Shown here: positions 1 to 64,000 of the stretch, piece by piece
Layout: the number at the start of each line of letters is the position of its first letter
Numbering within the stretch: the first letter of the stretch is position 1
NCBI RefSeq assembly: GCF_041320595.1
Contig: NZ_CP166625.1
Span: forward strand, 4,090,001 to 4,154,000
Length of the DNA: 64,000 nucleotides
Origin: Pleomorphomonas sp. PLEO
Lineage (GTDB): Bacteria; Pseudomonadota; Alphaproteobacteria; Rhizobiales; Pleomorphomonadaceae
Direction of reading: 5' to 3'
Position numbers and translations under genes: made by a program
The notes under the pieces: generated by a model
Told to the model about the DNA's origin: nothing
Seen by the model: only the letters and a program-made list of their open reading frames with translations
Database searches by the model: none

Positions 1-7
1 CGATCAA

Positions 8-1198
<1,191 letters not shown>

Positions 1199-1249
1199 CG
1201 GATATCTTCCTTTGTCTCGTGTAAGCGGGTGAGGTCAACGGTCCGGAAC

Positions 1250-3325
<2,076 letters not shown>

Positions 3326-3346
3326 GTTCGTCTCCGCCTGTCCGGC

Positions 3347-3862
<516 letters not shown>

Positions 3863-3885
3863 TCACGCGCAGATCCGGCCAGGGA

Positions 3886-4257
3886 TCACTTCGGACGCTT
3901 AGCGCCGTACTTGGAGCGGCGCTGCTTGCGATTCTTGACGCCCTGCGTGTCGAGCACGCCGCGCAGAATGTGATAGCGCACGCCGGGAAGATCCTTGACG
4001 CGGCCGCCACGGATCATGACGACGGAGTGCTCCTGAAGGTTATGACCTTCACCAGGAATGTAACCGATGACCTCGTAGCCGTTGGTCAGACGAACCTTGG
4101 CGACCTTACGCAGAGCCGAGTTCGGCTTCTTCGGGGTCGTTGTATAGACGCGTGTGCAGACACCGCGCTTCTGAGGGCAGGCCTCAAGATGGCGGGCCTT
4201 CTCGCGGTAAACCGGCGCCACGCGCGGGTTACGGATCAACTGATTGATCGTCGGCAT
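3886..4257 (-). CDS. rpsL: 30S ribosomal protein S12
   Basis: S12 sits at the decoding centre. The 123-residue protein starts [12 protein letters not shown] and carries the conserved [10 protein letters not shown] and [13 protein letters not shown] loops, with lysines at the two positions usually changed in streptomycin resistance, so it looks streptomycin sensitive. It opens the str operon; about 330 bases separate its start from a good promoter-like sequence at 4586-4614. Confidence 0.98.
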
Positions 4258-4585
4258 CCTTCACCTTCAATCCAAACGTCCGGAGCTTAAAACCGGAACT
4301 ACACTTCCTTCAGAACCAACCGTCGCCAAAACCAAGGCAACAGGTCAGCTCCCTGACCAAATTCGCAACTCTCCGCTCACCGCCCGCACAAAACGAAGCG
4401 CGCCGATAACGTGAAATCTCACGTCCGGCGCGGCGGAAAGCAGAGGAACAATGCCAAACGGCACCGTTCGTGCGTACAACAGCTTTCACCACCAGTGGAG
4501 CGAGTAGCGTTTAACGGCGCTTGATCAAAGGTTTAAGGACCAGTGATCGATCAGCCGTTACAGACCAACTCTTCAAGTGGCGCGG
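4258..4585 (-). other. Untranslated leader of the str operon
   Basis: This stretch of about 330 bases between the predicted promoter and rpsL has no credible gene: short reading frames on both strands lack family resemblance and good ribosome binding sites. It is probably the long 5' leader of rpsL. I found no named RNA motif in it. Confidence 0.5.
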
Positions 4586-4614
4586 ACACTACTCAAACAA
4601 TCCCCAACCGTCAA
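4586..4614 (-). promoter_or_regulatory. Promoter of the rpsL-rpsG-fusA-tuf operon
   Basis: On the minus strand TTGACG is followed after exactly 17 bases by TAGTGT, a close housekeeping sigma-type -35/-10 pair. It is the best pair I see in the gap between rpoC and rpsL. The distance to rpsL implies a long leader. Confidence 0.55.
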
Positions 4615-4841
4615 GTCGGCCACGCAAAAAAGGCGGAAACCTCGGCCTTCTGCGGACACCGCGGAGGAATGCGCGCATGAAGCGGAAATTCCATGACAGT
4701 TCGGCGCAACAAATGCAATCCACCCTGCCCTTTTGGACCGTATGACGAGGCGGATCAACGACTCCTCCTCCCGAATCCTACCGGCGTCGAGGCTCTATTT
4801 GGCAAGCGAATCCCTTGAGGCGAATCTTCAGGGCCGCTCCA

Positions 4842-4877
4842 AAGAAAAGCGCGGCGCCCCTTTCGGAACGCCGCGCC
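4842..4877 (-). terminator. Terminator after rpoC
   Basis: Read on the minus strand, GCGCGGCG and CGCCGCGC form a GC-rich stem around a short loop, followed directly by TTTTCTTT. It begins about 25 bases past the rpoC stop, so it separates the rpoBC and str transcription units. Confidence 0.8.
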
Positions 4878-4900
4878 ATTCAAATCATAGATTCGGTTCG

Positions 4901-9106
<4,206 letters not shown>

Positions 9107-9273
9107 CGGCTCGTTCTCCTGTGATGCTGCCCGACCGCCGTCAGTCCGCCTCGCCGGCGGGGGCCGCATGAAAAATGTCTGGGGCGCCGCTGGCGCCGGT
9201 TGCCGGACACGCCGAACTGCCGGCGCTTTCGGCGCCGACAGCTCAAGGCATTTCCGTCGTTAGGTGCGCCGGA

Positions 9274-13410
<4,137 letters not shown>

Positions 13411-13560
13411 TGCTTCCCTCGTACACCGTGATCGGCAGACCGGAACCCTTTGATACGCAACGTACTAGACGCCGCCGAAGGGCTCGGGACAAACCGACCG
13501 TCGACCAACTGGCCAAGTCTTTAGCCAATTCGGTCAGATTCGGGCCAAAAAAAGGCCGTC

Positions 13561-13602
13561 TCAAAAACAACCGTTGGGCGGCCCGATTTTGTCGAGCCGC
13601 CC
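13561..13602 (-). terminator. Attenuator-like hairpin between rplL and rpoB
   Basis: On the minus strand GGGCGGC (from 13602) pairs with GCCGCCC (to 13576), followed by the T-rich TTGTTTTTGA. A partly effective terminator here is known in many bacteria to lower rpoBC expression relative to rplJL; the assignment rests on the hairpin plus T run and its position. Confidence 0.65.
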
Positions 13603-13624
13603 ACCGTCAAAATTACCAGGTCGA

Positions 13625-14002
13625 TTACTTGACTTCGACCTTGGCGCCAGCTTCTTCAAGCTGCTTCTTGATCTTGGCGGCCTCGTCCTTGGACGCGGCT
13701 TCCTTGACAGCCTTCGGGGCGCCTTCGACCAGGTCCTTGGCTTCCTTGAGGCCGAGACCGGTGATGGCGCGGACTTCCTTGATCACGTTGATCTTCTTGT
13801 CGCCGGCATCGACCAGGATGACGTCGAATTCAGTCTTCTCTTCCTCGACGGCGGCCGGAGCGGCAGCAGCGCCAGCAGCGGCGACGGCGACCGGAGCAGC
13901 GGCGGAAACGCCCCACTTCTCTTCGAGGAGCTTGGACAGCTCGGCGGCTTCGAGGACGGTCAGGGCCGACAGTTCATCGACCAGCTTGGCAAGATCAGCC
14001 AT
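13625..14002 (-). CDS. rplL: 50S ribosomal protein L7/L12
   Basis: This is the 125-residue stalk protein that recruits translation GTPases. It has the N-terminal dimerisation part ([12 protein letters not shown]), an alanine/proline-rich hinge near residues 35-52 and the C-terminal globular domain with [15 protein letters not shown]. It lies 57 bases after rplJ in the standard order. Confidence 0.98.
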
Positions 14003-14059
14003 TTCACTTCTTCCTTTAGTAACGGTTCGAACCAGATTTGTGTTTCAGGTCGAACGGCC

Positions 14060-14578
14060 TCACGCCGCTTCGTCCTTCTTGGCATAAGCCCCGAACACGC
14101 GGGCCAGCTGGCCCGCGGGTGCCTGCAGGACGCCTGCGATGCGAGTCGCCGGGGTATTGATCATACCCAGCAGCTTGGCGCGCAGTTCGTCCAGCGACGG
14201 CAGGCTCGCGAGAGCCTTGACGCCGTTGGCATCGAGGTTGGTCTTGCCGAGAGCGCCGCCCAGAACAACGAGCTTGTCGTTGATCTTGGCGTACTCGACG
14301 GTGACCTTGGACGCCGCGACCGGATCCGCCGAATAGGCGATGACGGTCGGACCTGTGAACAGGTCAGTGATGTGCTCGGCGTCGGTGCCTTGAAGAGCAA
14401 GCTTGGCGAGGCGGTTCTTGGCGACCTTGACCTTGCCGCCCGCGTCCCTCATGCGGGCGCGATACGCCTGCAGGTCAGCGACGGTAAGGCCTTGGTAGTG
14501 GGATACGACGATGACGCCAGCGCCCTTGAACGAGGCGCTGAGTGCGTCAATCAGTTCCCGCTTTTCCGCTCTATCCAC
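14060..14578 (-). CDS. rplJ: 50S ribosomal protein L10
   Basis: L10 anchors the L7/L12 stalk. I choose the GTG start at 14578, giving [13 protein letters not shown] and 172 residues, because GGAGAC lies at correct spacing and this is the usual N terminus. An ATG 24 bases upstream would add an atypical MSFIWRQA. The C-terminal helix that binds L12 dimers ([17 protein letters not shown]) is intact. The gene is preceded by about 420 untranslated bases. Confidence 0.95.
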
Positions 14579-15000
14579 GGCCTGTCTCCAGATGAACGAC
14601 AAGGCTTCCGCCCCGTCGTCAGGTTGCTGTTGCCACGCTTGCGCCCGCGAGGGCTCGTGCGTGGCGCTCGCGGCCTGTCCGCCAACCCGTTCCGGAAAAC
14701 CGGCGTGGCTGGAGGGAAGAGTTCGAACCGGTACTTGTCACGGGAAGAGCGGCGAACCGCCCTTCGGATGCATACGGATCTAACTCCCGTCTCATGCTGG
14801 CCCCGACGTCACCCAGAGACTGGGATCGGTCCGTTGGCTTAGGTCGCGGCAGATGCCGGACACCCGCAATCTCGGACAGGGTCGGAAGCTTCCCTTGGGG
14901 CAAGCCCTTCGGGAGGCTACCGATCTCGCCGGCCGAAGCCGGCGAGAAGCTTGTTGGCCCTTTTCAGGGCAGCCGGTCCAATATGGACCGGAAATTCTCA
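14579..15000 (-). promoter_or_regulatory. rplJ leader, probable L10 control region
   Basis: The rplA-rplJ gap of about 420 bases has no convincing gene. By position it should hold the rplJL promoter and the structured leader bound by the L10-L12 complex for autoregulation. I see GC-rich inverted repeats (for example GCCGGC pairs near 14931-14942) but did not fold the leader, so the assignment is by context. Confidence 0.5.
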
Positions 15001-15717
15001 TCAGGACGCCGACGCGGCGCTCAGAGAACCGATTTCGACCTTCACGCCGGGGCCCATGGTCGAGGAGACCGACAGGCGCTGCAGGTAGGTGCCCTTGGCA
15101 CCCGCCGGCCGAGCCTTCTGGACGGCATCGATGATGGCGCGAATGTTGTCGAGCAGCGCATCGGCGGTGAACGACGCCTTGCCGACGCCGGCATGGACGA
15201 TACCCGCCTTCTCAACACGGAACTCGACCGCGCCGCCCTTGGTCGCCTTGACGGCGGCGGCGACATCCTGCGTCACGGTGCCAACCTTCGGGTTCGGCAT
15301 CAGGCCGCGCGGGCCAAGCACCTTACCGAGACGGCCGACCAGCGGCATCATATCCGGAGTGGCGATGCAGCGATCGAAGTTGATCTCGCCCTTCTGGATG
15401 GACTCGACCAGATCCTCGGCACCGACGATGTCGGCGCCAGCGGCGGTCGCTTCGTCGGCCTTGAGGCCACGGGCGAACACGGCGACGCGAACGGTCTTGC
15501 CGGTGCCATGCGGCAGCTGAACAACGCCACGGACCATCTGGTCGGCATGGCGAGGATCGACGCCAAGATTGATGGCGACTTCGACGGTTTCGTCGAACTT
15601 CGCCGTGGCGCGTTCCTTGATCAGGCCGAGGGCCTCGGTCAGCGGGTAGAACTTCTTGCGATCGATGCCTTCACGGCTAGCGGCGACGCGCTTGGGAAGC
15701 TTGGCCATATCGGTCAC
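15001..15717 (-). CDS. rplA: 50S ribosomal protein L1
   Basis: L1 forms the mobile L1 stalk and in many bacteria represses its own operon. The 238-residue protein starts [13 protein letters not shown] (an inner MAKLPKR start is possible) and shows the conserved [11 protein letters not shown] segment. It overlaps the rplK stop by four bases, indicating translational coupling. Confidence 0.97.
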
Positions 15718-16142
15718 TCCGCAATCTTGAAGCCCATGGAGCGGGCAGAGCCCTCAACCATGAGCATGGCGGCGTCGATGGAGGTGGCGTTCATGTCGAC
15801 GAGCTTCTTCTCGGCGATTTCACGCACCTGAGCCTTGGTGACGGAGCCAGCAGAGCCGGTACCAGGCGTCTTCGAGCCCTTGTCGACACCAGACGCCTTC
15901 TTCAGGAAGTAGGAGATCGGCGGCGTGCGAAGCTTGAAGGTGAACGAGCGGTCGGCATAGATGGTAAAGAGCACCGGGATCGGCATACCCTTTTCCATAC
16001 CCTGCGTCTGCGCGTTGAACGCCTTGCAGAATTCCATGATATTCAGGCCGCGCTGACCGAGCGCGGGGCCGATCGGGGGCGACGGGGTCGCCGAACCGGC
16101 CGCCACCTGAAGCTTCAGGTAGCCGGTGATTTTCTTCGCCAT
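15714..16142 (-). CDS. rplK: 50S ribosomal protein L11
   Basis: L11 is a 142-residue protein of the GTPase-associated centre, needed for RelA activation. It begins [13 protein letters not shown] and has the [19 protein letters not shown] motif and the C-terminal rRNA-binding domain. It overlaps rplA by four bases and follows nusG after 168 bases that contain GC-rich inverted repeats. Confidence 0.98.
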
Positions 16143-16310
16143 TTTCTTCTCCTCGTCAGCGCATCCGGCAACACCGGTTCGCCTTCAGGTTCGTGGTCGG
16201 AGGACCTTGTCCCGGCGGCGATGGCCGGGGCCCCTCTCCCACGGGGTGGGTGCCATCCGGCACGCCGGATGACGGACGCGGCACCGGGTAACCGGCACCG
16301 CAAACTTGCG

Positions 16311-16841
16311 TCAGACCTTTTCGACCTGACCGTATTCCAGCTCGACCGGCGTGGCGCGACCAAAGATCGAAACCGCTACCTTGAGACGGCTACGCTCTTC
16401 GTCGACCTCTTCCACGAGGCCGGAGAAGGAAGCGAACGGGCCATCGGACACTTTGACCTGCTCGCCGATCTCGAAACTGACGGACGGCTTGGGCCGTTCG
16501 ACGCCAACTTCGACCTGATTTATGATGCGCTCGGCCTCACGGTCGGGAATGGGAACCGGCTTGTTGTCGGATCCCAGGAAGCCCGTCACCTTCGGCGTAT
16601 TCTTGATAAGGTGGTAGGCCTCATCGGTCATATCCATGCGCACCAGGACGTAGCCTGGAAAGAACTTGCGTTCGGCCGACACCTTGCGACCGCGACGCAC
16701 CTCGGTGATGCTCTCAGTCGGCACAAGAACCTGCTCGAAGAGGTGCGCGAGACCGCGCTGTTGCGCCTGCTCCTTGATGGAGTCGGCCACCTTCTTCTCG
16801 AAATTCGAGTAGGCGTGCACGATGTACCAGCGTTTTGACAT
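16311..16841 (-). CDS. nusG: Transcription antitermination protein NusG
   Basis: NusG couples RNA polymerase to ribosomes or Rho. The 176-residue product has the NGN domain (KRWYIVHAYSNFEKKVADSI, then PGYVLVRM) and a C-terminal KOW domain (VSDGPFASFSGLVEEV). It lies 27 bases after secE in the classical secE-nusG-rplKA order. Confidence 0.98.
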   Translation of the reverse strand: MSKRWYIVHAYSNFEKKVADSIKEQAQQRGLAHLFEQVLVPTESITEVRRGRKVSAERKFFPGYVLVRMDMTDEAYHLIKNTPKVTGFLGSDNKPVPIPDREAERIINQVEVGVERPKPSVSFEIGEQVKVSDGPFASFSGLVEEVDEERSRLKVAVSIFGRATPVELEYGQVEKV

Positions 16842-16868
16842 GTCGTAGCTCCGCTCGGCGGTTGTTTA

Positions 16869-17066
16869 TCAGCCGCTGAGGCCGAGCAGCAACCCGACAC
16901 CCCAGTTCATGATCATATCGGCAACCAGGAAGAAGATCGCCGCGAGGATGGCCATGATGAAGACCATGGTTGTCGTGATCGCAGTTTCGCGACGGGTCGG
17001 CCAAGTGACCTTGCCGGCCTCGGTCCGAACCTGCTGCAGAAACTCAAGGGGGCTAGTCTTGGCCAT
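16869..17066 (-). CDS. secE: Preprotein translocase subunit SecE
   Basis: SecE is the small membrane subunit clamping SecY. The 65-residue form starting MAKTSPLEFLQQVR has the KVTWPTRRE signature followed by one transmembrane helix. An ATG 12 bases upstream would add MSGC; the inner start matches the family better. It is preceded by tRNA-Trp and followed by nusG. Confidence 0.95.
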   Translation of the reverse strand: MAKTSPLEFLQQVRTEAGKVTWPTRRETAITTTMVFIMAILAAIFFLVADMIMNWGVGLLLGLSG

Positions 17067-17167
17067 ACATCCACTCATGACGGTCGGGCGCGCGGAACGG
17101 CTGTTCCGCGCGCCACGAGATAGGAACCGTTATCTATAGCGTTCGGCAGGTCCGTGCAAGAGGGAAA

Positions 17168-17243
<76 letters not shown>

Positions 17244-17419
17244 AGACTTCCGCTCGCGGATGCCAATCCGTTCGCTTATAGCCGAACCGGCTTCGGGATC
17301 AAGCACCAAAAGCGCGGTGCGCCCTTCTTACCGATTCTTGCCGGCGGAGCAAGCCCCGCACGGCAATTTCTTTTTCTCTCGAATGGCTTGGCTGTGAATC
17401 AACCTGCAAATCCGGGATA

Positions 17420-17443
17420 TTCCGGCGGCTGTCGCCGCCGGAA
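17420..17443 (-). terminator. Stem-loop after tuf copy 2
   Basis: TTCCGGCGGC and GCCGCCGGAA form a perfect ten-pair stem with a four-base loop directly downstream of tuf copy 2. There is no T run, so it may be a weak or Rho-assisted terminator or an mRNA end stabiliser before tRNA-Trp. Confidence 0.5.
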
Positions 17444-17451
17444 CTTGATTA

Positions 17452-18642
<1,191 letters not shown>

Positions 18643-18717
18643 CGCTTCGTCTCTCTCGAAAGGTTTGTGGGGCCTTTTCGTGCGCTGCCCCCGAACCGGG
18701 GCGGCCGGTCGGCGGCT

Positions 18718-18746
18718 CGAATAGTGCCTTTTAACGTAAGGTTCAA
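18718..18746 (-). promoter_or_regulatory. Promoter of tuf copy 2
   Basis: On the minus strand TTGAAC and TATTCG are separated by exactly 17 bases, about 75 bases before the tuf start. It is the best housekeeping-type pair in this gap. Confidence 0.55.
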
Positions 18747-19192
18747 GCCCTGATTAGCGCCGCCCTTCCCGCAAAGAGCAATAAGCGCCGAGGCTGAGCC
18801 ATATGGACCGCTTTCCCTGAAAATTCAAGGTCGCCACACAGCTAAAACAAGCCGCGCACCAGTCGCCGCTGCTTGATGGCCTCGCCGGACAGACTTACCC
18901 CTCTCTGGGGGAAAATACGGATGATCGATGGGCGTTGGAGGCAAGCAGGGGGATTCGCGCTACAGATGGATAATCGTGACGACTTCATCGACTGCGTCAC
19001 CATGGGCGCGGCCGCCCTGGTCGCCTTCTAGGCCGATCGTCCCCAGGCCGGACTCCGAGATACGGGCGAAATGGCTATAATCCGCGTTCACCGGAATCTC
19101 CTTCGAACGTGATCGCATTGGCCATTTACTCGTGATCTAGGTAATATACTTATCTGAACGCAACATACTGGCAGTTCAAGGAAGGGCGTCCG
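18747..19192. other. Gap between tuf and the gnd leader, no clear gene
   Basis: About 450 bases without a supported gene. A 36-codon frame (18921-19031, plus strand, ending DCVTMGAAALVAF) has a GGGGG stretch upstream but no family resemblance. An AT-rich patch around 19140-19156 (GTAATATACTTATC) may be part of the gnd promoter. Confidence 0.4.
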
Positions 19193-19339
19193 ATGGCTGA
19201 TGCAATTATTCGTCGGCCTCGCGGAAACCATTTGAGACCCCTCCAAACAACTCTACCTCCAGATAATTGGCTCGCCCCAGCGCCTCTCTGGGCCCGAGCT
19301 CCAGACACCCGAAGTCCGCGAGGGCTTCTTGGAGAGTGA
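19193..19339 (+). CDS. Possible 48-residue leader peptide upstream of gnd
   Basis: An ATG preceded by a strong AAGGAAGGG ribosome site opens a 48-codon frame (MADAIIRRPRGNHLRPLQTT, ending RSPRGLLGE). Its TGA lies three bases before the gnd start, an arrangement typical of translational coupling. I recognise no domain. It is proline/arginine rich, with no signal peptide or membrane segment. It could be a regulatory leader peptide, a real small gene, or a chance frame; the spacing is the main argument. Confidence 0.4.
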   Translation: MADAIIRRPRGNHLRPLQTTLPPDNWLAPAPLWARAPDTRSPRGLLGE

Positions 19340-19342
19340 CAA

Positions 19343-20335
19343 ATGCAGATCGGAATGATGGGACTGGGCCGGATGGGTTACAACATGGCACTGCGTCTCA
19401 TGGCGGGCGGCCATGAAGTCGTGGCCTATGACCTCAATCGAGACAACGTTGCCGCTATCGAAACCCAAGGCGCCGTGGCCGCCTCCTCGGTCGAAGACCT
19501 GATAGCCCACCTGAAACCGCCGCGCGCCATCTGGCTGATGCTGCCCGCCGCCGTCACGGAAAGCACGGTCCGCGATCTTTCGACGCACCTTTCGCCTGAT
19601 GACATCCTCATCGATGGTGGCAACTCCAACTATCGTAACGCCGTCGACCTTGCCGGCGAACTCGCCACGGCGGGAATTCACTTTCTCGATGTCGGCACAT
19701 CCGGCGGCGTATGGGGCAAGGAGCGCGGCTACTGCCTGATGATCGGCGGGGATGCCGGCGCCGTCGCCCGGCTCGATCCAGTGTTCGCGACGCTTGCCCC
19801 CGGCGGCGACCCGTCGTTCGGCACGGCCGAACGTGGTTATCTTCATTGCGGTCCGGCTGGCGCTGGGCACTTCGTCAAGATGATCCACAATGGCATCGAA
19901 TACGGCATGATGGCCGCCTACGCGGAAGGTCTCAACATCCTGAAATCGGCCAATGCCGGCGCAGTGGCACGGAAGGCCGACGCGGAGACCAGTCCGCTCG
20001 AGGAGCCGCAATACTACCGCTACGACTTCGACGTGGCCGCCGTCACCGAGGTGTGGCGACACGCTAGCGTCATCAGTTCGTGGTTGCTCGATCTGACCGC
20101 TTCGGCGCTCTCCGCCGACCCCGATCTTTCGTCCTATCAGGGCAATGTCGCCGACTCCGGCGAGGGACGCTGGACGCTCAAGGCGGCCATCGACACCAGC
20201 GTACCGGTGCCGGTTTTGTCCTCGGCGCTGTTCAGTCGGTTTACGTCGCGCGGCAATGACGAATTCGCCAACAAGGTGCTTTCGGCAATGCGCCAGGCCT
20301 TCGGTGGCCACATCGAGAAGAAGGAGAGCCACTGA
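19343..20335 (+). CDS. gnd: 6-phosphogluconate dehydrogenase, short NAD-type
   Basis: This enzyme oxidatively decarboxylates 6-phosphogluconate to ribulose 5-phosphate. The 330-residue protein has an N-terminal Rossmann motif ([12 protein letters not shown]), the substrate-binding DGGNSNYR and [19 protein letters not shown], and the catalytic [15 protein letters not shown]. The short length places it with the GntZ/YqeC-type enzymes, which usually prefer NAD, rather than the 470-residue NADP type. It is followed by zwf one base later, so they form one operon. Confidence 0.93.
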
Positions 20336-20336
20336 C

Positions 20337-21734
20337 ATGCCCAGAGCCATCAAGGAAGCCCGTAACGGACGGTCGGACGCTCTTGTCATCTTCGGGGCCA
20401 CCGGCGACCTCGCCCGCAAGATGATTTTCCCCTCGCTGTACCAAATGGTGCGGCGCGGTAACCTCAACGAACCGATCGTCGGCGTGGCCCGCGAAGGGTG
20501 GAGCGTTGAAAAGCTGCTGGAGCGCGCTCGCGACAGTATCGCCTCAAGCTGTGGCTCGATCGACGAGCCCACCTTCGCCAAGTTTGCCAGTCTCGTGCGC
20601 TTCGTCCCCGGCGACTATCAAGACCCGACGACTTTTACCCGGCTTGGCGAAGTTCTGTCCGATCGGCGGCGCGTTCTTCACTACCTCGCCATTCCGCCAT
20701 CAATGTTCGCCTCGGTGACCGCCGGCCTCAAGCAAGCCAATCTGTCGGCCGGTGCCAGGTTGATGGTGGAAAAGCCATTCGGCCGCGATTTGCAATCGGC
20801 ACAAGACCTCAACCGCGTTCTGCACACCGTCTTCAAGGAAGACGACCTGTTCCGCATCGATCACTATCTCGGTAAGGAAGCGATCCAGAACCTTCTGTAC
20901 TTCCGCTTCGCCAACTCCTTCCTTGAGCCGCTGTGGAACCGCAACTACATCGACAGCGTCCAGATCACCATGGCCGAGAATTTCGGTGTCGAGGGTCGCG
21001 GTCGCTTTTACGAGGAAGTCGGAGCGTTGCGCGACGTGGTGCAGAACCACCTCGTCAACATCCTGCTGCTGCTCGCCACGGAGCCTCCGGTCAATGCCCT
21101 GTCGGACGATCTGATCGACGAAAAGGTGCAGGTGCTGAAGGCCATCCGCCCGCTCGAGGAGCGCGATGTCGTCCGGGGCCAGTTCGAGGGCTACCGAAGC
21201 GAATCCGGCGTCGCCGCCAACTCGCGCGTCGAGACCTTCGTAGCGGTGCGCCTGTTTGTCGATACCTGGCGTTGGCAAGGCGTGCCGTTCTATATCCGCG
21301 CCGGCAAAAACCTGCCGGTACGCGCCACCGAGGTAGTGGTCCGCTTCAAGCGGCCGCCGCTCGAAGTGTTTGATCCGATCCGGCCGGGCGAAGCCAACTA
21401 CATACGCTTTCGCCTTGGCCCCGAGGTATCGATCGGCATCGGCGCCCGGCGCAAGGCCAATGGCGGCAATATGGTCGGTGAACCGGTGGAACTGACCGCC
21501 TTCAGCGACGGCATGGACAACATGCTGCCCTATGAGCGCTTGATCGGCGATGCCATGAACGGCCGGCGCCAGCTCTTCACCCGCGAAGATATGGCGGAAC
21601 TTGCCTGGCAGATCGTCGAGCCCGTCCTTGAAGCCCCGAGCGCGCCGGCTTTCTATAAGCCGGGGACTTGGGGACCGCGAGAGGCCATGGCCGGGTTCGA
21701 GCCGGTCGGTGGATGGGTCGATCCAAAGGGCTGA
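20337..21734 (+). CDS. zwf: Glucose-6-phosphate 1-dehydrogenase
   Basis: Zwf oxidises glucose 6-phosphate to 6-phosphogluconolactone, feeding the pentose phosphate and Entner-Doudoroff routes. The 465-residue protein starts [14 protein letters not shown] and shows the [11 protein letters not shown] nucleotide motif near residue 18 and the active-site RIDHYLGKE. The start is the ATG one base after the gnd stop; the longer in-frame extension overlaps gnd and is unlikely. No 6-phosphogluconolactonase gene is present in this operon. Confidence 0.95.
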
Positions 21735-21740
21735 TCACGC

Positions 21741-21771
21741 AGCGCCCGACGGCCTGGAGCTGTCGGGCGCT
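21741..21771. terminator. Hairpin between convergent zwf and GGDEF genes
   Basis: AGCGCCCGAC and GTCGGGCGCT form a perfect ten-pair stem with an 11-base loop in the 63-base gap between convergent genes. There is no T run on either side, so efficiency is uncertain. Confidence 0.5.
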
Positions 21772-21797
21772 CGCAATGCTGGATCGCGAGGACTGCT

Positions 21798-23492
21798 TCA
21801 GGCTAGCTCGACCCGATTACGGCCGTTCGCCTTGGCGCGATAAAGCGCGGCATCGACGCGACGGAAGAATGCGTCAGCGTCCTCACCGGTAACCACTTCG
21901 CCAACACCAACGCTTATGGACAGACCATCCGCTGAAAAGGCGGCCTCAGCCACCAGAGAGCGAATATCGTTCGCCACAGTTGAGGCCAAGCCCAACTCCG
22001 TTTCCGGCAGCAACACCGCGAATTCCTCGCCCCCCCATCGCGCAACACAATCGGTCCCTCGCGACCGGAGCCTTAAGATGTCGGCAACGTGGCAGAGCAT
22101 GTCATCGCCGACGCCATGGCCATAACGGTCATTCAGCTGTTTGAAGTGATCGATATCGATCACCATCAGCGAATATGGCCGGCCATAATCAGAATGTTGC
22201 ACGGCCGAACTTTGCAAGGTCTGCTCGAAGTAACGGCGATTCTTGAGTCCAGTCAGGGAATCCGTAAGCGCGGCTTCCTCCAGACGAGCCTCCAGATGCT
22301 TACGATCGGTGATGTCGAGAAGCACGCCCATGAACCCAACCTCGCCGTTGGGTTGAAGGCGCGTCTTGGCGCGGCCAAGCAGCCATTTCCCGCCGTCCCT
22401 ACCCCTTATTTGAAACTCGCGTTCCCACGGGTGAAGCCCCCGCGCCGATCTCTTGAGGCTGCGTAGCAGGCCGAACCAGCCGGAACGGGGCAAGAAAGAT
22501 GACAAGACCTCTGGGGAGGTCAGATCAGCGTCCTGGGAAATCCCAAGAAAACCACTGGCCTCGGCGTTGAAATAAGTGGGGCTGAAATGTCCGTTCGGGG
22601 TCATCACTGCCTGGAAGACGATGCCGGGAATTGAATTGATCAAGTCTGCGACCTGATCTTCCCGCTCGCGTTGCTTGGTCAAATCAGTGAAGCTCAGAAC
22701 GGCGCCCTGCACTTTATCGCCGACACGGATCGGGCTGGCGAGAAGCCGCACAGGAAACGGGGTGCCATCCGCTCGACGCATCAAGCACTCGGCCCCTTGA
22801 GCGCTCGGCTCGGTTGTCGCCGCTTGAACTATCCGCTGTGCATCGCTGTCGATCCCCTCATCCGTCCCGCCAAGGAACCGATGAATGCCGAGCTTGATGA
22901 CCTCACTCTCATGGAGAAGACCGAAAGCTCTGACCGCCTCAGGGTTTACGAAGGTGAAAGCGCCGGCATTGTCTATGCCACAGACGCCGACATTGACGCT
23001 TTCAAGCAGCAAGCGGTTGAACTGCTCCGCCTCGATCACGGCGGTAATGTCCTGAACCACGCACAGCAGCAATTTGCGGTCGATCAATTGAACCGGGCCG
23101 GCGTAGACCTGCACGTCGCGAATTGTTCCATCGGCCAGCCGATGGCGAAAGCGTTGCGGATAGTGCCCACCCGCCCAGGACGAGATCTCACGCAGAACAG
23201 GCAGAACCGAACGGCCCAGCGTATTGATGTCCCAAACATGGAGTTTGCGAAACGCCTCGCGGCTGTAGCCATAGAACTCCAAAGCTTTTTTATTGGCATC
23301 GACGACCGCCCCATCGGCCTCAGGATCGATCAGCAGGATGGGGGCGGCGTTCGTTCCGAATAATGTGTCGAAGACAATGCAGCGGGTTTCGTTTTTGGTT
23401 GGGCAGTGAAGCAACATGCCGCTGCACTCTGGTGTGGAACACGCGGAACTCAAATCGCCCTCTTCCGCCGAAGCTCCACTACGCTCGTCCAT
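21798..23492 (-). CDS. PAS-PAS-PAS-GGDEF diguanylate cyclase
   Basis: The 564-residue protein probably makes cyclic di-GMP in response to a signal. Three PAS-like modules lie at about residues 45-150, 155-275 and 285-395. A complete GGDEF domain follows with TDSLTGLKNRRYF and the active-site GGEEF. An RGTD sequence five residues before GGEEF fits the RxxD product-inhibition site. No transmembrane segment or signal peptide is evident, so it is likely cytoplasmic and may sense a small ligand or redox state. A TTTAGTA box like those in the sulfur island lies 45-63 bases upstream of the start. Confidence 0.9.
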   Translation of the reverse strand: MDERSGASAEEGDLSSACSTPECSGMLLHCPTKNETRCIVFDTLFGTNAAPILLIDPEADGAVVDANKKALEFYGYSREAFRKLHVWDINTLGRSVLPVLREISSWAGGHYPQRFRHRLADGTIRDVQVYAGPVQLIDRKLLLCVVQDITAVIEAEQFNRLLLESVNVGVCGIDNAGAFTFVNPEAVRAFGLLHESEVIKLGIHRFLGGTDEGIDSDAQRIVQAATTEPSAQGAECLMRRADGTPFPVRLLASPIRVGDKVQGAVLSFTDLTKQREREDQVADLINSIPGIVFQAVMTPNGHFSPTYFNAEASGFLGISQDADLTSPEVLSSFLPRSGWFGLLRSLKRSARGLHPWEREFQIRGRDGGKWLLGRAKTRLQPNGEVGFMGVLLDITDRKHLEARLEEAALTDSLTGLKNRRYFEQTLQSSAVQHSDYGRPYSLMVIDIDHFKQLNDRYGHGVGDDMLCHVADILRLRSRGTDCVARWGGEEFAVLLPETELGLASTVANDIRSLVAEAAFSADGLSISVGVGEVVTGEDADAFFRRVDAALYRAKANGRNRVELA

Positions 23493-23536
23493 AACCAGAC
23501 CTCGCCATCGCCGATCGGCAGGCTGTTCAATACACA

Positions 23537-23555
23537 GTCTACTAAATCTAACTAT
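23537..23555 (-). promoter_or_regulatory. TTTAGTA box upstream of the GGDEF gene
   Basis: Read on the minus strand this is ATAGTTAGATTTAGTAGAC. The core AGATTTAGTA is identical to the boxes at 51713-51733 and 62459-62480 (the latter upstream of marD), and the AGTAG extension matches 53452-53475. It is likely an operator or promoter element of the regulon proposed for the sulfur island. Confidence 0.45.
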
Positions 23556-23693
23556 GACTAATTTAGGTGAGAATTTCTAAAAATTCCATAAGGTCAAGAC
23601 AACGATCCCGCCTGGACAACTTGAGGTCCTTGTCACGACTACGTGTCACCTCGGCCGCGTCACTGCTTATTACGGGTAAACTCAGAAACGACA

Positions 23694-24072
23694 AAGCGCC
23701 CGAACCGGCTGGTTATCGAGCGCTCGACGTCGTTTCAATTCGATAGCGGCCCAGCAGCCACAATCCTCATAAACCGAGGGTCCGGTTGAAGTTGCGGCGG
23801 CTGAGATTGCGCTCGCGCGCTTCGAGGTCGTAACGATCGCCGGCTTCGTAGATGTAGGCCAGCTCAACTTCTTCGGCGGTGGGAACGCGGAGGGCCTTGG
23901 CAGCACGCTTGAGGGTGGCGAACATTTGTTTTCTTCCTTTCCTGACCGGAGGTTTCCGGCCTCTTTCTCTCGTTTCTTTCTATGCCCTCAATATAGCTTC
24001 GAGAGCTCCCGCGACCTAATCGCAACTTCTGAAGACCATTTTTAGATTCTCTATGGAAAGCATCCTTAGCCG
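23694..24072 (-). repeat. Tiny-gene cassette, unit 1 of 3
   Basis: This unit contains a small gene, a conserved upstream block and a conserved hairpin after the gene. It resembles units at 27178-27568 and 62611-62996. Shared upstream parts include a CCGGAGGTTTCCGG hairpin next to the ribosome site, CCTCAATATAG, and GACCTAATCGCAACTTCTGAAG. It is the most divergent of the three units. Confidence 0.8.
23767..23925 (-). CDS. Small DUF3563-like protein, copy 1
   Basis: A 52-residue protein that starts MFATLKRAAKALRVPTAEE and ends RRNFNRTLGL, with the highly conserved EAGDRYDLEARERNL core. It resembles the tiny DUF3563/DUF1127-type proteins abundant in Hyphomicrobiales, whose function is mostly unknown. 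Two close paralogues lie at 27262-27420 and 62697-62849 with the same promoter block, so co-regulation is likely. GGAAAG-type ribosome sequences sit before the ATG. Confidence 0.85.
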   Translation of the reverse strand: MFATLKRAAKALRVPTAEEVELAYIYEAGDRYDLEARERNLSRRNFNRTLGL

Positions 24073-24079
24073 AGGCACT

Positions 24080-24955
24080 TCAAGCGCGCTGCCAAGAGCT
24101 CGCAACCGTGGAGACGAGCGATTGCACCGGTGACAAGAGCAAGGGTCGATAGGCGATCGCCAACATCAGCGGCGCCGGACCGTCGACGAGCGGCCGCATT
24201 GTCAGGGTCGCCGGCATCAGACGTTCGGCATAATCGGGCATCAGCGAGAAACCGTCGGTGGCCATGATCAGCGAAAAGGTGGAAGCGATGTCTCCGGCGA
24301 CATGGGTCGGGGATAGGGCAAGACCACGTTGCTGACCCCAAGTATCGATCTCGCCGCGTAGAAATGGCGCAACGCGTTGGTTGACGGCAACATAGGTGTG
24401 CCCCACCAGATCCGAAAAGGTCAGCTCGGGTCGGAGCGCCAGTGGATGGCCGGCCTGAAGAAACACGCTGATGCGGTGGCGATCTATCGGCTCGAAATGC
24501 AAGTCGAGGTCAGTCACGGAAGGACGGGCAAAAGCGAGATCCAGATTGCCGTCCTTCAGATACTGGATGAGAGCCGTGGACGGGGCGCTGGTTACCTCGA
24601 TGTCGACCTCCCCGGCGATCTCGCGTGCGAGCCGCCGAAACTCGGGCAGCACGAAGGTCTCCAGCCCAGGAATAATACCGACGCGGATCGTCATCGGAGC
24701 GTTGCGCACAACGTCGATTGCGTCATCGAGCTGCTTCAGCACCTGCCGAACATGACCGAGAAACAGCCGGCCGGGCCGAGTAAGCACCACGCCCCTCACC
24801 CGCCGATCGAACAGCTCGACGCCCAATTCCCTTTCCAGATCCTTGAGTTGACGGCTGAGCGAGGGCTGAGCGGTGTGAAGACGCGTCCTGGCAGCACCGC
24901 TGACGCTGCCCTCGTCGGCCACCGCCACGAAATAGCGAAGGTGCCTCAGTTCCAT
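24080..24955 (-). CDS. LysR-family transcriptional regulator
   Basis: A 291-residue regulator with an N-terminal winged helix-turn-helix (MELRHLRYFVAVADEGSVSGAA) and a LysR substrate-binding domain from about residue 88. I prefer the start at 24955; an ATG 27 bases upstream adds an unusual extension. It is divergent from the oxidoreductase at 25107 with a 151-base shared gap, so that gene is the likely target. A LysR regulator (SalR) controls the methylthio-alkane reductase genes in Rhodospirillum rubrum, but nothing here shows this is its counterpart. Confidence 0.9.
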   Translation of the reverse strand: MELRHLRYFVAVADEGSVSGAARTRLHTAQPSLSRQLKDLERELGVELFDRRVRGVVLTRPGRLFLGHVRQVLKQLDDAIDVVRNAPMTIRVGIIPGLETFVLPEFRRLAREIAGEVDIEVTSAPSTALIQYLKDGNLDLAFARPSVTDLDLHFEPIDRHRISVFLQAGHPLALRPELTFSDLVGHTYVAVNQRVAPFLRGEIDTWGQQRGLALSPTHVAGDIASTFSLIMATDGFSLMPDYAERLMPATLTMRPLVDGPAPLMLAIAYRPLLLSPVQSLVSTVASSWQRA

Positions 24956-25106
24956 TGCGGATATACCTTTCAAGCATGGCAAACAGGCCTATCAAGTCTT
25001 TGTAGGGATAGCAAGGCTGGCTCTAGGGTGCGCTCAACCGCTCTCGCAAGGGAGCATGTCGAAGTCGCATTCAGCCGGAGGCGCGGTTTAAAGCCGCGAC
25101 AAGCCC

Positions 25107-27104
25107 ATGAAGCAGAACCACGAAATCCTGTTCGAGCCGATGAAGATCGGCAGTCTCGAAATCAAGAACCGGTACGTCATGGAGCCGATGGGTCCGGGCG
25201 GGCTGTGCGATGCCGACGGCACGTACAACTATCGCGGCGTCGAATATTACGTCGAGCGCGCCAAGGGCGGCGCAGGTCTGCTGATGACCGGCGTGACCAT
25301 GGTCGAAAACGACATCGAGCGTTGCGCTCTGCCATCGATGCCCTGCCCGACGCTGAACCCGCTCAACTTCGTCAAGACAGGCAAGATCTTGACCGAACGG
25401 GTGCACGCCTATGACGCGCGCATGTTCCTGCAGCTCTCCGCCGGTTTCGGCCGTGTGTCGATGCCGTCCATCGTCGGCAGGACGGCCGTCGCGCCGTCGC
25501 CGATCCCGCACCGCTGGATCGACGGCGTGACCTGCCGCGCCCTGACCATCGAGGAAATCAAAACCTACGTCAGCAAGTTCGCCGACAGCGCCGAGATCGC
25601 CCAGCGTGCCGGCTTTGACGGCATCGAGATCCACGCCGTCCACGAAGGCTACCTGCTCGACCAGTTCGCCATCTCCATGTTCAACCAGCGCACCGACGAA
25701 TACGGCGGCAGTCTGGAGAACCGCTTGCGCTTCGCCGTCGAGATCGTGCAAGCGATCAAGGAGCGTTGCGGCGACGCCTATCCGGTTTCCCTGCGCTACT
25801 CCATCAAGAGCTTCATCAAGGATTGGAAGAGCGGCGGCCTGCCGGGCGAAGAGTTCGTCGAGATGGGTCGCGACATTCCCGAGGGCATAGAGGCGGCCAA
25901 ACTGCTGGAAGCCGCCGGTTACGATGCGTTCAATGGCGACGTCGGCTCGTATGACAGCTGGTACTGGAGCCACCCGCCCATGTATCAGGCCAAGGGCCTC
26001 TACCTGCCCTACAACAGGATCCTGAAAGAGGTGCTGAAGGTGCCGGTGATCACCGCCGGCCGCATGGACAATCCCGACCTCGCGGCGGAGTCCATCATCT
26101 CCGGCCAGACCGATTTCGTCGGTCTCGCCCGTCCGCTGCTTGCCGATCCGCAACTGCCGAACAAGGTGCGGGCCGAGAAGATCGATCGCATTCGTCCCTG
26201 CCTCTCCTGTCAGGAAGGATGCATGGGCCGCCTCGCCAAGTACTCGCAGATCTCCTGCGCCGTGAACCCGGCCTGCGGTCGCGAAGCGGAGTATGGCCTG
26301 ACCGCCGCCCTTGAAAAGAAGTCGGTCATGATCGTCGGTGGCGGCGTTGCCGGCATGGAAGCGGCCCGCGTCGCCACGCTGCGCGGCCATGTCGTCACCC
26401 TCTATGAAAAGTCCGACCGTCTCGGTGGCGTCGTCATCCCCGGCGGCGTGCCCGACTTCAAGGACGATGATCACGCCCTGATCCACTGGTACGAGCGCGA
26501 GCTGCGCGAACTGAAGGTGCCGGTGATCTTCAACACGGAAGTGACCGAGGAGAGCATTCGGCTCGCCAAGCCCGACGTGCTGATCGTCGCTACCGGCTCC
26601 CAGCCGAAGATGCTGAAGATCGGCGACGCCCAGAACGTCTACACGGCCGAGGACGTGCTCAACGGCATCAAGCCGGCCGGCGATAGCACCATCATCATCG
26701 GCGCCGGCCTCGTCGGCTGCGAGACGGCGCTATGGCTGCATGATCAGGGCAAGAAGGTGACGATCGTCGAACTGGCGCCGAAGATCCTGGCGCTGGCAGG
26801 ACCACTCTGTCACGCCAACCACGACATGCTGCACGACCTCCTGATCTTCAAGAAGATCGACATCCTGACGTCGAGCTACGTGGCGGAGCCCGTCGCGGGT
26901 GGCTTCAAGGTGAAGAGCGGCGACAAGGAAACCTTCGTGCCGGCCGACAGCGCCATCGTCGCCATCGGTTATCGTTCGGAGCGCGGCCTCTACGAAAAGG
27001 TCCGTAATCTGGTACCGGAGGTCTACAGCTTTGGCGATGCCCGGCAGGTCTCCAACATCATGTATGCGATCTGGGATGCCTATGAGGTGGCCCGCTCGAT
27101 CTGA
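25107..27104 (+). CDS. NADH:flavin oxidoreductase with Fe-S cluster (dienoyl-CoA/enoate reductase type)
   Basis: A 665-residue member of the three-domain old-yellow-enzyme family that reduces activated C=C bonds. The FMN TIM barrel spans about residues 1-340. A 4Fe-4S motif follows (CLSCQEGC then CAVNP, about 370-395), then a FAD/NAD domain with VGGGVAGMEAA and IGAGLVGCETA. Length and order match dienoyl-CoA and enoate reductases. Its real substrate cannot be told from sequence. It is monocistronic, divergent from a LysR gene, and ends at a strong terminator. Confidence 0.88.
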   Translation: MKQNHEILFEPMKIGSLEIKNRYVMEPMGPGGLCDADGTYNYRGVEYYVERAKGGAGLLMTGVTMVENDIERCALPSMPCPTLNPLNFVKTGKILTERVHAYDARMFLQLSAGFGRVSMPSIVGRTAVAPSPIPHRWIDGVTCRALTIEEIKTYVSKFADSAEIAQRAGFDGIEIHAVHEGYLLDQFAISMFNQRTDEYGGSLENRLRFAVEIVQAIKERCGDAYPVSLRYSIKSFIKDWKSGGLPGEEFVEMGRDIPEGIEAAKLLEAAGYDAFNGDVGSYDSWYWSHPPMYQAKGLYLPYNRILKEVLKVPVITAGRMDNPDLAAESIISGQTDFVGLARPLLADPQLPNKVRAEKIDRIRPCLSCQEGCMGRLAKYSQISCAVNPACGREAEYGLTAALEKKSVMIVGGGVAGMEAARVATLRGHVVTLYEKSDRLGGVVIPGGVPDFKDDDHALIHWYERELRELKVPVIFNTEVTEESIRLAKPDVLIVATGSQPKMLKIGDAQNVYTAEDVLNGIKPAGDSTIIIGAGLVGCETALWLHDQGKKVTIVELAPKILALAGPLCHANHDMLHDLLIFKKIDILTSSYVAEPVAGGFKVKSGDKETFVPADSAIVAIGYRSERGLYEKVRNLVPEVYSFGDARQVSNIMYAIWDAYEVARSI

Positions 27105-27127
27105 TCTGGATTAGCTGACAACGACAT

Positions 27128-27162
27128 GCCGCGCTGTCCCCTGGGATGGCGCGGCTTTTTTT
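27128..27162 (+). terminator. Terminator of the oxidoreductase gene
   Basis: GCCGCGC and GCGCGGC pair around a 14-base loop and are followed directly by seven T residues, 24 bases after the stop codon. This is a textbook intrinsic terminator. Confidence 0.9.
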
Positions 27163-27177
27163 GGACCAGACCACGCA

Positions 27178-27568
27178 GCGGATACGACAAAGCGCCCGAA
27201 CCGGTCAGGTTTCGAGCGCTCAACGTCGTAGTCAGATTTTCGGCTTGGTGCGGTCAGATCCTCAGAGACCGAGGCCCCGGTTGAAGGCGCGGTTGTTGAG
27301 GTTGCGCTCGCGGGCTTCGAGGTCGTAGCGGTCGCCGGCTTCGTTGAGGTAGGCCAGATCGCGCTCAGCCTGGGTGGGGGCGCGGAGGAGCTTGGCCGTA
27401 CGCTTGAGGGTGGCGAACATTTCGGTTTTCCTTTTCCAGGCCGGAGGTTTCCGGCCTCTTTGTTTCATTTCTTTTTGCACCCTCAATATAGGCCCTGAGG
27501 CCCTCGCGACCTAATCGCAACTTCTGAAGGTCGCCTTCAGTTTTTCTATAGGTAAAATCCCGTTAGCG
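27178..27568 (-). repeat. Tiny-gene cassette, unit 2 of 3
   Basis: This roughly 390-base unit is very close to the one at 62611-62996 in the same orientation. It includes a hairpin after the gene (AGCGC stems at 27191-27220), the gene, the CCGGAGGTTTCCGG hairpin and an upstream block. That block contains TATATT 17 bases after GATTAGGTC and a CTGAAGGCGACCTTCAG dyad. Units 2 and 3 bracket the sulfur island as direct repeats 35.4 kb apart. Confidence 0.85.
27262..27420 (-). CDS. Small DUF3563-like protein, copy 2
   Basis: A 52-residue protein starting MFATLKRTAKLLRAPTQAE and ending NNRAFNRGLGL. The start at 27420 is chosen because all three paralogues begin MFATLKR there and a GGAAAA ribosome site precedes it. 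The in-frame extension upstream runs through the conserved hairpin. It is almost identical to copy 3 at 62697-62849. Function unknown. Confidence 0.85.
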   Translation of the reverse strand: MFATLKRTAKLLRAPTQAERDLAYLNEAGDRYDLEARERNLNNRAFNRGLGL

Positions 27569-27597
27569 CGGTGGTCGAGGATATCCCAAACCACCGC
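27568..27597 (-). terminator. Hairpin after the bisC-like gene
   Basis: GCGGTGGT and ACCACCGC form an eight-pair stem with a 14-base loop just past the end of the molybdenum enzyme gene. A short T stretch (ATTTTACC) follows after about ten bases, so it is a probable operon end. Confidence 0.5.
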
Positions 27598-27622
27598 CGC
27601 GGTCATTTCCAGCCTCAACAGG

Positions 27623-29920
27623 TCAGTAGACGATCCGGTCCTCAATGGGCGGTTGGCGATCGATTGTCAGGTCCGGAAGCGGCCCAACCCACTTGCGAAT
27701 TTCAATCAGCGCGGTGTGGGCGATGTTGCCCTGCGCAAGGCCCGACGTCCCCTTGTCGATGGTCAGCGTATTCGGGTTGCCGTGCACATCGATCAGCTCG
27801 CCATCTATTTGCTGCGCATCGTACCAAGCTCCAGTCCCCATCCAGGCGACGTCCTCGCGGATTCCGTCATCGACAACAACACCGGCTAGCGCCTTGCCGC
27901 GATGACTGGACAGCAGCACGATATCGCCGCTGCCGATGCCCAGCCGTTGAGCGGTAGTCGGATGAAGATAGACCGGTTCGCGACCGTCGATCTTGGTCGC
28001 CCTGGCAACCGAACCGTTGTCGAGCTGGCCGTGCAAACGGCTGATCGACTGGCCGGAAACGAGGTGCAGGCGACCAACGCTGTCTTTCGCACCCAGCCAT
28101 TCCGTCGGCTCGATCCAGACCGGATGGCCGGGACAGTCGGCGAGGCCGAAGCCGGCGATGACCTCGCTGTGGAGCTGAATGCGACCGCTGGGCGTTGCGA
28201 GCGGGTTGCCATCGGGATCGGCGATAAAGTCGCCGAACTGAATGACCTCGCCCGTGGGATCGGGGCGATCGAAGCGCCCCATGGAACGGAAGGTATCGAA
28301 GTCCGGGAGGTCAACGCCGTGCTGGACGGCCACCTTGCTCGATTGCTCCCAGAGGTGTCGCAGCCAGCCGTCCTGGTCCCTGCCTTCGGTGAAGGTGTCG
28401 ACAACGCCAAAACGTTCGGCAAGCCCACGAAAGATGGCGTGATCGTCACGCGCCTCACCGAGGGGCTCCAGTACCTTGTCCATGAACACCAGCGAGCCGT
28501 CGCGACGGTTCAGCATGATATCCTCGCGCTCGAGCGGCGAGGTGGCTGGTAAGACGATGTCGGCGCGGCGGGCGGTCGGCGTCCACCAGATGTCGTTGAC
28601 GATGACTGTCTCCGGCCGCTTCCACGCCTCGGCAAGACGGTTGAGATCCTGATGGGCGTGGAAGGGATTGCCGCCGGTCCAATAGACGAGGCGGATGTCG
28701 GGATAGACGAGGGTTTTGCCATTATAGGTGCAACTGCCACCTGGATCGAGCAGCAGATCGGCGATTTTGGCCACTGGAATATAATCGGGCACGGCGTTGC
28801 GCCCCTGGGCGACCGACGGCCAGGGCAGCGACCGGATCGGACGCCCGACTGGCGTGGTAGAGCCGTAGCCGAAGCCGAAACCGCCACCCTTGGTTCCGAT
28901 CTGTCCCAGCATGGCAGCCAGCGCCAGCCCCATCCAGAGCGGCTGTTCGCCGTGATCGGCCCGCTGGATACCCCAGGCGAGCGAGATCATGGTCCGCTTC
29001 GCCGCCATCTCCCGGGCGAGATCGCGAATGCGGGCTTCGGCGACCCCGGTGATGGCGGACGCCCAGGCCGCCGTCTTGGCAATGCCGTCAGTCTCCCCCT
29101 TGATGTAGGCTTCCAACACCGGCCAGCCGTGGGTGTAGCGCTGAAGAAAGCTCCGGTCGGCCAGACCCTCTTCGATCAGAACGTGGGCGAGCCCCATCAT
29201 CAGGGCGGTATCGGTGTTGGGACGCGGCGCGATCCACTCGGCATCGAGAACACCCGGCACGTCGGCCCGGCGCGGCGAGATATTGACCACCCTCGCCCCG
29301 GCCCGATGAATACGAGCGAGCCAGCTCTCCACCTCGTGGCCGGTGGTGCCGCTCGACATCACCTGTGCCGTTCGGCCTGAAATACCACCGAAGCAAACCA
29401 AGAGCTCGGTATTGCCATCAAGCAGCGACCACGACGTCATGCAATCCTGGAAAAGGCCGTTGCTCATGCCGGTAACATGCGGCAGCAGAACCTCGCCCGC
29501 CGCATGGGAATAGGTGTCGACCGAGCGCGTGTAGCCACCGATGAGGTTCAGGAAACGCCTGAGCTGCGACTGGGCATGATGGAAGCGGCCAGCACTCGCC
29601 CAACCGTAGGAACCGCCGAAGATCGCCTTGTTGCCGTGGGTGTCGACAACGCGGCGAAGTTCATCCGCCGCGAGATCCAGCGCTTCGTCCCAGGGAAGCT
29701 CCACGAAGGGATCGTCGCCGGTGCGATCGCGGTCGCGTTTCTCCAGCCAGGCACGGCGCACCGAGGGACGGCGGATACGGGTGCCTTGATCTCGCACCGC
29801 GCTCAGCCAGCCGCGCCCGATCGTCGAGGGCTGCGGATCATCGGCGAGCGGGTTCAGACTGACGCCGTCCGCCTTGCCCTCGACGACATAGGTTCCCCAG
29901 TGGGCGGCTGTATAGCGCAT
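27623..29920 (-). CDS. BisC/DMSO-reductase-family molybdenum oxidoreductase, cytoplasmic
   Basis: A 765-residue bis-MGD molybdenum enzyme of the type III DMSO/TMAO/biotin-sulfoxide reductase group. It shows the GSYGWASAGRFHH segment (about 103-115) and TYSHAAGEVLLPH, where Ser138 aligns with the molybdenum-ligand serine. It lacks an N-terminal Fe-S cysteine set, a Tat signal and a membrane anchor, so it should work in the cytoplasm like BisC, reducing an S- or N-oxide. It is last in an operon, 18 bases after the RuBisCO-like gene. The neighbours suggest its substrate may be a sulfoxide of the compound handled by that protein; this is inference. Confidence 0.85.
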   Translation of the reverse strand: MRYTAAHWGTYVVEGKADGVSLNPLADDPQPSTIGRGWLSAVRDQGTRIRRPSVRRAWLEKRDRDRTGDDPFVELPWDEALDLAADELRRVVDTHGNKAIFGGSYGWASAGRFHHAQSQLRRFLNLIGGYTRSVDTYSHAAGEVLLPHVTGMSNGLFQDCMTSWSLLDGNTELLVCFGGISGRTAQVMSSGTTGHEVESWLARIHRAGARVVNISPRRADVPGVLDAEWIAPRPNTDTALMMGLAHVLIEEGLADRSFLQRYTHGWPVLEAYIKGETDGIAKTAAWASAITGVAEARIRDLAREMAAKRTMISLAWGIQRADHGEQPLWMGLALAAMLGQIGTKGGGFGFGYGSTTPVGRPIRSLPWPSVAQGRNAVPDYIPVAKIADLLLDPGGSCTYNGKTLVYPDIRLVYWTGGNPFHAHQDLNRLAEAWKRPETVIVNDIWWTPTARRADIVLPATSPLEREDIMLNRRDGSLVFMDKVLEPLGEARDDHAIFRGLAERFGVVDTFTEGRDQDGWLRHLWEQSSKVAVQHGVDLPDFDTFRSMGRFDRPDPTGEVIQFGDFIADPDGNPLATPSGRIQLHSEVIAGFGLADCPGHPVWIEPTEWLGAKDSVGRLHLVSGQSISRLHGQLDNGSVARATKIDGREPVYLHPTTAQRLGIGSGDIVLLSSHRGKALAGVVVDDGIREDVAWMGTGAWYDAQQIDGELIDVHGNPNTLTIDKGTSGLAQGNIAHTALIEIRKWVGPLPDLTIDRQPPIEDRIVY

Positions 29921-29938
29921 GTCCTTCGGTCCTCATCC

Positions 29939-31048
29939 TCATGTCAGGCGGGCACGCATGTCCTTCAGCGTTTCGCCGATGCGGTCGACATGCCGAAGCA
30001 GGCTACCGCCGAGGAGATATACGACATCATCGCCGTACATGGCACGCATCTCCGGCGCGCGGTCGGCGCTCATTCCACCACCGGGGCTTGGGAAGATCGG
30101 CCGGCCCACGCCATCGAGCGCGCGGCAGGCCTCGGCAATGGAAAGACACTCTTCGGCCGAGAAGCCGAAGCGGCCACCGACATTGGGGAAGATCGAAATA
30201 TCGGCGCCGGCAAGGCGCTGCAGCACGCCGAACATCATGGCATGGGTGAAGCCGAGCGTGTCGGACAATACATAGCTGCCAAGGAACGTCGGGTGCGCCA
30301 TAAGCGGCAGGTCGAACCAGTCGGCGGTGGCAAGGCGGCGGGTGAGATCGAAGCCGAACAGCCCCGGCATGACCAGCGCGCCCCCTGCCCCCGCCTCCTT
30401 GGCGAAGCGGGCGAAGTCCATCAGGTCTTCGCTGCGGCCGGCGATGTTGGGGAAATACAGGCTGTTGCCGTCGGTTTCCCGGTTTGCCCTGGCAACCGCG
30501 GCGGCGACTTTCTCGACGCGCGTCTTGAACGGCGCCGACGCCTGGTCAGTCAGGCCGTGATCGTCCTTGATGATATCGGCGCCGCCGAGCGCCGCCGCAT
30601 AGGCGATGGCGGCCAGCGTGTCGGCGTCGCTGCCCTGCGGCTTGATCACCGGGGCTATCAGACCGCCGGTCGGGCGCTTGGCCCGCGCGCGGACGCCTGA
30701 AATGCCGAAGCGGGCACCCTTGAAGTCCTGCGAAAGGCGCTCGCCCGGCTCGAAACCGACGACCCGAATGCCCTTCTGGATCGAGGAGTTGCCGAAGATG
30801 ACGTTGAGGAGCTGCGGCAGCTCGTTGCCGGTGCTGTCTGGGCTGTAGGTGAGATGAGCGAGATAGGAACCGGCGTCCTCGGCACGGACGCTCTCGACCT
30901 TGCCGAGGATGACATCCTCGATATAGCCCTTCGGCACCACGTCGCGCGGGATCTCGACGGTCTGTTCGAGAGCGATGCCGGCGGCCCGCTCGCTGGCTTC
31001 GTCGAGGCTGCCGGCGAAGATGCGATAGAAGACGGAAAAGCGCGACAT
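29939..31048 (-). CDS. RuBisCO-like protein (form IV type)
   Basis: A 369-residue RuBisCO superfamily protein, shorter than true carboxylases. Lys136 in APVIKPQGS and Lys161-Asp162-Asp163-His164 in GGADIIKDDHG align with the catalytic and carbamylated lysine regions, but the second acidic metal ligand is His. The loop-6 lysine is apparently Arg293 (GGRFGF), while His252 and the phosphate-binding GGGM and LLGGS are kept. Carboxylation of RuBP is therefore unlikely. Known relatives enolise or isomerise methylthio-sugar phosphates or decarboxylate 3-oxo-isoapionate 4-phosphate. It overlaps the transketolase gene start/stop and precedes the BisC gene, so it belongs to that operon. Confidence 0.88.
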   Translation of the reverse strand: MSRFSVFYRIFAGSLDEASERAAGIALEQTVEIPRDVVPKGYIEDVILGKVESVRAEDAGSYLAHLTYSPDSTGNELPQLLNVIFGNSSIQKGIRVVGFEPGERLSQDFKGARFGISGVRARAKRPTGGLIAPVIKPQGSDADTLAAIAYAAALGGADIIKDDHGLTDQASAPFKTRVEKVAAAVARANRETDGNSLYFPNIAGRSEDLMDFARFAKEAGAGGALVMPGLFGFDLTRRLATADWFDLPLMAHPTFLGSYVLSDTLGFTHAMMFGVLQRLAGADISIFPNVGGRFGFSAEECLSIAEACRALDGVGRPIFPSPGGGMSADRAPEMRAMYGDDVVYLLGGSLLRHVDRIGETLKDMRARLT

Positions 31049-32052
31049 CAGAGAGCCTCCGCCTTGGCTGACGAGTGGACGGCGTCGATGCGGACGGCAT
31101 CGAGGTCGGCATCGGTGATGCCGAAGCTCTGGCCGGTCAGCCGTTCGATGGCGGCGACCAGCGCCGGCGCATCGAGGCCATAGGTCCGCATCAGGTAGGG
31201 ACGCGAGCCGCCGTGGGCGTAGGTGTCCTTGAGGCCGAGCCGCACCAGGCGCTTGGCGATGCCGGCATCGGCGATGGTCTCGGCGACCAGCGATCCTATG
31301 CCGCCCTCGGTGACGTGGTTTTCTAGGGTAACCACGCCGTGGCGCACCGACTGCAGATGGTCGAGCAGATACTGCGCGTCGAACGGCTTGATGGTGTTGA
31401 GATGAATGTGGCGGATGGAAACGCCGGCCTTGGACAGTGCGCCGCGCGCCCGCAACGCCTCTTCGGTGGTGATGCCGGCGGTGATCACCAGCACATCGGT
31501 GCCGAGCGACAGTTCGCGCGGCTTGCCGACGACGATCGGCGTATCGAACAGACGCGGCACCGATCCCCTGAGCACACGGGCATAGACGGGGCCATCGACG
31601 CTGTCGGCCGCCTCGACGATCGACTCCACTTCCGTTGCGTCGCCGGTCTCCAGGATGGTCATGTTGGGGATCGAGCGCATCACCGAGATGTCCTCGATCG
31701 CCTGATGCGTCATGCCGCCCGGCGTGGTGACGCCCGGCAGGAAGCCCATCAGGCGCACCTTGCGGCGCGGATAGGCCACCGAGGCGATCAGCTGGTCATA
31801 GGGGCGGCGGTAGAGAAAGACGCCGAAGGTGTGCAGGAAGGGCCGGAAGCCGGCGAGACCCAGGCCGCCGGCAAAGCTCATCATGTTCTGCTCGGCCATG
31901 CCCAGCGACAGGAACTGCTCGGGGTGGCGATCGCGGAAGCCGTCGATCTCGCAGGACGACGTGAGATCAGCGGAGAGGCAGAGCACTTTCGGGTGGGCGA
32001 CGGCATAAGCCTCGAAGGCGCCGGCATAGGGACGGTTGACGAGTTCGACCAT
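31048..32052 (-). CDS. Transketolase-like protein, C-terminal (Pyr) subunit
   Basis: A 334-residue protein corresponding to the pyrimidine-binding and C-terminal domains of transketolase or DXS. The catalytic glutamate lies in LGMAEQNM (Glu54), followed by the usual FHTFG-like segment. With the upstream gene it forms a split ThDP enzyme that moves two-carbon ketol units. Split transketolases occur in branched-sugar (apulose phosphate) catabolism and in unassigned pathways. It is ten bases after the N-terminal subunit gene and touches the RuBisCO-like gene (stop/start overlap). Confidence 0.9.
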   Translation of the reverse strand: MVELVNRPYAGAFEAYAVAHPKVLCLSADLTSSCEIDGFRDRHPEQFLSLGMAEQNMMSFAGGLGLAGFRPFLHTFGVFLYRRPYDQLIASVAYPRRKVRLMGFLPGVTTPGGMTHQAIEDISVMRSIPNMTILETGDATEVESIVEAADSVDGPVYARVLRGSVPRLFDTPIVVGKPRELSLGTDVLVITAGITTEEALRARGALSKAGVSIRHIHLNTIKPFDAQYLLDHLQSVRHGVVTLENHVTEGGIGSLVAETIADAGIAKRLVRLGLKDTYAHGGSRPYLMRTYGLDAPALVAAIERLTGQSFGITDADLDAVRIDAVHSSAKAEAL

Positions 32053-32061
32053 GACGAGACC

Positions 32062-33021
32062 TCAGCGCACGTAGTCTACGGGGGCGACGCCGAGCTCGGC
32101 GGCGATGGCGGTATTGGTGGCGGCGCGGTCGGCCTCGTCCTTGAAGCGGACGTAGTGCAGACGCGGGAACCGGCGTTCGAGATAGTTCATGTCCTTGAAG
32201 GGACTGGTCTTTGCCAGAATGATCAGCGGCTGGCCGGGATGCGGCGTCTTGGCCGCCCAGCGCAGCGCGCCGAGATCATGGCCGTCGACCTCCGCCACAA
32301 CGGCGCCGAAGGCCTCGAACTTGGCCCTGATGTCGCGCACGTCCATTACGCTGGACATGGCGCCGTCGCATTGCTGCTGGTTGACATCGACGATGGCGTT
32401 GAGCGTGTCGATGCCGTGATAGGCCGCCGCCTGTACCGCCTCCCAGGTCTGCCCTTCCTCAACCTCACCGTCCGACATGAACACCCAGACGCGGCCGGTC
32501 TCGCCCTTGCGGCGACGGCCCCAGGCAAGGCCGGCCGCCGTCGACAGACCGACGCCGAGGGTGCCGTTGTGCACCTCCATGCCAGGGGAATGCTCGGCGC
32601 CGATCATCTCGACCGACGAACCGTCGCGGTTGAACTGTCCGAGGGCTTCCGGTGCGAGGCGCCCCACTTCGATCAGGGTGGCATAGGCGACGAGCGCGTA
32701 ATGCGCCGGCGCGAAGATCAGCCGGTCGAACCCCGGCAGAGCAGGGCCGTTGTAGCCGGCGCCGGTGTGATAGTCGGTGTTGGTGGCGGAAGGCACGCCG
32801 CCGAACGGCTCGGGCACCGGCGGCAGCGTCGGCTCGCCGATATGGAGTTCCTCGTTGTAGAGCCAGGCCAGTTGCTCGGCCGCCGAACAGGCCTGGCTCA
32901 GGTAGCCGCCGTTGTTGCGGATGGTGTGTTCGAACACGCGCCGCCTGATGCCGAGCGCGATCTCCTCGGTGGTTCTTGAGTTGGGCGTGCTGGGTTTGGA
33001 CGAGCGAGGCTGCCGTGCCAT
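32062..33021 (-). CDS. Transketolase-like protein, N-terminal (PP) subunit
   Basis: A 319-residue thiamine-diphosphate-binding half of a split transketolase. The metal/ThDP motif is SDGEVEEGQ ending at VDVNQ, close to the GDG...NN family pattern but with S and Q at the ends. I choose the start MARQPRSS because GGAGAAACCG sits just before it; an upstream ATG lacks a good site. It is followed after 40 bases by the C-terminal subunit gene. The substrate is unknown. Confidence 0.88.
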   Translation of the reverse strand: MARQPRSSKPSTPNSRTTEEIALGIRRRVFEHTIRNNGGYLSQACSAAEQLAWLYNEELHIGEPTLPPVPEPFGGVPSATNTDYHTGAGYNGPALPGFDRLIFAPAHYALVAYATLIEVGRLAPEALGQFNRDGSSVEMIGAEHSPGMEVHNGTLGVGLSTAAGLAWGRRRKGETGRVWVFMSDGEVEEGQTWEAVQAAAYHGIDTLNAIVDVNQQQCDGAMSSVMDVRDIRAKFEAFGAVVAEVDGHDLGALRWAAKTPHPGQPLIILAKTSPFKDMNYLERRFPRLHYVRFKDEADRAATNTAIAAELGVAPVDYVR

Positions 33022-33060
33022 CGGTTTCTCCGGATAAGTGGCATGAAAGAACGTCACGAA

Positions 33061-33089
33061 GCCGGCCTCGGCTGAGTGCCGAAGCCGGC
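33061..33089 (-). terminator. Hairpin between binding-protein and transketolase genes
   Basis: GCCGGCTTCGGC and GCCGAGGCCGGC form a long stem with one mismatch and a five-base loop, without a T run. Such hairpins after a binding-protein gene commonly keep the binding-protein mRNA more abundant than downstream enzymes; that role is inferred. Confidence 0.5.
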
Positions 33090-33118
33090 TCGCTTAAGGA
33101 GGCGCGAGGAGAGCCCGC

Positions 33119-34171
33119 TTACTTGCTGGCGACCGGAATCCACGGCGAAAGAGCGACATCGCTCTCGTTGAACGACGGCACCTTGGCGGCCAGTTCCTCG
33201 ATGGTGGTCACGCCGGCGGCACGCAGGTCGGCCTGGGTCAGCAGGGTCGGCTTGATGACGAGGCTGTGGTCGACGGGTTCGCCGGCCACGAGCTTGGCAG
33301 CGGCGCGGATGGCAGCGGCGCCGACCAGAGCCGGATTGGTGGCGACCGTTGCAACCCACGGGCTGCCATCGGCGACGATTTCCTGGATGTCGGCCGTGGA
33401 GACGTCGGCCGAGTAGATCTTCAGCTTGCTGGCCGTCCCGTTTTCCGTCGCGGCGAGTTTCACGCCACGGGCGAACTCGTCATAGGGGGCGAAGACCACG
33501 GAGATATCCGGGTTGGCGCGCAACACGGCCTTGGCCTGATCGGAGGTGGAGAGCGCCGTCGTCGCATTGACCACGCCGAACTGCGCTTTCTCGACGACGC
33601 CGGCATTGGCCTTCTTGAAGTCCTGCCAGACCTCATTGCGGCGGTCGAGCGGCGCAAAGCCGGCGACATAGGCATAGCCGGCGTTGAAGCTGGTGCCGTT
33701 GTCCTTCACAGCCTGCTCGAGGGCGAGGCGGGCGAGTTCATGATCGCTCTGCTCGACCTGCGGCACGGCCGGGTTGTCGATGTTGACGTCGAAGGCGACC
33801 ACCTTGATGCCGGCGTCGAGCGCCTTCTGCACCACGTCGCGCAGCGCTTCCGGCTCGCCGTGGTCGATGACGATGGCCTTGACGCCCAGATTGATCGCCT
33901 GCTCGATCTGCAGGCGCTGCTCGGCGCTGTCCTGACGGCCGGGGAACACCTGCAGGTCGACGCCGATGGCCGCCGACTGGGCCTTGGCACCAGCCTGCAC
34001 AGCCGCGAAGAAATCGCCGGCCGAGATGAAGCCGACCAGAGCGAACTTGACGCCGCCCTTATCAAACGGTGCGGGGGCGCCGGTCAGGCCGGCGGCCAGG
34101 GAGGCGCCGGCGAGCAGGACAGATGCCAGAACAGTGGCCGTCGATGCGGCCGTCCTCGTGATGAAACTCAT
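33119..34171 (-). CDS. Periplasmic sugar-type ABC substrate-binding protein
   Basis: A 350-residue type I periplasmic binding protein of the RbsB/LacI fold. It has a Sec signal (about 1-27, cleavage after SLAA), ALVGFISAGDFFAAV at the first strand and AIVIDHGEP plus VAFDVNIDN further on. Such proteins bind pentoses, hexoses or nucleosides. No permease or ATPase follows; instead the split transketolase and RuBisCO-like genes do. Either the membrane parts are encoded elsewhere or they are shared. The ligand is probably the precursor used by this operon. Confidence 0.88.
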   Translation of the reverse strand: MSFITRTAASTATVLASVLLAGASLAAGLTGAPAPFDKGGVKFALVGFISAGDFFAAVQAGAKAQSAAIGVDLQVFPGRQDSAEQRLQIEQAINLGVKAIVIDHGEPEALRDVVQKALDAGIKVVAFDVNIDNPAVPQVEQSDHELARLALEQAVKDNGTSFNAGYAYVAGFAPLDRRNEVWQDFKKANAGVVEKAQFGVVNATTALSTSDQAKAVLRANPDISVVFAPYDEFARGVKLAATENGTASKLKIYSADVSTADIQEIVADGSPWVATVATNPALVGAAAIRAAAKLVAGEPVDHSLVIKPTLLTQADLRAAGVTTIEELAAKVPSFNESDVALSPWIPVASK

Positions 34172-34658
34172 GAGATTTCCCCGATGCGGCCATGTGGCCG
34201 GGTGTCGATACCGACGGCGCTGCCTTGTCCGCCAAATGGCGTTCTGCGAGCCGTGCCTAAGGATATTTATCTATCGACAAACTAGTCAAAGAACGTCCGC
34301 CGCCGTATTCTCCTGGAGCGGTGATGTTTGGTTCGCTTGCCGGCGTCGGCGGAGAAAACTGTTCCTGTTCGTCGAAAATTGCCGCGTCATCACCAACGTG
34401 AATGCGCGGCAGCCTTGGTCGCCTCGAAACGCCCTTTGCCATCGCGGAGACACCGCTGGCCCCGTGATCAAAGGCAGCAACAATCGGGCGTCAAACCGAA
34501 GTCGCCTCGGCAAGGTTCGGAAACTGTTGTCGTTTTAGCGACAATGGAGGGTAAGATATTTCCTGTTGCGATCAGGATTTGAACGGGTCAACGTCGGCGG
34601 CGGCAGGGCAAGGCTGCATCATGGATCCCATTCCAACGGCCACGGAGTGACCGCCTTG
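34172..34658. promoter_or_regulatory. Divergent control region between two transport operons
   Basis: About 490 bases with no supported gene, holding the promoters of the sugar-type and amino-acid-type binding protein genes. At 34261-34275 the sequence GGATATTTATCTATC shares nine bases (TTTATCTAT) with the box at 62541-62560 and, read in reverse, CGATAGAT with the marD box. It is therefore a weak member of the TTTAGTA box family. Confidence 0.4.
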
Positions 34659-35474
34659 ATGACGCCCCGCCTGCTCGTCCTGTTTGCCGCCCTTACCCTG
34701 CCCACCGTCGCCTTCGCCGGAGAAACGCTCGACCGTGTCCACGCCAAGGGTGAAGTCGTCGACGTCCTCGTTAATGACTATCCGCCCTTCGGCTTCATCA
34801 ATGACAAGAATGAACTCGACGGCTTCGATGTCGACGTGGCCCGAGCCTTTGCCGAAAAGCTTGGTGTCAAACTGAAGCTGGAAACGCCGGGATGGGAAAC
34901 CATCATCGGTGGCAAGTGGGCCGGTCGCTGGGACTTGGCCATTTCCTCGGCAACACCGACTGAGGAGCGCGCCAAGGTCGTGAACTTCCCGGTGATCTAC
35001 TACAGCCTGCCGGCCGTGTTGGTCGTCAACAAGGACGAGACGACCATCCAATCGGCCAAGGACATCACCGGCAAGAAGGTCGGTGCCGGTACAGGTTCAT
35101 CCTACGAAGCTTACTTGAACCGCAATTTCGTCATCCCCGGCCAGCCGGCCATCGAATTCCCCTTTGGCAATGTCGAAGTCGTGCCTGGAGATGAAACGGT
35201 CAACTTCCAGAATTTGGCCTTGGGAGCCGGTGTGCGGCTCGATGCCATCGTCGCCTCCGCCGGCACAGCCCAGGGACAGATCGACGCGACCGGCAAGCTG
35301 AAAGTGGTCGGCAAGCCCTTGTTCGCCGAGCCGAATGCCGTGGTCACCGACAAGGGCGATCCCGAGTGGGACGCCGAGGTCGCCCGTGTCATCAAGGAGC
35401 TGAAGGCCGACGGCACGATCGCCCGCATTTCCCAGAAGTGGTTCCATACGGACATCACCAAAGATGCCGAGTGA
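34659..35474 (+). CDS. Amino-acid-type ABC substrate-binding protein
   Basis: A 271-residue type II binding protein of the polar amino acid family. It has a signal peptide (cleavage after VAFA), YPPFGFINDKNELDGFDVDV near the mature N terminus, and the conserved aspartates and arginine of that fold. The start at MTPRLL is chosen for its GGAG site; the longer in-frame extension is unlikely. It overlaps the permease gene by 11 bases. With the homocysteine methyltransferase at 36335, S-methylmethionine is a reasonable candidate ligand, by analogy with mmuPM. Confidence 0.85.
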   Translation: MTPRLLVLFAALTLPTVAFAGETLDRVHAKGEVVDVLVNDYPPFGFINDKNELDGFDVDVARAFAEKLGVKLKLETPGWETIIGGKWAGRWDLAISSATPTEERAKVVNFPVIYYSLPAVLVVNKDETTIQSAKDITGKKVGAGTGSSYEAYLNRNFVIPGQPAIEFPFGNVEVVPGDETVNFQNLALGAGVRLDAIVASAGTAQGQIDATGKLKVVGKPLFAEPNAVVTDKGDPEWDAEVARVIKELKADGTIARISQKWFHTDITKDAE

Positions 35475-36306
35475 CATCACTCAATCCGGAGTTCCCATCG
35501 TTGCGCGGCCGGTGAACACCCACCGGCTGCGTTTCGATTTCACGCTGCGGGTCTGGCTGACCTGGGCGCTGCTGCTCATCGCCCTCATCGGCGGGCTGCA
35601 GCATCTCGGCCTCGACTTCGCGCTGATCCGTGCCAAGCTGCCCTTCATGCTCGGCCTTCATCTGTCGCCCAATGGCTTCGTCCAGGGTGTAGTTCTGACT
35701 ATTCTGGTGACAGCGATGTCGATGGTGTTCGCTGTCGGTCTTGCCGTGTTGACGGCGCTCGGCCGGCTTTCGCGCAACCCGGTCGCCTTTGCCATCGCCA
35801 CCTTCTACGCATCCTTCTTTCGCGGCACGCCGCTGCTGGTGCAAGTGCTGCTGATCTACCTCGCCCTGCCGCAGTTCGGCATCATCCTGTCGGCGCTGAC
35901 CTCGGGCATCATGGCCCTGTCACTCAATTACGCCGCCTATCTGGCCGAGACGATCCGTGCCGGGATTACGGCGGTCCCGCGCGGACAGCGCGAGGCGGCG
36001 ATGGCCCTTGGCTTGTCGCCGTTGCTGATCGCCGTCAAGATCGTCGCTCCGCAGGCGGCGCGCGTCATCATTCCGCCGGCCGGAGCCCAGTTCGTCTCGA
36101 TGCTGAAGGATTCGTCGCTGGTATCGCTGATGGGACTGTGGGAACTCAACTTTCTCGCCCAGTCCTACGGTCGTTCGACCTATCACTACATGGAAATGCT
36201 GCTGACGGCCGCCTTCATCTACTGGGGACTGTCCATCCTGTTCGAGATCGTCCAACATCGTCTGGAAGTGCGCTTCGGCCGCGCCTACGGCGCCACCCGT
36301 GGATGA
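35464..36306 (+). CDS. Amino acid ABC transporter permease
   Basis: A 280-residue inner-membrane permease of the HisMQ family. Several transmembrane helices are evident, with the FRGTPLLVQ segment and the EAA loop (GQREAAMALGLSPLLIAVKI). It is translationally coupled to the binding protein. No ATP-binding subunit follows, and no second permease is present, so it probably forms a homodimer and borrows an ATPase encoded elsewhere. Confidence 0.9.
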   Translation: MPSDITQSGVPIVARPVNTHRLRFDFTLRVWLTWALLLIALIGGLQHLGLDFALIRAKLPFMLGLHLSPNGFVQGVVLTILVTAMSMVFAVGLAVLTALGRLSRNPVAFAIATFYASFFRGTPLLVQVLLIYLALPQFGIILSALTSGIMALSLNYAAYLAETIRAGITAVPRGQREAAMALGLSPLLIAVKIVAPQAARVIIPPAGAQFVSMLKDSSLVSLMGLWELNFLAQSYGRSTYHYMEMLLTAAFIYWGLSILFEIVQHRLEVRFGRAYGATRG

Positions 36307-36334
36307 AGCCCATGGCACAAGAAAAGAGAATCCT

Positions 36335-37255
36335 ATGACTGCCAAAGCTCCTGTCACCATCCTTGACGGCGGCATGGGCCGCCTGCTTGAGCGGCTGGGC
36401 GCCCCGTTCCGCCTGCCCGAATGGTCGGCCCTGTCGCTGATCGAGGCCCCCGATTACGTGCGCCGCGCCCATCAGGCCTATGTCGATGCCGGCGCTGAAA
36501 TCATTACCACCAATTCCTATGGTCTGGTGCCGCACATGATCGGCGAGGAGCGCTTCTGGAAAGAAGGGCGCGCGCTGGCCGACCGCGCCGGTTCGATCGC
36601 CCGCACTGTCGCCGATGCCGCGCCGCGCAAGGTGATCGTCGCCGGTTCGCTGCCACCGATCTTCGAAAGCTACCGGCCGAACAAGTTCATCGAGGAGCAG
36701 GCGCCGCCGATTCTCGCTGAACTGGTGGCTGGGCTGGCGCCGCATGTCGACGTCTGGCTGGTCGAGACACAGAGCTCCACGGCCGAGGCGCTGACCGCCT
36801 TCGCGGCGGCGAAGGCGACCGGCAAGCCGATCTATATCTCCTATACGCTGCGCGACGAGCGCGGCCGCACCGGCCCCGCCGAATTGCGGTCGTGGGAGCC
36901 CGTCGGGGAAGCGGTTTTGCGAACGCTCGCCGCCGGAGCCTCGGCCATCCTGTTCAACTGCAGCCAGCCCGAGGTGATGAGCGCCGCGCTGAAGGCGGCC
37001 CGCCTCGCCATCGAATCTTTTGGCAAACCGGGCATCGGCCTAGGCGTCTACGCCAACGCCTTCGTGCCGGAGCCGCCCTCGGACGAGCCCTATGCCGGCA
37101 TTTCCGAGCTCAGGCCCGATCTCGACCCGCCGAACTATCTCAAGTGGATCGATCGCTGGATCGACGATGGCGCCACCATCGTCGGCGGCTGCTGCGGCAT
37201 CGGGCCGGAGCATATCGAGGCCATTGCCCAGAGCCGATCAAAAGAGGCGGCCTGA
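36335..37255 (+). CDS. Homocysteine S-methyltransferase (MmuM-like)
   Basis: This enzyme moves a methyl group from S-methylmethionine or S-adenosylmethionine to homocysteine, giving methionine, with a zinc thiolate centre. The 306-residue protein starts MTAKAPVTILDGGMG. It shows the three zinc cysteines as FNCSQPE and the VGGCCGIGPEHI motif near the C terminus. The upstream in-frame start at 36299 overlaps the permease; the later ATG gives the family N terminus. It ends the amino acid transport operon, which links that transporter to a methyl-sulfonium compound. Confidence 0.9.
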   Translation: MTAKAPVTILDGGMGRLLERLGAPFRLPEWSALSLIEAPDYVRRAHQAYVDAGAEIITTNSYGLVPHMIGEERFWKEGRALADRAGSIARTVADAAPRKVIVAGSLPPIFESYRPNKFIEEQAPPILAELVAGLAPHVDVWLVETQSSTAEALTAFAAAKATGKPIYISYTLRDERGRTGPAELRSWEPVGEAVLRTLAAGASAILFNCSQPEVMSAALKAARLAIESFGKPGIGLGVYANAFVPEPPSDEPYAGISELRPDLDPPNYLKWIDRWIDDGATIVGGCCGIGPEHIEAIAQSRSKEAA

Positions 37256-37331
37256 CAGAACGACCATGGCGGCTGCTCTGGCGTCATTTGCTGGGGTAGC
37301 CGCGTGGCAAGAACAGCCGCTTTGCCGTGTC

Positions 37332-37353
37332 AAATTAGTAAATATTACCTATA
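37332..37353 (+). promoter_or_regulatory. TTAGTA box upstream of the PPC/ECF operon
   Basis: AAATTAGTAAATATTACCTATA lies about 50-70 bases before the GTG start of the PPC-domain gene. It shares the TTAGTA core but is a weaker match than the boxes before marD or the Aap-like operon. Confidence 0.35.
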
Positions 37354-37403
37354 GAATCGATATTCTTCTGGCTAACTTCGACTGGCTTTCACAAGGAGCC
37401 GTC

Positions 37404-37841
37404 GTGTCAGAAAATTCAGTTCTACCGCCCAGTCGTGGTCGCTTTTATGCCGTCCGTTTCAAGCCGGGCGAAGATCTTCTCGCCGGCCTCAGAGCCTTCG
37501 TTGCCGAGCGTGGCTTGCAAGCAGTGTCGATCGTCACCGCCGTCGGCAGCCTGAAGAAGGCTCCGCTCCGTCTGGCCAACACGGGCGTCTGGGAGACACG
37601 CGAGGGGCATTTCGAAATCGTCTCGCTGGTCGGGACGATCGATGCGCTGGGCGAGCACCTGCACATCTCCCTGTCCGACCGGCATGGCGTCACCGTTGGC
37701 GCGCATTTCGGTCCGGGCTCGGCCGTCTACACCACGGCCGAAGTCGTGCTGGTCGATCTCGAAGACTACAGCTTCACCCGCGAGCCCTGCGCCCTCTCCG
37801 GATACGACGAGCTGATCATCTCATCGCGCGAAAGCCGGTGA
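37404..37841 (+). CDS. PPC/DUF296-domain protein
   Basis: A 145-residue protein consisting of one PPC (DUF296) domain, from FYAVRFKPGEDLL to the C terminus, with GSLKKAPLRL, GHLHISLSD-like EHLHISLSD and the GAHFGPGS core. PPC domains form trimers and occur fused to DNA-binding hooks in plants or alone in bacteria, where function is unclear. A GTG start with a perfect AAGGAG site is used; the long upstream frame has no support. It is followed after 25 bases by an ECF transporter, so a regulatory or accessory role for that system is possible. Confidence 0.8.
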   Translation: MSENSVLPPSRGRFYAVRFKPGEDLLAGLRAFVAERGLQAVSIVTAVGSLKKAPLRLANTGVWETREGHFEIVSLVGTIDALGEHLHISLSDRHGVTVGAHFGPGSAVYTTAEVVLVDLEDYSFTREPCALSGYDELIISSRESR

Positions 37842-37866
37842 TCGAATAGCCGACAAGGAGTTCATC

Positions 37867-38463
37867 ATGTCCGTGATTGCCTCTTCGAAAAGTGCCTTCA
37901 ACACTCGCATCCTGACGCTGATCGCCGCCGCCATCGTCATCAACATCGTCGGCGGACAGATCAACGATGCCTTGCGCCTGCCGATCTTCCTCGACAGCTT
38001 CGGCACGGTGCTGGTCGGCGTGCTGGCCGGCCCGATCGCCGGTGGCATCGCCGGTCTCCTCACCAACCTGATCTGGGGACTGCTGACCAACCCGGTCGCC
38101 GCCGCCTTCGCGCCCGTTGCTCTGGTGATCGGTGTTGCCACCGGCCTGCTCGCCCGCGCCGGCTGGTTCCGCACCATCTGGCAGACCGCCATTTCCGGCG
38201 TGATCCTGGCAGCGGTGCTGACGCTCGTCGCCGTCCCCATCCAGGTCTACCTGTTCGGTGGCGTCACGGGGGCCGGTTCGGACTTCGCCGTCGCCTATTT
38301 CTCGCAACTCGGCGGTACGCTTTTGAGCTCGGTGGCCCTCACCGTCTTCGGCTCCAACGTCGCCGACAAGGTGATCACCGCCGTCGTCATCTTCCTGATC
38401 GTCAAGCGCCTGCCCGAGCGGCTGGCTACCGGCTTCCCCTACATCAGGTATTCGCGTGGCTGA
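37867..38463 (+). CDS. ECF transporter substrate-specificity (S) component
   Basis: A 198-residue membrane protein with about six hydrophobic segments and the charged GGQINDALRLPIFLDSFGTVL region typical of S components with unassigned ligand. It is first of an S-T-A set (T at 38456, ATPase at 39207). Energy-coupling-factor systems import vitamins or small metabolites; members for methionine and methylthioadenosine have been proposed, which would fit this neighbourhood. I cannot assign the ligand. Confidence 0.82.
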   Translation: MSVIASSKSAFNTRILTLIAAAIVINIVGGQINDALRLPIFLDSFGTVLVGVLAGPIAGGIAGLLTNLIWGLLTNPVAAAFAPVALVIGVATGLLARAGWFRTIWQTAISGVILAAVLTLVAVPIQVYLFGGVTGAGSDFAVAYFSQLGGTLLSSVALTVFGSNVADKVITAVVIFLIVKRLPERLATGFPYIRYSRG

Positions 38464-39222
38464 GATGCAGGTTGGCCGCTCTGGCCACAAGGCGCAGCCT
38501 GTCAATCCGCGCACCAAGCTCGCCGCCCTTCTGTGGACGGCGAGTTTGGTGCTTTTCCTGTCGGCCTTGCCGGCCTTTGTCTTCGCCGCGCTACTGTTGG
38601 CAGCCACCGCCCTGATCGACCGAACGCTCGCTCTCACCGTCTTGCGACGCGGCCTGGCGATTGCCCTGCCCTTCACGGTTGCAGTCGTAACGGTGCAGAC
38701 GCTGCTGATCCATCATCCCGATTCCGCCCCCTTTGGGGACCCGCCCTGTTCAGCGAACTGGGCCTTGAACGGTCGAGCGCGCTTGCCGGGCGCGTGACGG
38801 CCATCGTGACCACATCGCTCCTGGTGTTTACCTCCACCCAGCCGGCGACCCTCCTGAGATCGCTTGACACCGCGGGATGGCCGCCAGCGCTGGCCTATCT
38901 GATCGCCAGCCCCCTTTTGATGCTCGACGCCTTCGCCGCCCGTATCCGCGCCATTCGCGAGGCACAGGAGGCGCGCGGCTGGCGGCGTGGCGGATCGCCC
39001 CTTCATCGCCTTAAGGGATTGGTGCTTCTCATCTCACCGCTCATCACATCGGCGCTGATCGAGGCCGACCAGCGCAGCCACGTCCTCAACCAACGCGCCT
39101 TCCGCGCCTTTCCACGGCGGTCAACCCTGAGGCCAGTCGGCGAAGCTTCCTGGGAGAAGCCGGCCCGCGTCACTCTCGTCGGGCTCGCCGTGCTGCAAGC
39201 GGGAGTGTGGCCGTGGCTCTAG
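38456..39222 (+). pseudogene. ECF transmembrane (T) component, frameshifted
   Basis: The gene starts at 38456, overlapping the S gene, and reads NPRTKLAALLWTASLVLFLS, but the frame ends at 38797. Family-like sequence continues in another frame to 39222, including the TAIVTTSLLVFTST region and the coupling-helix segment EAQEARGWRRGG. Adding one G to the GGGG run at 38735-38738 restores a continuous protein through PFGGPALFSELGLE. This is either a true one-base deletion that inactivates the transporter or a sequencing error. Confidence 0.85.
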
Positions 39223-40598
39223 TCAACATTTCCGGTCTGTCCGTCAGCTTTGCCGAGCGGAAGATCCTCGATGGTATCGACCTTTGCCTTGAGCGCGGCG
39301 ACCGCGTCTGCATCGTCGGCGCCAACGGCTCCGGAAAATCGAGCCTGGGACAGGCTGTTGCCGGTTGGCTCAGCCATGGCCCGCATCTGCTGGGCGACAT
39401 TCTCACCGACGGCCAGCCCATCGCGGAGATTCCGGTCGCCGAGCGGGCGACGCTCGTTCAATACGTCGGCCAGGTGCCAATGCATCAACTGTCGGGTCGC
39501 GCCTTCACCGTCGCCGAGGAAGTGGCCTTCGGCCCGGAAAACCTGAACTGGCCGATCGCCGACATCGAGACACGTGTCGCCGATGTGTTGAAGCGGCTCG
39601 ACCTCGCACACCTCGACGAGCGCGACCCCTTCACCCTGTCCGGCGGCGAGCAGCAGCGCCTGTCCATCGCCTCGGCGATCGCCTTGTCACCGGCCCTGCT
39701 GATCCTCGACGAGGCCGAGGCCAATCTCGATGTCGGCGCGCGTCAGCGATTGGTTTCCGAGCTTGCCGCCCAACCAGCCGACAGCGCGCTTCTGATCCTC
39801 GACGTGGAGCCTGATCTCGGATTGGCGCTCGGCTGCCGGATGCTGGCGCTGGAGAACGGCCGCCTCTCGGACTGGTCGCCTCAGGCACGCCGACTGGCCG
39901 ACCGTGAGGAACGGGCGATTCATGCGGCGCCGACGGCCGCGCCCATCCTCGACGTCCGCGATGTCGCCTTCGGCTATCCGGAGCTCCCCCGGCTCTACGA
40001 GCGCCTGTCGCTGTCGGTCGCGGCCGGCGAAGCCGTGGCGCTGGTCGGCCCGAACGGCGTCGGCAAGAGCACGCTGTTCCGGCTGATCAACGGCCTGTCG
40101 CGGTCGGCATCGGGCAGCATCCGCATCGGCGACCGTTCCACCGCCAAGCTCAGGATCGACGAGATTGCCAGCCTGGTGGCGACAGTGTTTCAGGAGCCGG
40201 AGAACCAGCTGTTCTCGCCGACGGTGCGCGAGGAGGTCGCCTTCGGGCTCGACGGGCTCGGCCTCAAGCCCGTGGACATCGCGAGCCGTATCGCCGAGGT
40301 GCTTGAGCGTGTGGGCCTGTCAGACGTAGCCAATCGCCATCCTCTCGATCTCGACACGGCCAGCCGGCGCTTCGTCACCATCGCCTGCGCCCTCGCCCGG
40401 CGACCTGCCCTGCTCCTTCTCGATGAGGCCCAGCGCGGCCTCGACCGGACGAATGTCGCGCGGATCGAGAGGATCATTGCCGAGGAGCGCGCACGCGGGG
40501 CGAGCGTGCTGTTCATCTGCCATGATCCGGCTTTCACGGCGAGCAATGCGACGCGGATCATCGATCTCTCCGCATCGCCAAGGGCGGAGGCTGCCTGA
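39207..40598 (+). CDS. ECF transporter ATPase with two fused ABC domains
   Basis: A 463-residue tandem ATPase. Domain 1 has Walker A GANGSGKSS, signature LSGGEQQR and Walker B LLILDEAEA. Domain 2 has Walker A GPNGVGKST and Walker B LLLLDEAQRG, but its signature region reads LDTASRR instead of LSGGQ. One composite ATP site therefore looks degenerate, as in many asymmetric ABC pairs. The GTG start overlaps the end of the T component by 16 bases. It energises the S/T components if the T gene is functional. Confidence 0.88.
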   Translation: MAVALVNISGLSVSFAERKILDGIDLCLERGDRVCIVGANGSGKSSLGQAVAGWLSHGPHLLGDILTDGQPIAEIPVAERATLVQYVGQVPMHQLSGRAFTVAEEVAFGPENLNWPIADIETRVADVLKRLDLAHLDERDPFTLSGGEQQRLSIASAIALSPALLILDEAEANLDVGARQRLVSELAAQPADSALLILDVEPDLGLALGCRMLALENGRLSDWSPQARRLADREERAIHAAPTAAPILDVRDVAFGYPELPRLYERLSLSVAAGEAVALVGPNGVGKSTLFRLINGLSRSASGSIRIGDRSTAKLRIDEIASLVATVFQEPENQLFSPTVREEVAFGLDGLGLKPVDIASRIAEVLERVGLSDVANRHPLDLDTASRRFVTIACALARRPALLLLDEAQRGLDRTNVARIERIIAEERARGASVLFICHDPAFTASNATRIIDLSASPRAEAA

Positions 40599-40607
40599 CC
40601 GAGCCCT

Positions 40608-40627
40608 CCGCCGCCTCAGCGGCGGAA
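40608..40627 (+). terminator. Hairpin after the ECF ATPase gene
   Basis: TCCGCCGC and GCGGCGGA form an eight-pair stem with a four-base loop ten bases after the stop. No T run follows, so termination is probable but not certain. Confidence 0.45.
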
Positions 40628-40720
40628 TAAGTCGTCTCGCAAAGGCATGTTTTCCGCAGCATCCAGCCTGTTTTTCAATCGGCGGCTTTTGCAGCACAAG
40701 CTCACGGCCAAGCCCAAGTA

Positions 40721-40750
40721 ATTAGAATAGTATTTTAGTAGTTTATATAG
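40721..40750 (+). promoter_or_regulatory. TTTAGTA box upstream of the Ssu-like operon
   Basis: ATTTTAGTAGTTTATATAG lies at 40732-40750, preceded by a second half-like ATTAGAATAGT at 40721-40731. It sits 76-105 bases before the binding-protein start and aligns with the box at 53452-53475 (TTTAGTAG followed by CTATAT or TTATAT). Confidence 0.5.
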
Positions 40751-40825
40751 ACAATCGCCGTCCCGGGATTATCCTTCTGGTTGATGGGCCGAAGCGGGAA
40801 GCGGCCGCAAACGGGAGCACGGGGC

Positions 40826-41872
40826 ATGGCGGATTTTTTACATAAAGCGAGTTCACCCGAAGCCCAACCGTCGCGGCGCGACATCCTGAAGCGGACGGCG
40901 CTCGGTGTCGGTGTCGTGGCCCTCGGCGCGACGGCGGGCAGCCGGCTGTTCACCCCGGCCATCGCCGCGCCGCCAACCAAGGTACGTCTTGCCTGGACGG
41001 AAGTGGCGGCCTGCCATTCTCCGCTCGGTTTTGGCGTCGCCAAGGGCCTCTATGCCAAACATAACGTCGACGTGGAGCTGTTCTATCAAGGCTCCAGCGG
41101 CCAGACGCTCATTCAGGCGCTCGCCACAGGCAAGGCCGATGCCGGCGCTGGCCTGGTCGGCGACTGGCTGAAGCCGCTGGAGCAAGGTTTCGACGTCAAG
41201 CTGTTCGTCGGCTCGCATGGCGGTTGCCTGCGTCTGCTGGCGCCGGAAAAGTCGGGCATCAAGACGCTCTCCGACGTGAAGGGCAAGACCATTTCGGTCG
41301 CCGGTCTAGGCACCTCGCCGCATCTGCAGTTTCAGGTGGCGCTCGCCAAGGCCGGAGTCGACGTGCAGAACGACATCACATGGAAGGTCGTTCCCTTCGA
41401 ACTGGTCGGCGAGGCCGTCGTCAAGGGCGAGGCCGACGCCGTCGCCCATCTCGATCCTTGGGCCTATTCCATCCAGAAGCAGCACGGATTCAACCTGATC
41501 GCCGACAGCCAGACGGGCTACTTCGATGGTCGGGTCTGCTGCGTTCTGGGCGCCAACGGTCCTTTCCTCAATGAGAACAAGGATGCCATCCGCCGGCTCG
41601 CCGAGGGCAACATCGAGTTGCACGAATATACCGCGTCCCATCCGGACGAAGTGGCGGCCTGGTACCTCGAGAATCTCAAGCCGGCCGGGCTCGACCTTCA
41701 GAGCCTCACCGAGATCATCGGCCATCTGGTGACGCATAACCATCCGGTCGGCCCCGAACTGGTCGATCAGGTTCGGCGCGGCGCGGAGGATCTGAAGTTC
41801 GTCAACGTGCTCGATCCGGCCACCGACCCGAAAGACCTGGCCGAGCGGGTGACGATCAACATTCTCGCCTGA
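40826..41872 (+). CDS. Ssu/Tau-like ABC substrate-binding protein with Tat signal
   Basis: A 348-residue periplasmic binding protein of the SsuA/NrtA group. A twin-arginine signal (SRRDILKRTALG then a hydrophobic stretch, cleavage after AIAA) precedes a type II fold with AWTEVAACHSPLGFGVAKGL and GTSPHLQF. Relatives bind alkanesulfonates, taurine, nitrate or pyrimidines. It is followed by its permease and ATPase and then by metY, so a sulfonate or other sulfur source is favoured. The start at MADFLHK is chosen from the signal layout; an earlier ATG adds 15 residues. Confidence 0.88.
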   Translation: MADFLHKASSPEAQPSRRDILKRTALGVGVVALGATAGSRLFTPAIAAPPTKVRLAWTEVAACHSPLGFGVAKGLYAKHNVDVELFYQGSSGQTLIQALATGKADAGAGLVGDWLKPLEQGFDVKLFVGSHGGCLRLLAPEKSGIKTLSDVKGKTISVAGLGTSPHLQFQVALAKAGVDVQNDITWKVVPFELVGEAVVKGEADAVAHLDPWAYSIQKQHGFNLIADSQTGYFDGRVCCVLGANGPFLNENKDAIRRLAEGNIELHEYTASHPDEVAAWYLENLKPAGLDLQSLTEIIGHLVTHNHPVGPELVDQVRRGAEDLKFVNVLDPATDPKDLAERVTINILA

Positions 41873-41876
41873 CGAC

Positions 41877-41897
41877 GGAGGCGGCTCGGCCGCCTCC
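41877..41897 (+). terminator. Hairpin between binding-protein and permease genes
   Basis: GGAGGCGGC and GCCGCCTCC form a stem with a short loop just after the binding-protein stop, without a clear T run. It probably raises the relative amount of binding-protein mRNA rather than ending transcription. Confidence 0.5.
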
Positions 41898-41924
41898 CTT
41901 CATTTCCTGTCCAGGAGACATGCC

Positions 41925-42923
41925 GTGAGCGATCTGGCTCAAACCGCCGATGGCAGCGTGACAGCGGCCTCGGTGACGTCCTTTCCCATCTGGTACCAGG
42001 GCCTGGTGGCTTCAGTGTTCTGGTTCCTGACCGCCGTCGTCACCTGGGGTTTGCCCGATGTCGTCCCCTGGGGCAGCGTCGGACTTTTCGCGGCCATCAC
42101 GGCCACGGGCGGCATCCTGCTGTTGGCGCTGGCGTTGACCCTTCATCGCCTTGGCAGCATCGGCGAGCGCATCGCCTTCTGGGGACCGTGGCTGATTGCC
42201 CTCGGCGTCTGGTTCCTCCTGTGGGAATTCACCACAGCCAAAACCGGCTGGCTGCCGAAGCCGTTCTTTTCGCCGCCGCATGGCCTGTTGCAAGTCTACG
42301 TCGCCGACTGGTCGCGCCTTCTGATCTGCATCGGCTATTCCCTACGTCTCTGGGGCCTCGGTTTCTTTTCCGGGATCAGCCTCGGCTTCGTGATCGGCGT
42401 GGCGCTCGGCTGGTCGGCCCGCTTCAATTATTGGGGCATGCCGGTGCTGAAGCTGATCGGCCCGGTGCCGGCCACGGCCTGGATTCCGGCCACCTTCTTC
42501 TTCTTTCCCACCACCTTTCATGCGTCGATCTTTCTGGTGGCCCTGTCCTGCGGCATCCCCGTCGCCATCCAGACGGCGGCCGGCGTCTCTCAGGTCAACC
42601 GCGCCTATTACGACGTGGCGCGAACGCTCGGTGCCGGCGAACGCTTCCTCGTGCTGAAGGTCGCCGTGCCCGCCTCCCTCAACCACGTGTTCGTCGGCCT
42701 GTTCATGGGGCTCTACTACTCCTTCGCCGTGCTGGTGGTGGCCGAGATGCTGGGTGCCAAATATGGCCTCGGCTGGTACATCGCCTTCCAGAGCGCCTAT
42801 TCGGCCTACGCCAACGTCTACGCCACCATCGTCATCATGGCAGTCCTGTGCTCGGGCATCGTCAAGCTGCTGTTCGTGGCGCGTGACAGGCTGCTCGTCT
42901 GGCAGGAAAGGGGGCTGATCTGA
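41925..42923 (+). CDS. Ssu/Tau-like ABC transporter permease
   Basis: A 332-residue inner-membrane permease. Two extra N-terminal hydrophobic segments (residues 20-75) precede the SsuC-like core. The core carries the coupling loop around YDVARTLGAGERFLVLKVAVP and the GPVPATAWIPATFFFFP segment. Family members are usually about 260 residues, so the N-terminal extension is unusual. Its stop overlaps the ATPase start (TGATG). Confidence 0.88.
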   Translation: MSDLAQTADGSVTAASVTSFPIWYQGLVASVFWFLTAVVTWGLPDVVPWGSVGLFAAITATGGILLLALALTLHRLGSIGERIAFWGPWLIALGVWFLLWEFTTAKTGWLPKPFFSPPHGLLQVYVADWSRLLICIGYSLRLWGLGFFSGISLGFVIGVALGWSARFNYWGMPVLKLIGPVPATAWIPATFFFFPTTFHASIFLVALSCGIPVAIQTAAGVSQVNRAYYDVARTLGAGERFLVLKVAVPASLNHVFVGLFMGLYYSFAVLVVAEMLGAKYGLGWYIAFQSAYSAYANVYATIVIMAVLCSGIVKLLFVARDRLLVWQERGLI

Positions 42924-43708
42924 TGTCTGCACTCGTACAAGACGACGGCGCGGCGCGCGCCCTGTCGCTCGATATCCGCTCCGTCACCCATCATTACGAT
43001 ATCGCAGGCACGCGGTTCGACGTGCTCGACGACATCAGCCTCTCAGTAGCGCCGGGCGAGTTCGTCGCCCTGCTCGGCCCGTCCGGTTGCGGCAAGTCCA
43101 CGCTGCTGCGCCTTGCCGCCGGACTTGAAAGTCCGCGACGCGGAACACTTCTTGAAGACGGTAATCAGATCGGCGCGCCCGATCCGTCACGCCTGCTGGT
43201 GTTCCAGGATCCGACGCTGTTTCCCTGGCGCACCGTTCGCAAAAACGTGGCCACCGGCCTTGAGGCGCGTGGCCTTCTGCCACAGAAGGCCCATCGCATC
43301 GATGAAGCGCTGTCACTTGTCCGCCTTGAGGATTTCGCCGATGCCTATCCGCGCCAACTCTCAGGCGGCATGGCGCAGCGCGTGGCTCTCGCCCGGGCGC
43401 TGGTCAACGACCCAGGTCTTCTGCTGCTCGACGAACCCTTCGGCAAGCTCGACTCCCTGACGCGCCTTTCCCTGCAGAATGAATTGCTGAAGCTCTGGCA
43501 GACGGCCGGCTTTACCGCCCTCTTGGTCACCCACGACGTCGAGGAAGCGCTGCTGCTGGCCAACCGCGTGGTCGTGCTGTCCGACCGACCGGCCCGCATC
43601 CTCGCGGAATTCAACATCACGGCGGACTACCCGCGCCATCGCGACGACCCAGATTTCGTACGGCTGCGCCGTGAAATCCTGCATGAACTGGGGGTGCAAA
43701 ATGTCTAG
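42923..43708 (+). CDS. Ssu/Tau-like ABC transporter ATPase
   Basis: A 261-residue ATP-binding subunit with Walker A GPSGCGKST, signature LSGGMAQRVALARAL, Walker B LLLLDEPFGKLD and the switch histidine in LVTHDVEEAL. It completes the transporter with the two genes upstream and overlaps the next small gene by eight bases. Confidence 0.92.
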   Translation: MSALVQDDGAARALSLDIRSVTHHYDIAGTRFDVLDDISLSVAPGEFVALLGPSGCGKSTLLRLAAGLESPRRGTLLEDGNQIGAPDPSRLLVFQDPTLFPWRTVRKNVATGLEARGLLPQKAHRIDEALSLVRLEDFADAYPRQLSGGMAQRVALARALVNDPGLLLLDEPFGKLDSLTRLSLQNELLKLWQTAGFTALLVTHDVEEALLLANRVVVLSDRPARILAEFNITADYPRHRDDPDFVRLRREILHELGVQNV

Positions 43709-44006
43709 CCGTCTCCCCATCGCGCTCACCGGCAGCGGCTTGTTTGCCGGCCTTTCGACCACCGGCTGGTGGTGGATCGTCTATAGCCGCCAGATCGATG
43801 CCGGCAGCCTGCCGATCGCCAACGCCCTGCCCTGCCTCGCCCGCAAGACCGACATCTGCTCGCTGGCCGAGGCCCTGTGCGCCCAGACGCACTTGCTCGG
43901 CATCACTCGCTATGCGCCGGCCGCCTTCTGGCTGTCCGCCGCCCTGCTCGCGGTTGGCCTGCTTCTGCTCGGCCGCCACTCCCTGTCCCAGGAGACTCGT
44001 TCATGA
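43701..44006 (+). CDS. Small two-helix membrane protein of unknown function
   Basis: A 101-residue protein with one hydrophobic segment near residues 8-28 (ending TTGWWWIVYS) and another near 75-95. Between them is a loop carrying three cysteines (CLARKTDICSLAEALC). The loop probably faces the periplasm and could form a disulfide. The gene overlaps the ATPase upstream and metY downstream (ATGA), so it is tightly built into the transport-sulfhydrylase operon. I recognise no family. Confidence 0.75.
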   Translation: MSSRLPIALTGSGLFAGLSTTGWWWIVYSRQIDAGSLPIANALPCLARKTDICSLAEALCAQTHLLGITRYAPAAFWLSAALLAVGLLLLGRHSLSQETRS

Positions 44007-45313
44007 ACGCTCCCACCCCGATCAAACCGCCGCTGGCCATCGATACGCTGGTACTGCATGGCGGCAGCTTCCGCATCGATCCGGCGACGTCGGCCGTGGC
44101 GGTACCGATCTACCAGACGACGTCCTTTGCCTTTGAAAGCACCGCAAAAGCAAAACGGATCTCCGCCTTCGAGGAAGTCGCCTACACTTACTCTCGCGTC
44201 GCCAACCCGACCGTCGATGCGTTCGAACAGCGCCTCGCCGAGCTCGACGGCGGCGTGGCGGCGCTGGGTGTCGCCTCCGGACAGGCGGCCACAGCCGTCG
44301 CCGTGCTGTCGCTGGTCAAGGCCGGCGACAATATCGTCGCCTCGCGAGGGCTTTACGGTGGAACGGTCAACTTCTTCCGCGAACGCCTGAAGCAGTTCGG
44401 CGTCGAGGCGCGCTTCGTCGACAGCGACGACCCGGAGAATTTCCGCCGGGCGACCGATGACCGCACGCGCCTGTATTTCGGCGAGACGCTGCCCAATCCC
44501 CGGCTGACCGTCTTCCCGATCCGCGAGGTGGCCGACATCGGCCGGCCACTCGGCATTCCGCTCATCATCGACAACACGGCCTCGCCACTGGCCGCCCGGC
44601 CGCTCGATCACGGCGCAGCCATCGTCGTCTACTCGGCGACCAAATACATTGGCGGCCATGGCACGACCATCGGCGGCGCCATCGTCGATGGCGGCTTCCC
44701 CTGGGCCGACTTCCCGGACCGGCAGCCGCTGATCAACAGCCCCGATCCGGCCTATGACAACCGCTCCTATGTCGATCTCGCCAACGCACTCGGTGGTCCC
44801 ATCGCCTTCATCGTCCGCGCCCGCGCCGCTATCGTTCGCGATCTCGGGCCGTCGCTGTCGCCGCAGAATGCCTTCCAACTGATCCAGGGGTTGGAAACGC
44901 TGCCACTGCGCCTCGAACGGCATTTCAGCAATGCCGTCAAGGTGGCCGAGTTCCTGTCCAAGCACCCCAAGATCGAACGTACCGTCTATCCCGGTCTTCA
45001 GACCGGCGAGGATCGCCGACGCGCCGACACCTATCTGAAGGGCGGCTATGGCGCGCTGATCGGCTTCGAGCCGAAGGGCGGCGAGGATGCGGCTCTGGCC
45101 TTCATCGACCGGCTGAAACTGATCTATCACCTTGCCAACATCGGCGACGCCCGCACGCTGGCCATCCATCCGTACTCGACCACGCACGGCCAGTTGTCGC
45201 CCGAGGAAAAGCTGGCGGCCGGCGTGACGCCGTCCTTCGTCCGGCTCTCCATCGGCATCGAGAACCCCGCCGACATCATCGCCGACATCGATCAGGCGCT
45301 CTCGGGAATTTAA
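44003..45313 (+). CDS. metY: O-acetylhomoserine sulfhydrylase
   Basis: A 436-residue PLP enzyme of the Cys/Met metabolism family. It condenses O-acetylhomoserine with sulfide or methanethiol to homocysteine or methionine. It shows VPIYQTTSFAFE near the N terminus, the PLP lysine in SATKYIGGHGT and the C-terminal FVRLSIGIE. Length and the HPYSTTHGQLSPEE segment favour MetY over cystathionine gamma-synthase. The ATG overlaps the previous stop. Here it is the natural acceptor of methanethiol released by the mar system. Related cystathionine lyases cannot be fully excluded. Confidence 0.88.
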   Translation: MNAPTPIKPPLAIDTLVLHGGSFRIDPATSAVAVPIYQTTSFAFESTAKAKRISAFEEVAYTYSRVANPTVDAFEQRLAELDGGVAALGVASGQAATAVAVLSLVKAGDNIVASRGLYGGTVNFFRERLKQFGVEARFVDSDDPENFRRATDDRTRLYFGETLPNPRLTVFPIREVADIGRPLGIPLIIDNTASPLAARPLDHGAAIVVYSATKYIGGHGTTIGGAIVDGGFPWADFPDRQPLINSPDPAYDNRSYVDLANALGGPIAFIVRARAAIVRDLGPSLSPQNAFQLIQGLETLPLRLERHFSNAVKVAEFLSKHPKIERTVYPGLQTGEDRRRADTYLKGGYGALIGFEPKGGEDAALAFIDRLKLIYHLANIGDARTLAIHPYSTTHGQLSPEEKLAAGVTPSFVRLSIGIENPADIIADIDQALSGI

Positions 45314-45337
45314 GGCCTCTTCGTCACACGCAAACTA

Positions 45338-45378
45338 GCCCATCACGCTCGCATCTCCAGCGTGGTGGGCGGGCTTTT
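45338..45378. terminator. Terminator between convergent metY and metI
   Basis: GCCCATCACGCT and AGCGTGGTGGGC form a 12-pair stem (one G-T) with a nine-base loop, then GGGCTTTTG on the plus strand. It ends the metY operon and may also serve metI from the other side. Confidence 0.7.
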
Positions 45379-45399
45379 GAGGGGTTTGACCATCGCTAT

Positions 45400-46092
45400 T
45401 CAGGGCACGCGTCGCCGCCGCGCCAGGCGATGGTTCACCGCAAATGCGGCGCGATCGCCAGCGAACTGGATCACCTGCACCAGCACCACCAGGATGACGA
45501 CGACGATCAGCATCACCTCCGGCATAAAGCGCTGATAGCCGTAGCGAATGCCGAGATCGCCGAGGCCACCGCCGCCCACCGTGCCGGCCATGGTCGAGTA
45601 ACCGACGAGGCTGACCAGGGTCACCGTGACACCGGCGGCGATCCCCGGCAGCGCCTCCGGGATGATCACCTTGACGATGATCTGAAATGGCGTGGCGCCG
45701 ATCGCCTCGGCCGCCTCGATCAGTCCGCGATCGACCTCGCGCATCGCCGTTTCGGCGAGGCGGGCAAACAGCGGCGTGATCGCCACCGTGAGCGGCACGA
45801 TGGCCGCCGACGTGCCCACCGAAGTTCCGACCAAGAGCCGGGTCAACGGGATGATCGCCACCATCATGATGATGAAGGGCGTCGAGCGGATCAGGTTGAC
45901 GAAAGTGCCGACCACTTTGTTGAGCAGCGGCCGGGTGAAGATGTGACCTGGGGTCGTCACCACCAGCAGCACGCCGAGCGGCAGCCCCAGCACCAGCGCC
46001 AGGATAGCCGACACCGACACCATCACAGCCGTCTGCGTCAGGGATTCGAGGAGGAGATTGGCGAGAGCCGGACTAAGCAAACCGAACAACAT
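45400..46092 (-). CDS. metI: D/L-methionine ABC transporter permease
   Basis: A 230-residue permease with five or so membrane helices. It has the LVNLIRSTPFIIMMVAIIP-type segment, the coupling loop EAAEAIGATPFQIIVKVIIPEAL and the glycine-rich AGTVGGGGLGDLGIRYGYQRF typical of MetI. The start MLFGLLSP at 46092 gives the family length and overlaps the metN end by 20 bases; the upstream in-frame ATG adds a basic tail lying inside metN. Confidence 0.93.
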   Translation of the reverse strand: MLFGLLSPALANLLLESLTQTAVMVSVSAILALVLGLPLGVLLVVTTPGHIFTRPLLNKVVGTFVNLIRSTPFIIMMVAIIPLTRLLVGTSVGTSAAIVPLTVAITPLFARLAETAMREVDRGLIEAAEAIGATPFQIIVKVIIPEALPGIAAGVTVTLVSLVGYSTMAGTVGGGGLGDLGIRYGYQRFMPEVMLIVVVILVVLVQVIQFAGDRAAFAVNHRLARRRRVP

Positions 46093-47170
46093 GGCCGATG
46101 ACCTCCGCTTTAAGGCCGAGCGAGACGAGATGAGCGACAATGGCTTTGAGGTGCGCCTCACCGTTGGCGAGCGCCAGGGTCAGCACACCAAGCGGCCGGT
46201 CGCCGACATAGTCGATGCGGCCGAACAGGATGTTGGGCTCTACCGGGAAACGATGGATGAGATCGGCGATGATCGGTTGGTGCGCGTTGTCGCCGGAAAA
46301 GACGATCCGCACCACCGGGTCGGTATCCGGCCCTGGCTCGGCGCGAAGTCGGCGCTCGACAGGCGGCGGCAACTCGTGGGCAACCAGGCCAGAGAGGAAC
46401 GACCGGGCCACCGGCGATTTTGGAAAGGCGAGAACGTCGAAGGTATCGCCCTCTTCGACCAGCCGGCCATGTTCGAGAACTGCCACGTGGCTGGCGATAT
46501 CGCGCACCACCTGCATTTCATGGGTGATCAATACGATGGTCAGGCCGAGCCGATGGTTGATATCTCTCAGAAGCGCCAGAATCTGCTCGGTGGTCTCCGG
46601 ATCGAGCGCCGATGTCGCCTCGTCGCAGAGCAGCACCGATGGATTGGTGGCGAGCGCCCGGGCAATGCCGACACGCTGCTTCTGGCCGCCGGACAGTTCC
46701 GACGGATAGCTCGCCGCCTTGTCGGCGAGACCGACCAGATCGAGAAGCGGCGGGATGCGCTTGGCGATCTCGGCACGCGACAGGCCGGCCACCTCGAGCG
46801 GCAGCGCGACGTTGCCCGCCACGGTGCGCGAAGACAGAATGTTGAAGTGCTGAAAGATCATGCCAATGTCGCGCCGCGCCAACCGGAGTTCGGCGCCGGT
46901 CAGCGCGGTTATGTCGCGCCCCGACACCAGCACCCGACCGGTGGTCGGGCGCTCGAGGCAATTGATGCAGCGCACCAGCGTCGATTTGCCGGCGCCGGAG
47001 CGACCGATGATGCCGTGGATATCGCCCTGCCCAATGGTCAGCGAGACGTCGTCAAGGACAGGCCCGACCGCTGGATCGAAGGTCTTGCCGAGCCGCTCGA
47101 GGCGGATTGCCGGTGCTTTCGCCGGCGCCTTGGATGGCACAAAGTCGGCGGACTGGGGCAAGGCGTTCAT
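46073..47170 (-). CDS. metN: D/L-methionine ABC transporter ATPase
   Basis: A 365-residue ATPase with Walker A GRSGAGKST, signature LSGGQKQRVGIARAL and Walker B VLLCDEATSALD. A C-terminal NIL domain (about 275-365) is where methionine binds to inhibit transport. It couples to metI by overlap and follows metQ after a spacer with a long inverted repeat. Confidence 0.95.
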   Translation of the reverse strand: MNALPQSADFVPSKAPAKAPAIRLERLGKTFDPAVGPVLDDVSLTIGQGDIHGIIGRSGAGKSTLVRCINCLERPTTGRVLVSGRDITALTGAELRLARRDIGMIFQHFNILSSRTVAGNVALPLEVAGLSRAEIAKRIPPLLDLVGLADKAASYPSELSGGQKQRVGIARALATNPSVLLCDEATSALDPETTEQILALLRDINHRLGLTIVLITHEMQVVRDIASHVAVLEHGRLVEEGDTFDVLAFPKSPVARSFLSGLVAHELPPPVERRLRAEPGPDTDPVVRIVFSGDNAHQPIIADLIHRFPVEPNILFGRIDYVGDRPLGVLTLALANGEAHLKAIVAHLVSLGLKAEVIGHVVRFA

Positions 47171-47226
47171 CGGCGCATTCCTTATACCAATTCGCGAAGA
47201 TGCCGACGCATCCGCTCATTGAGCGA

Positions 47227-47269
47227 TTGCCGATTTCTCATTTTCATCAGGGACATGAGAAATCGGCAA
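47227..47269 (-). terminator. Perfect 15-base inverted repeat between metQ and metN
   Basis: TTGCCGATTTCTCAT and its exact complement ATGAGAAATCGGCAA are separated by 13 bases. No T run follows on the minus strand. Position after metQ suggests an mRNA stabiliser or partial terminator that sets metQ above metNI. The AT-rich arms also resemble a protein-binding palindrome. Confidence 0.55.
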
Positions 47270-47305
47270 GCAGAATACCAAGAGGCATTTCAATGCATCT
47301 TGGTC

Positions 47306-48094
47306 TCACCAGCTGGTGACGATGTTGCCCTTGAACTCTTTGTCGAGGAAGGCTTTCACTTCCGGCGAGCGATAGGCTTCAGCCAGCGTTTTCACCCAGG
47401 GCTTGTCGGCGTTTTCAGGCTTGACGGCGATCAGGCAGAAATAGTCCGACTGCTGGCTTTCGATCAGCAGCGCGTCGCGGCTGGGCAGCAGACCGGCACT
47501 GATGGCGAAGTGCGAGGTGATCACCGAGAAATCGACGTCCTCCAGCGAGCGCGGCAGCTGGGCCGTCTCCAGCGGCAGGATCTTCACATGCTTGGGGTTG
47601 TCGACGATATCGAGCTCGGTCGCCTTGAAGGTAACGCCCGGCGTCAGCTTGATGATGCCGCCCTGTTCGAGCAGCTTCAGAGCGCGGCCGCCATTGGAAG
47701 GATCGTTGGGAATGGTGATCTGGGCGCCATCCGGCAGGTCGGCGATCGACTTCACCTTGTGCGAATAGGCAGCCATGGGCAGCAGCACCGTCTTGGCGAC
47801 CGAGACGAGATGAAGGCCGCGATCGGCGTTCTGCTGGTCGAGATAGGGCGTGTGCTGGAAAGCATTGGCGTCGAGGTCACCGTCCTCGGTGGCAGGGTCG
47901 ATCAGCGCGCCATCGGAGAACTCGACGATCTGAACGTCGAGGCCCTTGGCGGCGGCCACCGGCTTCAGCGCTTCGGCGATCTGGGCGTGCGGACCGGCGG
48001 TAACGCCGAGCTTGATGGTTTCGGCCGAAGCGCTGCCGACGAGCGCCAAAAGCAGGCCGAAGGCAGAGGCGGCGAGTGATTTCCTGACGGGCAT
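47306..48094 (-). CDS. metQ: Methionine-binding protein MetQ
   Basis: A 262-residue NlpA-family binding protein. The signal peptide (MPVRKSLAASAFGLLLALVG) ends at ASA-ET, without a lipobox cysteine, so it should be periplasmic rather than a lipoprotein. TIKLGVTAGPHAQI, NAFQHTPYLD and NDPSNGGRALKLLE are family marks. The start has GGAGAAAACA before it. It begins the metQ-metN-metI unit and lies 29 bases after the dehydrogenase gene, so it may also be read from that operon. Confidence 0.93.
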   Translation of the reverse strand: MPVRKSLAASAFGLLLALVGSASAETIKLGVTAGPHAQIAEALKPVAAAKGLDVQIVEFSDGALIDPATEDGDLDANAFQHTPYLDQQNADRGLHLVSVAKTVLLPMAAYSHKVKSIADLPDGAQITIPNDPSNGGRALKLLEQGGIIKLTPGVTFKATELDIVDNPKHVKILPLETAQLPRSLEDVDFSVITSHFAISAGLLPSRDALLIESQQSDYFCLIAVKPENADKPWVKTLAEAYRSPEVKAFLDKEFKGNIVTSW

Positions 48095-48123
48095 TGTTTT
48101 CTCCGGAGGGTGTTCTGGGGAGG

Positions 48124-49557
48124 TCAAAGGAAGGGCAGCGGCAGGCCAGCGGCCGCCGCGACGTCATCCGGCAGCACCTTGCCGGGGTTGAGGATGTTGT
48201 CGGGATCGAGGGCCTTTTTCAGCAGCGCCATCACGGCAACAGCGTCATGGCCATGCTCGGCTTCGAGATACGCGCGCTTGCCGAGGCCAATACCATGTTC
48301 GCCGGTCGACGTTCCGCCGGCGGCGATCGCTCGCTCGATGATGCGGGCATTGAGGCGGGCAACCTCGGCCAGTTCGGCGGGATCGTCGGATTTGAGCTTG
48401 AAAACGCAGTGGAAATTGCCATCGCCGACGTGGCCGACGATATAGGCGGGCACGGTGGAAGCGGCGATGTCGGCCTCGGTCTCGACAATCACCTCGGCGA
48501 GGCGCGACACCGGCACGCAGACGTCGGACGGCCAGGATGTCGAGCCCGGTCGTTCATTGCCCGCCCAACCCAAACCGAGCCGTCGAGTCTCCCACAGCGC
48601 CCGCGCCTCATCGACCGACTTCATCCAGGCGATCGGATCGCCGCCATGCTCGGCCACGATTTCGGCAACGGCGTCGGCAACGGCTTCGATCTCCGACTGG
48701 CTGCCGTGGAATTCAAAATAAAGCGTCGGCTTTTCCGGCAGATGGATCGCCGAGTGACGAGCGATCACACCGATCAGCCTGTTATCGAGCAGCTCGACGC
48801 GGCCGATCTGAAGGCCCATCCGCTTGATGTCGACGACCGCCTGAACAGCCCCTTCCAGCGTCGTAAAGCCGGCAACGGCCGACACCGAGTCCGGCACGGG
48901 ATGAAGGCGCAGCGTGATCTCGGTGACAATGCCGAGCGTGCCCTCGGAGCCGACGAACAGGCGCGTCAGGTCGTAACCGGCCGACGACTTGCGGGCCAGC
49001 GATCCGGTGCGGATGATGCGACCGTCGGCCAATACTACCGTCAGGCCGAGCACGTTCTCGCGCATGACGCCGAAGCGGACGGCATTGGTGCCGGAAGCAC
49101 CGGTACCGACCATGCCACCGATCGACGCATCAGCGCCGGGATCGACCGGAAAGAACAGGCCCGTATCACGCAGGAAGGTATTGAGCGTCTGCCGGCGAAC
49201 GCCCGCTTCGACGCGGGCAATCATGTCGGCCTCGCGGATCTCCAGGATGCGGTTCAGGCGGAGGGTGTCGAGGCTGATGCCGCCGTGCACCGGGATTGCC
49301 GCGCCTTCGAGGCCCGAGCCGGCGCCAAAGGGAACGAGCGGTATCTTGTATCGACCGGCGATTCGGACGACCTCGGCAACTTCCTCCGTGGTCTCGGGCT
49401 CGACCACCACGTCGGGCAAGCTGGCGGGATGATGGCTTTCATCGCTGCCGTGATGGCCGCGTACCGCCTCGGAATCACGCGCCCGTGCACCGAACCGCGC
49501 CTTGAGCTCGGCGATGGCGCTTGCGATATCGGACCTGAGGCGAAAGGGGCTGTTCAT
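48124..49557 (-). CDS. FAD-linked D-2-hydroxyacid dehydrogenase (GlcD/DLD type)
   Basis: A 477-residue flavoprotein of the FAD_binding_4 / FAD-oxidase_C family. The PP-loop region is PLVPFGAGSGLEGAA, followed by GGMVGTGASGTNAVRFG; the C-terminal HVGDGNFHCVF and GEHGIGLGK histidine motifs are intact. Such enzymes oxidise D-lactate, glycolate or related 2-hydroxyacids to 2-oxoacids and pass electrons to a carrier. Its ATG overlaps the aminotransferase stop (ATGA), and metQ follows. Together these suggest oxidation of the hydroxy analogue of methionine, but D-lactate is equally possible from sequence. Confidence 0.88.
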   Translation of the reverse strand: MNSPFRLRSDIASAIAELKARFGARARDSEAVRGHHGSDESHHPASLPDVVVEPETTEEVAEVVRIAGRYKIPLVPFGAGSGLEGAAIPVHGGISLDTLRLNRILEIREADMIARVEAGVRRQTLNTFLRDTGLFFPVDPGADASIGGMVGTGASGTNAVRFGVMRENVLGLTVVLADGRIIRTGSLARKSSAGYDLTRLFVGSEGTLGIVTEITLRLHPVPDSVSAVAGFTTLEGAVQAVVDIKRMGLQIGRVELLDNRLIGVIARHSAIHLPEKPTLYFEFHGSQSEIEAVADAVAEIVAEHGGDPIAWMKSVDEARALWETRRLGLGWAGNERPGSTSWPSDVCVPVSRLAEVIVETEADIAASTVPAYIVGHVGDGNFHCVFKLKSDDPAELAEVARLNARIIERAIAAGGTSTGEHGIGLGKRAYLEAEHGHDAVAVMALLKKALDPDNILNPGKVLPDDVAAAAGLPLPFL

Positions 49558-50732
49558 TCGGCCGCCGCCCGAAGACCGCCATTGGCGCGCCATGCACCGA
49601 GCCGATGTACGGCTTCATCGAGCGTCTCGCGACGCTTGGCAAAGCAGAAGCGGATGTGAGTGCGGACGTCGCGGTTGCCGTAGAAAGAGGAGATCGGCAC
49701 GGCGGCGACACCGGCCTCGCGAGTAATGCGTTGGCAGAAGGCGAAGTCGTCTCCATCCGGATCGAGGTCGCCCAGTTCGGCCAGCGCAAAATAGGTGGCC
49801 TCGACGTCGGCCACCTTGAAGCCCGCCGCCCTGAGGCCTCCAACCAGGATATCGCGCCGCTCGGCCAGCGTAGCACGCAGGCCATCGAAATAATGGTCCG
49901 GCTGGTTGAGCCCGAAAGCGACCGCCGCCTGCAGCGCCGGCGGCGTCGTGAAGGTGATGAACTGATGCGCCCTGGCGATCGGTGCCAGCAGCCGCTTGTC
50001 GGCGGTGACGTAGCCGACCTTCCAGCCGGTGACCGAAAACGTCTTGCCAGCCGAGCCGATGCGCACCACCCGGTCACGCACCTCCGGCAGAGCAAACAGC
50101 GTACGGTGACGGCGACCGTCGAAAAGCAGATGCTCGTAGACCTCGTCGGAGATGGCGATGAGATCGTGCTTGAGGAGGAGGTCGGCGAGAAAGCGCAGCT
50201 CTTCGTCGCTGATGATGCGGCCGGTCGGATTCCAGGGCGTGTTGATGACGATCGCCCGCGTGCGCGGCGTGATTGCCCTTTGAATGCGGTCGGTCGGCAG
50301 CTCCCAGTGGGGCGGTTCGAGGCGCACCGGCACCGGCACGCCACCGGCGCGGCGGATGATGGTGGCGTAGCTGTCGTAGACCGGCTCGAACAGGATCACC
50401 TCATCGCCCGGTTCAAGAAGGCCGAAGAAGGCGTCGCTCAGCGCTTCGGTCGCTCCGGAGGTGACGAGCACTTCCTGCTCCCAGTCGACTTCGATATCGA
50501 GGAAGCGACGGGTATTGGCGGCCACAGCCTGGCGCAGCGCCGGCAAGCCGAGCATCGGCGGATACTGGTGCGGTCCGGCGCGTAGCGCCTCGATCGCCGC
50601 CTCAATGACCGCCTCGGGCTCCAGCCCCTCGGGAAAGCCTTGACCGAGATTGATGGCGTCGGTTTCCGCCGCGAGGCGTGACATGGCCTCGAAGATGGAA
50701 GTGCCGATGGCGCCGAAAACCGAGCTGACCAT
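49554..50732 (-). CDS. Class I/II aminotransferase, methionine-type (YbdL/KAT-like)
   Basis: A 392-residue PLP aminotransferase. Characteristic segments are NLGQGFPEGLEPEAV, HQYPPMLGLPALRQAVA, NTPWNPTGR, SDEVYEHLLFDG and the PLP lysine in GSAGKTFSVTGWKVGY. These resemble methionine aminotransferase YbdL and kynurenine aminotransferases, which act on methionine, aromatic and sulfur 2-oxoacids. It is translationally coupled to the dehydrogenase and sits upstream of metQNI. A box of the TTTAGTA family lies 67-86 bases upstream. Confidence 0.88.
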   Translation of the reverse strand: MVSSVFGAIGTSIFEAMSRLAAETDAINLGQGFPEGLEPEAVIEAAIEALRAGPHQYPPMLGLPALRQAVAANTRRFLDIEVDWEQEVLVTSGATEALSDAFFGLLEPGDEVILFEPVYDSYATIIRRAGGVPVPVRLEPPHWELPTDRIQRAITPRTRAIVINTPWNPTGRIISDEELRFLADLLLKHDLIAISDEVYEHLLFDGRRHRTLFALPEVRDRVVRIGSAGKTFSVTGWKVGYVTADKRLLAPIARAHQFITFTTPPALQAAVAFGLNQPDHYFDGLRATLAERRDILVGGLRAAGFKVADVEATYFALAELGDLDPDGDDFAFCQRITREAGVAAVPISSFYGNRDVRTHIRFCFAKRRETLDEAVHRLGAWRANGGLRAAAE

Positions 50733-50798
50733 GCCGTCGTCCCCTGTCGCGCGGCGAAGGTCGCCGTTCCCTGGGGACGATGATAAGAATACCGGCGC

Positions 50799-50818
50799 AA
50801 TAGCCTAAGTATATTATT
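50799..50818 (-). promoter_or_regulatory. Weak TTTAGTA-family box in the divergent aminotransferase/hydrolase gap
   Basis: Read on the minus strand AATAATATACTTAGGCTATT matches the ATAnnnTTAG left part and a CTAT right part of the boxes elsewhere, but with shorter spacing. The rest of this 340-base gap shows no gene. Confidence 0.3.
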
Positions 50819-51072
50819 CGAAATGTCGGTCGGCGCCGGAAACGTTGTGCTCCCGTAGCGCCGGTCGACCGACGGAATCGTTTCCCGAGCTTTACGCGAG
50901 GCAGGATCACTTCGTCCTTTTGTCGGTTCGATGCGGCAACAGCCATTCGCCTTCGAGGCTGAAAACGCAAAATCAGACCACTACAAGCGCTGGCGGTGCG
51001 CTTACCTTTTCCGGACTGCAGCGGAAACGCGCCATGGTGCATTCCGCCGCCGTTTTCGAAGGGAATACGCCG

Positions 51073-51690
51073 ATGGCGACGCTCATTCTTCCTGGTTGGC
51101 AGGGCTCGGGGCCGGAACACTGGCAGGCACACTGGCTCGATCTCATGGACCGGACGGTGCTGGTACACCAGCGCGATTGGGATCATCCCGATCTCGAGGA
51201 CTGGCTCGCGGCGGCGATCGAGGCGATCGAGCAGCATCCAAACCCGATCCTGGTCGGCCATAGCCTGGGCGCCATATTGATCGCCCACCTCGCCAGCCGC
51301 CATCCCGACCTTGCCATCGCTGGCGCGCTGCTGGTGGCGCCGGCCGACGTCGACAACCAGATGGCCAATGTGCCGGCCCTCGCCTCGTTCGCCCCCATTC
51401 CAACCGGACCATTTGGCTTTCCGTCCATCGTGGTCGGCAGCCGTAACGATCCGTGGATGCCGCCTGCCCGTGCCCGCATCCTCGCCCGCATGTGGGAGGC
51501 GGAATATGTCGATGCCGGTCGCGCCGGCCACATCAATGCCGCCGCCGATCTCGGTGCCTGGCCCGAGGGGCAAAGCCTGCTCGCTCGACTGACGGCCGGC
51601 GTCAGGAGTCGATCCCTGGCGCTCGGCGGCGGCTTTTGCGGCAGCGCGACGCGCAAGAGCATTTTCCCGCAGGCCGCCGCCGCGAACTGA
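51073..51690 (+). CDS. RBBP9/YdeN-family serine hydrolase
   Basis: A 205-residue alpha/beta hydrolase starting MATLILPGWQGSGPEHWQ. The nucleophile serine is in VGHSLGA, the acid in VGSRNDPWM and the histidine in RAGHINAA, so the triad is complete. Substrates of this family are mostly unknown. The start has a GAAGGGAA site; the long in-frame extension upstream is not supported. It shares direction with the oxygenase at 51803 but a regulatory box lies between them. Confidence 0.85.
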   Translation: MATLILPGWQGSGPEHWQAHWLDLMDRTVLVHQRDWDHPDLEDWLAAAIEAIEQHPNPILVGHSLGAILIAHLASRHPDLAIAGALLVAPADVDNQMANVPALASFAPIPTGPFGFPSIVVGSRNDPWMPPARARILARMWEAEYVDAGRAGHINAAADLGAWPEGQSLLARLTAGVRSRSLALGGGFCGSATRKSIFPQAAAAN

Positions 51691-51712
51691 AAATGCGAGA
51701 TGGAGGCGATCT

Positions 51713-51733
51713 AAAGAATACTAAATCTGTCGC
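51713..51733 (-). promoter_or_regulatory. TTTAGTA box upstream of the oxygenase gene
   Basis: Read in reverse this is GCGACAGATTTAGTATTCTTT, matching the marD box (CGATAGATTTAGTATTTT) at 15 of 18 positions. It lies 70-90 bases before the oxygenase start at 51803. Confidence 0.55.
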
Positions 51734-51802
51734 CTATGCGGGCGACATGCTGGAATGACCTTAGGACGCCGCAGTGCCGGCCCATCTTCGAGGAACCTGT
51801 CC

Positions 51803-52858
51803 ATGACGTACCAGCCAACCTCCGTCACCCTGCCCTTCGTCGACATTTCCCGCTTTCGTGGCTCGGCCGAGGAGCGGGGCCGCTTCATCGACGAGTTGCG
51901 CCGCGTCCTTTACGACCACGGCTTTTTCTACCTCACCGGACATGGCGTACCGCAGTCGTTGGTCGACGATGTCCTCGCCGCCTCCCGACGCTTCTTCAGC
52001 CTGCCGATCGAGGAAAAGCTCAAGGTCGAGATGGCCAACTCGCCGCATTTTCGCGGCTACAACCGGCCGGGTTGGGAGCTGACGCGCGGCGAGAAGGATT
52101 GGCGCGAACAGATCGACATCGCCACCGAAGCGGAGCCGCTGCCGGAAGATCCCGAGAAGCCGTGGAACCGGCTGACCGGCCCCAACCAGTGGCCGGAAAC
52201 GCTTGCCGACTTCAAGCCGCTCATTCTCCGCTATCAGGCTGAGGTGACGCGTGTCGGCCTTGAGGTGCTGAAGGCCATCTCGGTGGCGCTTGGTCAGGAC
52301 GAGGACGTGTTCTCCGACATCTACACGCCGTTGCCGACCCAGCTTCTCAAGCTGATCCGCTACCCCGGCCGCGACGTCGCTGAGAGTTCGCAAGGGGTCG
52401 GCGCCCACAAGGACGGCGGGTTCGTCACGGTGCTGTTGCAGGACAAGGTCGGCGGCCTGCGCGTCCGCACCGAGGAAGGGCAATGGCTCGAAGCGCCGCC
52501 CGTCCCCGGCACCTTCATCATCAACACAGGCGAGGTATTAGAACTGGCGACGCAGGGCTACGTCCGCGCCGATGTGCATGACGTGGTGGCGCCACCGGCC
52601 GGCCTCGAGCGCTTCTCGGTTGCTTTCTTCCTCGGCGCCCGCGTCGACTCGGTGGTGCCGGTGATCGACCTGCCAGAGGCGATCAAGGACAAGCGGCGCG
52701 GGGTAACCGTCGATGCGCTCAATCCAATCTTCCAGCAAGTGGGGCGCAATTCGCTGAAAAGCCGCCTGCGTTCGCACCCCGACGTCGCAAGGCGGCATCA
52801 TGCCGACCTTCTGACTGAGGAAGAACGGGCCGCCAGCGGTCCTGGCTCAGCCTACTAA
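51803..52858 (+). CDS. Isopenicillin-N-synthase-type 2-oxoglutarate/Fe(II) oxygenase
   Basis: A 351-residue non-haem iron oxygenase. The DIOX_N domain (about 8-130) begins with PFVDISRF and DHGFFYLTGHGVP. The catalytic domain has His202-x-Asp204 (GAHKDGG), a distal His259 and Arg270 in ERFSVAFF for the carboxylate of the co-substrate. Many relatives hydroxylate or desaturate amino acid derivatives, and ethylene-forming enzyme is a distant relative. Location in a sulfur cluster suggests an organosulfur substrate; it cannot be named. Confidence 0.87.
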   Translation: MTYQPTSVTLPFVDISRFRGSAEERGRFIDELRRVLYDHGFFYLTGHGVPQSLVDDVLAASRRFFSLPIEEKLKVEMANSPHFRGYNRPGWELTRGEKDWREQIDIATEAEPLPEDPEKPWNRLTGPNQWPETLADFKPLILRYQAEVTRVGLEVLKAISVALGQDEDVFSDIYTPLPTQLLKLIRYPGRDVAESSQGVGAHKDGGFVTVLLQDKVGGLRVRTEEGQWLEAPPVPGTFIINTGEVLELATQGYVRADVHDVVAPPAGLERFSVAFFLGARVDSVVPVIDLPEAIKDKRRGVTVDALNPIFQQVGRNSLKSRLRSHPDVARRHHADLLTEEERAASGPGSAY

Positions 52859-52862
52859 CGCG

Positions 52863-53306
52863 TCAGTTGGCGAGAGCCACGGTCGCGGCGTTGGATTTCA
52901 GCAGCATGTCGGCGAGCGTGGTGCGGTCGAGCACCTCGGCCATGGCATCCCTCACCTCGGTCATCACGATGCGGACCGAACAGGTCTGAAGGTCGCCGCA
53001 GTCATCACAGGGCTGGAAAGCGGTACGGCTGGCGCAGGCGATCGGCGCCAGCGGCCCATCGAGCGCCCGCACCACCGGACCGATGACGATCTCGGCGGCC
53101 GGACGGCTCAGCGCGAAACCGCCGCCGGGGCCTTTCCACGAACGGACGAAGCCGGCGTTCTTCAGATCGCGCATGATGGCATCGAGGAATTTCTTGGAAA
53201 TATTTTCGTGCGCGGCGATTTCAGCCACCTGGATGGCCTTGCCCGGCTCCGATCGGGCAAGGTGGACCAGCGCCTTGAGACCGTATTTGCCCTTCTTGGT
53301 CAGCAT
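52863..53306 (-). CDS. Rrf2-family regulator with four clustered cysteines
   Basis: A 147-residue winged-helix regulator starting MLTKKGKYGLKALVHLAR, with the Rrf2 wing GPGGGFALSRP. Cys91, Cys100, Cys103 and Cys109 could hold an Fe-S cluster or sense thiols, one more cysteine than the three of IscR/NsrR. Family members include CymR (sulfur control) and IscR. It is convergent with the oxygenase and divergent from the Aap-like operon. The shared gap holds a strong TTTAGTA box, so self-control and control of the island are likely. Confidence 0.9.
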   Translation of the reverse strand: MLTKKGKYGLKALVHLARSEPGKAIQVAEIAAHENISKKFLDAIMRDLKNAGFVRSWKGPGGGFALSRPAAEIVIGPVVRALDGPLAPIACASRTAFQPCDDCGDLQTCSVRIVMTEVRDAMAEVLDRTTLADMLLKSNAATVALAN

Positions 53307-53451
53307 AGATCGCCTCCAGACGCAGTCAGGCCGAAATAGCGGCGCGCGGGGGTGTCGTCAATCGATCGCGAGGCCTTCGGTCCGTCAAAACTGCGGAAAT
53401 CGGCAGTTCCGGGTGCCTTCACCGCGAAATGGAACGAAATTCGCCATAATG

Positions 53452-53475
53452 CTATAAATTTAGTAGTCTATATTT
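53452..53475 (+). promoter_or_regulatory. TTTAGTA box in the Rrf2/Aap divergent gap
   Basis: CTATAAATTTAGTAG then TCTATATTT. The right half TTTAGTAGTCTAT agrees at 11 of 13 positions with the published IscR-type half-site pattern WWYAGTCRRSTAT. It is about 150 bases from the Rrf2 start and 117 from the binding-protein start. Confidence 0.55.
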
Positions 53476-53511
53476 TGGCACCTTGCACAGGACCTGCTCA
53501 ATTCAGCGTCA

Positions 53512-53578
53512 GAGCCCGCCCCGATCGGGGTTTCTCTCCTCCCCCGATCTCAGTCCTTAGGCGGGCTCGTCCTTTTTT
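53512..53578 (+). terminator. Leader terminator/attenuator before the Aap-like operon
   Basis: GAGCCCGCC (53512-53520) pairs with GGCGGGCTC (53560-53568), enclosing an inner GATCGGGG/CCCCGATC stem, and is followed by CC and six T residues. It ends 13 bases before the binding-protein ATG and downstream of the box at 53452. A terminator placed inside a leader suggests attenuation or a ligand-responsive RNA; I recognise no known riboswitch class. Confidence 0.6.
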
Positions 53579-53591
53579 GATAGGTGCTCTC

Positions 53592-54629
53592 ATGTCATTT
53601 CATTTCGGGCTAAGCCAGGGCCTTCGGGCGGCGGCCGTGGCGGTTGCCGTCAGCGGTGCGTTCCTCAGCACGGCTAAAGCAGGCCCCACGCTGGACGCCA
53701 TCCAGCAGCGCGGTCTCATCAAGGTCGGCGTCGGCACGTCTCCGGGTTTCTTCGCCCCCGATTCCAACGGCAAGTGGCAGGGCTTCTTCGTCGATTTCGG
53801 ACGGGCGTTGGCCGTCACCGTCTTCAACGATCCCAACAAGGTCGAGTTCACCTCGTCGTCGCCGCAGCAGCGCCTGCCGGCCCTGCAGGCCGGCGAGTTC
53901 GATATCCTGCTCTCCGGCGTAACCCAGACCATCACGCGCGCCTTCAAGCTCGGCTTCCACTTCGGTCCGGTCCTGTTCTATGACGGCCAGGGCATCCTGG
54001 TGAACAAGTCGCTCGGCGTCAGCAAGGCGGCCGATCTCGATGGCGCCACCATCGGCGTGCAGTCGGGCACCACGGGCGAACTCAACATCGCCGACTTCTT
54101 CCGCAAGACGGGCAAGAAGTACACGCCGGTGGTCATCGAGGACTCCAAGGAGTTTGTCGCCGCCCTCGAATCCGGGCGCGTCGACGCGCTGACGCAGGAC
54201 AGTTCCGACCTCGCCATCCGCCGCAGTCAGCTCGCCAAACCCGACGACTACATCGTGCTGCCCGAGCGCCTATCCAAGGAACCCTTGGTACCCGCCGTTC
54301 GCGCCGGCGACGACCGCTGGCTGGAGATCGTCAACTGGACGGTCTACGCCACCATCCAGGCTGAGGAATTTGGCATCACCCAGGCCAATGTCGACGAGTT
54401 CCTGAAGAGTGAGGATCCGGCGATCAAGCGCTTCCTCGGCGTCGACACGTCGCTCGGCGAAGCCATCGGTCTCGATCCGAAGTTCGCCTACAACATCATC
54501 AAGGCGGTGGGCAATTACGGCGAGATCTTCGACCGGAACATCGGCCCGAAAACGCCGGTCGCCTTCGAGCGCGGCTACAACCAGCTCTGGACCAAGGGCG
54601 GTCTCATCTACTCGCCGCCGTTCCGCTGA
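53592..54629 (+). CDS. General amino acid ABC binding protein (AapJ-like)
   Basis: A 345-residue periplasmic binding protein of the AapJ/BztA family. It has a signal peptide (to about residue 30, STAKAGPTL), then IQQRGLIKVGVGTSPGFFAPDSN-like start of the mature fold (key residues G, F, D), and FKLGFHFGPVLFYDGQG. AapJ systems take up many L-amino acids. It precedes two matching permeases but no ATPase gene. The leader holds an attenuator-like terminator. Confidence 0.88.
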   Translation: MSFHFGLSQGLRAAAVAVAVSGAFLSTAKAGPTLDAIQQRGLIKVGVGTSPGFFAPDSNGKWQGFFVDFGRALAVTVFNDPNKVEFTSSSPQQRLPALQAGEFDILLSGVTQTITRAFKLGFHFGPVLFYDGQGILVNKSLGVSKAADLDGATIGVQSGTTGELNIADFFRKTGKKYTPVVIEDSKEFVAALESGRVDALTQDSSDLAIRRSQLAKPDDYIVLPERLSKEPLVPAVRAGDDRWLEIVNWTVYATIQAEEFGITQANVDEFLKSEDPAIKRFLGVDTSLGEAIGLDPKFAYNIIKAVGNYGEIFDRNIGPKTPVAFERGYNQLWTKGGLIYSPPFR

Positions 54630-54641
54630 GAGACGACTGCC

Positions 54642-55853
54642 ATGGTCGATGGCGTCATGAACGCATCTGCCGAAACCGAGGAACCGGGCCGTACGCGGCC
54701 CGGTATTCTCACTTTCGTTCGTCTGTGGCTAGGCGGTTGGCCACTCGCCCAGATCGCCCTCTACCTCGGTACGCTATTGGCCGTTTTCTGGCTCGGCCGC
54801 AACCTCGTCGCCAACATGGCGCGGCTCGGCCTTACGCCCGGCTTTGCATTTCTGGAGCATGCCGCCAACTACGAGATCGGCGAGGGATTCATCGCCTATG
54901 CCGCCGGTGACAGCTACGCCCGTGCGGCGCTGGTCGGCCTTCTCAACACCATTGCCGTCTCGGCGCTCGGCTGCCTCCTCGCAACGGTGCTCGGCGTCAC
55001 CTTGGGCATCGCCCGCCTTTCGGCCAATCCGTTGGTTTCCCGCCTGGTGCAGGCCTATGTCGAACTGCTGCGCAACACGCCGCTGCTGCTGCAGCTGTTT
55101 GCCTGGAACACGGTGATCCACCTGCTGCCCGGCCCCAGACAGGCGCTATCGCCGCTCCCCGGCGTCCTCCTTTCCAGTCGCGGCCTGTTCCTGCCGGCGA
55201 TCGACACTGGTGGCCATGGTGCGACTTTGGCCGTGGCGATCGTTGGTGCCGTCCTCGCCATGCGCCTCATTCTGAAGCTTCGTCGCCACCTCGCGGGCCC
55301 CTCGCCACGCCGTGCCGTGGTCCTGGCCTATCTCGCCGCCGTTCTGCTGCCGGTGGCGATCGCTAGCGGGTTCGGCGTTGCCTTCACATTCGACGTTCCC
55401 AGCCTCAAGGGCTTCAACATTCGCGGCGGCATCTCGATGACGCCGGAATTCGCCGCGCTGATGCTGGGGCTGGCCGTCAATGCCTCCGCCTCCATCGCCG
55501 AAACGGTGCGCGGCGGCATCCTCGCCATCCCCGGCGGCCAGTGGGAGGCCGCCCGTTCGCTCGGTCTCAGGCCATTTTCCGTCATGCGTCTCGTGGTGCT
55601 GCCGCAGGCGCTCCGCATCATCCTGCCGGTGATGACGTCGAGCTATCTCAGCCTCACCAAGAATTCGTCGCTGGCCGTCGCCATCGGCTTTCCCGATCTT
55701 GTCAGCATCCTCAACACTACTGCCAACGTCACCGGCCAGGCCCTGGAGGTGATCGTGCTGATGCTCGGCGCCTACCTGACGCTCAGCCTTGCCACCTCGA
55801 TGGTCATGAACGCCTATAATCGCCGCCACGTGCTGAGGGGAGACCGGCGATGA
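54642..55853 (+). CDS. General amino acid ABC permease (AapQ-like)
   Basis: A 403-residue permease with about eight membrane helices, longer than HisQ-type permeases as in AapQ. The marks are VELLRNTPLLLQLFAWN and the coupling loop GGQWEAARSLGLRPFSVMRLVVLPQAL. ATG starts at 54642 or 54657 are both possible. It overlaps the next permease by four bases (ATGA). Confidence 0.9.
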   Translation: MVDGVMNASAETEEPGRTRPGILTFVRLWLGGWPLAQIALYLGTLLAVFWLGRNLVANMARLGLTPGFAFLEHAANYEIGEGFIAYAAGDSYARAALVGLLNTIAVSALGCLLATVLGVTLGIARLSANPLVSRLVQAYVELLRNTPLLLQLFAWNTVIHLLPGPRQALSPLPGVLLSSRGLFLPAIDTGGHGATLAVAIVGAVLAMRLILKLRRHLAGPSPRRAVVLAYLAAVLLPVAIASGFGVAFTFDVPSLKGFNIRGGISMTPEFAALMLGLAVNASASIAETVRGGILAIPGGQWEAARSLGLRPFSVMRLVVLPQALRIILPVMTSSYLSLTKNSSLAVAIGFPDLVSILNTTANVTGQALEVIVLMLGAYLTLSLATSMVMNAYNRRHVLRGDRR

Positions 55854-56905
55854 GCGCGTTGCGTCCGCCATCCCTCCTCGACAGATCGCCCGTCCTGAAG
55901 GCGACTGTCGGCAGCCGGGGCAACCTCGCCCTGTCCACCGTCGTGCTGATCCTCGCCGCGCTGGCGTTCCCACCGATGGTCCGGTGGCTGCTGACCGACG
56001 CCACCTTCTTCGGCAATGCCGAAAGCTGCAAGGCGGCCTCCGGCGCCTGCTGGGCCTTCATCGGCGAAAAGCTGAAGTTCATCGTCCTCGGCTTCTATCC
56101 GCAGGATGAAGCGCCGCGCGCCTACGCGGCCATCGCCCTGCTGATCGGCCTTGTCGGCCTGTCGGCCACCCCGCGCCTTTGGGGACGCAAGCTGGCGGCG
56201 GCCTGGATCGCCAGCCTGCTTGCCGCCATCTGGTTGCTCGGCGGCGGCGGGCCGCTCTCTCCGGTGCCGACCGAGAAATGGGGTGGACTGCCGGTGACGT
56301 TGCTGCTGTCGTTTGGCAGCTTCATCCTGGCCTTTCCGCTGGCCATCCTGTTGGCGCTGGCGCGCCGCTCAAAGCTCGGCGGCGTCAGGCTCTACGCGGT
56401 CGTGCTGATCGAGACGGTGCGCGGCGTACCGTTCATCGCCATCCTCTACGCGGCGACACTGCTGTTCCCGCTGATGCTGCCGGCGGGAGCTGCCATCGAC
56501 AAGTTCGCCCGCGCCGCCGCGGCGCTCTCCATCTTCGTTGCCGCCTACCTTGCCGAGATCGTGCGCGCCGGCCTGCAGGCCGTGCCACGCGGTCAGTCCG
56601 AGGCGGCCGCCTCACTCGGCCTCACGTCATGGCAGACTCTCCGCCTCGTGGTGCTGCCGCAGGCGCTGAGGGGGGTGATCGCGCCGATCGTCAACCTCGC
56701 CGTCGGCATCTTTCAGGACACGACGCTGGTGGCGATCATCGGCATGTTCGATCTGCTCAACGCAGCCCGAGCGGCGGCGACCGATCCGAACTGGATCGGC
56801 TTTTACGCCGAAGCCTACGTGTTCGCGGCGGCCGTCTACTTCGTCTTTTGCTTTACCGCCGCGCGCTACAGCCTCTGGCTGGAAGGCTATCTCAAAACGC
56901 CATAA
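55850..56905 (+). CDS. General amino acid ABC permease (AapM-like)
   Basis: A 351-residue permease with hydrophobic N-terminal segments, then the conserved ETVRGVPFIAILYAAT and GQSEAAASLGLTSWQTLRLV loops. It should pair with the AapQ-like protein. The normal fourth gene, aapP (ATPase), is missing; the operon ends here at a bidirectional terminator facing marH. Confidence 0.9.
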   Translation: MSALRPPSLLDRSPVLKATVGSRGNLALSTVVLILAALAFPPMVRWLLTDATFFGNAESCKAASGACWAFIGEKLKFIVLGFYPQDEAPRAYAAIALLIGLVGLSATPRLWGRKLAAAWIASLLAAIWLLGGGGPLSPVPTEKWGGLPVTLLLSFGSFILAFPLAILLALARRSKLGGVRLYAVVLIETVRGVPFIAILYAATLLFPLMLPAGAAIDKFARAAAALSIFVAAYLAEIVRAGLQAVPRGQSEAAASLGLTSWQTLRLVVLPQALRGVIAPIVNLAVGIFQDTTLVAIIGMFDLLNAARAAATDPNWIGFYAEAYVFAAAVYFVFCFTAARYSLWLEGYLKTP

Positions 56906-56994
56906 GGCCTCGGGGCCCTAGCCGGCCCTTCATGGCTCGTCCAACCCGACCGGCGCGATCAAGGCGCTCCCTGACGCAGGAAGGCGCTGAGGCA

Positions 56995-57032
56995 GAAAAA
57001 AGGGCCGGAGGTTTGATCCCCGGCCCTTTATG
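56995..57032. terminator. Bidirectional terminator between aapM-like and marH
   Basis: GGGCCGG and CCGGCCC pair; six A residues precede and TTTAT follows, so both strands show a stem followed by T residues. It lies between convergent genes and can end both the Aap-like and mar operons. Confidence 0.8.
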
Positions 57033-57052
57033 TCGTCTGTCAGCCGCGCGGC

Positions 57053-57922
57053 TTAGGCCACAGCCCGCGCCCGCTCTGCCCGCTCCATCTGGACGATGTG
57101 CTCGGCCCAGCGCGCCGACCAATCACGCAGCTCGGACTGGCTGAGAGGCGTCGGCACCTTGGAATGCTCGTGGCCGGCGATGTGGCGGGCGAGCGCGCGG
57201 TAGACGTCGGCCTGTTCGGACTGGGGGGCCGCTTCGATGGTGGTCTTGCCGGACAGCTCGGCCTGGGTGACGGTGAGCGAGCGCGGCACGAACTGAACGA
57301 TGGGCGTCGAGGTCTTCGCTGCGAAATCCTCGATTATGTCGCGCTGGAAGTCGGTGTTGATCGAGTTGGCGATGATGCCGCCGAGCAGCGCACCGCCCGA
57401 ACTCGAGAACTTTTCGATGCCACGGAACAGGTTGTTGGCGGCGTAGATGGCCATGAAGTCGGCCGACGACACGGTGAACACGTGTTCGGCGATGCCCTCG
57501 CGCACCGGCACGGCGAAGCCGCCGCAGACCACGTCGCCGAGCACGTCGTAGATGACGAAATCGAGGTCGAGGTCTTCGAAGACGCGCTGCTGCTTTAGGA
57601 GTTCGACAGCGGTGATGATGCCGCGACCGGCGCAGCCGACGCCGGGCGCCGGGCCGCCGGCCTCGACGCAATAGATGCCGCCGAACCCCTTGAACACGGC
57701 CTCGCGGGCATCGACGCGGCGCTTCTCGGCCAGGAGATCGAGCACCGAGGGGATGTACTCGCCGCCGCGCAGCGTCGTCGTGGAGTCGGCCTTCGGGTCG
57801 CAGCCGAACTGCATCACCTTGTAGCCGGCCTCGACGAGCGCGGCGGAAATGTTGGAGGTGGTGGTCGACTTGCCGATGCCGCCCTTGCCGTAGATGGCGA
57901 TCTGCTTGGGTTTGCGGGACAT
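57053..57922 (-). CDS. marH: Nitrogenase-reductase-like protein MarH
   Basis: A 289-residue NifH-family iron protein that should donate electrons to MarDK with ATP hydrolysis. Walker A is GKGGIGKST (12-20). Cys97 (GVGCAGRG) and Cys133 (DVVCGGFA) are the 4Fe-4S ligands of the dimer, and Arg100 is the site ADP-ribosylated in NifH. It is last in the marD-K-X-B-H string, 168 bases after marB, with a good ribosome site (CAAGGAG). Context with NifB-like and separate D/K genes, and a methionine-salvage neighbourhood, favours methylthio-alkane reductase over nitrogenase or chlorophyllide reductases. Confidence 0.87.
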   Translation of the reverse strand: MSRKPKQIAIYGKGGIGKSTTTSNISAALVEAGYKVMQFGCDPKADSTTTLRGGEYIPSVLDLLAEKRRVDAREAVFKGFGGIYCVEAGGPAPGVGCAGRGIITAVELLKQQRVFEDLDLDFVIYDVLGDVVCGGFAVPVREGIAEHVFTVSSADFMAIYAANNLFRGIEKFSSSGGALLGGIIANSINTDFQRDIIEDFAAKTSTPIVQFVPRSLTVTQAELSGKTTIEAAPQSEQADVYRALARHIAGHEHSKVPTPLSQSELRDWSARWAEHIVQMERAERARAVA

Positions 57923-58090
57923 AAATGACTCCTTGAGGGGGTGATGAGGGGAGCTGCTCTCAAATTCGCTGGGGCGCGTCAGATGGCGATGGTTCCGAGA
58001 ACCGGAGCGGAGCGGGCTTAAGGCCCGTGAGCACCGGAAGCGGAGGAAGCGAAGCCAGATGACCGTCCCAGTAGAATTTCAGGGCAGCTC

Positions 58091-59032
58091 CTAGCCGTGG
58101 GAGAAGGTGGGCTCTGTCTGGAGATCGTCGCCGTAGAGCTCGGCTGTGTAGTCGGTGAGGCCCGGCACGCCGGCGGCGTCGGCCCGGCAGCGCTGGCAAT
58201 GGGTGAACACCTTGAGATGCTGCGCGGCGGCGGCGCGCGCCTTGTGCCGTTCGACGAAGCCCGGTTCTTTGAGGTGCTTGAGCTGATGCTCGGGGATCAG
58301 AGGGATGATGTTGATCATCCGCGCTCCAGCCGCCGCCACCGTCCTGGCGATGTCGCCGATGTGGTGGTCGTTGATGGTCGGGATCAGCACCGTATTGATC
58401 TTGATGGTGAAGCCGAGTTCGGCGGCGCGGGCGATGCCCTTGAGCTGGCTGTCGATCAGTCGCTTGCCCGCCGCGACGCCATCGATCCTTTTGCGCTCCC
58501 AGGCCAGCTTGGGCGTGATCGTCGCCTGTATGTCCGGATCGACCGAATTCACCGTCACGGTCAGCGTGGTCACGCCGGCTGCTTTGAGGTCGTCGACGCG
58601 GGCCGGCAGTTGCAGGCCGTTGGTGGAGACGCAGAGAGTCAGATCCGGCCAGCGCGCGTGGATCTGGGCAAAGGTTTCGATGGCATGATCGCTGGCCAGC
58701 GGATCGCCGGGACCGGCGATGCCGACGACGGAGAGGTTGGGAATGAGGCGGACGGCGCGGTCCACCACCTCGACCGCTTCGGCGGGTTTCAGCAGTCGGG
58801 CCGCCACGCCTGGGCGATGTTCGACGCGATTGAAATCGCGCCGGCAGAAGGCGCAGGCGATATTGCAGAGCGGCGAAACGGGAAGATGCAGTCGCGCCGC
58901 CTTGGCGTGGCCTTCCGCCGTGGTCGAAAAGCAGGGATGCTTGCCCTCGAGATCGGGGAAAGCCGGCTGCATGGCGGCCTGCCGCATGCCATGGGCGGCA
59001 CAGGCCGAGGAGGATATGCCTGGATCGCTCAT
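58091..59032 (-). CDS. marB: NifB-like radical SAM protein MarB
   Basis: A 313-residue radical SAM enzyme expected to build the Fe-S precursor of the MarDK cofactor. The SAM cluster motif is Cys56-x3-Cys60-x2-Cys63 (CNIACAFC). Extra NifB-type cysteines occur at KHPCFS (Cys34) and near the C terminus (HCQRC), and the GPGDPLAS motif binds SAM. It lacks the C-terminal NifX-like domain of many NifB proteins; a separate NifX-like gene lies immediately upstream, overlapping by four bases. Confidence 0.88.
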   Translation of the reverse strand: MSDPGISSSACAAHGMRQAAMQPAFPDLEGKHPCFSTTAEGHAKAARLHLPVSPLCNIACAFCRRDFNRVEHRPGVAARLLKPAEAVEVVDRAVRLIPNLSVVGIAGPGDPLASDHAIETFAQIHARWPDLTLCVSTNGLQLPARVDDLKAAGVTTLTVTVNSVDPDIQATITPKLAWERKRIDGVAAGKRLIDSQLKGIARAAELGFTIKINTVLIPTINDHHIGDIARTVAAAGARMINIIPLIPEHQLKHLKEPGFVERHKARAAAAQHLKVFTHCQRCRADAAGVPGLTDYTAELYGDDLQTEPTFSHG

Positions 59033-59421
59033 GCCACGGCCTCCGCGGTGAACAGGCCATCGAAGGCGGCGAGCTGGCGGACAGTATCGTCAACCGTGTC
59101 GTCGGTTTCGAAGGCGAGAATGCCGAGCTTTGTCAGTCGGTTGATGGCGCATTCGCCAAGCCGCGACACCACCACCGCCTTGCAGTCGGCAATCAGCGCC
59201 ACCGAGGCGTCCATCACCGCTTCGGCCCGGTCGCCACAGCCCGAGCCGCAGGCGGGGCGGTTGTTGCGTGTTTCGAGAAAGCGTGAGCCGGCGGGGCCGA
59301 CCTCCCAGATCTCGAAGCGGGTGGCGTGGCCGAAATGCTCGCTGACGCGCGCCCCAGTCGACGTGCCGATGGCGACGCGGACCGCGCCGGAGGAAAGGGC
59401 CGGATCGGAGGATGCCGTCAT
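59029..59421 (-). CDS. NifX/NifB C-terminal-like cofactor-binding protein
   Basis: A 130-residue protein with one dinitrogenase iron-molybdenum cofactor domain: VAIGTSTGARVSEHFGHATRF then EIWEV, ending in a helix after LGILAFETDD. A CGSGCGD motif and two further cysteines could bind the precursor cluster. NifX and the NifB tail carry NifB-co, so this likely ferries the cofactor from MarB to MarDK. It overlaps marK and marB by four bases on each side, implying coupled translation. Confidence 0.85.
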   Translation of the reverse strand: MTASSDPALSSGAVRVAIGTSTGARVSEHFGHATRFEIWEVGPAGSRFLETRNNRPACGSGCGDRAEAVMDASVALIADCKAVVVSRLGECAINRLTKLGILAFETDDTVDDTVRQLAAFDGLFTAEAVA

Positions 59422-60821
59422 AGCGCAGCCGCCTCCGGGTTCTCCTCGGTCGACTGACGCACCACCGTCGTGTAAGTGCGCTCGATCAGTTGCAGCGCGC
59501 CCCGATAGCCGATGTAGGAGCGCGACAGCACCACCTCGTCGGTCACCGGGTAGCTGATCTCGACCAGCGGTGCGCCGATCTCGCCGGCAACGCCGGCTTC
59601 CCAGGTCGAGCCGAAGACAATCGGCAGTTCGCCGACGCGCGGATGGGCGCGAAGGACGGCATGCGCCTTATGCCCGTCGGATTCGAACAGCGGATCGGCG
59701 TCGATGCCGGGGGCCAGATCGCGGAAGGCGGCGCGGATCGCCGCGCGCTCGGTCTCCGGCGGGTTCTCGGTGATGACGACGACACCGGGATTGAGGCCGA
59801 GATCGCCGACCAGGAACTTGGCCACGGCGAGCGCGTAGGCGCTGTCGGCGACGATGTTCACTTCGGACGGCAGCCGATACTGGCTGGTACAGCCGGCGTA
59901 GAAATGGGCGAAATCGCGCAGGTAGTGATAGTAGGTCTTCTCCTCGCGGGCGATGAAGGCGTCCACCTTCTGTCGGTCGATGCCGGCATGGTCGCCCACC
60001 TTGCGCAGGAAGGCCGCCGTCTCGCGCGCACCGACCGGCAATGCCGGGATGTGCAGCGTCGACTGGTCGTATTCAGCTTCGAGGTCCTGGGCGATTGAAA
60101 GGCCGAGCCAAGGGCTGAGCACGAGGTTGAACTCGGCCGAGGGTATGGCGCGCCATTCCGAAAGACCGGCCGAAGCCGGGCCGAACAGGATGTTCACCTC
60201 AAGACCGATGCCTTCGAGGAGGCGACGGATTTCGGTGAGATCGCCGCGCCAGAAAGGGTTCTGGTAGGGCAGCAGCGCCCAGACGTTGACGAGGCCAGCC
60301 TGCTTCGGCAAGGCCGGTTGTCTTGCCACATACTGCTCGATGATCGCCTTCACCACGGTCTCATGGCCGGTGAAGTTGGTGCCGCGATACCCGAGCGTTT
60401 CGGCGAACACGATGGGCACGCCACGCCGTTGGTAGCTCTTCACCAGGTTCCCAACGTCGTCACCGACGAGGCCGGGAATGCAGCCGGACTGAACGACGTA
60501 AAGCTCGGCCTCCATGACCTTCAGCGTCGAGGAGATCAGCTCGTCGAGCCGGTCGGCGCCACCGAAGATCACCTCCTTGTTGCCGATGTTGGTGGAGGGA
60601 ACGTGGAATTCCCCGCCCTGATAGCCGGAGATGCCGGACAGCGCGTTGAACTGCTTGGAAGCGCAGCCGGGGCCGCAATGGGTGATCGGGATCGCCCCTT
60701 CGATGGCGATCACCGAGGTGAGCGCGCCGAGGGCGCAGGCATAGCGCACCTGCTCGATCGGCCCCGGCGGGGCCGCGAACGAACCGGACGTGTCGTGGGA
60801 AATAGGACTGACGACGTTCAT
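59418..60821 (-). CDS. marK: Nitrogenase-like beta subunit MarK
   Basis: A 467-residue NifK-like subunit. Cys29, Cys53 (THCGPGCASK) and Cys114 (QSGCIPGLVGDD) correspond in spacing to the three P-cluster ligands of NifK. The CGPGC pair adds a further Cys49. It forms the catalytic component with MarD, whose gene lies 13 bases upstream. The N-terminal region is shorter than in Mo-nitrogenase NifK (about 510-520 residues). Confidence 0.87.
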   Translation of the reverse strand: MNVVSPISHDTSGSFAAPPGPIEQVRYACALGALTSVIAIEGAIPITHCGPGCASKQFNALSGISGYQGGEFHVPSTNIGNKEVIFGGADRLDELISSTLKVMEAELYVVQSGCIPGLVGDDVGNLVKSYQRRGVPIVFAETLGYRGTNFTGHETVVKAIIEQYVARQPALPKQAGLVNVWALLPYQNPFWRGDLTEIRRLLEGIGLEVNILFGPASAGLSEWRAIPSAEFNLVLSPWLGLSIAQDLEAEYDQSTLHIPALPVGARETAAFLRKVGDHAGIDRQKVDAFIAREEKTYYHYLRDFAHFYAGCTSQYRLPSEVNIVADSAYALAVAKFLVGDLGLNPGVVVITENPPETERAAIRAAFRDLAPGIDADPLFESDGHKAHAVLRAHPRVGELPIVFGSTWEAGVAGEIGAPLVEISYPVTDEVVLSRSYIGYRGALQLIERTYTTVVRQSTEENPEAAAL

Positions 60822-60834
60822 CGATCTCTCCGGC

Positions 60835-62349
60835 TCACTCGGCGGCTTCGGCGGTGTCGAGGGCGTAGGGGTTGGTCTCTTCCAGCCACCACTTCTGGTA
60901 GGGGAAGGAGGAATGGGCGGCGACGTCCTCGTAGAAGCGCCGGCGCGGCAGAACGCGCAGGATGGCGCGGCCGATGGTCAAAAGGCCCTCGTAGCCGAGA
61001 CCGTCGTTCGAATAGAAGATCGGCAGCACCGGAATGCCCAACCGGCCGGCCAGGGTCGCCGTGGTGCCGGAATGGCGGCAGATGACAAAGTCCGGGTTGG
61101 AGCGCTTCAGCGCAGCGTGCGTCTGGAAATGCTGGTCTGCACTGACCGTGAAGTTCTCGATGTCGCCGGTCGTCTGGATGAGATGGCCGAGGGAATCCTG
61201 CTCCGGATCGCGGCTGTCGGTCGAGGGATCGTGGTGGAAGGAATAGGCGTCATCGACGGTGACCCCGAGTTCGCGCAGGTCGGCGATCAGGCCATGGGCG
61301 AAGGCGGCACCGGCGGCGACGAAACCCTTCTTGCCCTTCAGCAGACCGCGCAGCCGTTCGAGCTCTGGTGAGATGCGGGCGCGTTCGGAGGCGATCACTG
61401 CTTCGACCAGATGTTCGCGGTGGGTGACGCGGGCGATATCACGCAGCCAGTTGTCGGTGGCGTCCTGTCCGTAGGGCAGCGGCGCGCGGATTTCCGGCAC
61501 GCCGTATTCCTGCTCGAGACCGGTGGCGAGATAGCTGAGCACGAAGCACATGGTCACCGTCGCCGCCGCCGTCGACAGGTCGGCGAGGCGTTCGAGCGAG
61601 TTGCCACCCATGATCAGGTTGACCTTGAGGCCGAGCGGCCCGACCAGCGGCGTGAACACGTCCGACCCGCCGAGGTGGATAACGTTGAGAAGATCGGGGT
61701 TCTTCTCCTGCGTCCGGTCCGGCACCAGGCGGCGCAGGATGCCATGCTCGATGACGTCCCAGCCCGACGACCAGTGCCGCGACTTGAAGCCCTCGCAGTG
61801 CAAGGCGACGATGGGAATGCCGAGTTCATCCTCAAGCTGGCGAGCCGTGCCATCGACGTCATCGCCGATGATGCCGGTGGCGCAGGAGGTGGCGACGAAG
61901 ATCACGCGGGGATTGTGCCGCTGGTAAGCTTCGCGGATCGTCTCGGCGAGGCGCTCGACACCGCCGAACACCATGTCCTGTTCGCCGAGATTGGTACAGA
62001 TCGACTTGGGATCTTCCGGCTTCCAACCGCGCCGGGCGGCGAGATCGCGGGAATAGCGCGAAGTGGAGGACTGGCTCGACGCACAGCCGATCGGCGAATG
62101 CTGGATAACTACCGTGTCCTTGATGATGGTGGCGTTGGTGACCGCGATCTGCTCGGCGCACATCGACGCCTGCGAATAAGGGCTATTCAACTCGCACAGC
62201 CGCTTGCCACCGGGGCCGCAATCGCGGCCACAGCCAAAGGTGAAGGCGGAATCCTTGGCCAGTTGGGAAGCAGGGCCATCCCATTGGGTTATGGTGCCGA
62301 GGCGCTGGTCGCGCGTTTCGGCCTGCGGGGTGCGAAGATTGATCGGCAT
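60835..62349 (-). CDS. marD: Nitrogenase-like alpha subunit MarD
   Basis: A 504-residue NifD-like subunit expected to hold the active-site cofactor. Cys64, Cys89 (PIGCASS) and Cys156 (TSCATGIIGDD) match NifD P-cluster ligands. Cys268 (TMCFVLSY, before EQEYGVP) matches the cofactor-ligand cysteine. The region of the NifD histidine ligand reads GIPVLPIFYSNDGLGYEG, with no histidine at that place. An extra cysteine group (FGCGRDCGPGGKRLC, 40-52) lies at the N terminus. Known MarDK reduces dimethyl sulfide and (2-methylthio)ethanol to methanethiol plus methane or ethylene. It heads the operon behind two TTAGTA boxes. Confidence 0.88.
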   Translation of the reverse strand: MPINLRTPQAETRDQRLGTITQWDGPASQLAKDSAFTFGCGRDCGPGGKRLCELNSPYSQASMCAEQIAVTNATIIKDTVVIQHSPIGCASSQSSTSRYSRDLAARRGWKPEDPKSICTNLGEQDMVFGGVERLAETIREAYQRHNPRVIFVATSCATGIIGDDVDGTARQLEDELGIPIVALHCEGFKSRHWSSGWDVIEHGILRRLVPDRTQEKNPDLLNVIHLGGSDVFTPLVGPLGLKVNLIMGGNSLERLADLSTAAATVTMCFVLSYLATGLEQEYGVPEIRAPLPYGQDATDNWLRDIARVTHREHLVEAVIASERARISPELERLRGLLKGKKGFVAAGAAFAHGLIADLRELGVTVDDAYSFHHDPSTDSRDPEQDSLGHLIQTTGDIENFTVSADQHFQTHAALKRSNPDFVICRHSGTTATLAGRLGIPVLPIFYSNDGLGYEGLLTIGRAILRVLPRRRFYEDVAAHSSFPYQKWWLEETNPYALDTAEAAE

Positions 62350-62458
62350 ATGGTGTTATCCCTGTCGGCGGGTCGCTCGGAACGAACCGGTCGCGAAGGG
62401 ACAAAATCGACTTCCTCAGCGACCTCTGGCTTTCAGGAGATCACGGGTGAAGATTAGA

Positions 62459-62480
62459 CGATAGATTTAGTATTTTAAAT
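62459..62480 (+). promoter_or_regulatory. TTTAGTA box 1 upstream of marD
   Basis: CGATAGATTTAGTATTTTAAAT, 110-131 bases before the marD start. It nearly repeats the box before the oxygenase gene (51713-51733, opposite orientation) and shares AGATTTAGTA with the GGDEF-gene box. Confidence 0.55.
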
Positions 62481-62540
62481 GGCGTCCGCTGAGAGCAGTT
62501 TTTGCCCCGAAACCGACAAAGCCCGAGAACTCATTTTCAG

Positions 62541-62560
62541 GTTTATCTATTAGTATTAAT
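62541..62560 (+). promoter_or_regulatory. TTAGTA box 2 upstream of marD
   Basis: GTTTATCTATTAGTATTAAT shares TTAGTATT with box 1, 80 bases away, and TTTATCTAT with the control region at 34261. Two boxes on one promoter suggest cooperative binding. Confidence 0.4.
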
Positions 62561-62610
62561 TACTTAAGGTGTTTTACCTAATTCACATGGCGTCTTCATT
62601 TGAGCAGATC

Positions 62611-62996
62611 GCGGATACGACAAAGCGCTCGAACCGGTCAGGTTTCGAGCGCTCAACGTCGTCGTTTTGCTGGTCGGCTAACTTGCCGTCAGATCCTCAG
62701 AGGCCAAGGCCACGGTTGCGGCTGTTCAGGTTGCGCTCGCGGGCTTCGAGGTCGTAGCGGTCGCCAGCTTCGTTGAGGTAGGCCAGATCGCGCTCAGCCT
62801 GGGTGGGGGCGCGGAGGAGCTTGGCGGTACGCTTGAGGGTGGCGAACATTTCGGTTTTCCTTTTCCAGACCGGAGGTTTCCGGCCTCTTTCTCTGTTTTC
62901 TTTTTGCACCCTCAATATAGGCGAGAAAGCCCCTCAGACCTAATCGCAAGTTCTGAAGGTCGCCTTCAGATTCTCTTTGGATAATGGATCGTTAGC
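62611..62996 (-). repeat. Tiny-gene cassette, unit 3 of 3
   Basis: This unit nearly repeats unit 2 (27178-27568) from GCGGATACGACAAAGCG at one end to CGTTAGCG at the other, in the same orientation. The transcript-end hairpin (AGCGCTCGAA arms at 62624-62653), the gene, the CCGGAGGTTTCCGG hairpin and the promoter block are all conserved. Confidence 0.85.
62697..62849 (-). CDS. Small DUF3563-like protein, copy 3
   Basis: A 50-residue protein identical to copy 2 through EARERNLN except for the last few residues (SRNRGLGL; two residues fewer). The start at 62849 is fixed by the shared MFATLKRTAKLLRAP and the GGAAAA ribosome site. Function unknown; it marks the right edge of the sulfur island. Confidence 0.85.
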   Translation of the reverse strand: MFATLKRTAKLLRAPTQAERDLAYLNEAGDRYDLEARERNLNSRNRGLGL

Positions 62997-63021
62997 GGAT
63001 TGGGATGGCCATGATCGCTCA

Positions 63022-63621
63022 TCAGGCCATGCCCTTCAGGCACTGAAACATCTCCTTTGACAGCGGCCTCCGCTTGTCCAGCGGCACCACCCGCTCCGTC
63101 TTTCCGTCCATCAACCGCCGATAGCGCCACAGCGCCGCGCGTGCCCCCGCCCATTCATCGAGCGCCAGCGCGCGGAGCTGAGGCGGCGATGGCGGGAAAG
63201 AGAGGTTCGGCTTGTCGCCGAGGATGGCCACCTCGCCCTTGATCCAGCGCTTGGCGGCGGCTTCGACCGCCCAAGCCGGCACATCTTCGAGGGCGATCTC
63301 GTAGGCTTCCGAGCGGGCGTCAATAACCGCGTCGCTAAGGTTGCCAGCGGGAAACACCGCGAGGAGCTTGGCGACCTGCCTCAGCGAATTGAACGCGTCG
63401 GGCTTGGCCTCGGCAAGCGGGGCGATATCATCGACCAACTGCGACAAGATCGATCGTTCGTCCGGGGTCAGCGCCCGGCTCAAGGTCGGGGTCCGGCTCG
63501 CCGCCTCCTCGGGCCGCAAGGTGCGCTCCAGCTCGGCGAGCGAAGGAGGCAAGGATAGCGTCGTGAGGTGAGGCCGCAGCAGGCCGGCAAGTGCTGCGGG
63601 AAGCGCGGAAGGATTGGACAC
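63022..63621 (-). CDS. Hypothetical protein
   Basis: A 199-residue soluble protein starting with GTG (MSNPSALPAALAGLL), with a proline/leucine-rich N terminus and a helical C-terminal half (VEAAAKRWIKGEV then DEWAGARAALWRYRRL). I recognise no family. It overlaps the upstream gene's frame by nearly 200 bases in another phase, unusual for cellular genes. Paired small genes of this kind occur near phage or plasmid replication genes, but I see no integrase or capsid gene here. Confidence 0.6.
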   Translation of the reverse strand: MSNPSALPAALAGLLRPHLTTLSLPPSLAELERTLRPEEAASRTPTLSRALTPDERSILSQLVDDIAPLAEAKPDAFNSLRQVAKLLAVFPAGNLSDAVIDARSEAYEIALEDVPAWAVEAAAKRWIKGEVAILGDKPNLSFPPSPPQLRALALDEWAGARAALWRYRRLMDGKTERVVPLDKRRPLSKEMFQCLKGMA

Positions 63622-64000
63622 TGTTTGGCTCCGGTGCTGGTTTCAGGCGGTTGTCGCGGGCTTGGCAGACGGCTTCGGTGAAGTAGCTCCAGGAACGGAT
63701 GCTCGATGGTCTGGCCCGGCTACATCGGGCCCGGATGGTTGGCAGGATGTCGGCCTGGAGGTCGCAACCGTTGCGGATCCAGTTGATCGGATCGGAGAGG
63801 ACGAGCAGCCCCGGCGATGAGGCAGGGTTGGCCAGCGCCTCTCCCCCGGCATCCGCCAATTCCCGAGCCAGCGTCTCGCCATCCGGCTCCGAGTTCGGCA
63901 TCGAGGCGGACTGAGTTTCCGAGCCCGAGTTCGAATCCGCGTCGCGCACCCCGTCCGGTGTAGTCTGGGGGGATATAGGGGGGTGTTTGGGGGTGTGGGG
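63428..64000 (-). CDS. Hypothetical protein, start outside the window
   Basis: An open frame of at least 190 codons runs off the window. The most protein-like part reads SPGLLVLSDPINWIRNGCDL then QADILPTIRARCSRARP, followed by SIRSWSYFTEAV. This resembles the C-terminal part of helix-turn-helix replication-type proteins of alphaproteobacterial mobile elements, as a weak impression. The upstream part is low complexity and proline/serine rich. The true start lies beyond 64000. The last 60 or so codons overlap the gene at 63022-63621. Confidence 0.5.
   Translation of the reverse strand, partial: PHTPKHPPISPQTTPDGVRDADSNSGSETQSASMPNSEPDGETLARELADAGGEALANPASSPGLLVLSDPINWIRNGCDLQADILPTIRARCSRARPSSIRSWSYFTEAVCQARDNRLKPAPEPNSVQSFRASRSTCRPAAASPHDAILASFARRAGAHLAARGGGEPDPDLEPGADPGRTIDLVAVGR

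Follow-up and report, generated by a model that had tools for sequence, protein, structure and literature searches.

An operon of Pleomorphomonas that joins a RuBisCO-like protein to a split transketolase: a candidate downstream half of 5-methylthioribose catabolism

Background

5-Methylthioribose (MTR) is a sugar containing sulfur that remains once methionine has been used. The universal methionine salvage pathway proceeds through MtnB, MtnC/W and MtnD. The DHAP shunt of Escherichia coli and Rhodospirillum rubrum employs MtnK/MtnP, MtnA and Ald2, the last of which forms DHAP and 2-(methylthio)acetaldehyde. In the MTA-isoprenoid shunt of R. rubrum and Rhodopseudomonas palustris (RLP1), MtnA acts upstream of a RuBisCO-like protein (RLP), and a cupin methylsulfurylase is present. 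The R. rubrum RLP yields 1-methylthioxylulose-5-phosphate, according to the relevant parts of PMC6302742 and PMC5893883.

The locus described here resembles each of the shunts in part. It shares with the MTA-isoprenoid shunt MtnA upstream, the larger RLP group, the catalytic columns and the predicted product, but a split transketolase stands in the place of the cupin, and most loci of this RLP clade differ further in having MTR import and MtnK. With the DHAP shunt it has MtnK, MtnA and an MtnR-like regulator in common; whereas Ald2 makes DHAP, the RLP and transketolase would break the C2–C3 bond of a 5-phosphate and so yield glyceraldehyde-3-phosphate. The combination of RLP and split transketolase was not found among the matches listed from open-licence PMC papers.

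Results

Layout of the operon

The window was the whole stretch of 64,000 nucleotides from Pleomorphomonas sp. PLEO (NZ_CP166625.1, positions 4,090,001 to 4,154,000). The five minus-strand reading frames that the initial annotation placed at 27623–34171 were confirmed (Table 1); they are the entire content of the operon, and no class II aldolase gene lies within it. The interval of 18 bases reported between RLP and BisC was also borne out, as was the overlap of TKc and RLP, which amounts to 1 base from the ORF coordinates, but the interval between TKn and TKc is 9 bases and not 10. For TKn, the ATG at 33021 is a more likely start than the GTG at 33057, because GGAG sits just upstream of the former; with this start, the spacer between SBP and TKn is 97 nt long. 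The hairpin reported for this spacer (33022–33118) was recovered with a 12-bp stem, and the folding was unusually stable (z = -4.06; 0 of 200 shuffled sequences were as stable). It is a possible processing or partial-termination element.

Table 1. Features of the operon and its context in the window
Feature	Coordinates	Strand	Basis
Sugar-type (CUT2-like) periplasmic binding protein (SBP), 350 aa	33119..34171	-	PF13407; best PDB relative 4RY8
12-bp hairpin in the SBP-TKn spacer	33061..33089	-	Sequence and folding of 33022-33118
Split transketolase N half (TKn), ThDP-binding	32062..33021 (ATG) or ..33057 (GTG, ORF list)	-	PF00456; 6YAK
Split transketolase C half (TKc), pyrimidine-binding and C-terminal domains	31048..32052	-	PF02779, PF02780; 6YAJ
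RuBisCO-like protein (RLP), 369 aa, predicted 5-methylthioribulose-1-phosphate isomerase	29939..31048	-	PF00016; 3QFW; tree; catalytic columns
BisC/DMSO-reductase-type molybdopterin S/N-oxide reductase, 765 aa	27623..29920	-	TIGR00509; DMSO reductases in PDB
O-acetylhomoserine sulfhydrylase (context, outside operon)	43877..45313	+	TIGR01326, 524.4 vs cut-off 495.1 bits

Binding protein and RuBisCO-like protein

The SBP matched PF13407 (Peripla_BP_4) at 127.5 bits against a cut-off of 35.1. Its closest PDB relative by sequence was Tlet_1677 (4RY8; 2.9e-64), an entry titled as a 5-methylthioribose transporter binding protein, which was also the top match for its predicted structure (Z = 40.6, 314 aligned, 38% identity); the best PDB entry titled as a ribose binder reached only Z = 31.6 against the same model. 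Both this model and that of the RLP are single-chain predictions. Sequence and model together lead us to predict MTR as the ligand, although identity to Tlet_1677 is only 38%.

The RLP matched PF00016 (RuBisCO_large) at 59.8 bits (cut-off 30.1), and its best PDB relative by sequence was 3QFW, a R. palustris RLP by its title. Phylogenetic analysis placed it together with the cupin-linked RLPs, six other sampled RLPs falling outside this group (support 100/100), and the cupin-linked sequences branched from inside its clade on a long branch. With single exceptions, the catalytic columns were the same in the clade (82 sequences) and in the cupin-linked group (20), while 13 columns differed by group. 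The alignment also showed a short loop in the clade that the cupin-linked RLPs lack, and thus the stereochemistry of the product may differ. From these comparisons, the protein is predicted to be a 5-methylthioribulose-1-phosphate isomerase.

Split transketolase

TKn matched PF00456 (Transketolase_N; 59.8 bits, cut-off 22), and TKc matched PF02779 (87.6 bits, cut-off 27) and PF02780 (72.7 bits, cut-off 25.9). Their best PDB relatives were 6YAK (a split transketolase N chain) and 6YAJ respectively, from the Carboxydothermus enzyme, which, like other split transketolases in the same order, is also a two-gene ThDP enzyme with the conserved ThDP motif. Pocket positions were compared after filtering by length, which left 59 N halves and 65 C halves. 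Equivalents of the ThDP-binding residues D155, E160, N185 and E411 of E. coli transketolase were kept throughout (59/59 N halves, 65/65 C halves), as were the phosphate residues S385 and R520 in the RLP-linked transketolases. H26, H100 and D469, which we take to be the residues for the donor C1-OH and the acceptor, were replaced: the H26 column held Tyr in 58 of 59 and the H100 column Ile in all 59 N halves (H100 lands on a neighbouring Met in another alignment), while the D469 column was Gly in all 65 C halves. The R358 column was left out, its alignment being ambiguous. The canonical H26, H100 and D469 are absent from most other split transketolases too, but Ile and Gly at the latter two columns are mostly unlike those enzymes. 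The donor C1-OH and acceptor-OH positions have been altered in a clade-specific manner. A pocket in which the thiamine and phosphate residues are kept and those for the C1-OH and acceptor-OH are changed fits an analogue of xylulose-5-phosphate.

The distribution of the TKn clade followed that of the RLP clade. Among 120 relatives, it was present in exactly the 12 genomes that have the RLP clade; in the class, it was present in 3 of 385 genomes, with the RLP approximately 1 kb away each time. Across these two genome samples, therefore, the TKn clade was seen only together with the RLP clade.

Neighbourhoods of related loci

Neighbourhoods were compared over a range of about 10 kb for 80 RLP loci, being the best-scoring 80 of 224 relatives rather than a random sample; genera among the relatives include Hoeflea, Maritalea, Tabrizicola, Rhodobacter and Paracoccus. 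Because 22 of the 80 are shorter than 21 kb, cut by contig ends, all presence counts are lower bounds. A search for the gene set, as the initial annotation had recommended, found the RLP with both transketolase halves in 75 of these best-matching loci: TKc was near the RLP in 76 (76–98% identity) and TKn in 75 (69–91% identity). TKc was out of range in L062, which lies at a contig edge, and in L069, L070 and L071, which have long flanks. Since TKn and TKc adjoin the RLP so consistently, the gene set is no chance assembly, a reading we rejected on the conserved neighbourhoods and on the co-occurrence of TKn and RLP in both genome samples.

The same 80 loci contained MtnA in 65 cases, the MTR kinase MtnK in 60, an MTR-type SBP in 60 (49–57% identity), ABC genes in 60–65 (permease and ATPase in 60 each, at 40% identity or above) and a DeoR/SorC-type regulator in 61; MtnK was out of range in 20, and the MTR-type SBP likewise in 20. 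Together with the MTR-type SBP of the operon itself and the mtn and ABC genes elsewhere in the genome (below), these counts lend good support to the earlier suggestion of methylthio-pentose import, isomerisation by the RLP and two-carbon chemistry by the transketolase. A gene of the purine-nucleoside-phosphorylase family occurred in 7 of 80 loci, always with MtnA, and MtnK was missing from 5 of the 7; this fits, since phosphorolysis of a methylthio-nucleoside would give the same sugar-1-phosphate. In an unsupervised clustering of genes from the 80 loci, none of the 45 largest clusters was an obvious conserved candidate for handling the two-carbon unit. An RbsD/FucU-type mutarotase family was observed in 12 of 80 loci by the same clustering.

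The cupin of the MTA-isoprenoid shunt, for which the query matches Rru_A2000 and PDB 3JZV, was near none of the 80 clade RLPs (E 1e-5). The same query found it adjoining 20 of the 23 nearest RLPs outside the clade. The two are nearly mutually exclusive, and the transketolase seems to replace the cupin.

The molybdopterin reductase

BisC scored 866 bits with TIGR00509, below the cut-off of 1017.55, and is therefore family-like; it matches the BisC/DorA family of S/N-oxide reductases over its full length, but differs in this score and in its context of MTR genes. Its best PDB relatives were DMSO reductases (among them 1EU1); in their 823-aa chains, residue 53 pairs with residue 5 of the query, which lacks the leader found at the N-terminus of the periplasmic DMSO reductase precursor. 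The initial annotation suggested that BisC reduces an S-oxide; this was not established, and no more than 5 of the best-scoring 80 loci had BisC near the RLP. In the other 75 the two are not near each other, which is in part the separation in relatives that the initial annotation named as a refutation. Yet BisC adjoins the RLP in three further congeneric loci (82–84% identity), and more than one lineage has it next to transketolase or MtnA, so that it looks like an accessory. An S-oxide of a methylthio compound is a plausible substrate. In relatives that possess BisC there are additional FGGY and PfkB kinases, together with an alcohol dehydrogenase and a further binding protein, and a simple scheme does not account for these.

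The remainder of the genome

The initial annotation expected a kinase and transporter genes elsewhere, and MtnK, MtnA and ABC transporter genes do lie at a separate locus of this genome (L052, within G000:C1:228501-248500). The regulator beside them has 41% identity to E. coli YjhU, which, in the portion of PMC12632272 consulted, is MtnR, a repressor of MTR and 5-deoxyribose use. A class II gene of fuculose-phosphate-aldolase type, matching aldolase models below cut-off, lies near MtnK and MtnA, and the DHAP-shunt set of MtnK, MtnA and class II aldolase is therefore present. Acireductone dioxygenase (ARD, the MtnD of universal methionine salvage; PF03079) had no match in the window genome, while 5 of 14 control genomes had one, 2 above cut-off. 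The shunt cupin was not found in the window genome either (E 0.001), though this search had no positive control of its own. Of the genes in the P. carboxyditropha cluster, PfkB and the SBP of a second type had only distant relatives there (best 32% and 36%). Among the methyl-sulfur genes of the island around the operon is that for O-acetylhomoserine sulfhydrylase, a likely sink for methanethiol, which would serve the pathway in that role.

Discussion

It is likely, in our judgement, that the operon represents the downstream half of an MTR catabolic pathway in which the product of the RLP passes to the split transketolase. MTR would be captured by the SBP and enter through an MTR-type ABC transporter encoded elsewhere; MtnK would convert it to MTR-1-phosphate and MtnA to 5-methylthioribulose-1-phosphate. 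The RLP would then shift the carbonyl to give 1-methylthioxylulose-5-phosphate, like its relative in the MTA-isoprenoid shunt. As an analogue of xylulose-5-phosphate, this would act as ketol donor to the transketolase, which would release glyceraldehyde-3-phosphate and retain two carbons with the methylthio group on ThDP, thereby standing in for the cupin step. The accessory BisC would probably reduce the methylthio compound where this occurs as an S-oxide.

A bolder proposal, which we hold only tentatively, is that the transketolase is a new C-S bond-breaking ThDP enzyme. Here, once glyceraldehyde-3-phosphate had been taken off 1-methylthioxylulose-5-phosphate, the ThDP-bound enamine would expel methanethiol from the beta carbon to leave acetyl-ThDP, and the acetyl unit would depart as acetyl-phosphate or acetate. 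The step may be likened to those of phosphoketolase, which expels water, and sulfoacetaldehyde acetyltransferase, which expels sulfite.

MTR is not the only sugar to consider, since enzymes for MTR often accept 5-deoxyribose too. The same chemistry on 5-deoxyribose, derived from 5'-deoxyadenosine, would take the RLP to 1-deoxyxylulose-5-phosphate and the transketolase to glyceraldehyde-3-phosphate and a two-carbon unit. The MtnR-like regulator agrees with this, as do MtnK, MtnA and Ald2 of the E. coli DHAP shunt, which accept both sugars according to part of PMC12632272. The reading is unlikely nonetheless, given the title of the best match to the SBP and the methyl-sulfur genes of the island, while a sulfur-free sugar would leave BisC without a role. 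The aldolase-type gene near MtnK and MtnA raises a further point, in that the DHAP shunt may itself serve MTR and the RLP and transketolase may have another substrate.

Genes for a split transketolase and for an RLP (OiaX) are also known from apiose/apionate pathways, and such a sugar or sugar-acid pathway would also accommodate the FGGY and PfkB kinases and AraD-type gene in some relatives' clusters. The RLP of these pathways is mentioned in the part of PMC6302742 consulted. The initial annotation had entertained apiose/apionate, but the RLP scored 46.3 bits with the OiaX model, for which the cut-off is 700, and an OiaX-type RLP was rejected on this score. The presence of MtnK in 60 and MtnA in 65 of the best 80 loci, the grouping with cupin-linked RLPs and the several pocket differences from other split transketolases make any such sugar pathway decidedly improbable. 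Least probable is that the RLP is the 2,3-diketo-5-methylthiopentyl-1-phosphate enolase (MtnW) of classical, oxygen-dependent salvage. MtnW models were its best among NCBIfam (183.5 and 149.5 bits), and its structural matches were near-tied between MtnW (2ZVI, Z = 40.8; 2OEM, 40.6) and 3QFW (40.5); but these scores are far under the cut-offs of 409 and 513.6, and all 82 clade sequences have Asn where the lysine that is presumably the enolase base would stand. MtnW was rejected on these grounds and on the failure to find acireductone dioxygenase in the window genome.

The preferred MTR route from RLP to transketolase appears to recycle sulfur and carbon in a new manner, as a variant of methionine salvage. 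If true, it would be a further bacterial branch of that process, with a RuBisCO-like protein feeding a transketolase and an unrelated enzyme swapped in at the same point of the pathway, and it would account for a gene set that recurs in many Alphaproteobacteria. It would also give a direct test of RLP function in this clade. Were the C-S bond broken as proposed, neither oxygen nor glutathione nor a nitrogenase-like enzyme would be needed to split MTR into glyceraldehyde-3-phosphate, methanethiol and an acetyl unit. Through the MTR route, methanethiol or methylthio-aldehydes would gain a further biological source, and hosts of the route could live on MTR released by other organisms.

Conservation of the gene set

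The operon's clade of RuBisCO-like protein (RLP) and the N-terminal half of the split transketolase (TKn) occurred together in two genome samples. Among 120 relatives, TKn matches of at least 67% identity occurred in 12 genomes, exactly those that carried this RLP clade (E 1e-100 or better), while the remaining TKn matches, among the matches listed, reached 44% at most, save a second fragment in one genome (G012). Within this set, the transketolase pair of G088 was situated about 20 kb away from the RLP. The 5-methylthioribose (MTR) kinase, MtnK, was present in 11 of these 12 genomes (G088 being the exception), against 20 of the other 108. Of 385 class-wide genomes, three contained TKn at E 1e-60 (the window genome, G398 and G539), and in all three the RLP was about 1 kb from TKn, with the C-terminal half (TKc) between; 14 more had RLPs at 36-40%, without such a TKn at that threshold.

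Named genomes were scanned with an alignment of 15 RLPs, and neighbours were scored (E 1e-15, half of the query covered) in the best 80 of 224 RLP loci, 22 of these 80 being shorter than 21 kb. TKc was found in 76 and TKn in 75, followed by the isomerase MtnA (65), an ABC ATPase (65) and permease (63; 60 each with at least 40% identity), a regulator (61), MtnK (60), an MTR-type binding protein (60) and a fused aldolase/short-chain dehydrogenase (30). Both transketolase halves were absent from four loci, of which L062 began at a contig end and L069-L071 did not; TKn was absent from L132, at a contig end. Seven loci included a member of the purine-nucleoside-phosphorylase family, always with MtnA and in five cases without MtnK, which suits entry through phosphorolysis of a methylthio-nucleoside. 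The gene beside the phosphorylase in five loci appeared by eye to be an amidohydrolase/deaminase, and this pair suggests methylthio-nucleosides as a further source. A mutarotase of the RbsD/FucU type was found near the cluster in 12 of the 80 loci; the copy in L173 stood between the binding protein and TKn.

Operon, ligand and uptake

The window corresponds to bases 4090001-4154000 of a single-contig genome of 5.48 Mb. ORF listing and profile matches recovered the five ORFs of the operon at the positions, and in the families, proposed by the initial annotation; TKn probably begins at ATG 33021. Folding placed a strong hairpin in the 97-nt spacer downstream of the binding-protein gene.

Features of the window, the mtn locus (L052) of the same genome and selected RLP loci
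Feature	Location	Observation
BisC	27623-29920, minus	
RLP	29939-31048, minus	
TKc	31048-32052, minus	
TKn	32062-33057 (GTG) or 33021 (ATG), minus	
Binding protein	33119-34171, minus	
BaiCD/bilirubin-reductase-like flavoenzyme, divergent LysR-type regulator	24080-27104	adjoin operon
Cystine-type binding protein, permease, homocysteine S-methyltransferase-type genes	34566-37255	divergent from operon
Two 396-aa genes	8-1198; 17452-18642	first 30 residues identical
Nitrogenase-like operon (NifH, NifB-like, NifK-like, NifD-like)	57053-62349	
MTR kinase (MtnK)	L052	TIGR01767, 505 bits vs 275
MtnA	L052	TIGR00512, 397.2 bits vs 279
ABC ATPase and permease	L052	
Second binding protein	L052	51% identity to operon binding protein
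DeoR/SorC-type regulator	L052	41% identity to E. coli YjhU
Fuculose-phosphate-aldolase-type gene	L052	
Purine-nucleoside-phosphorylase family	L073:7066-8013	
RbsD/FucU-type mutarotase	L063:7498-7953	
Third RLP context	L048 (G007:C2:156001-176000)	

MTR is the likely ligand of the operon binding protein, judging from its sequence and its predicted structure (mean pLDDT 88). The best solved relative by sequence was 4RY8 (2.9e-64), an entry titled as a 5-methylthioribose transporter binding protein, and structure comparison of the model with 4RY8 gave Z 40.6 (314 residues aligned). Second in rank came an uncharacterised Yersinia sugar-binding protein (Z 36.9), and the first entry with a ribose-transporter title scored Z 31.6. 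In P. carboxyditropha (L170), an MtnA gene adjoins a gene for a protein 93% identical to the operon binding protein. Kinase and transporter membrane genes, which had been predicted to lie outside the operon, were indeed found at L052, which also held the single match to PF01008 (the MtnA-type family) in the window genome. YjhU, the E. coli relative of the L052 regulator, is identified in a 2025 paper as MtnR, repressor of the MTR/5-deoxyribose DHAP shunt (PMC12632272).

As to the flavoenzyme and its divergent LysR-type regulator, a relative (29-30%) occurred near two RLP loci only, L101 and L191. The two 396-aa genes, EF-Tu copies by eye, bound a block of ribosomal and RNA-polymerase genes.

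The sulfoxide reductase

BisC came directly after the RLP gene both in the window and at three congeneric loci (82-84% identity). It was divergent from TKn in G088 (L169) and L087, and in L073 it was located 19 bases downstream of MtnA. The RLP clade, TKn and operon-type BisC were all present in four of the 14 genomes of the genus and all absent from the other ten. Among the 80 clade loci, BisC was found in five and absent from 75. Chance looks an unlikely explanation for its repeated proximity to RLP, transketolase or MtnA genes, because BisC matches (at least 44 at E 1e-150, with the best eight candidates per genome scored) occurred in 28 of 120 genomes. That BisC acts on an S-oxide of MTR or MTA is a tentative proposal, somewhat more doubtful than probable.

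In L169, L053, L054 and L033, representing BisC lineages, the cluster also contained AraD/FucA-type genes together with genes for an FGGY (xylulokinase-like) kinase and a zinc alcohol dehydrogenase. Some of these clusters additionally carried a PfkB-type kinase and another kind of sugar-binding protein. This content hints that there may be a second substrate or route of entry. The cystine-type trio beside the operon was also found after BisC in L034/L059 and L035/L060.

Exchange of cupin and transketolase

Outside the clade, 23 RLP loci were compared (the 14 class-wide RLPs and nine others). A cupin resembling Rru_A2000 (PDB 3JZV), which is taken here to be the methylsulfurylase, adjoined the RLP in 20 of these, the exceptions being L186 (at a contig end), L200 and L048; it was found in none of the clade loci (0 of 80, E 1e-5), nor by search in the window genome. 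L048, from a congeneric genome, had neither cupin nor transketolase: its different RLP (39%) adjoined an MTR-kinase-like gene, with a glycerol-1-phosphate-dehydrogenase-like gene, a PfkB-type kinase and SsuA/SsuC-type genes.

A 50-row tree grouped clade and cupin-linked RLPs against six other RLPs (support 100/100). The cupin-linked rows joined next to L017 on a long branch, so that the transketolase-linked RLPs may or may not form a single clade. The presumed catalytic columns (window N87, K136, K161, D163, H164, H252, R293, G347, G348) were common to nearly all of 82 clade RLPs, including four from loci without transketolase in range, and 20 cupin-linked RLPs. Thirteen columns separated the two groups, two of them in a loop absent from the cupin group. 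The R. rubrum RLP is described as yielding 1-methylthioxylulose-5-phosphate (PMC6302742; PMC5893883). By analogy, the most economical interpretation is that the RLPs of either group form this compound, which would be handed to the cupin in one and to the transketolase in the other.

The transketolase halves that passed the length filter (59 N, 65 C) were compared with 18 and 16 halves of other split transketolases, using E. coli TktA numbering. The ThDP positions D155, E160, N185 and E411 were conserved throughout. S385 and R520, presumably phosphate contacts, were retained in all 65 clade C halves, while the others had Tyr at S385 in 13 of 16 and R520 in 16 of 16. Ile occupied the column of H100, assumed to contact the donor C1-OH, in all 59 clade N halves, where the 18 others had Ser (14), His (3) or Ile (1); a 19-pair alignment placed H100 on the adjacent Met, which leaves its precise counterpart uncertain, although the site has no His. 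Gly filled the D469 column, which presumably serves the acceptor hydroxyl, in all 65 clade C halves, compared with Tyr in 13, Glu in 2 and Gly in 1 of the 16 others. Tyr replaced H26 in 58 of 59, a change shared with 15 of the 18 other N halves. These residues imply a pocket in which the phosphate end is kept and the C1-OH and acceptor contacts are lost, which is consistent with a 1-methylthio donor.

Fate of the two-carbon unit

In the open-licence library, no paper joined the terms RuBisCO-like protein, methylthioribose and transketolase, and the combination was not described among the open-licence titles and abstract starts listed. The two-carbon unit might be released as 2-(methylthio)acetaldehyde, be transferred to an aldehyde, or be left as an acetyl unit once methanethiol is lost. 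An O-acetylhomoserine sulfhydrylase gene lies in the surrounding island, as does the nitrogenase-like operon, the alpha subunit of which has as its best solved relative 9FMG (592 bits), described as a methylthio-alkane reductase (PMC12552129). Given these genes, methanethiol could be used, and so could 2-(methylthio)ethanol.
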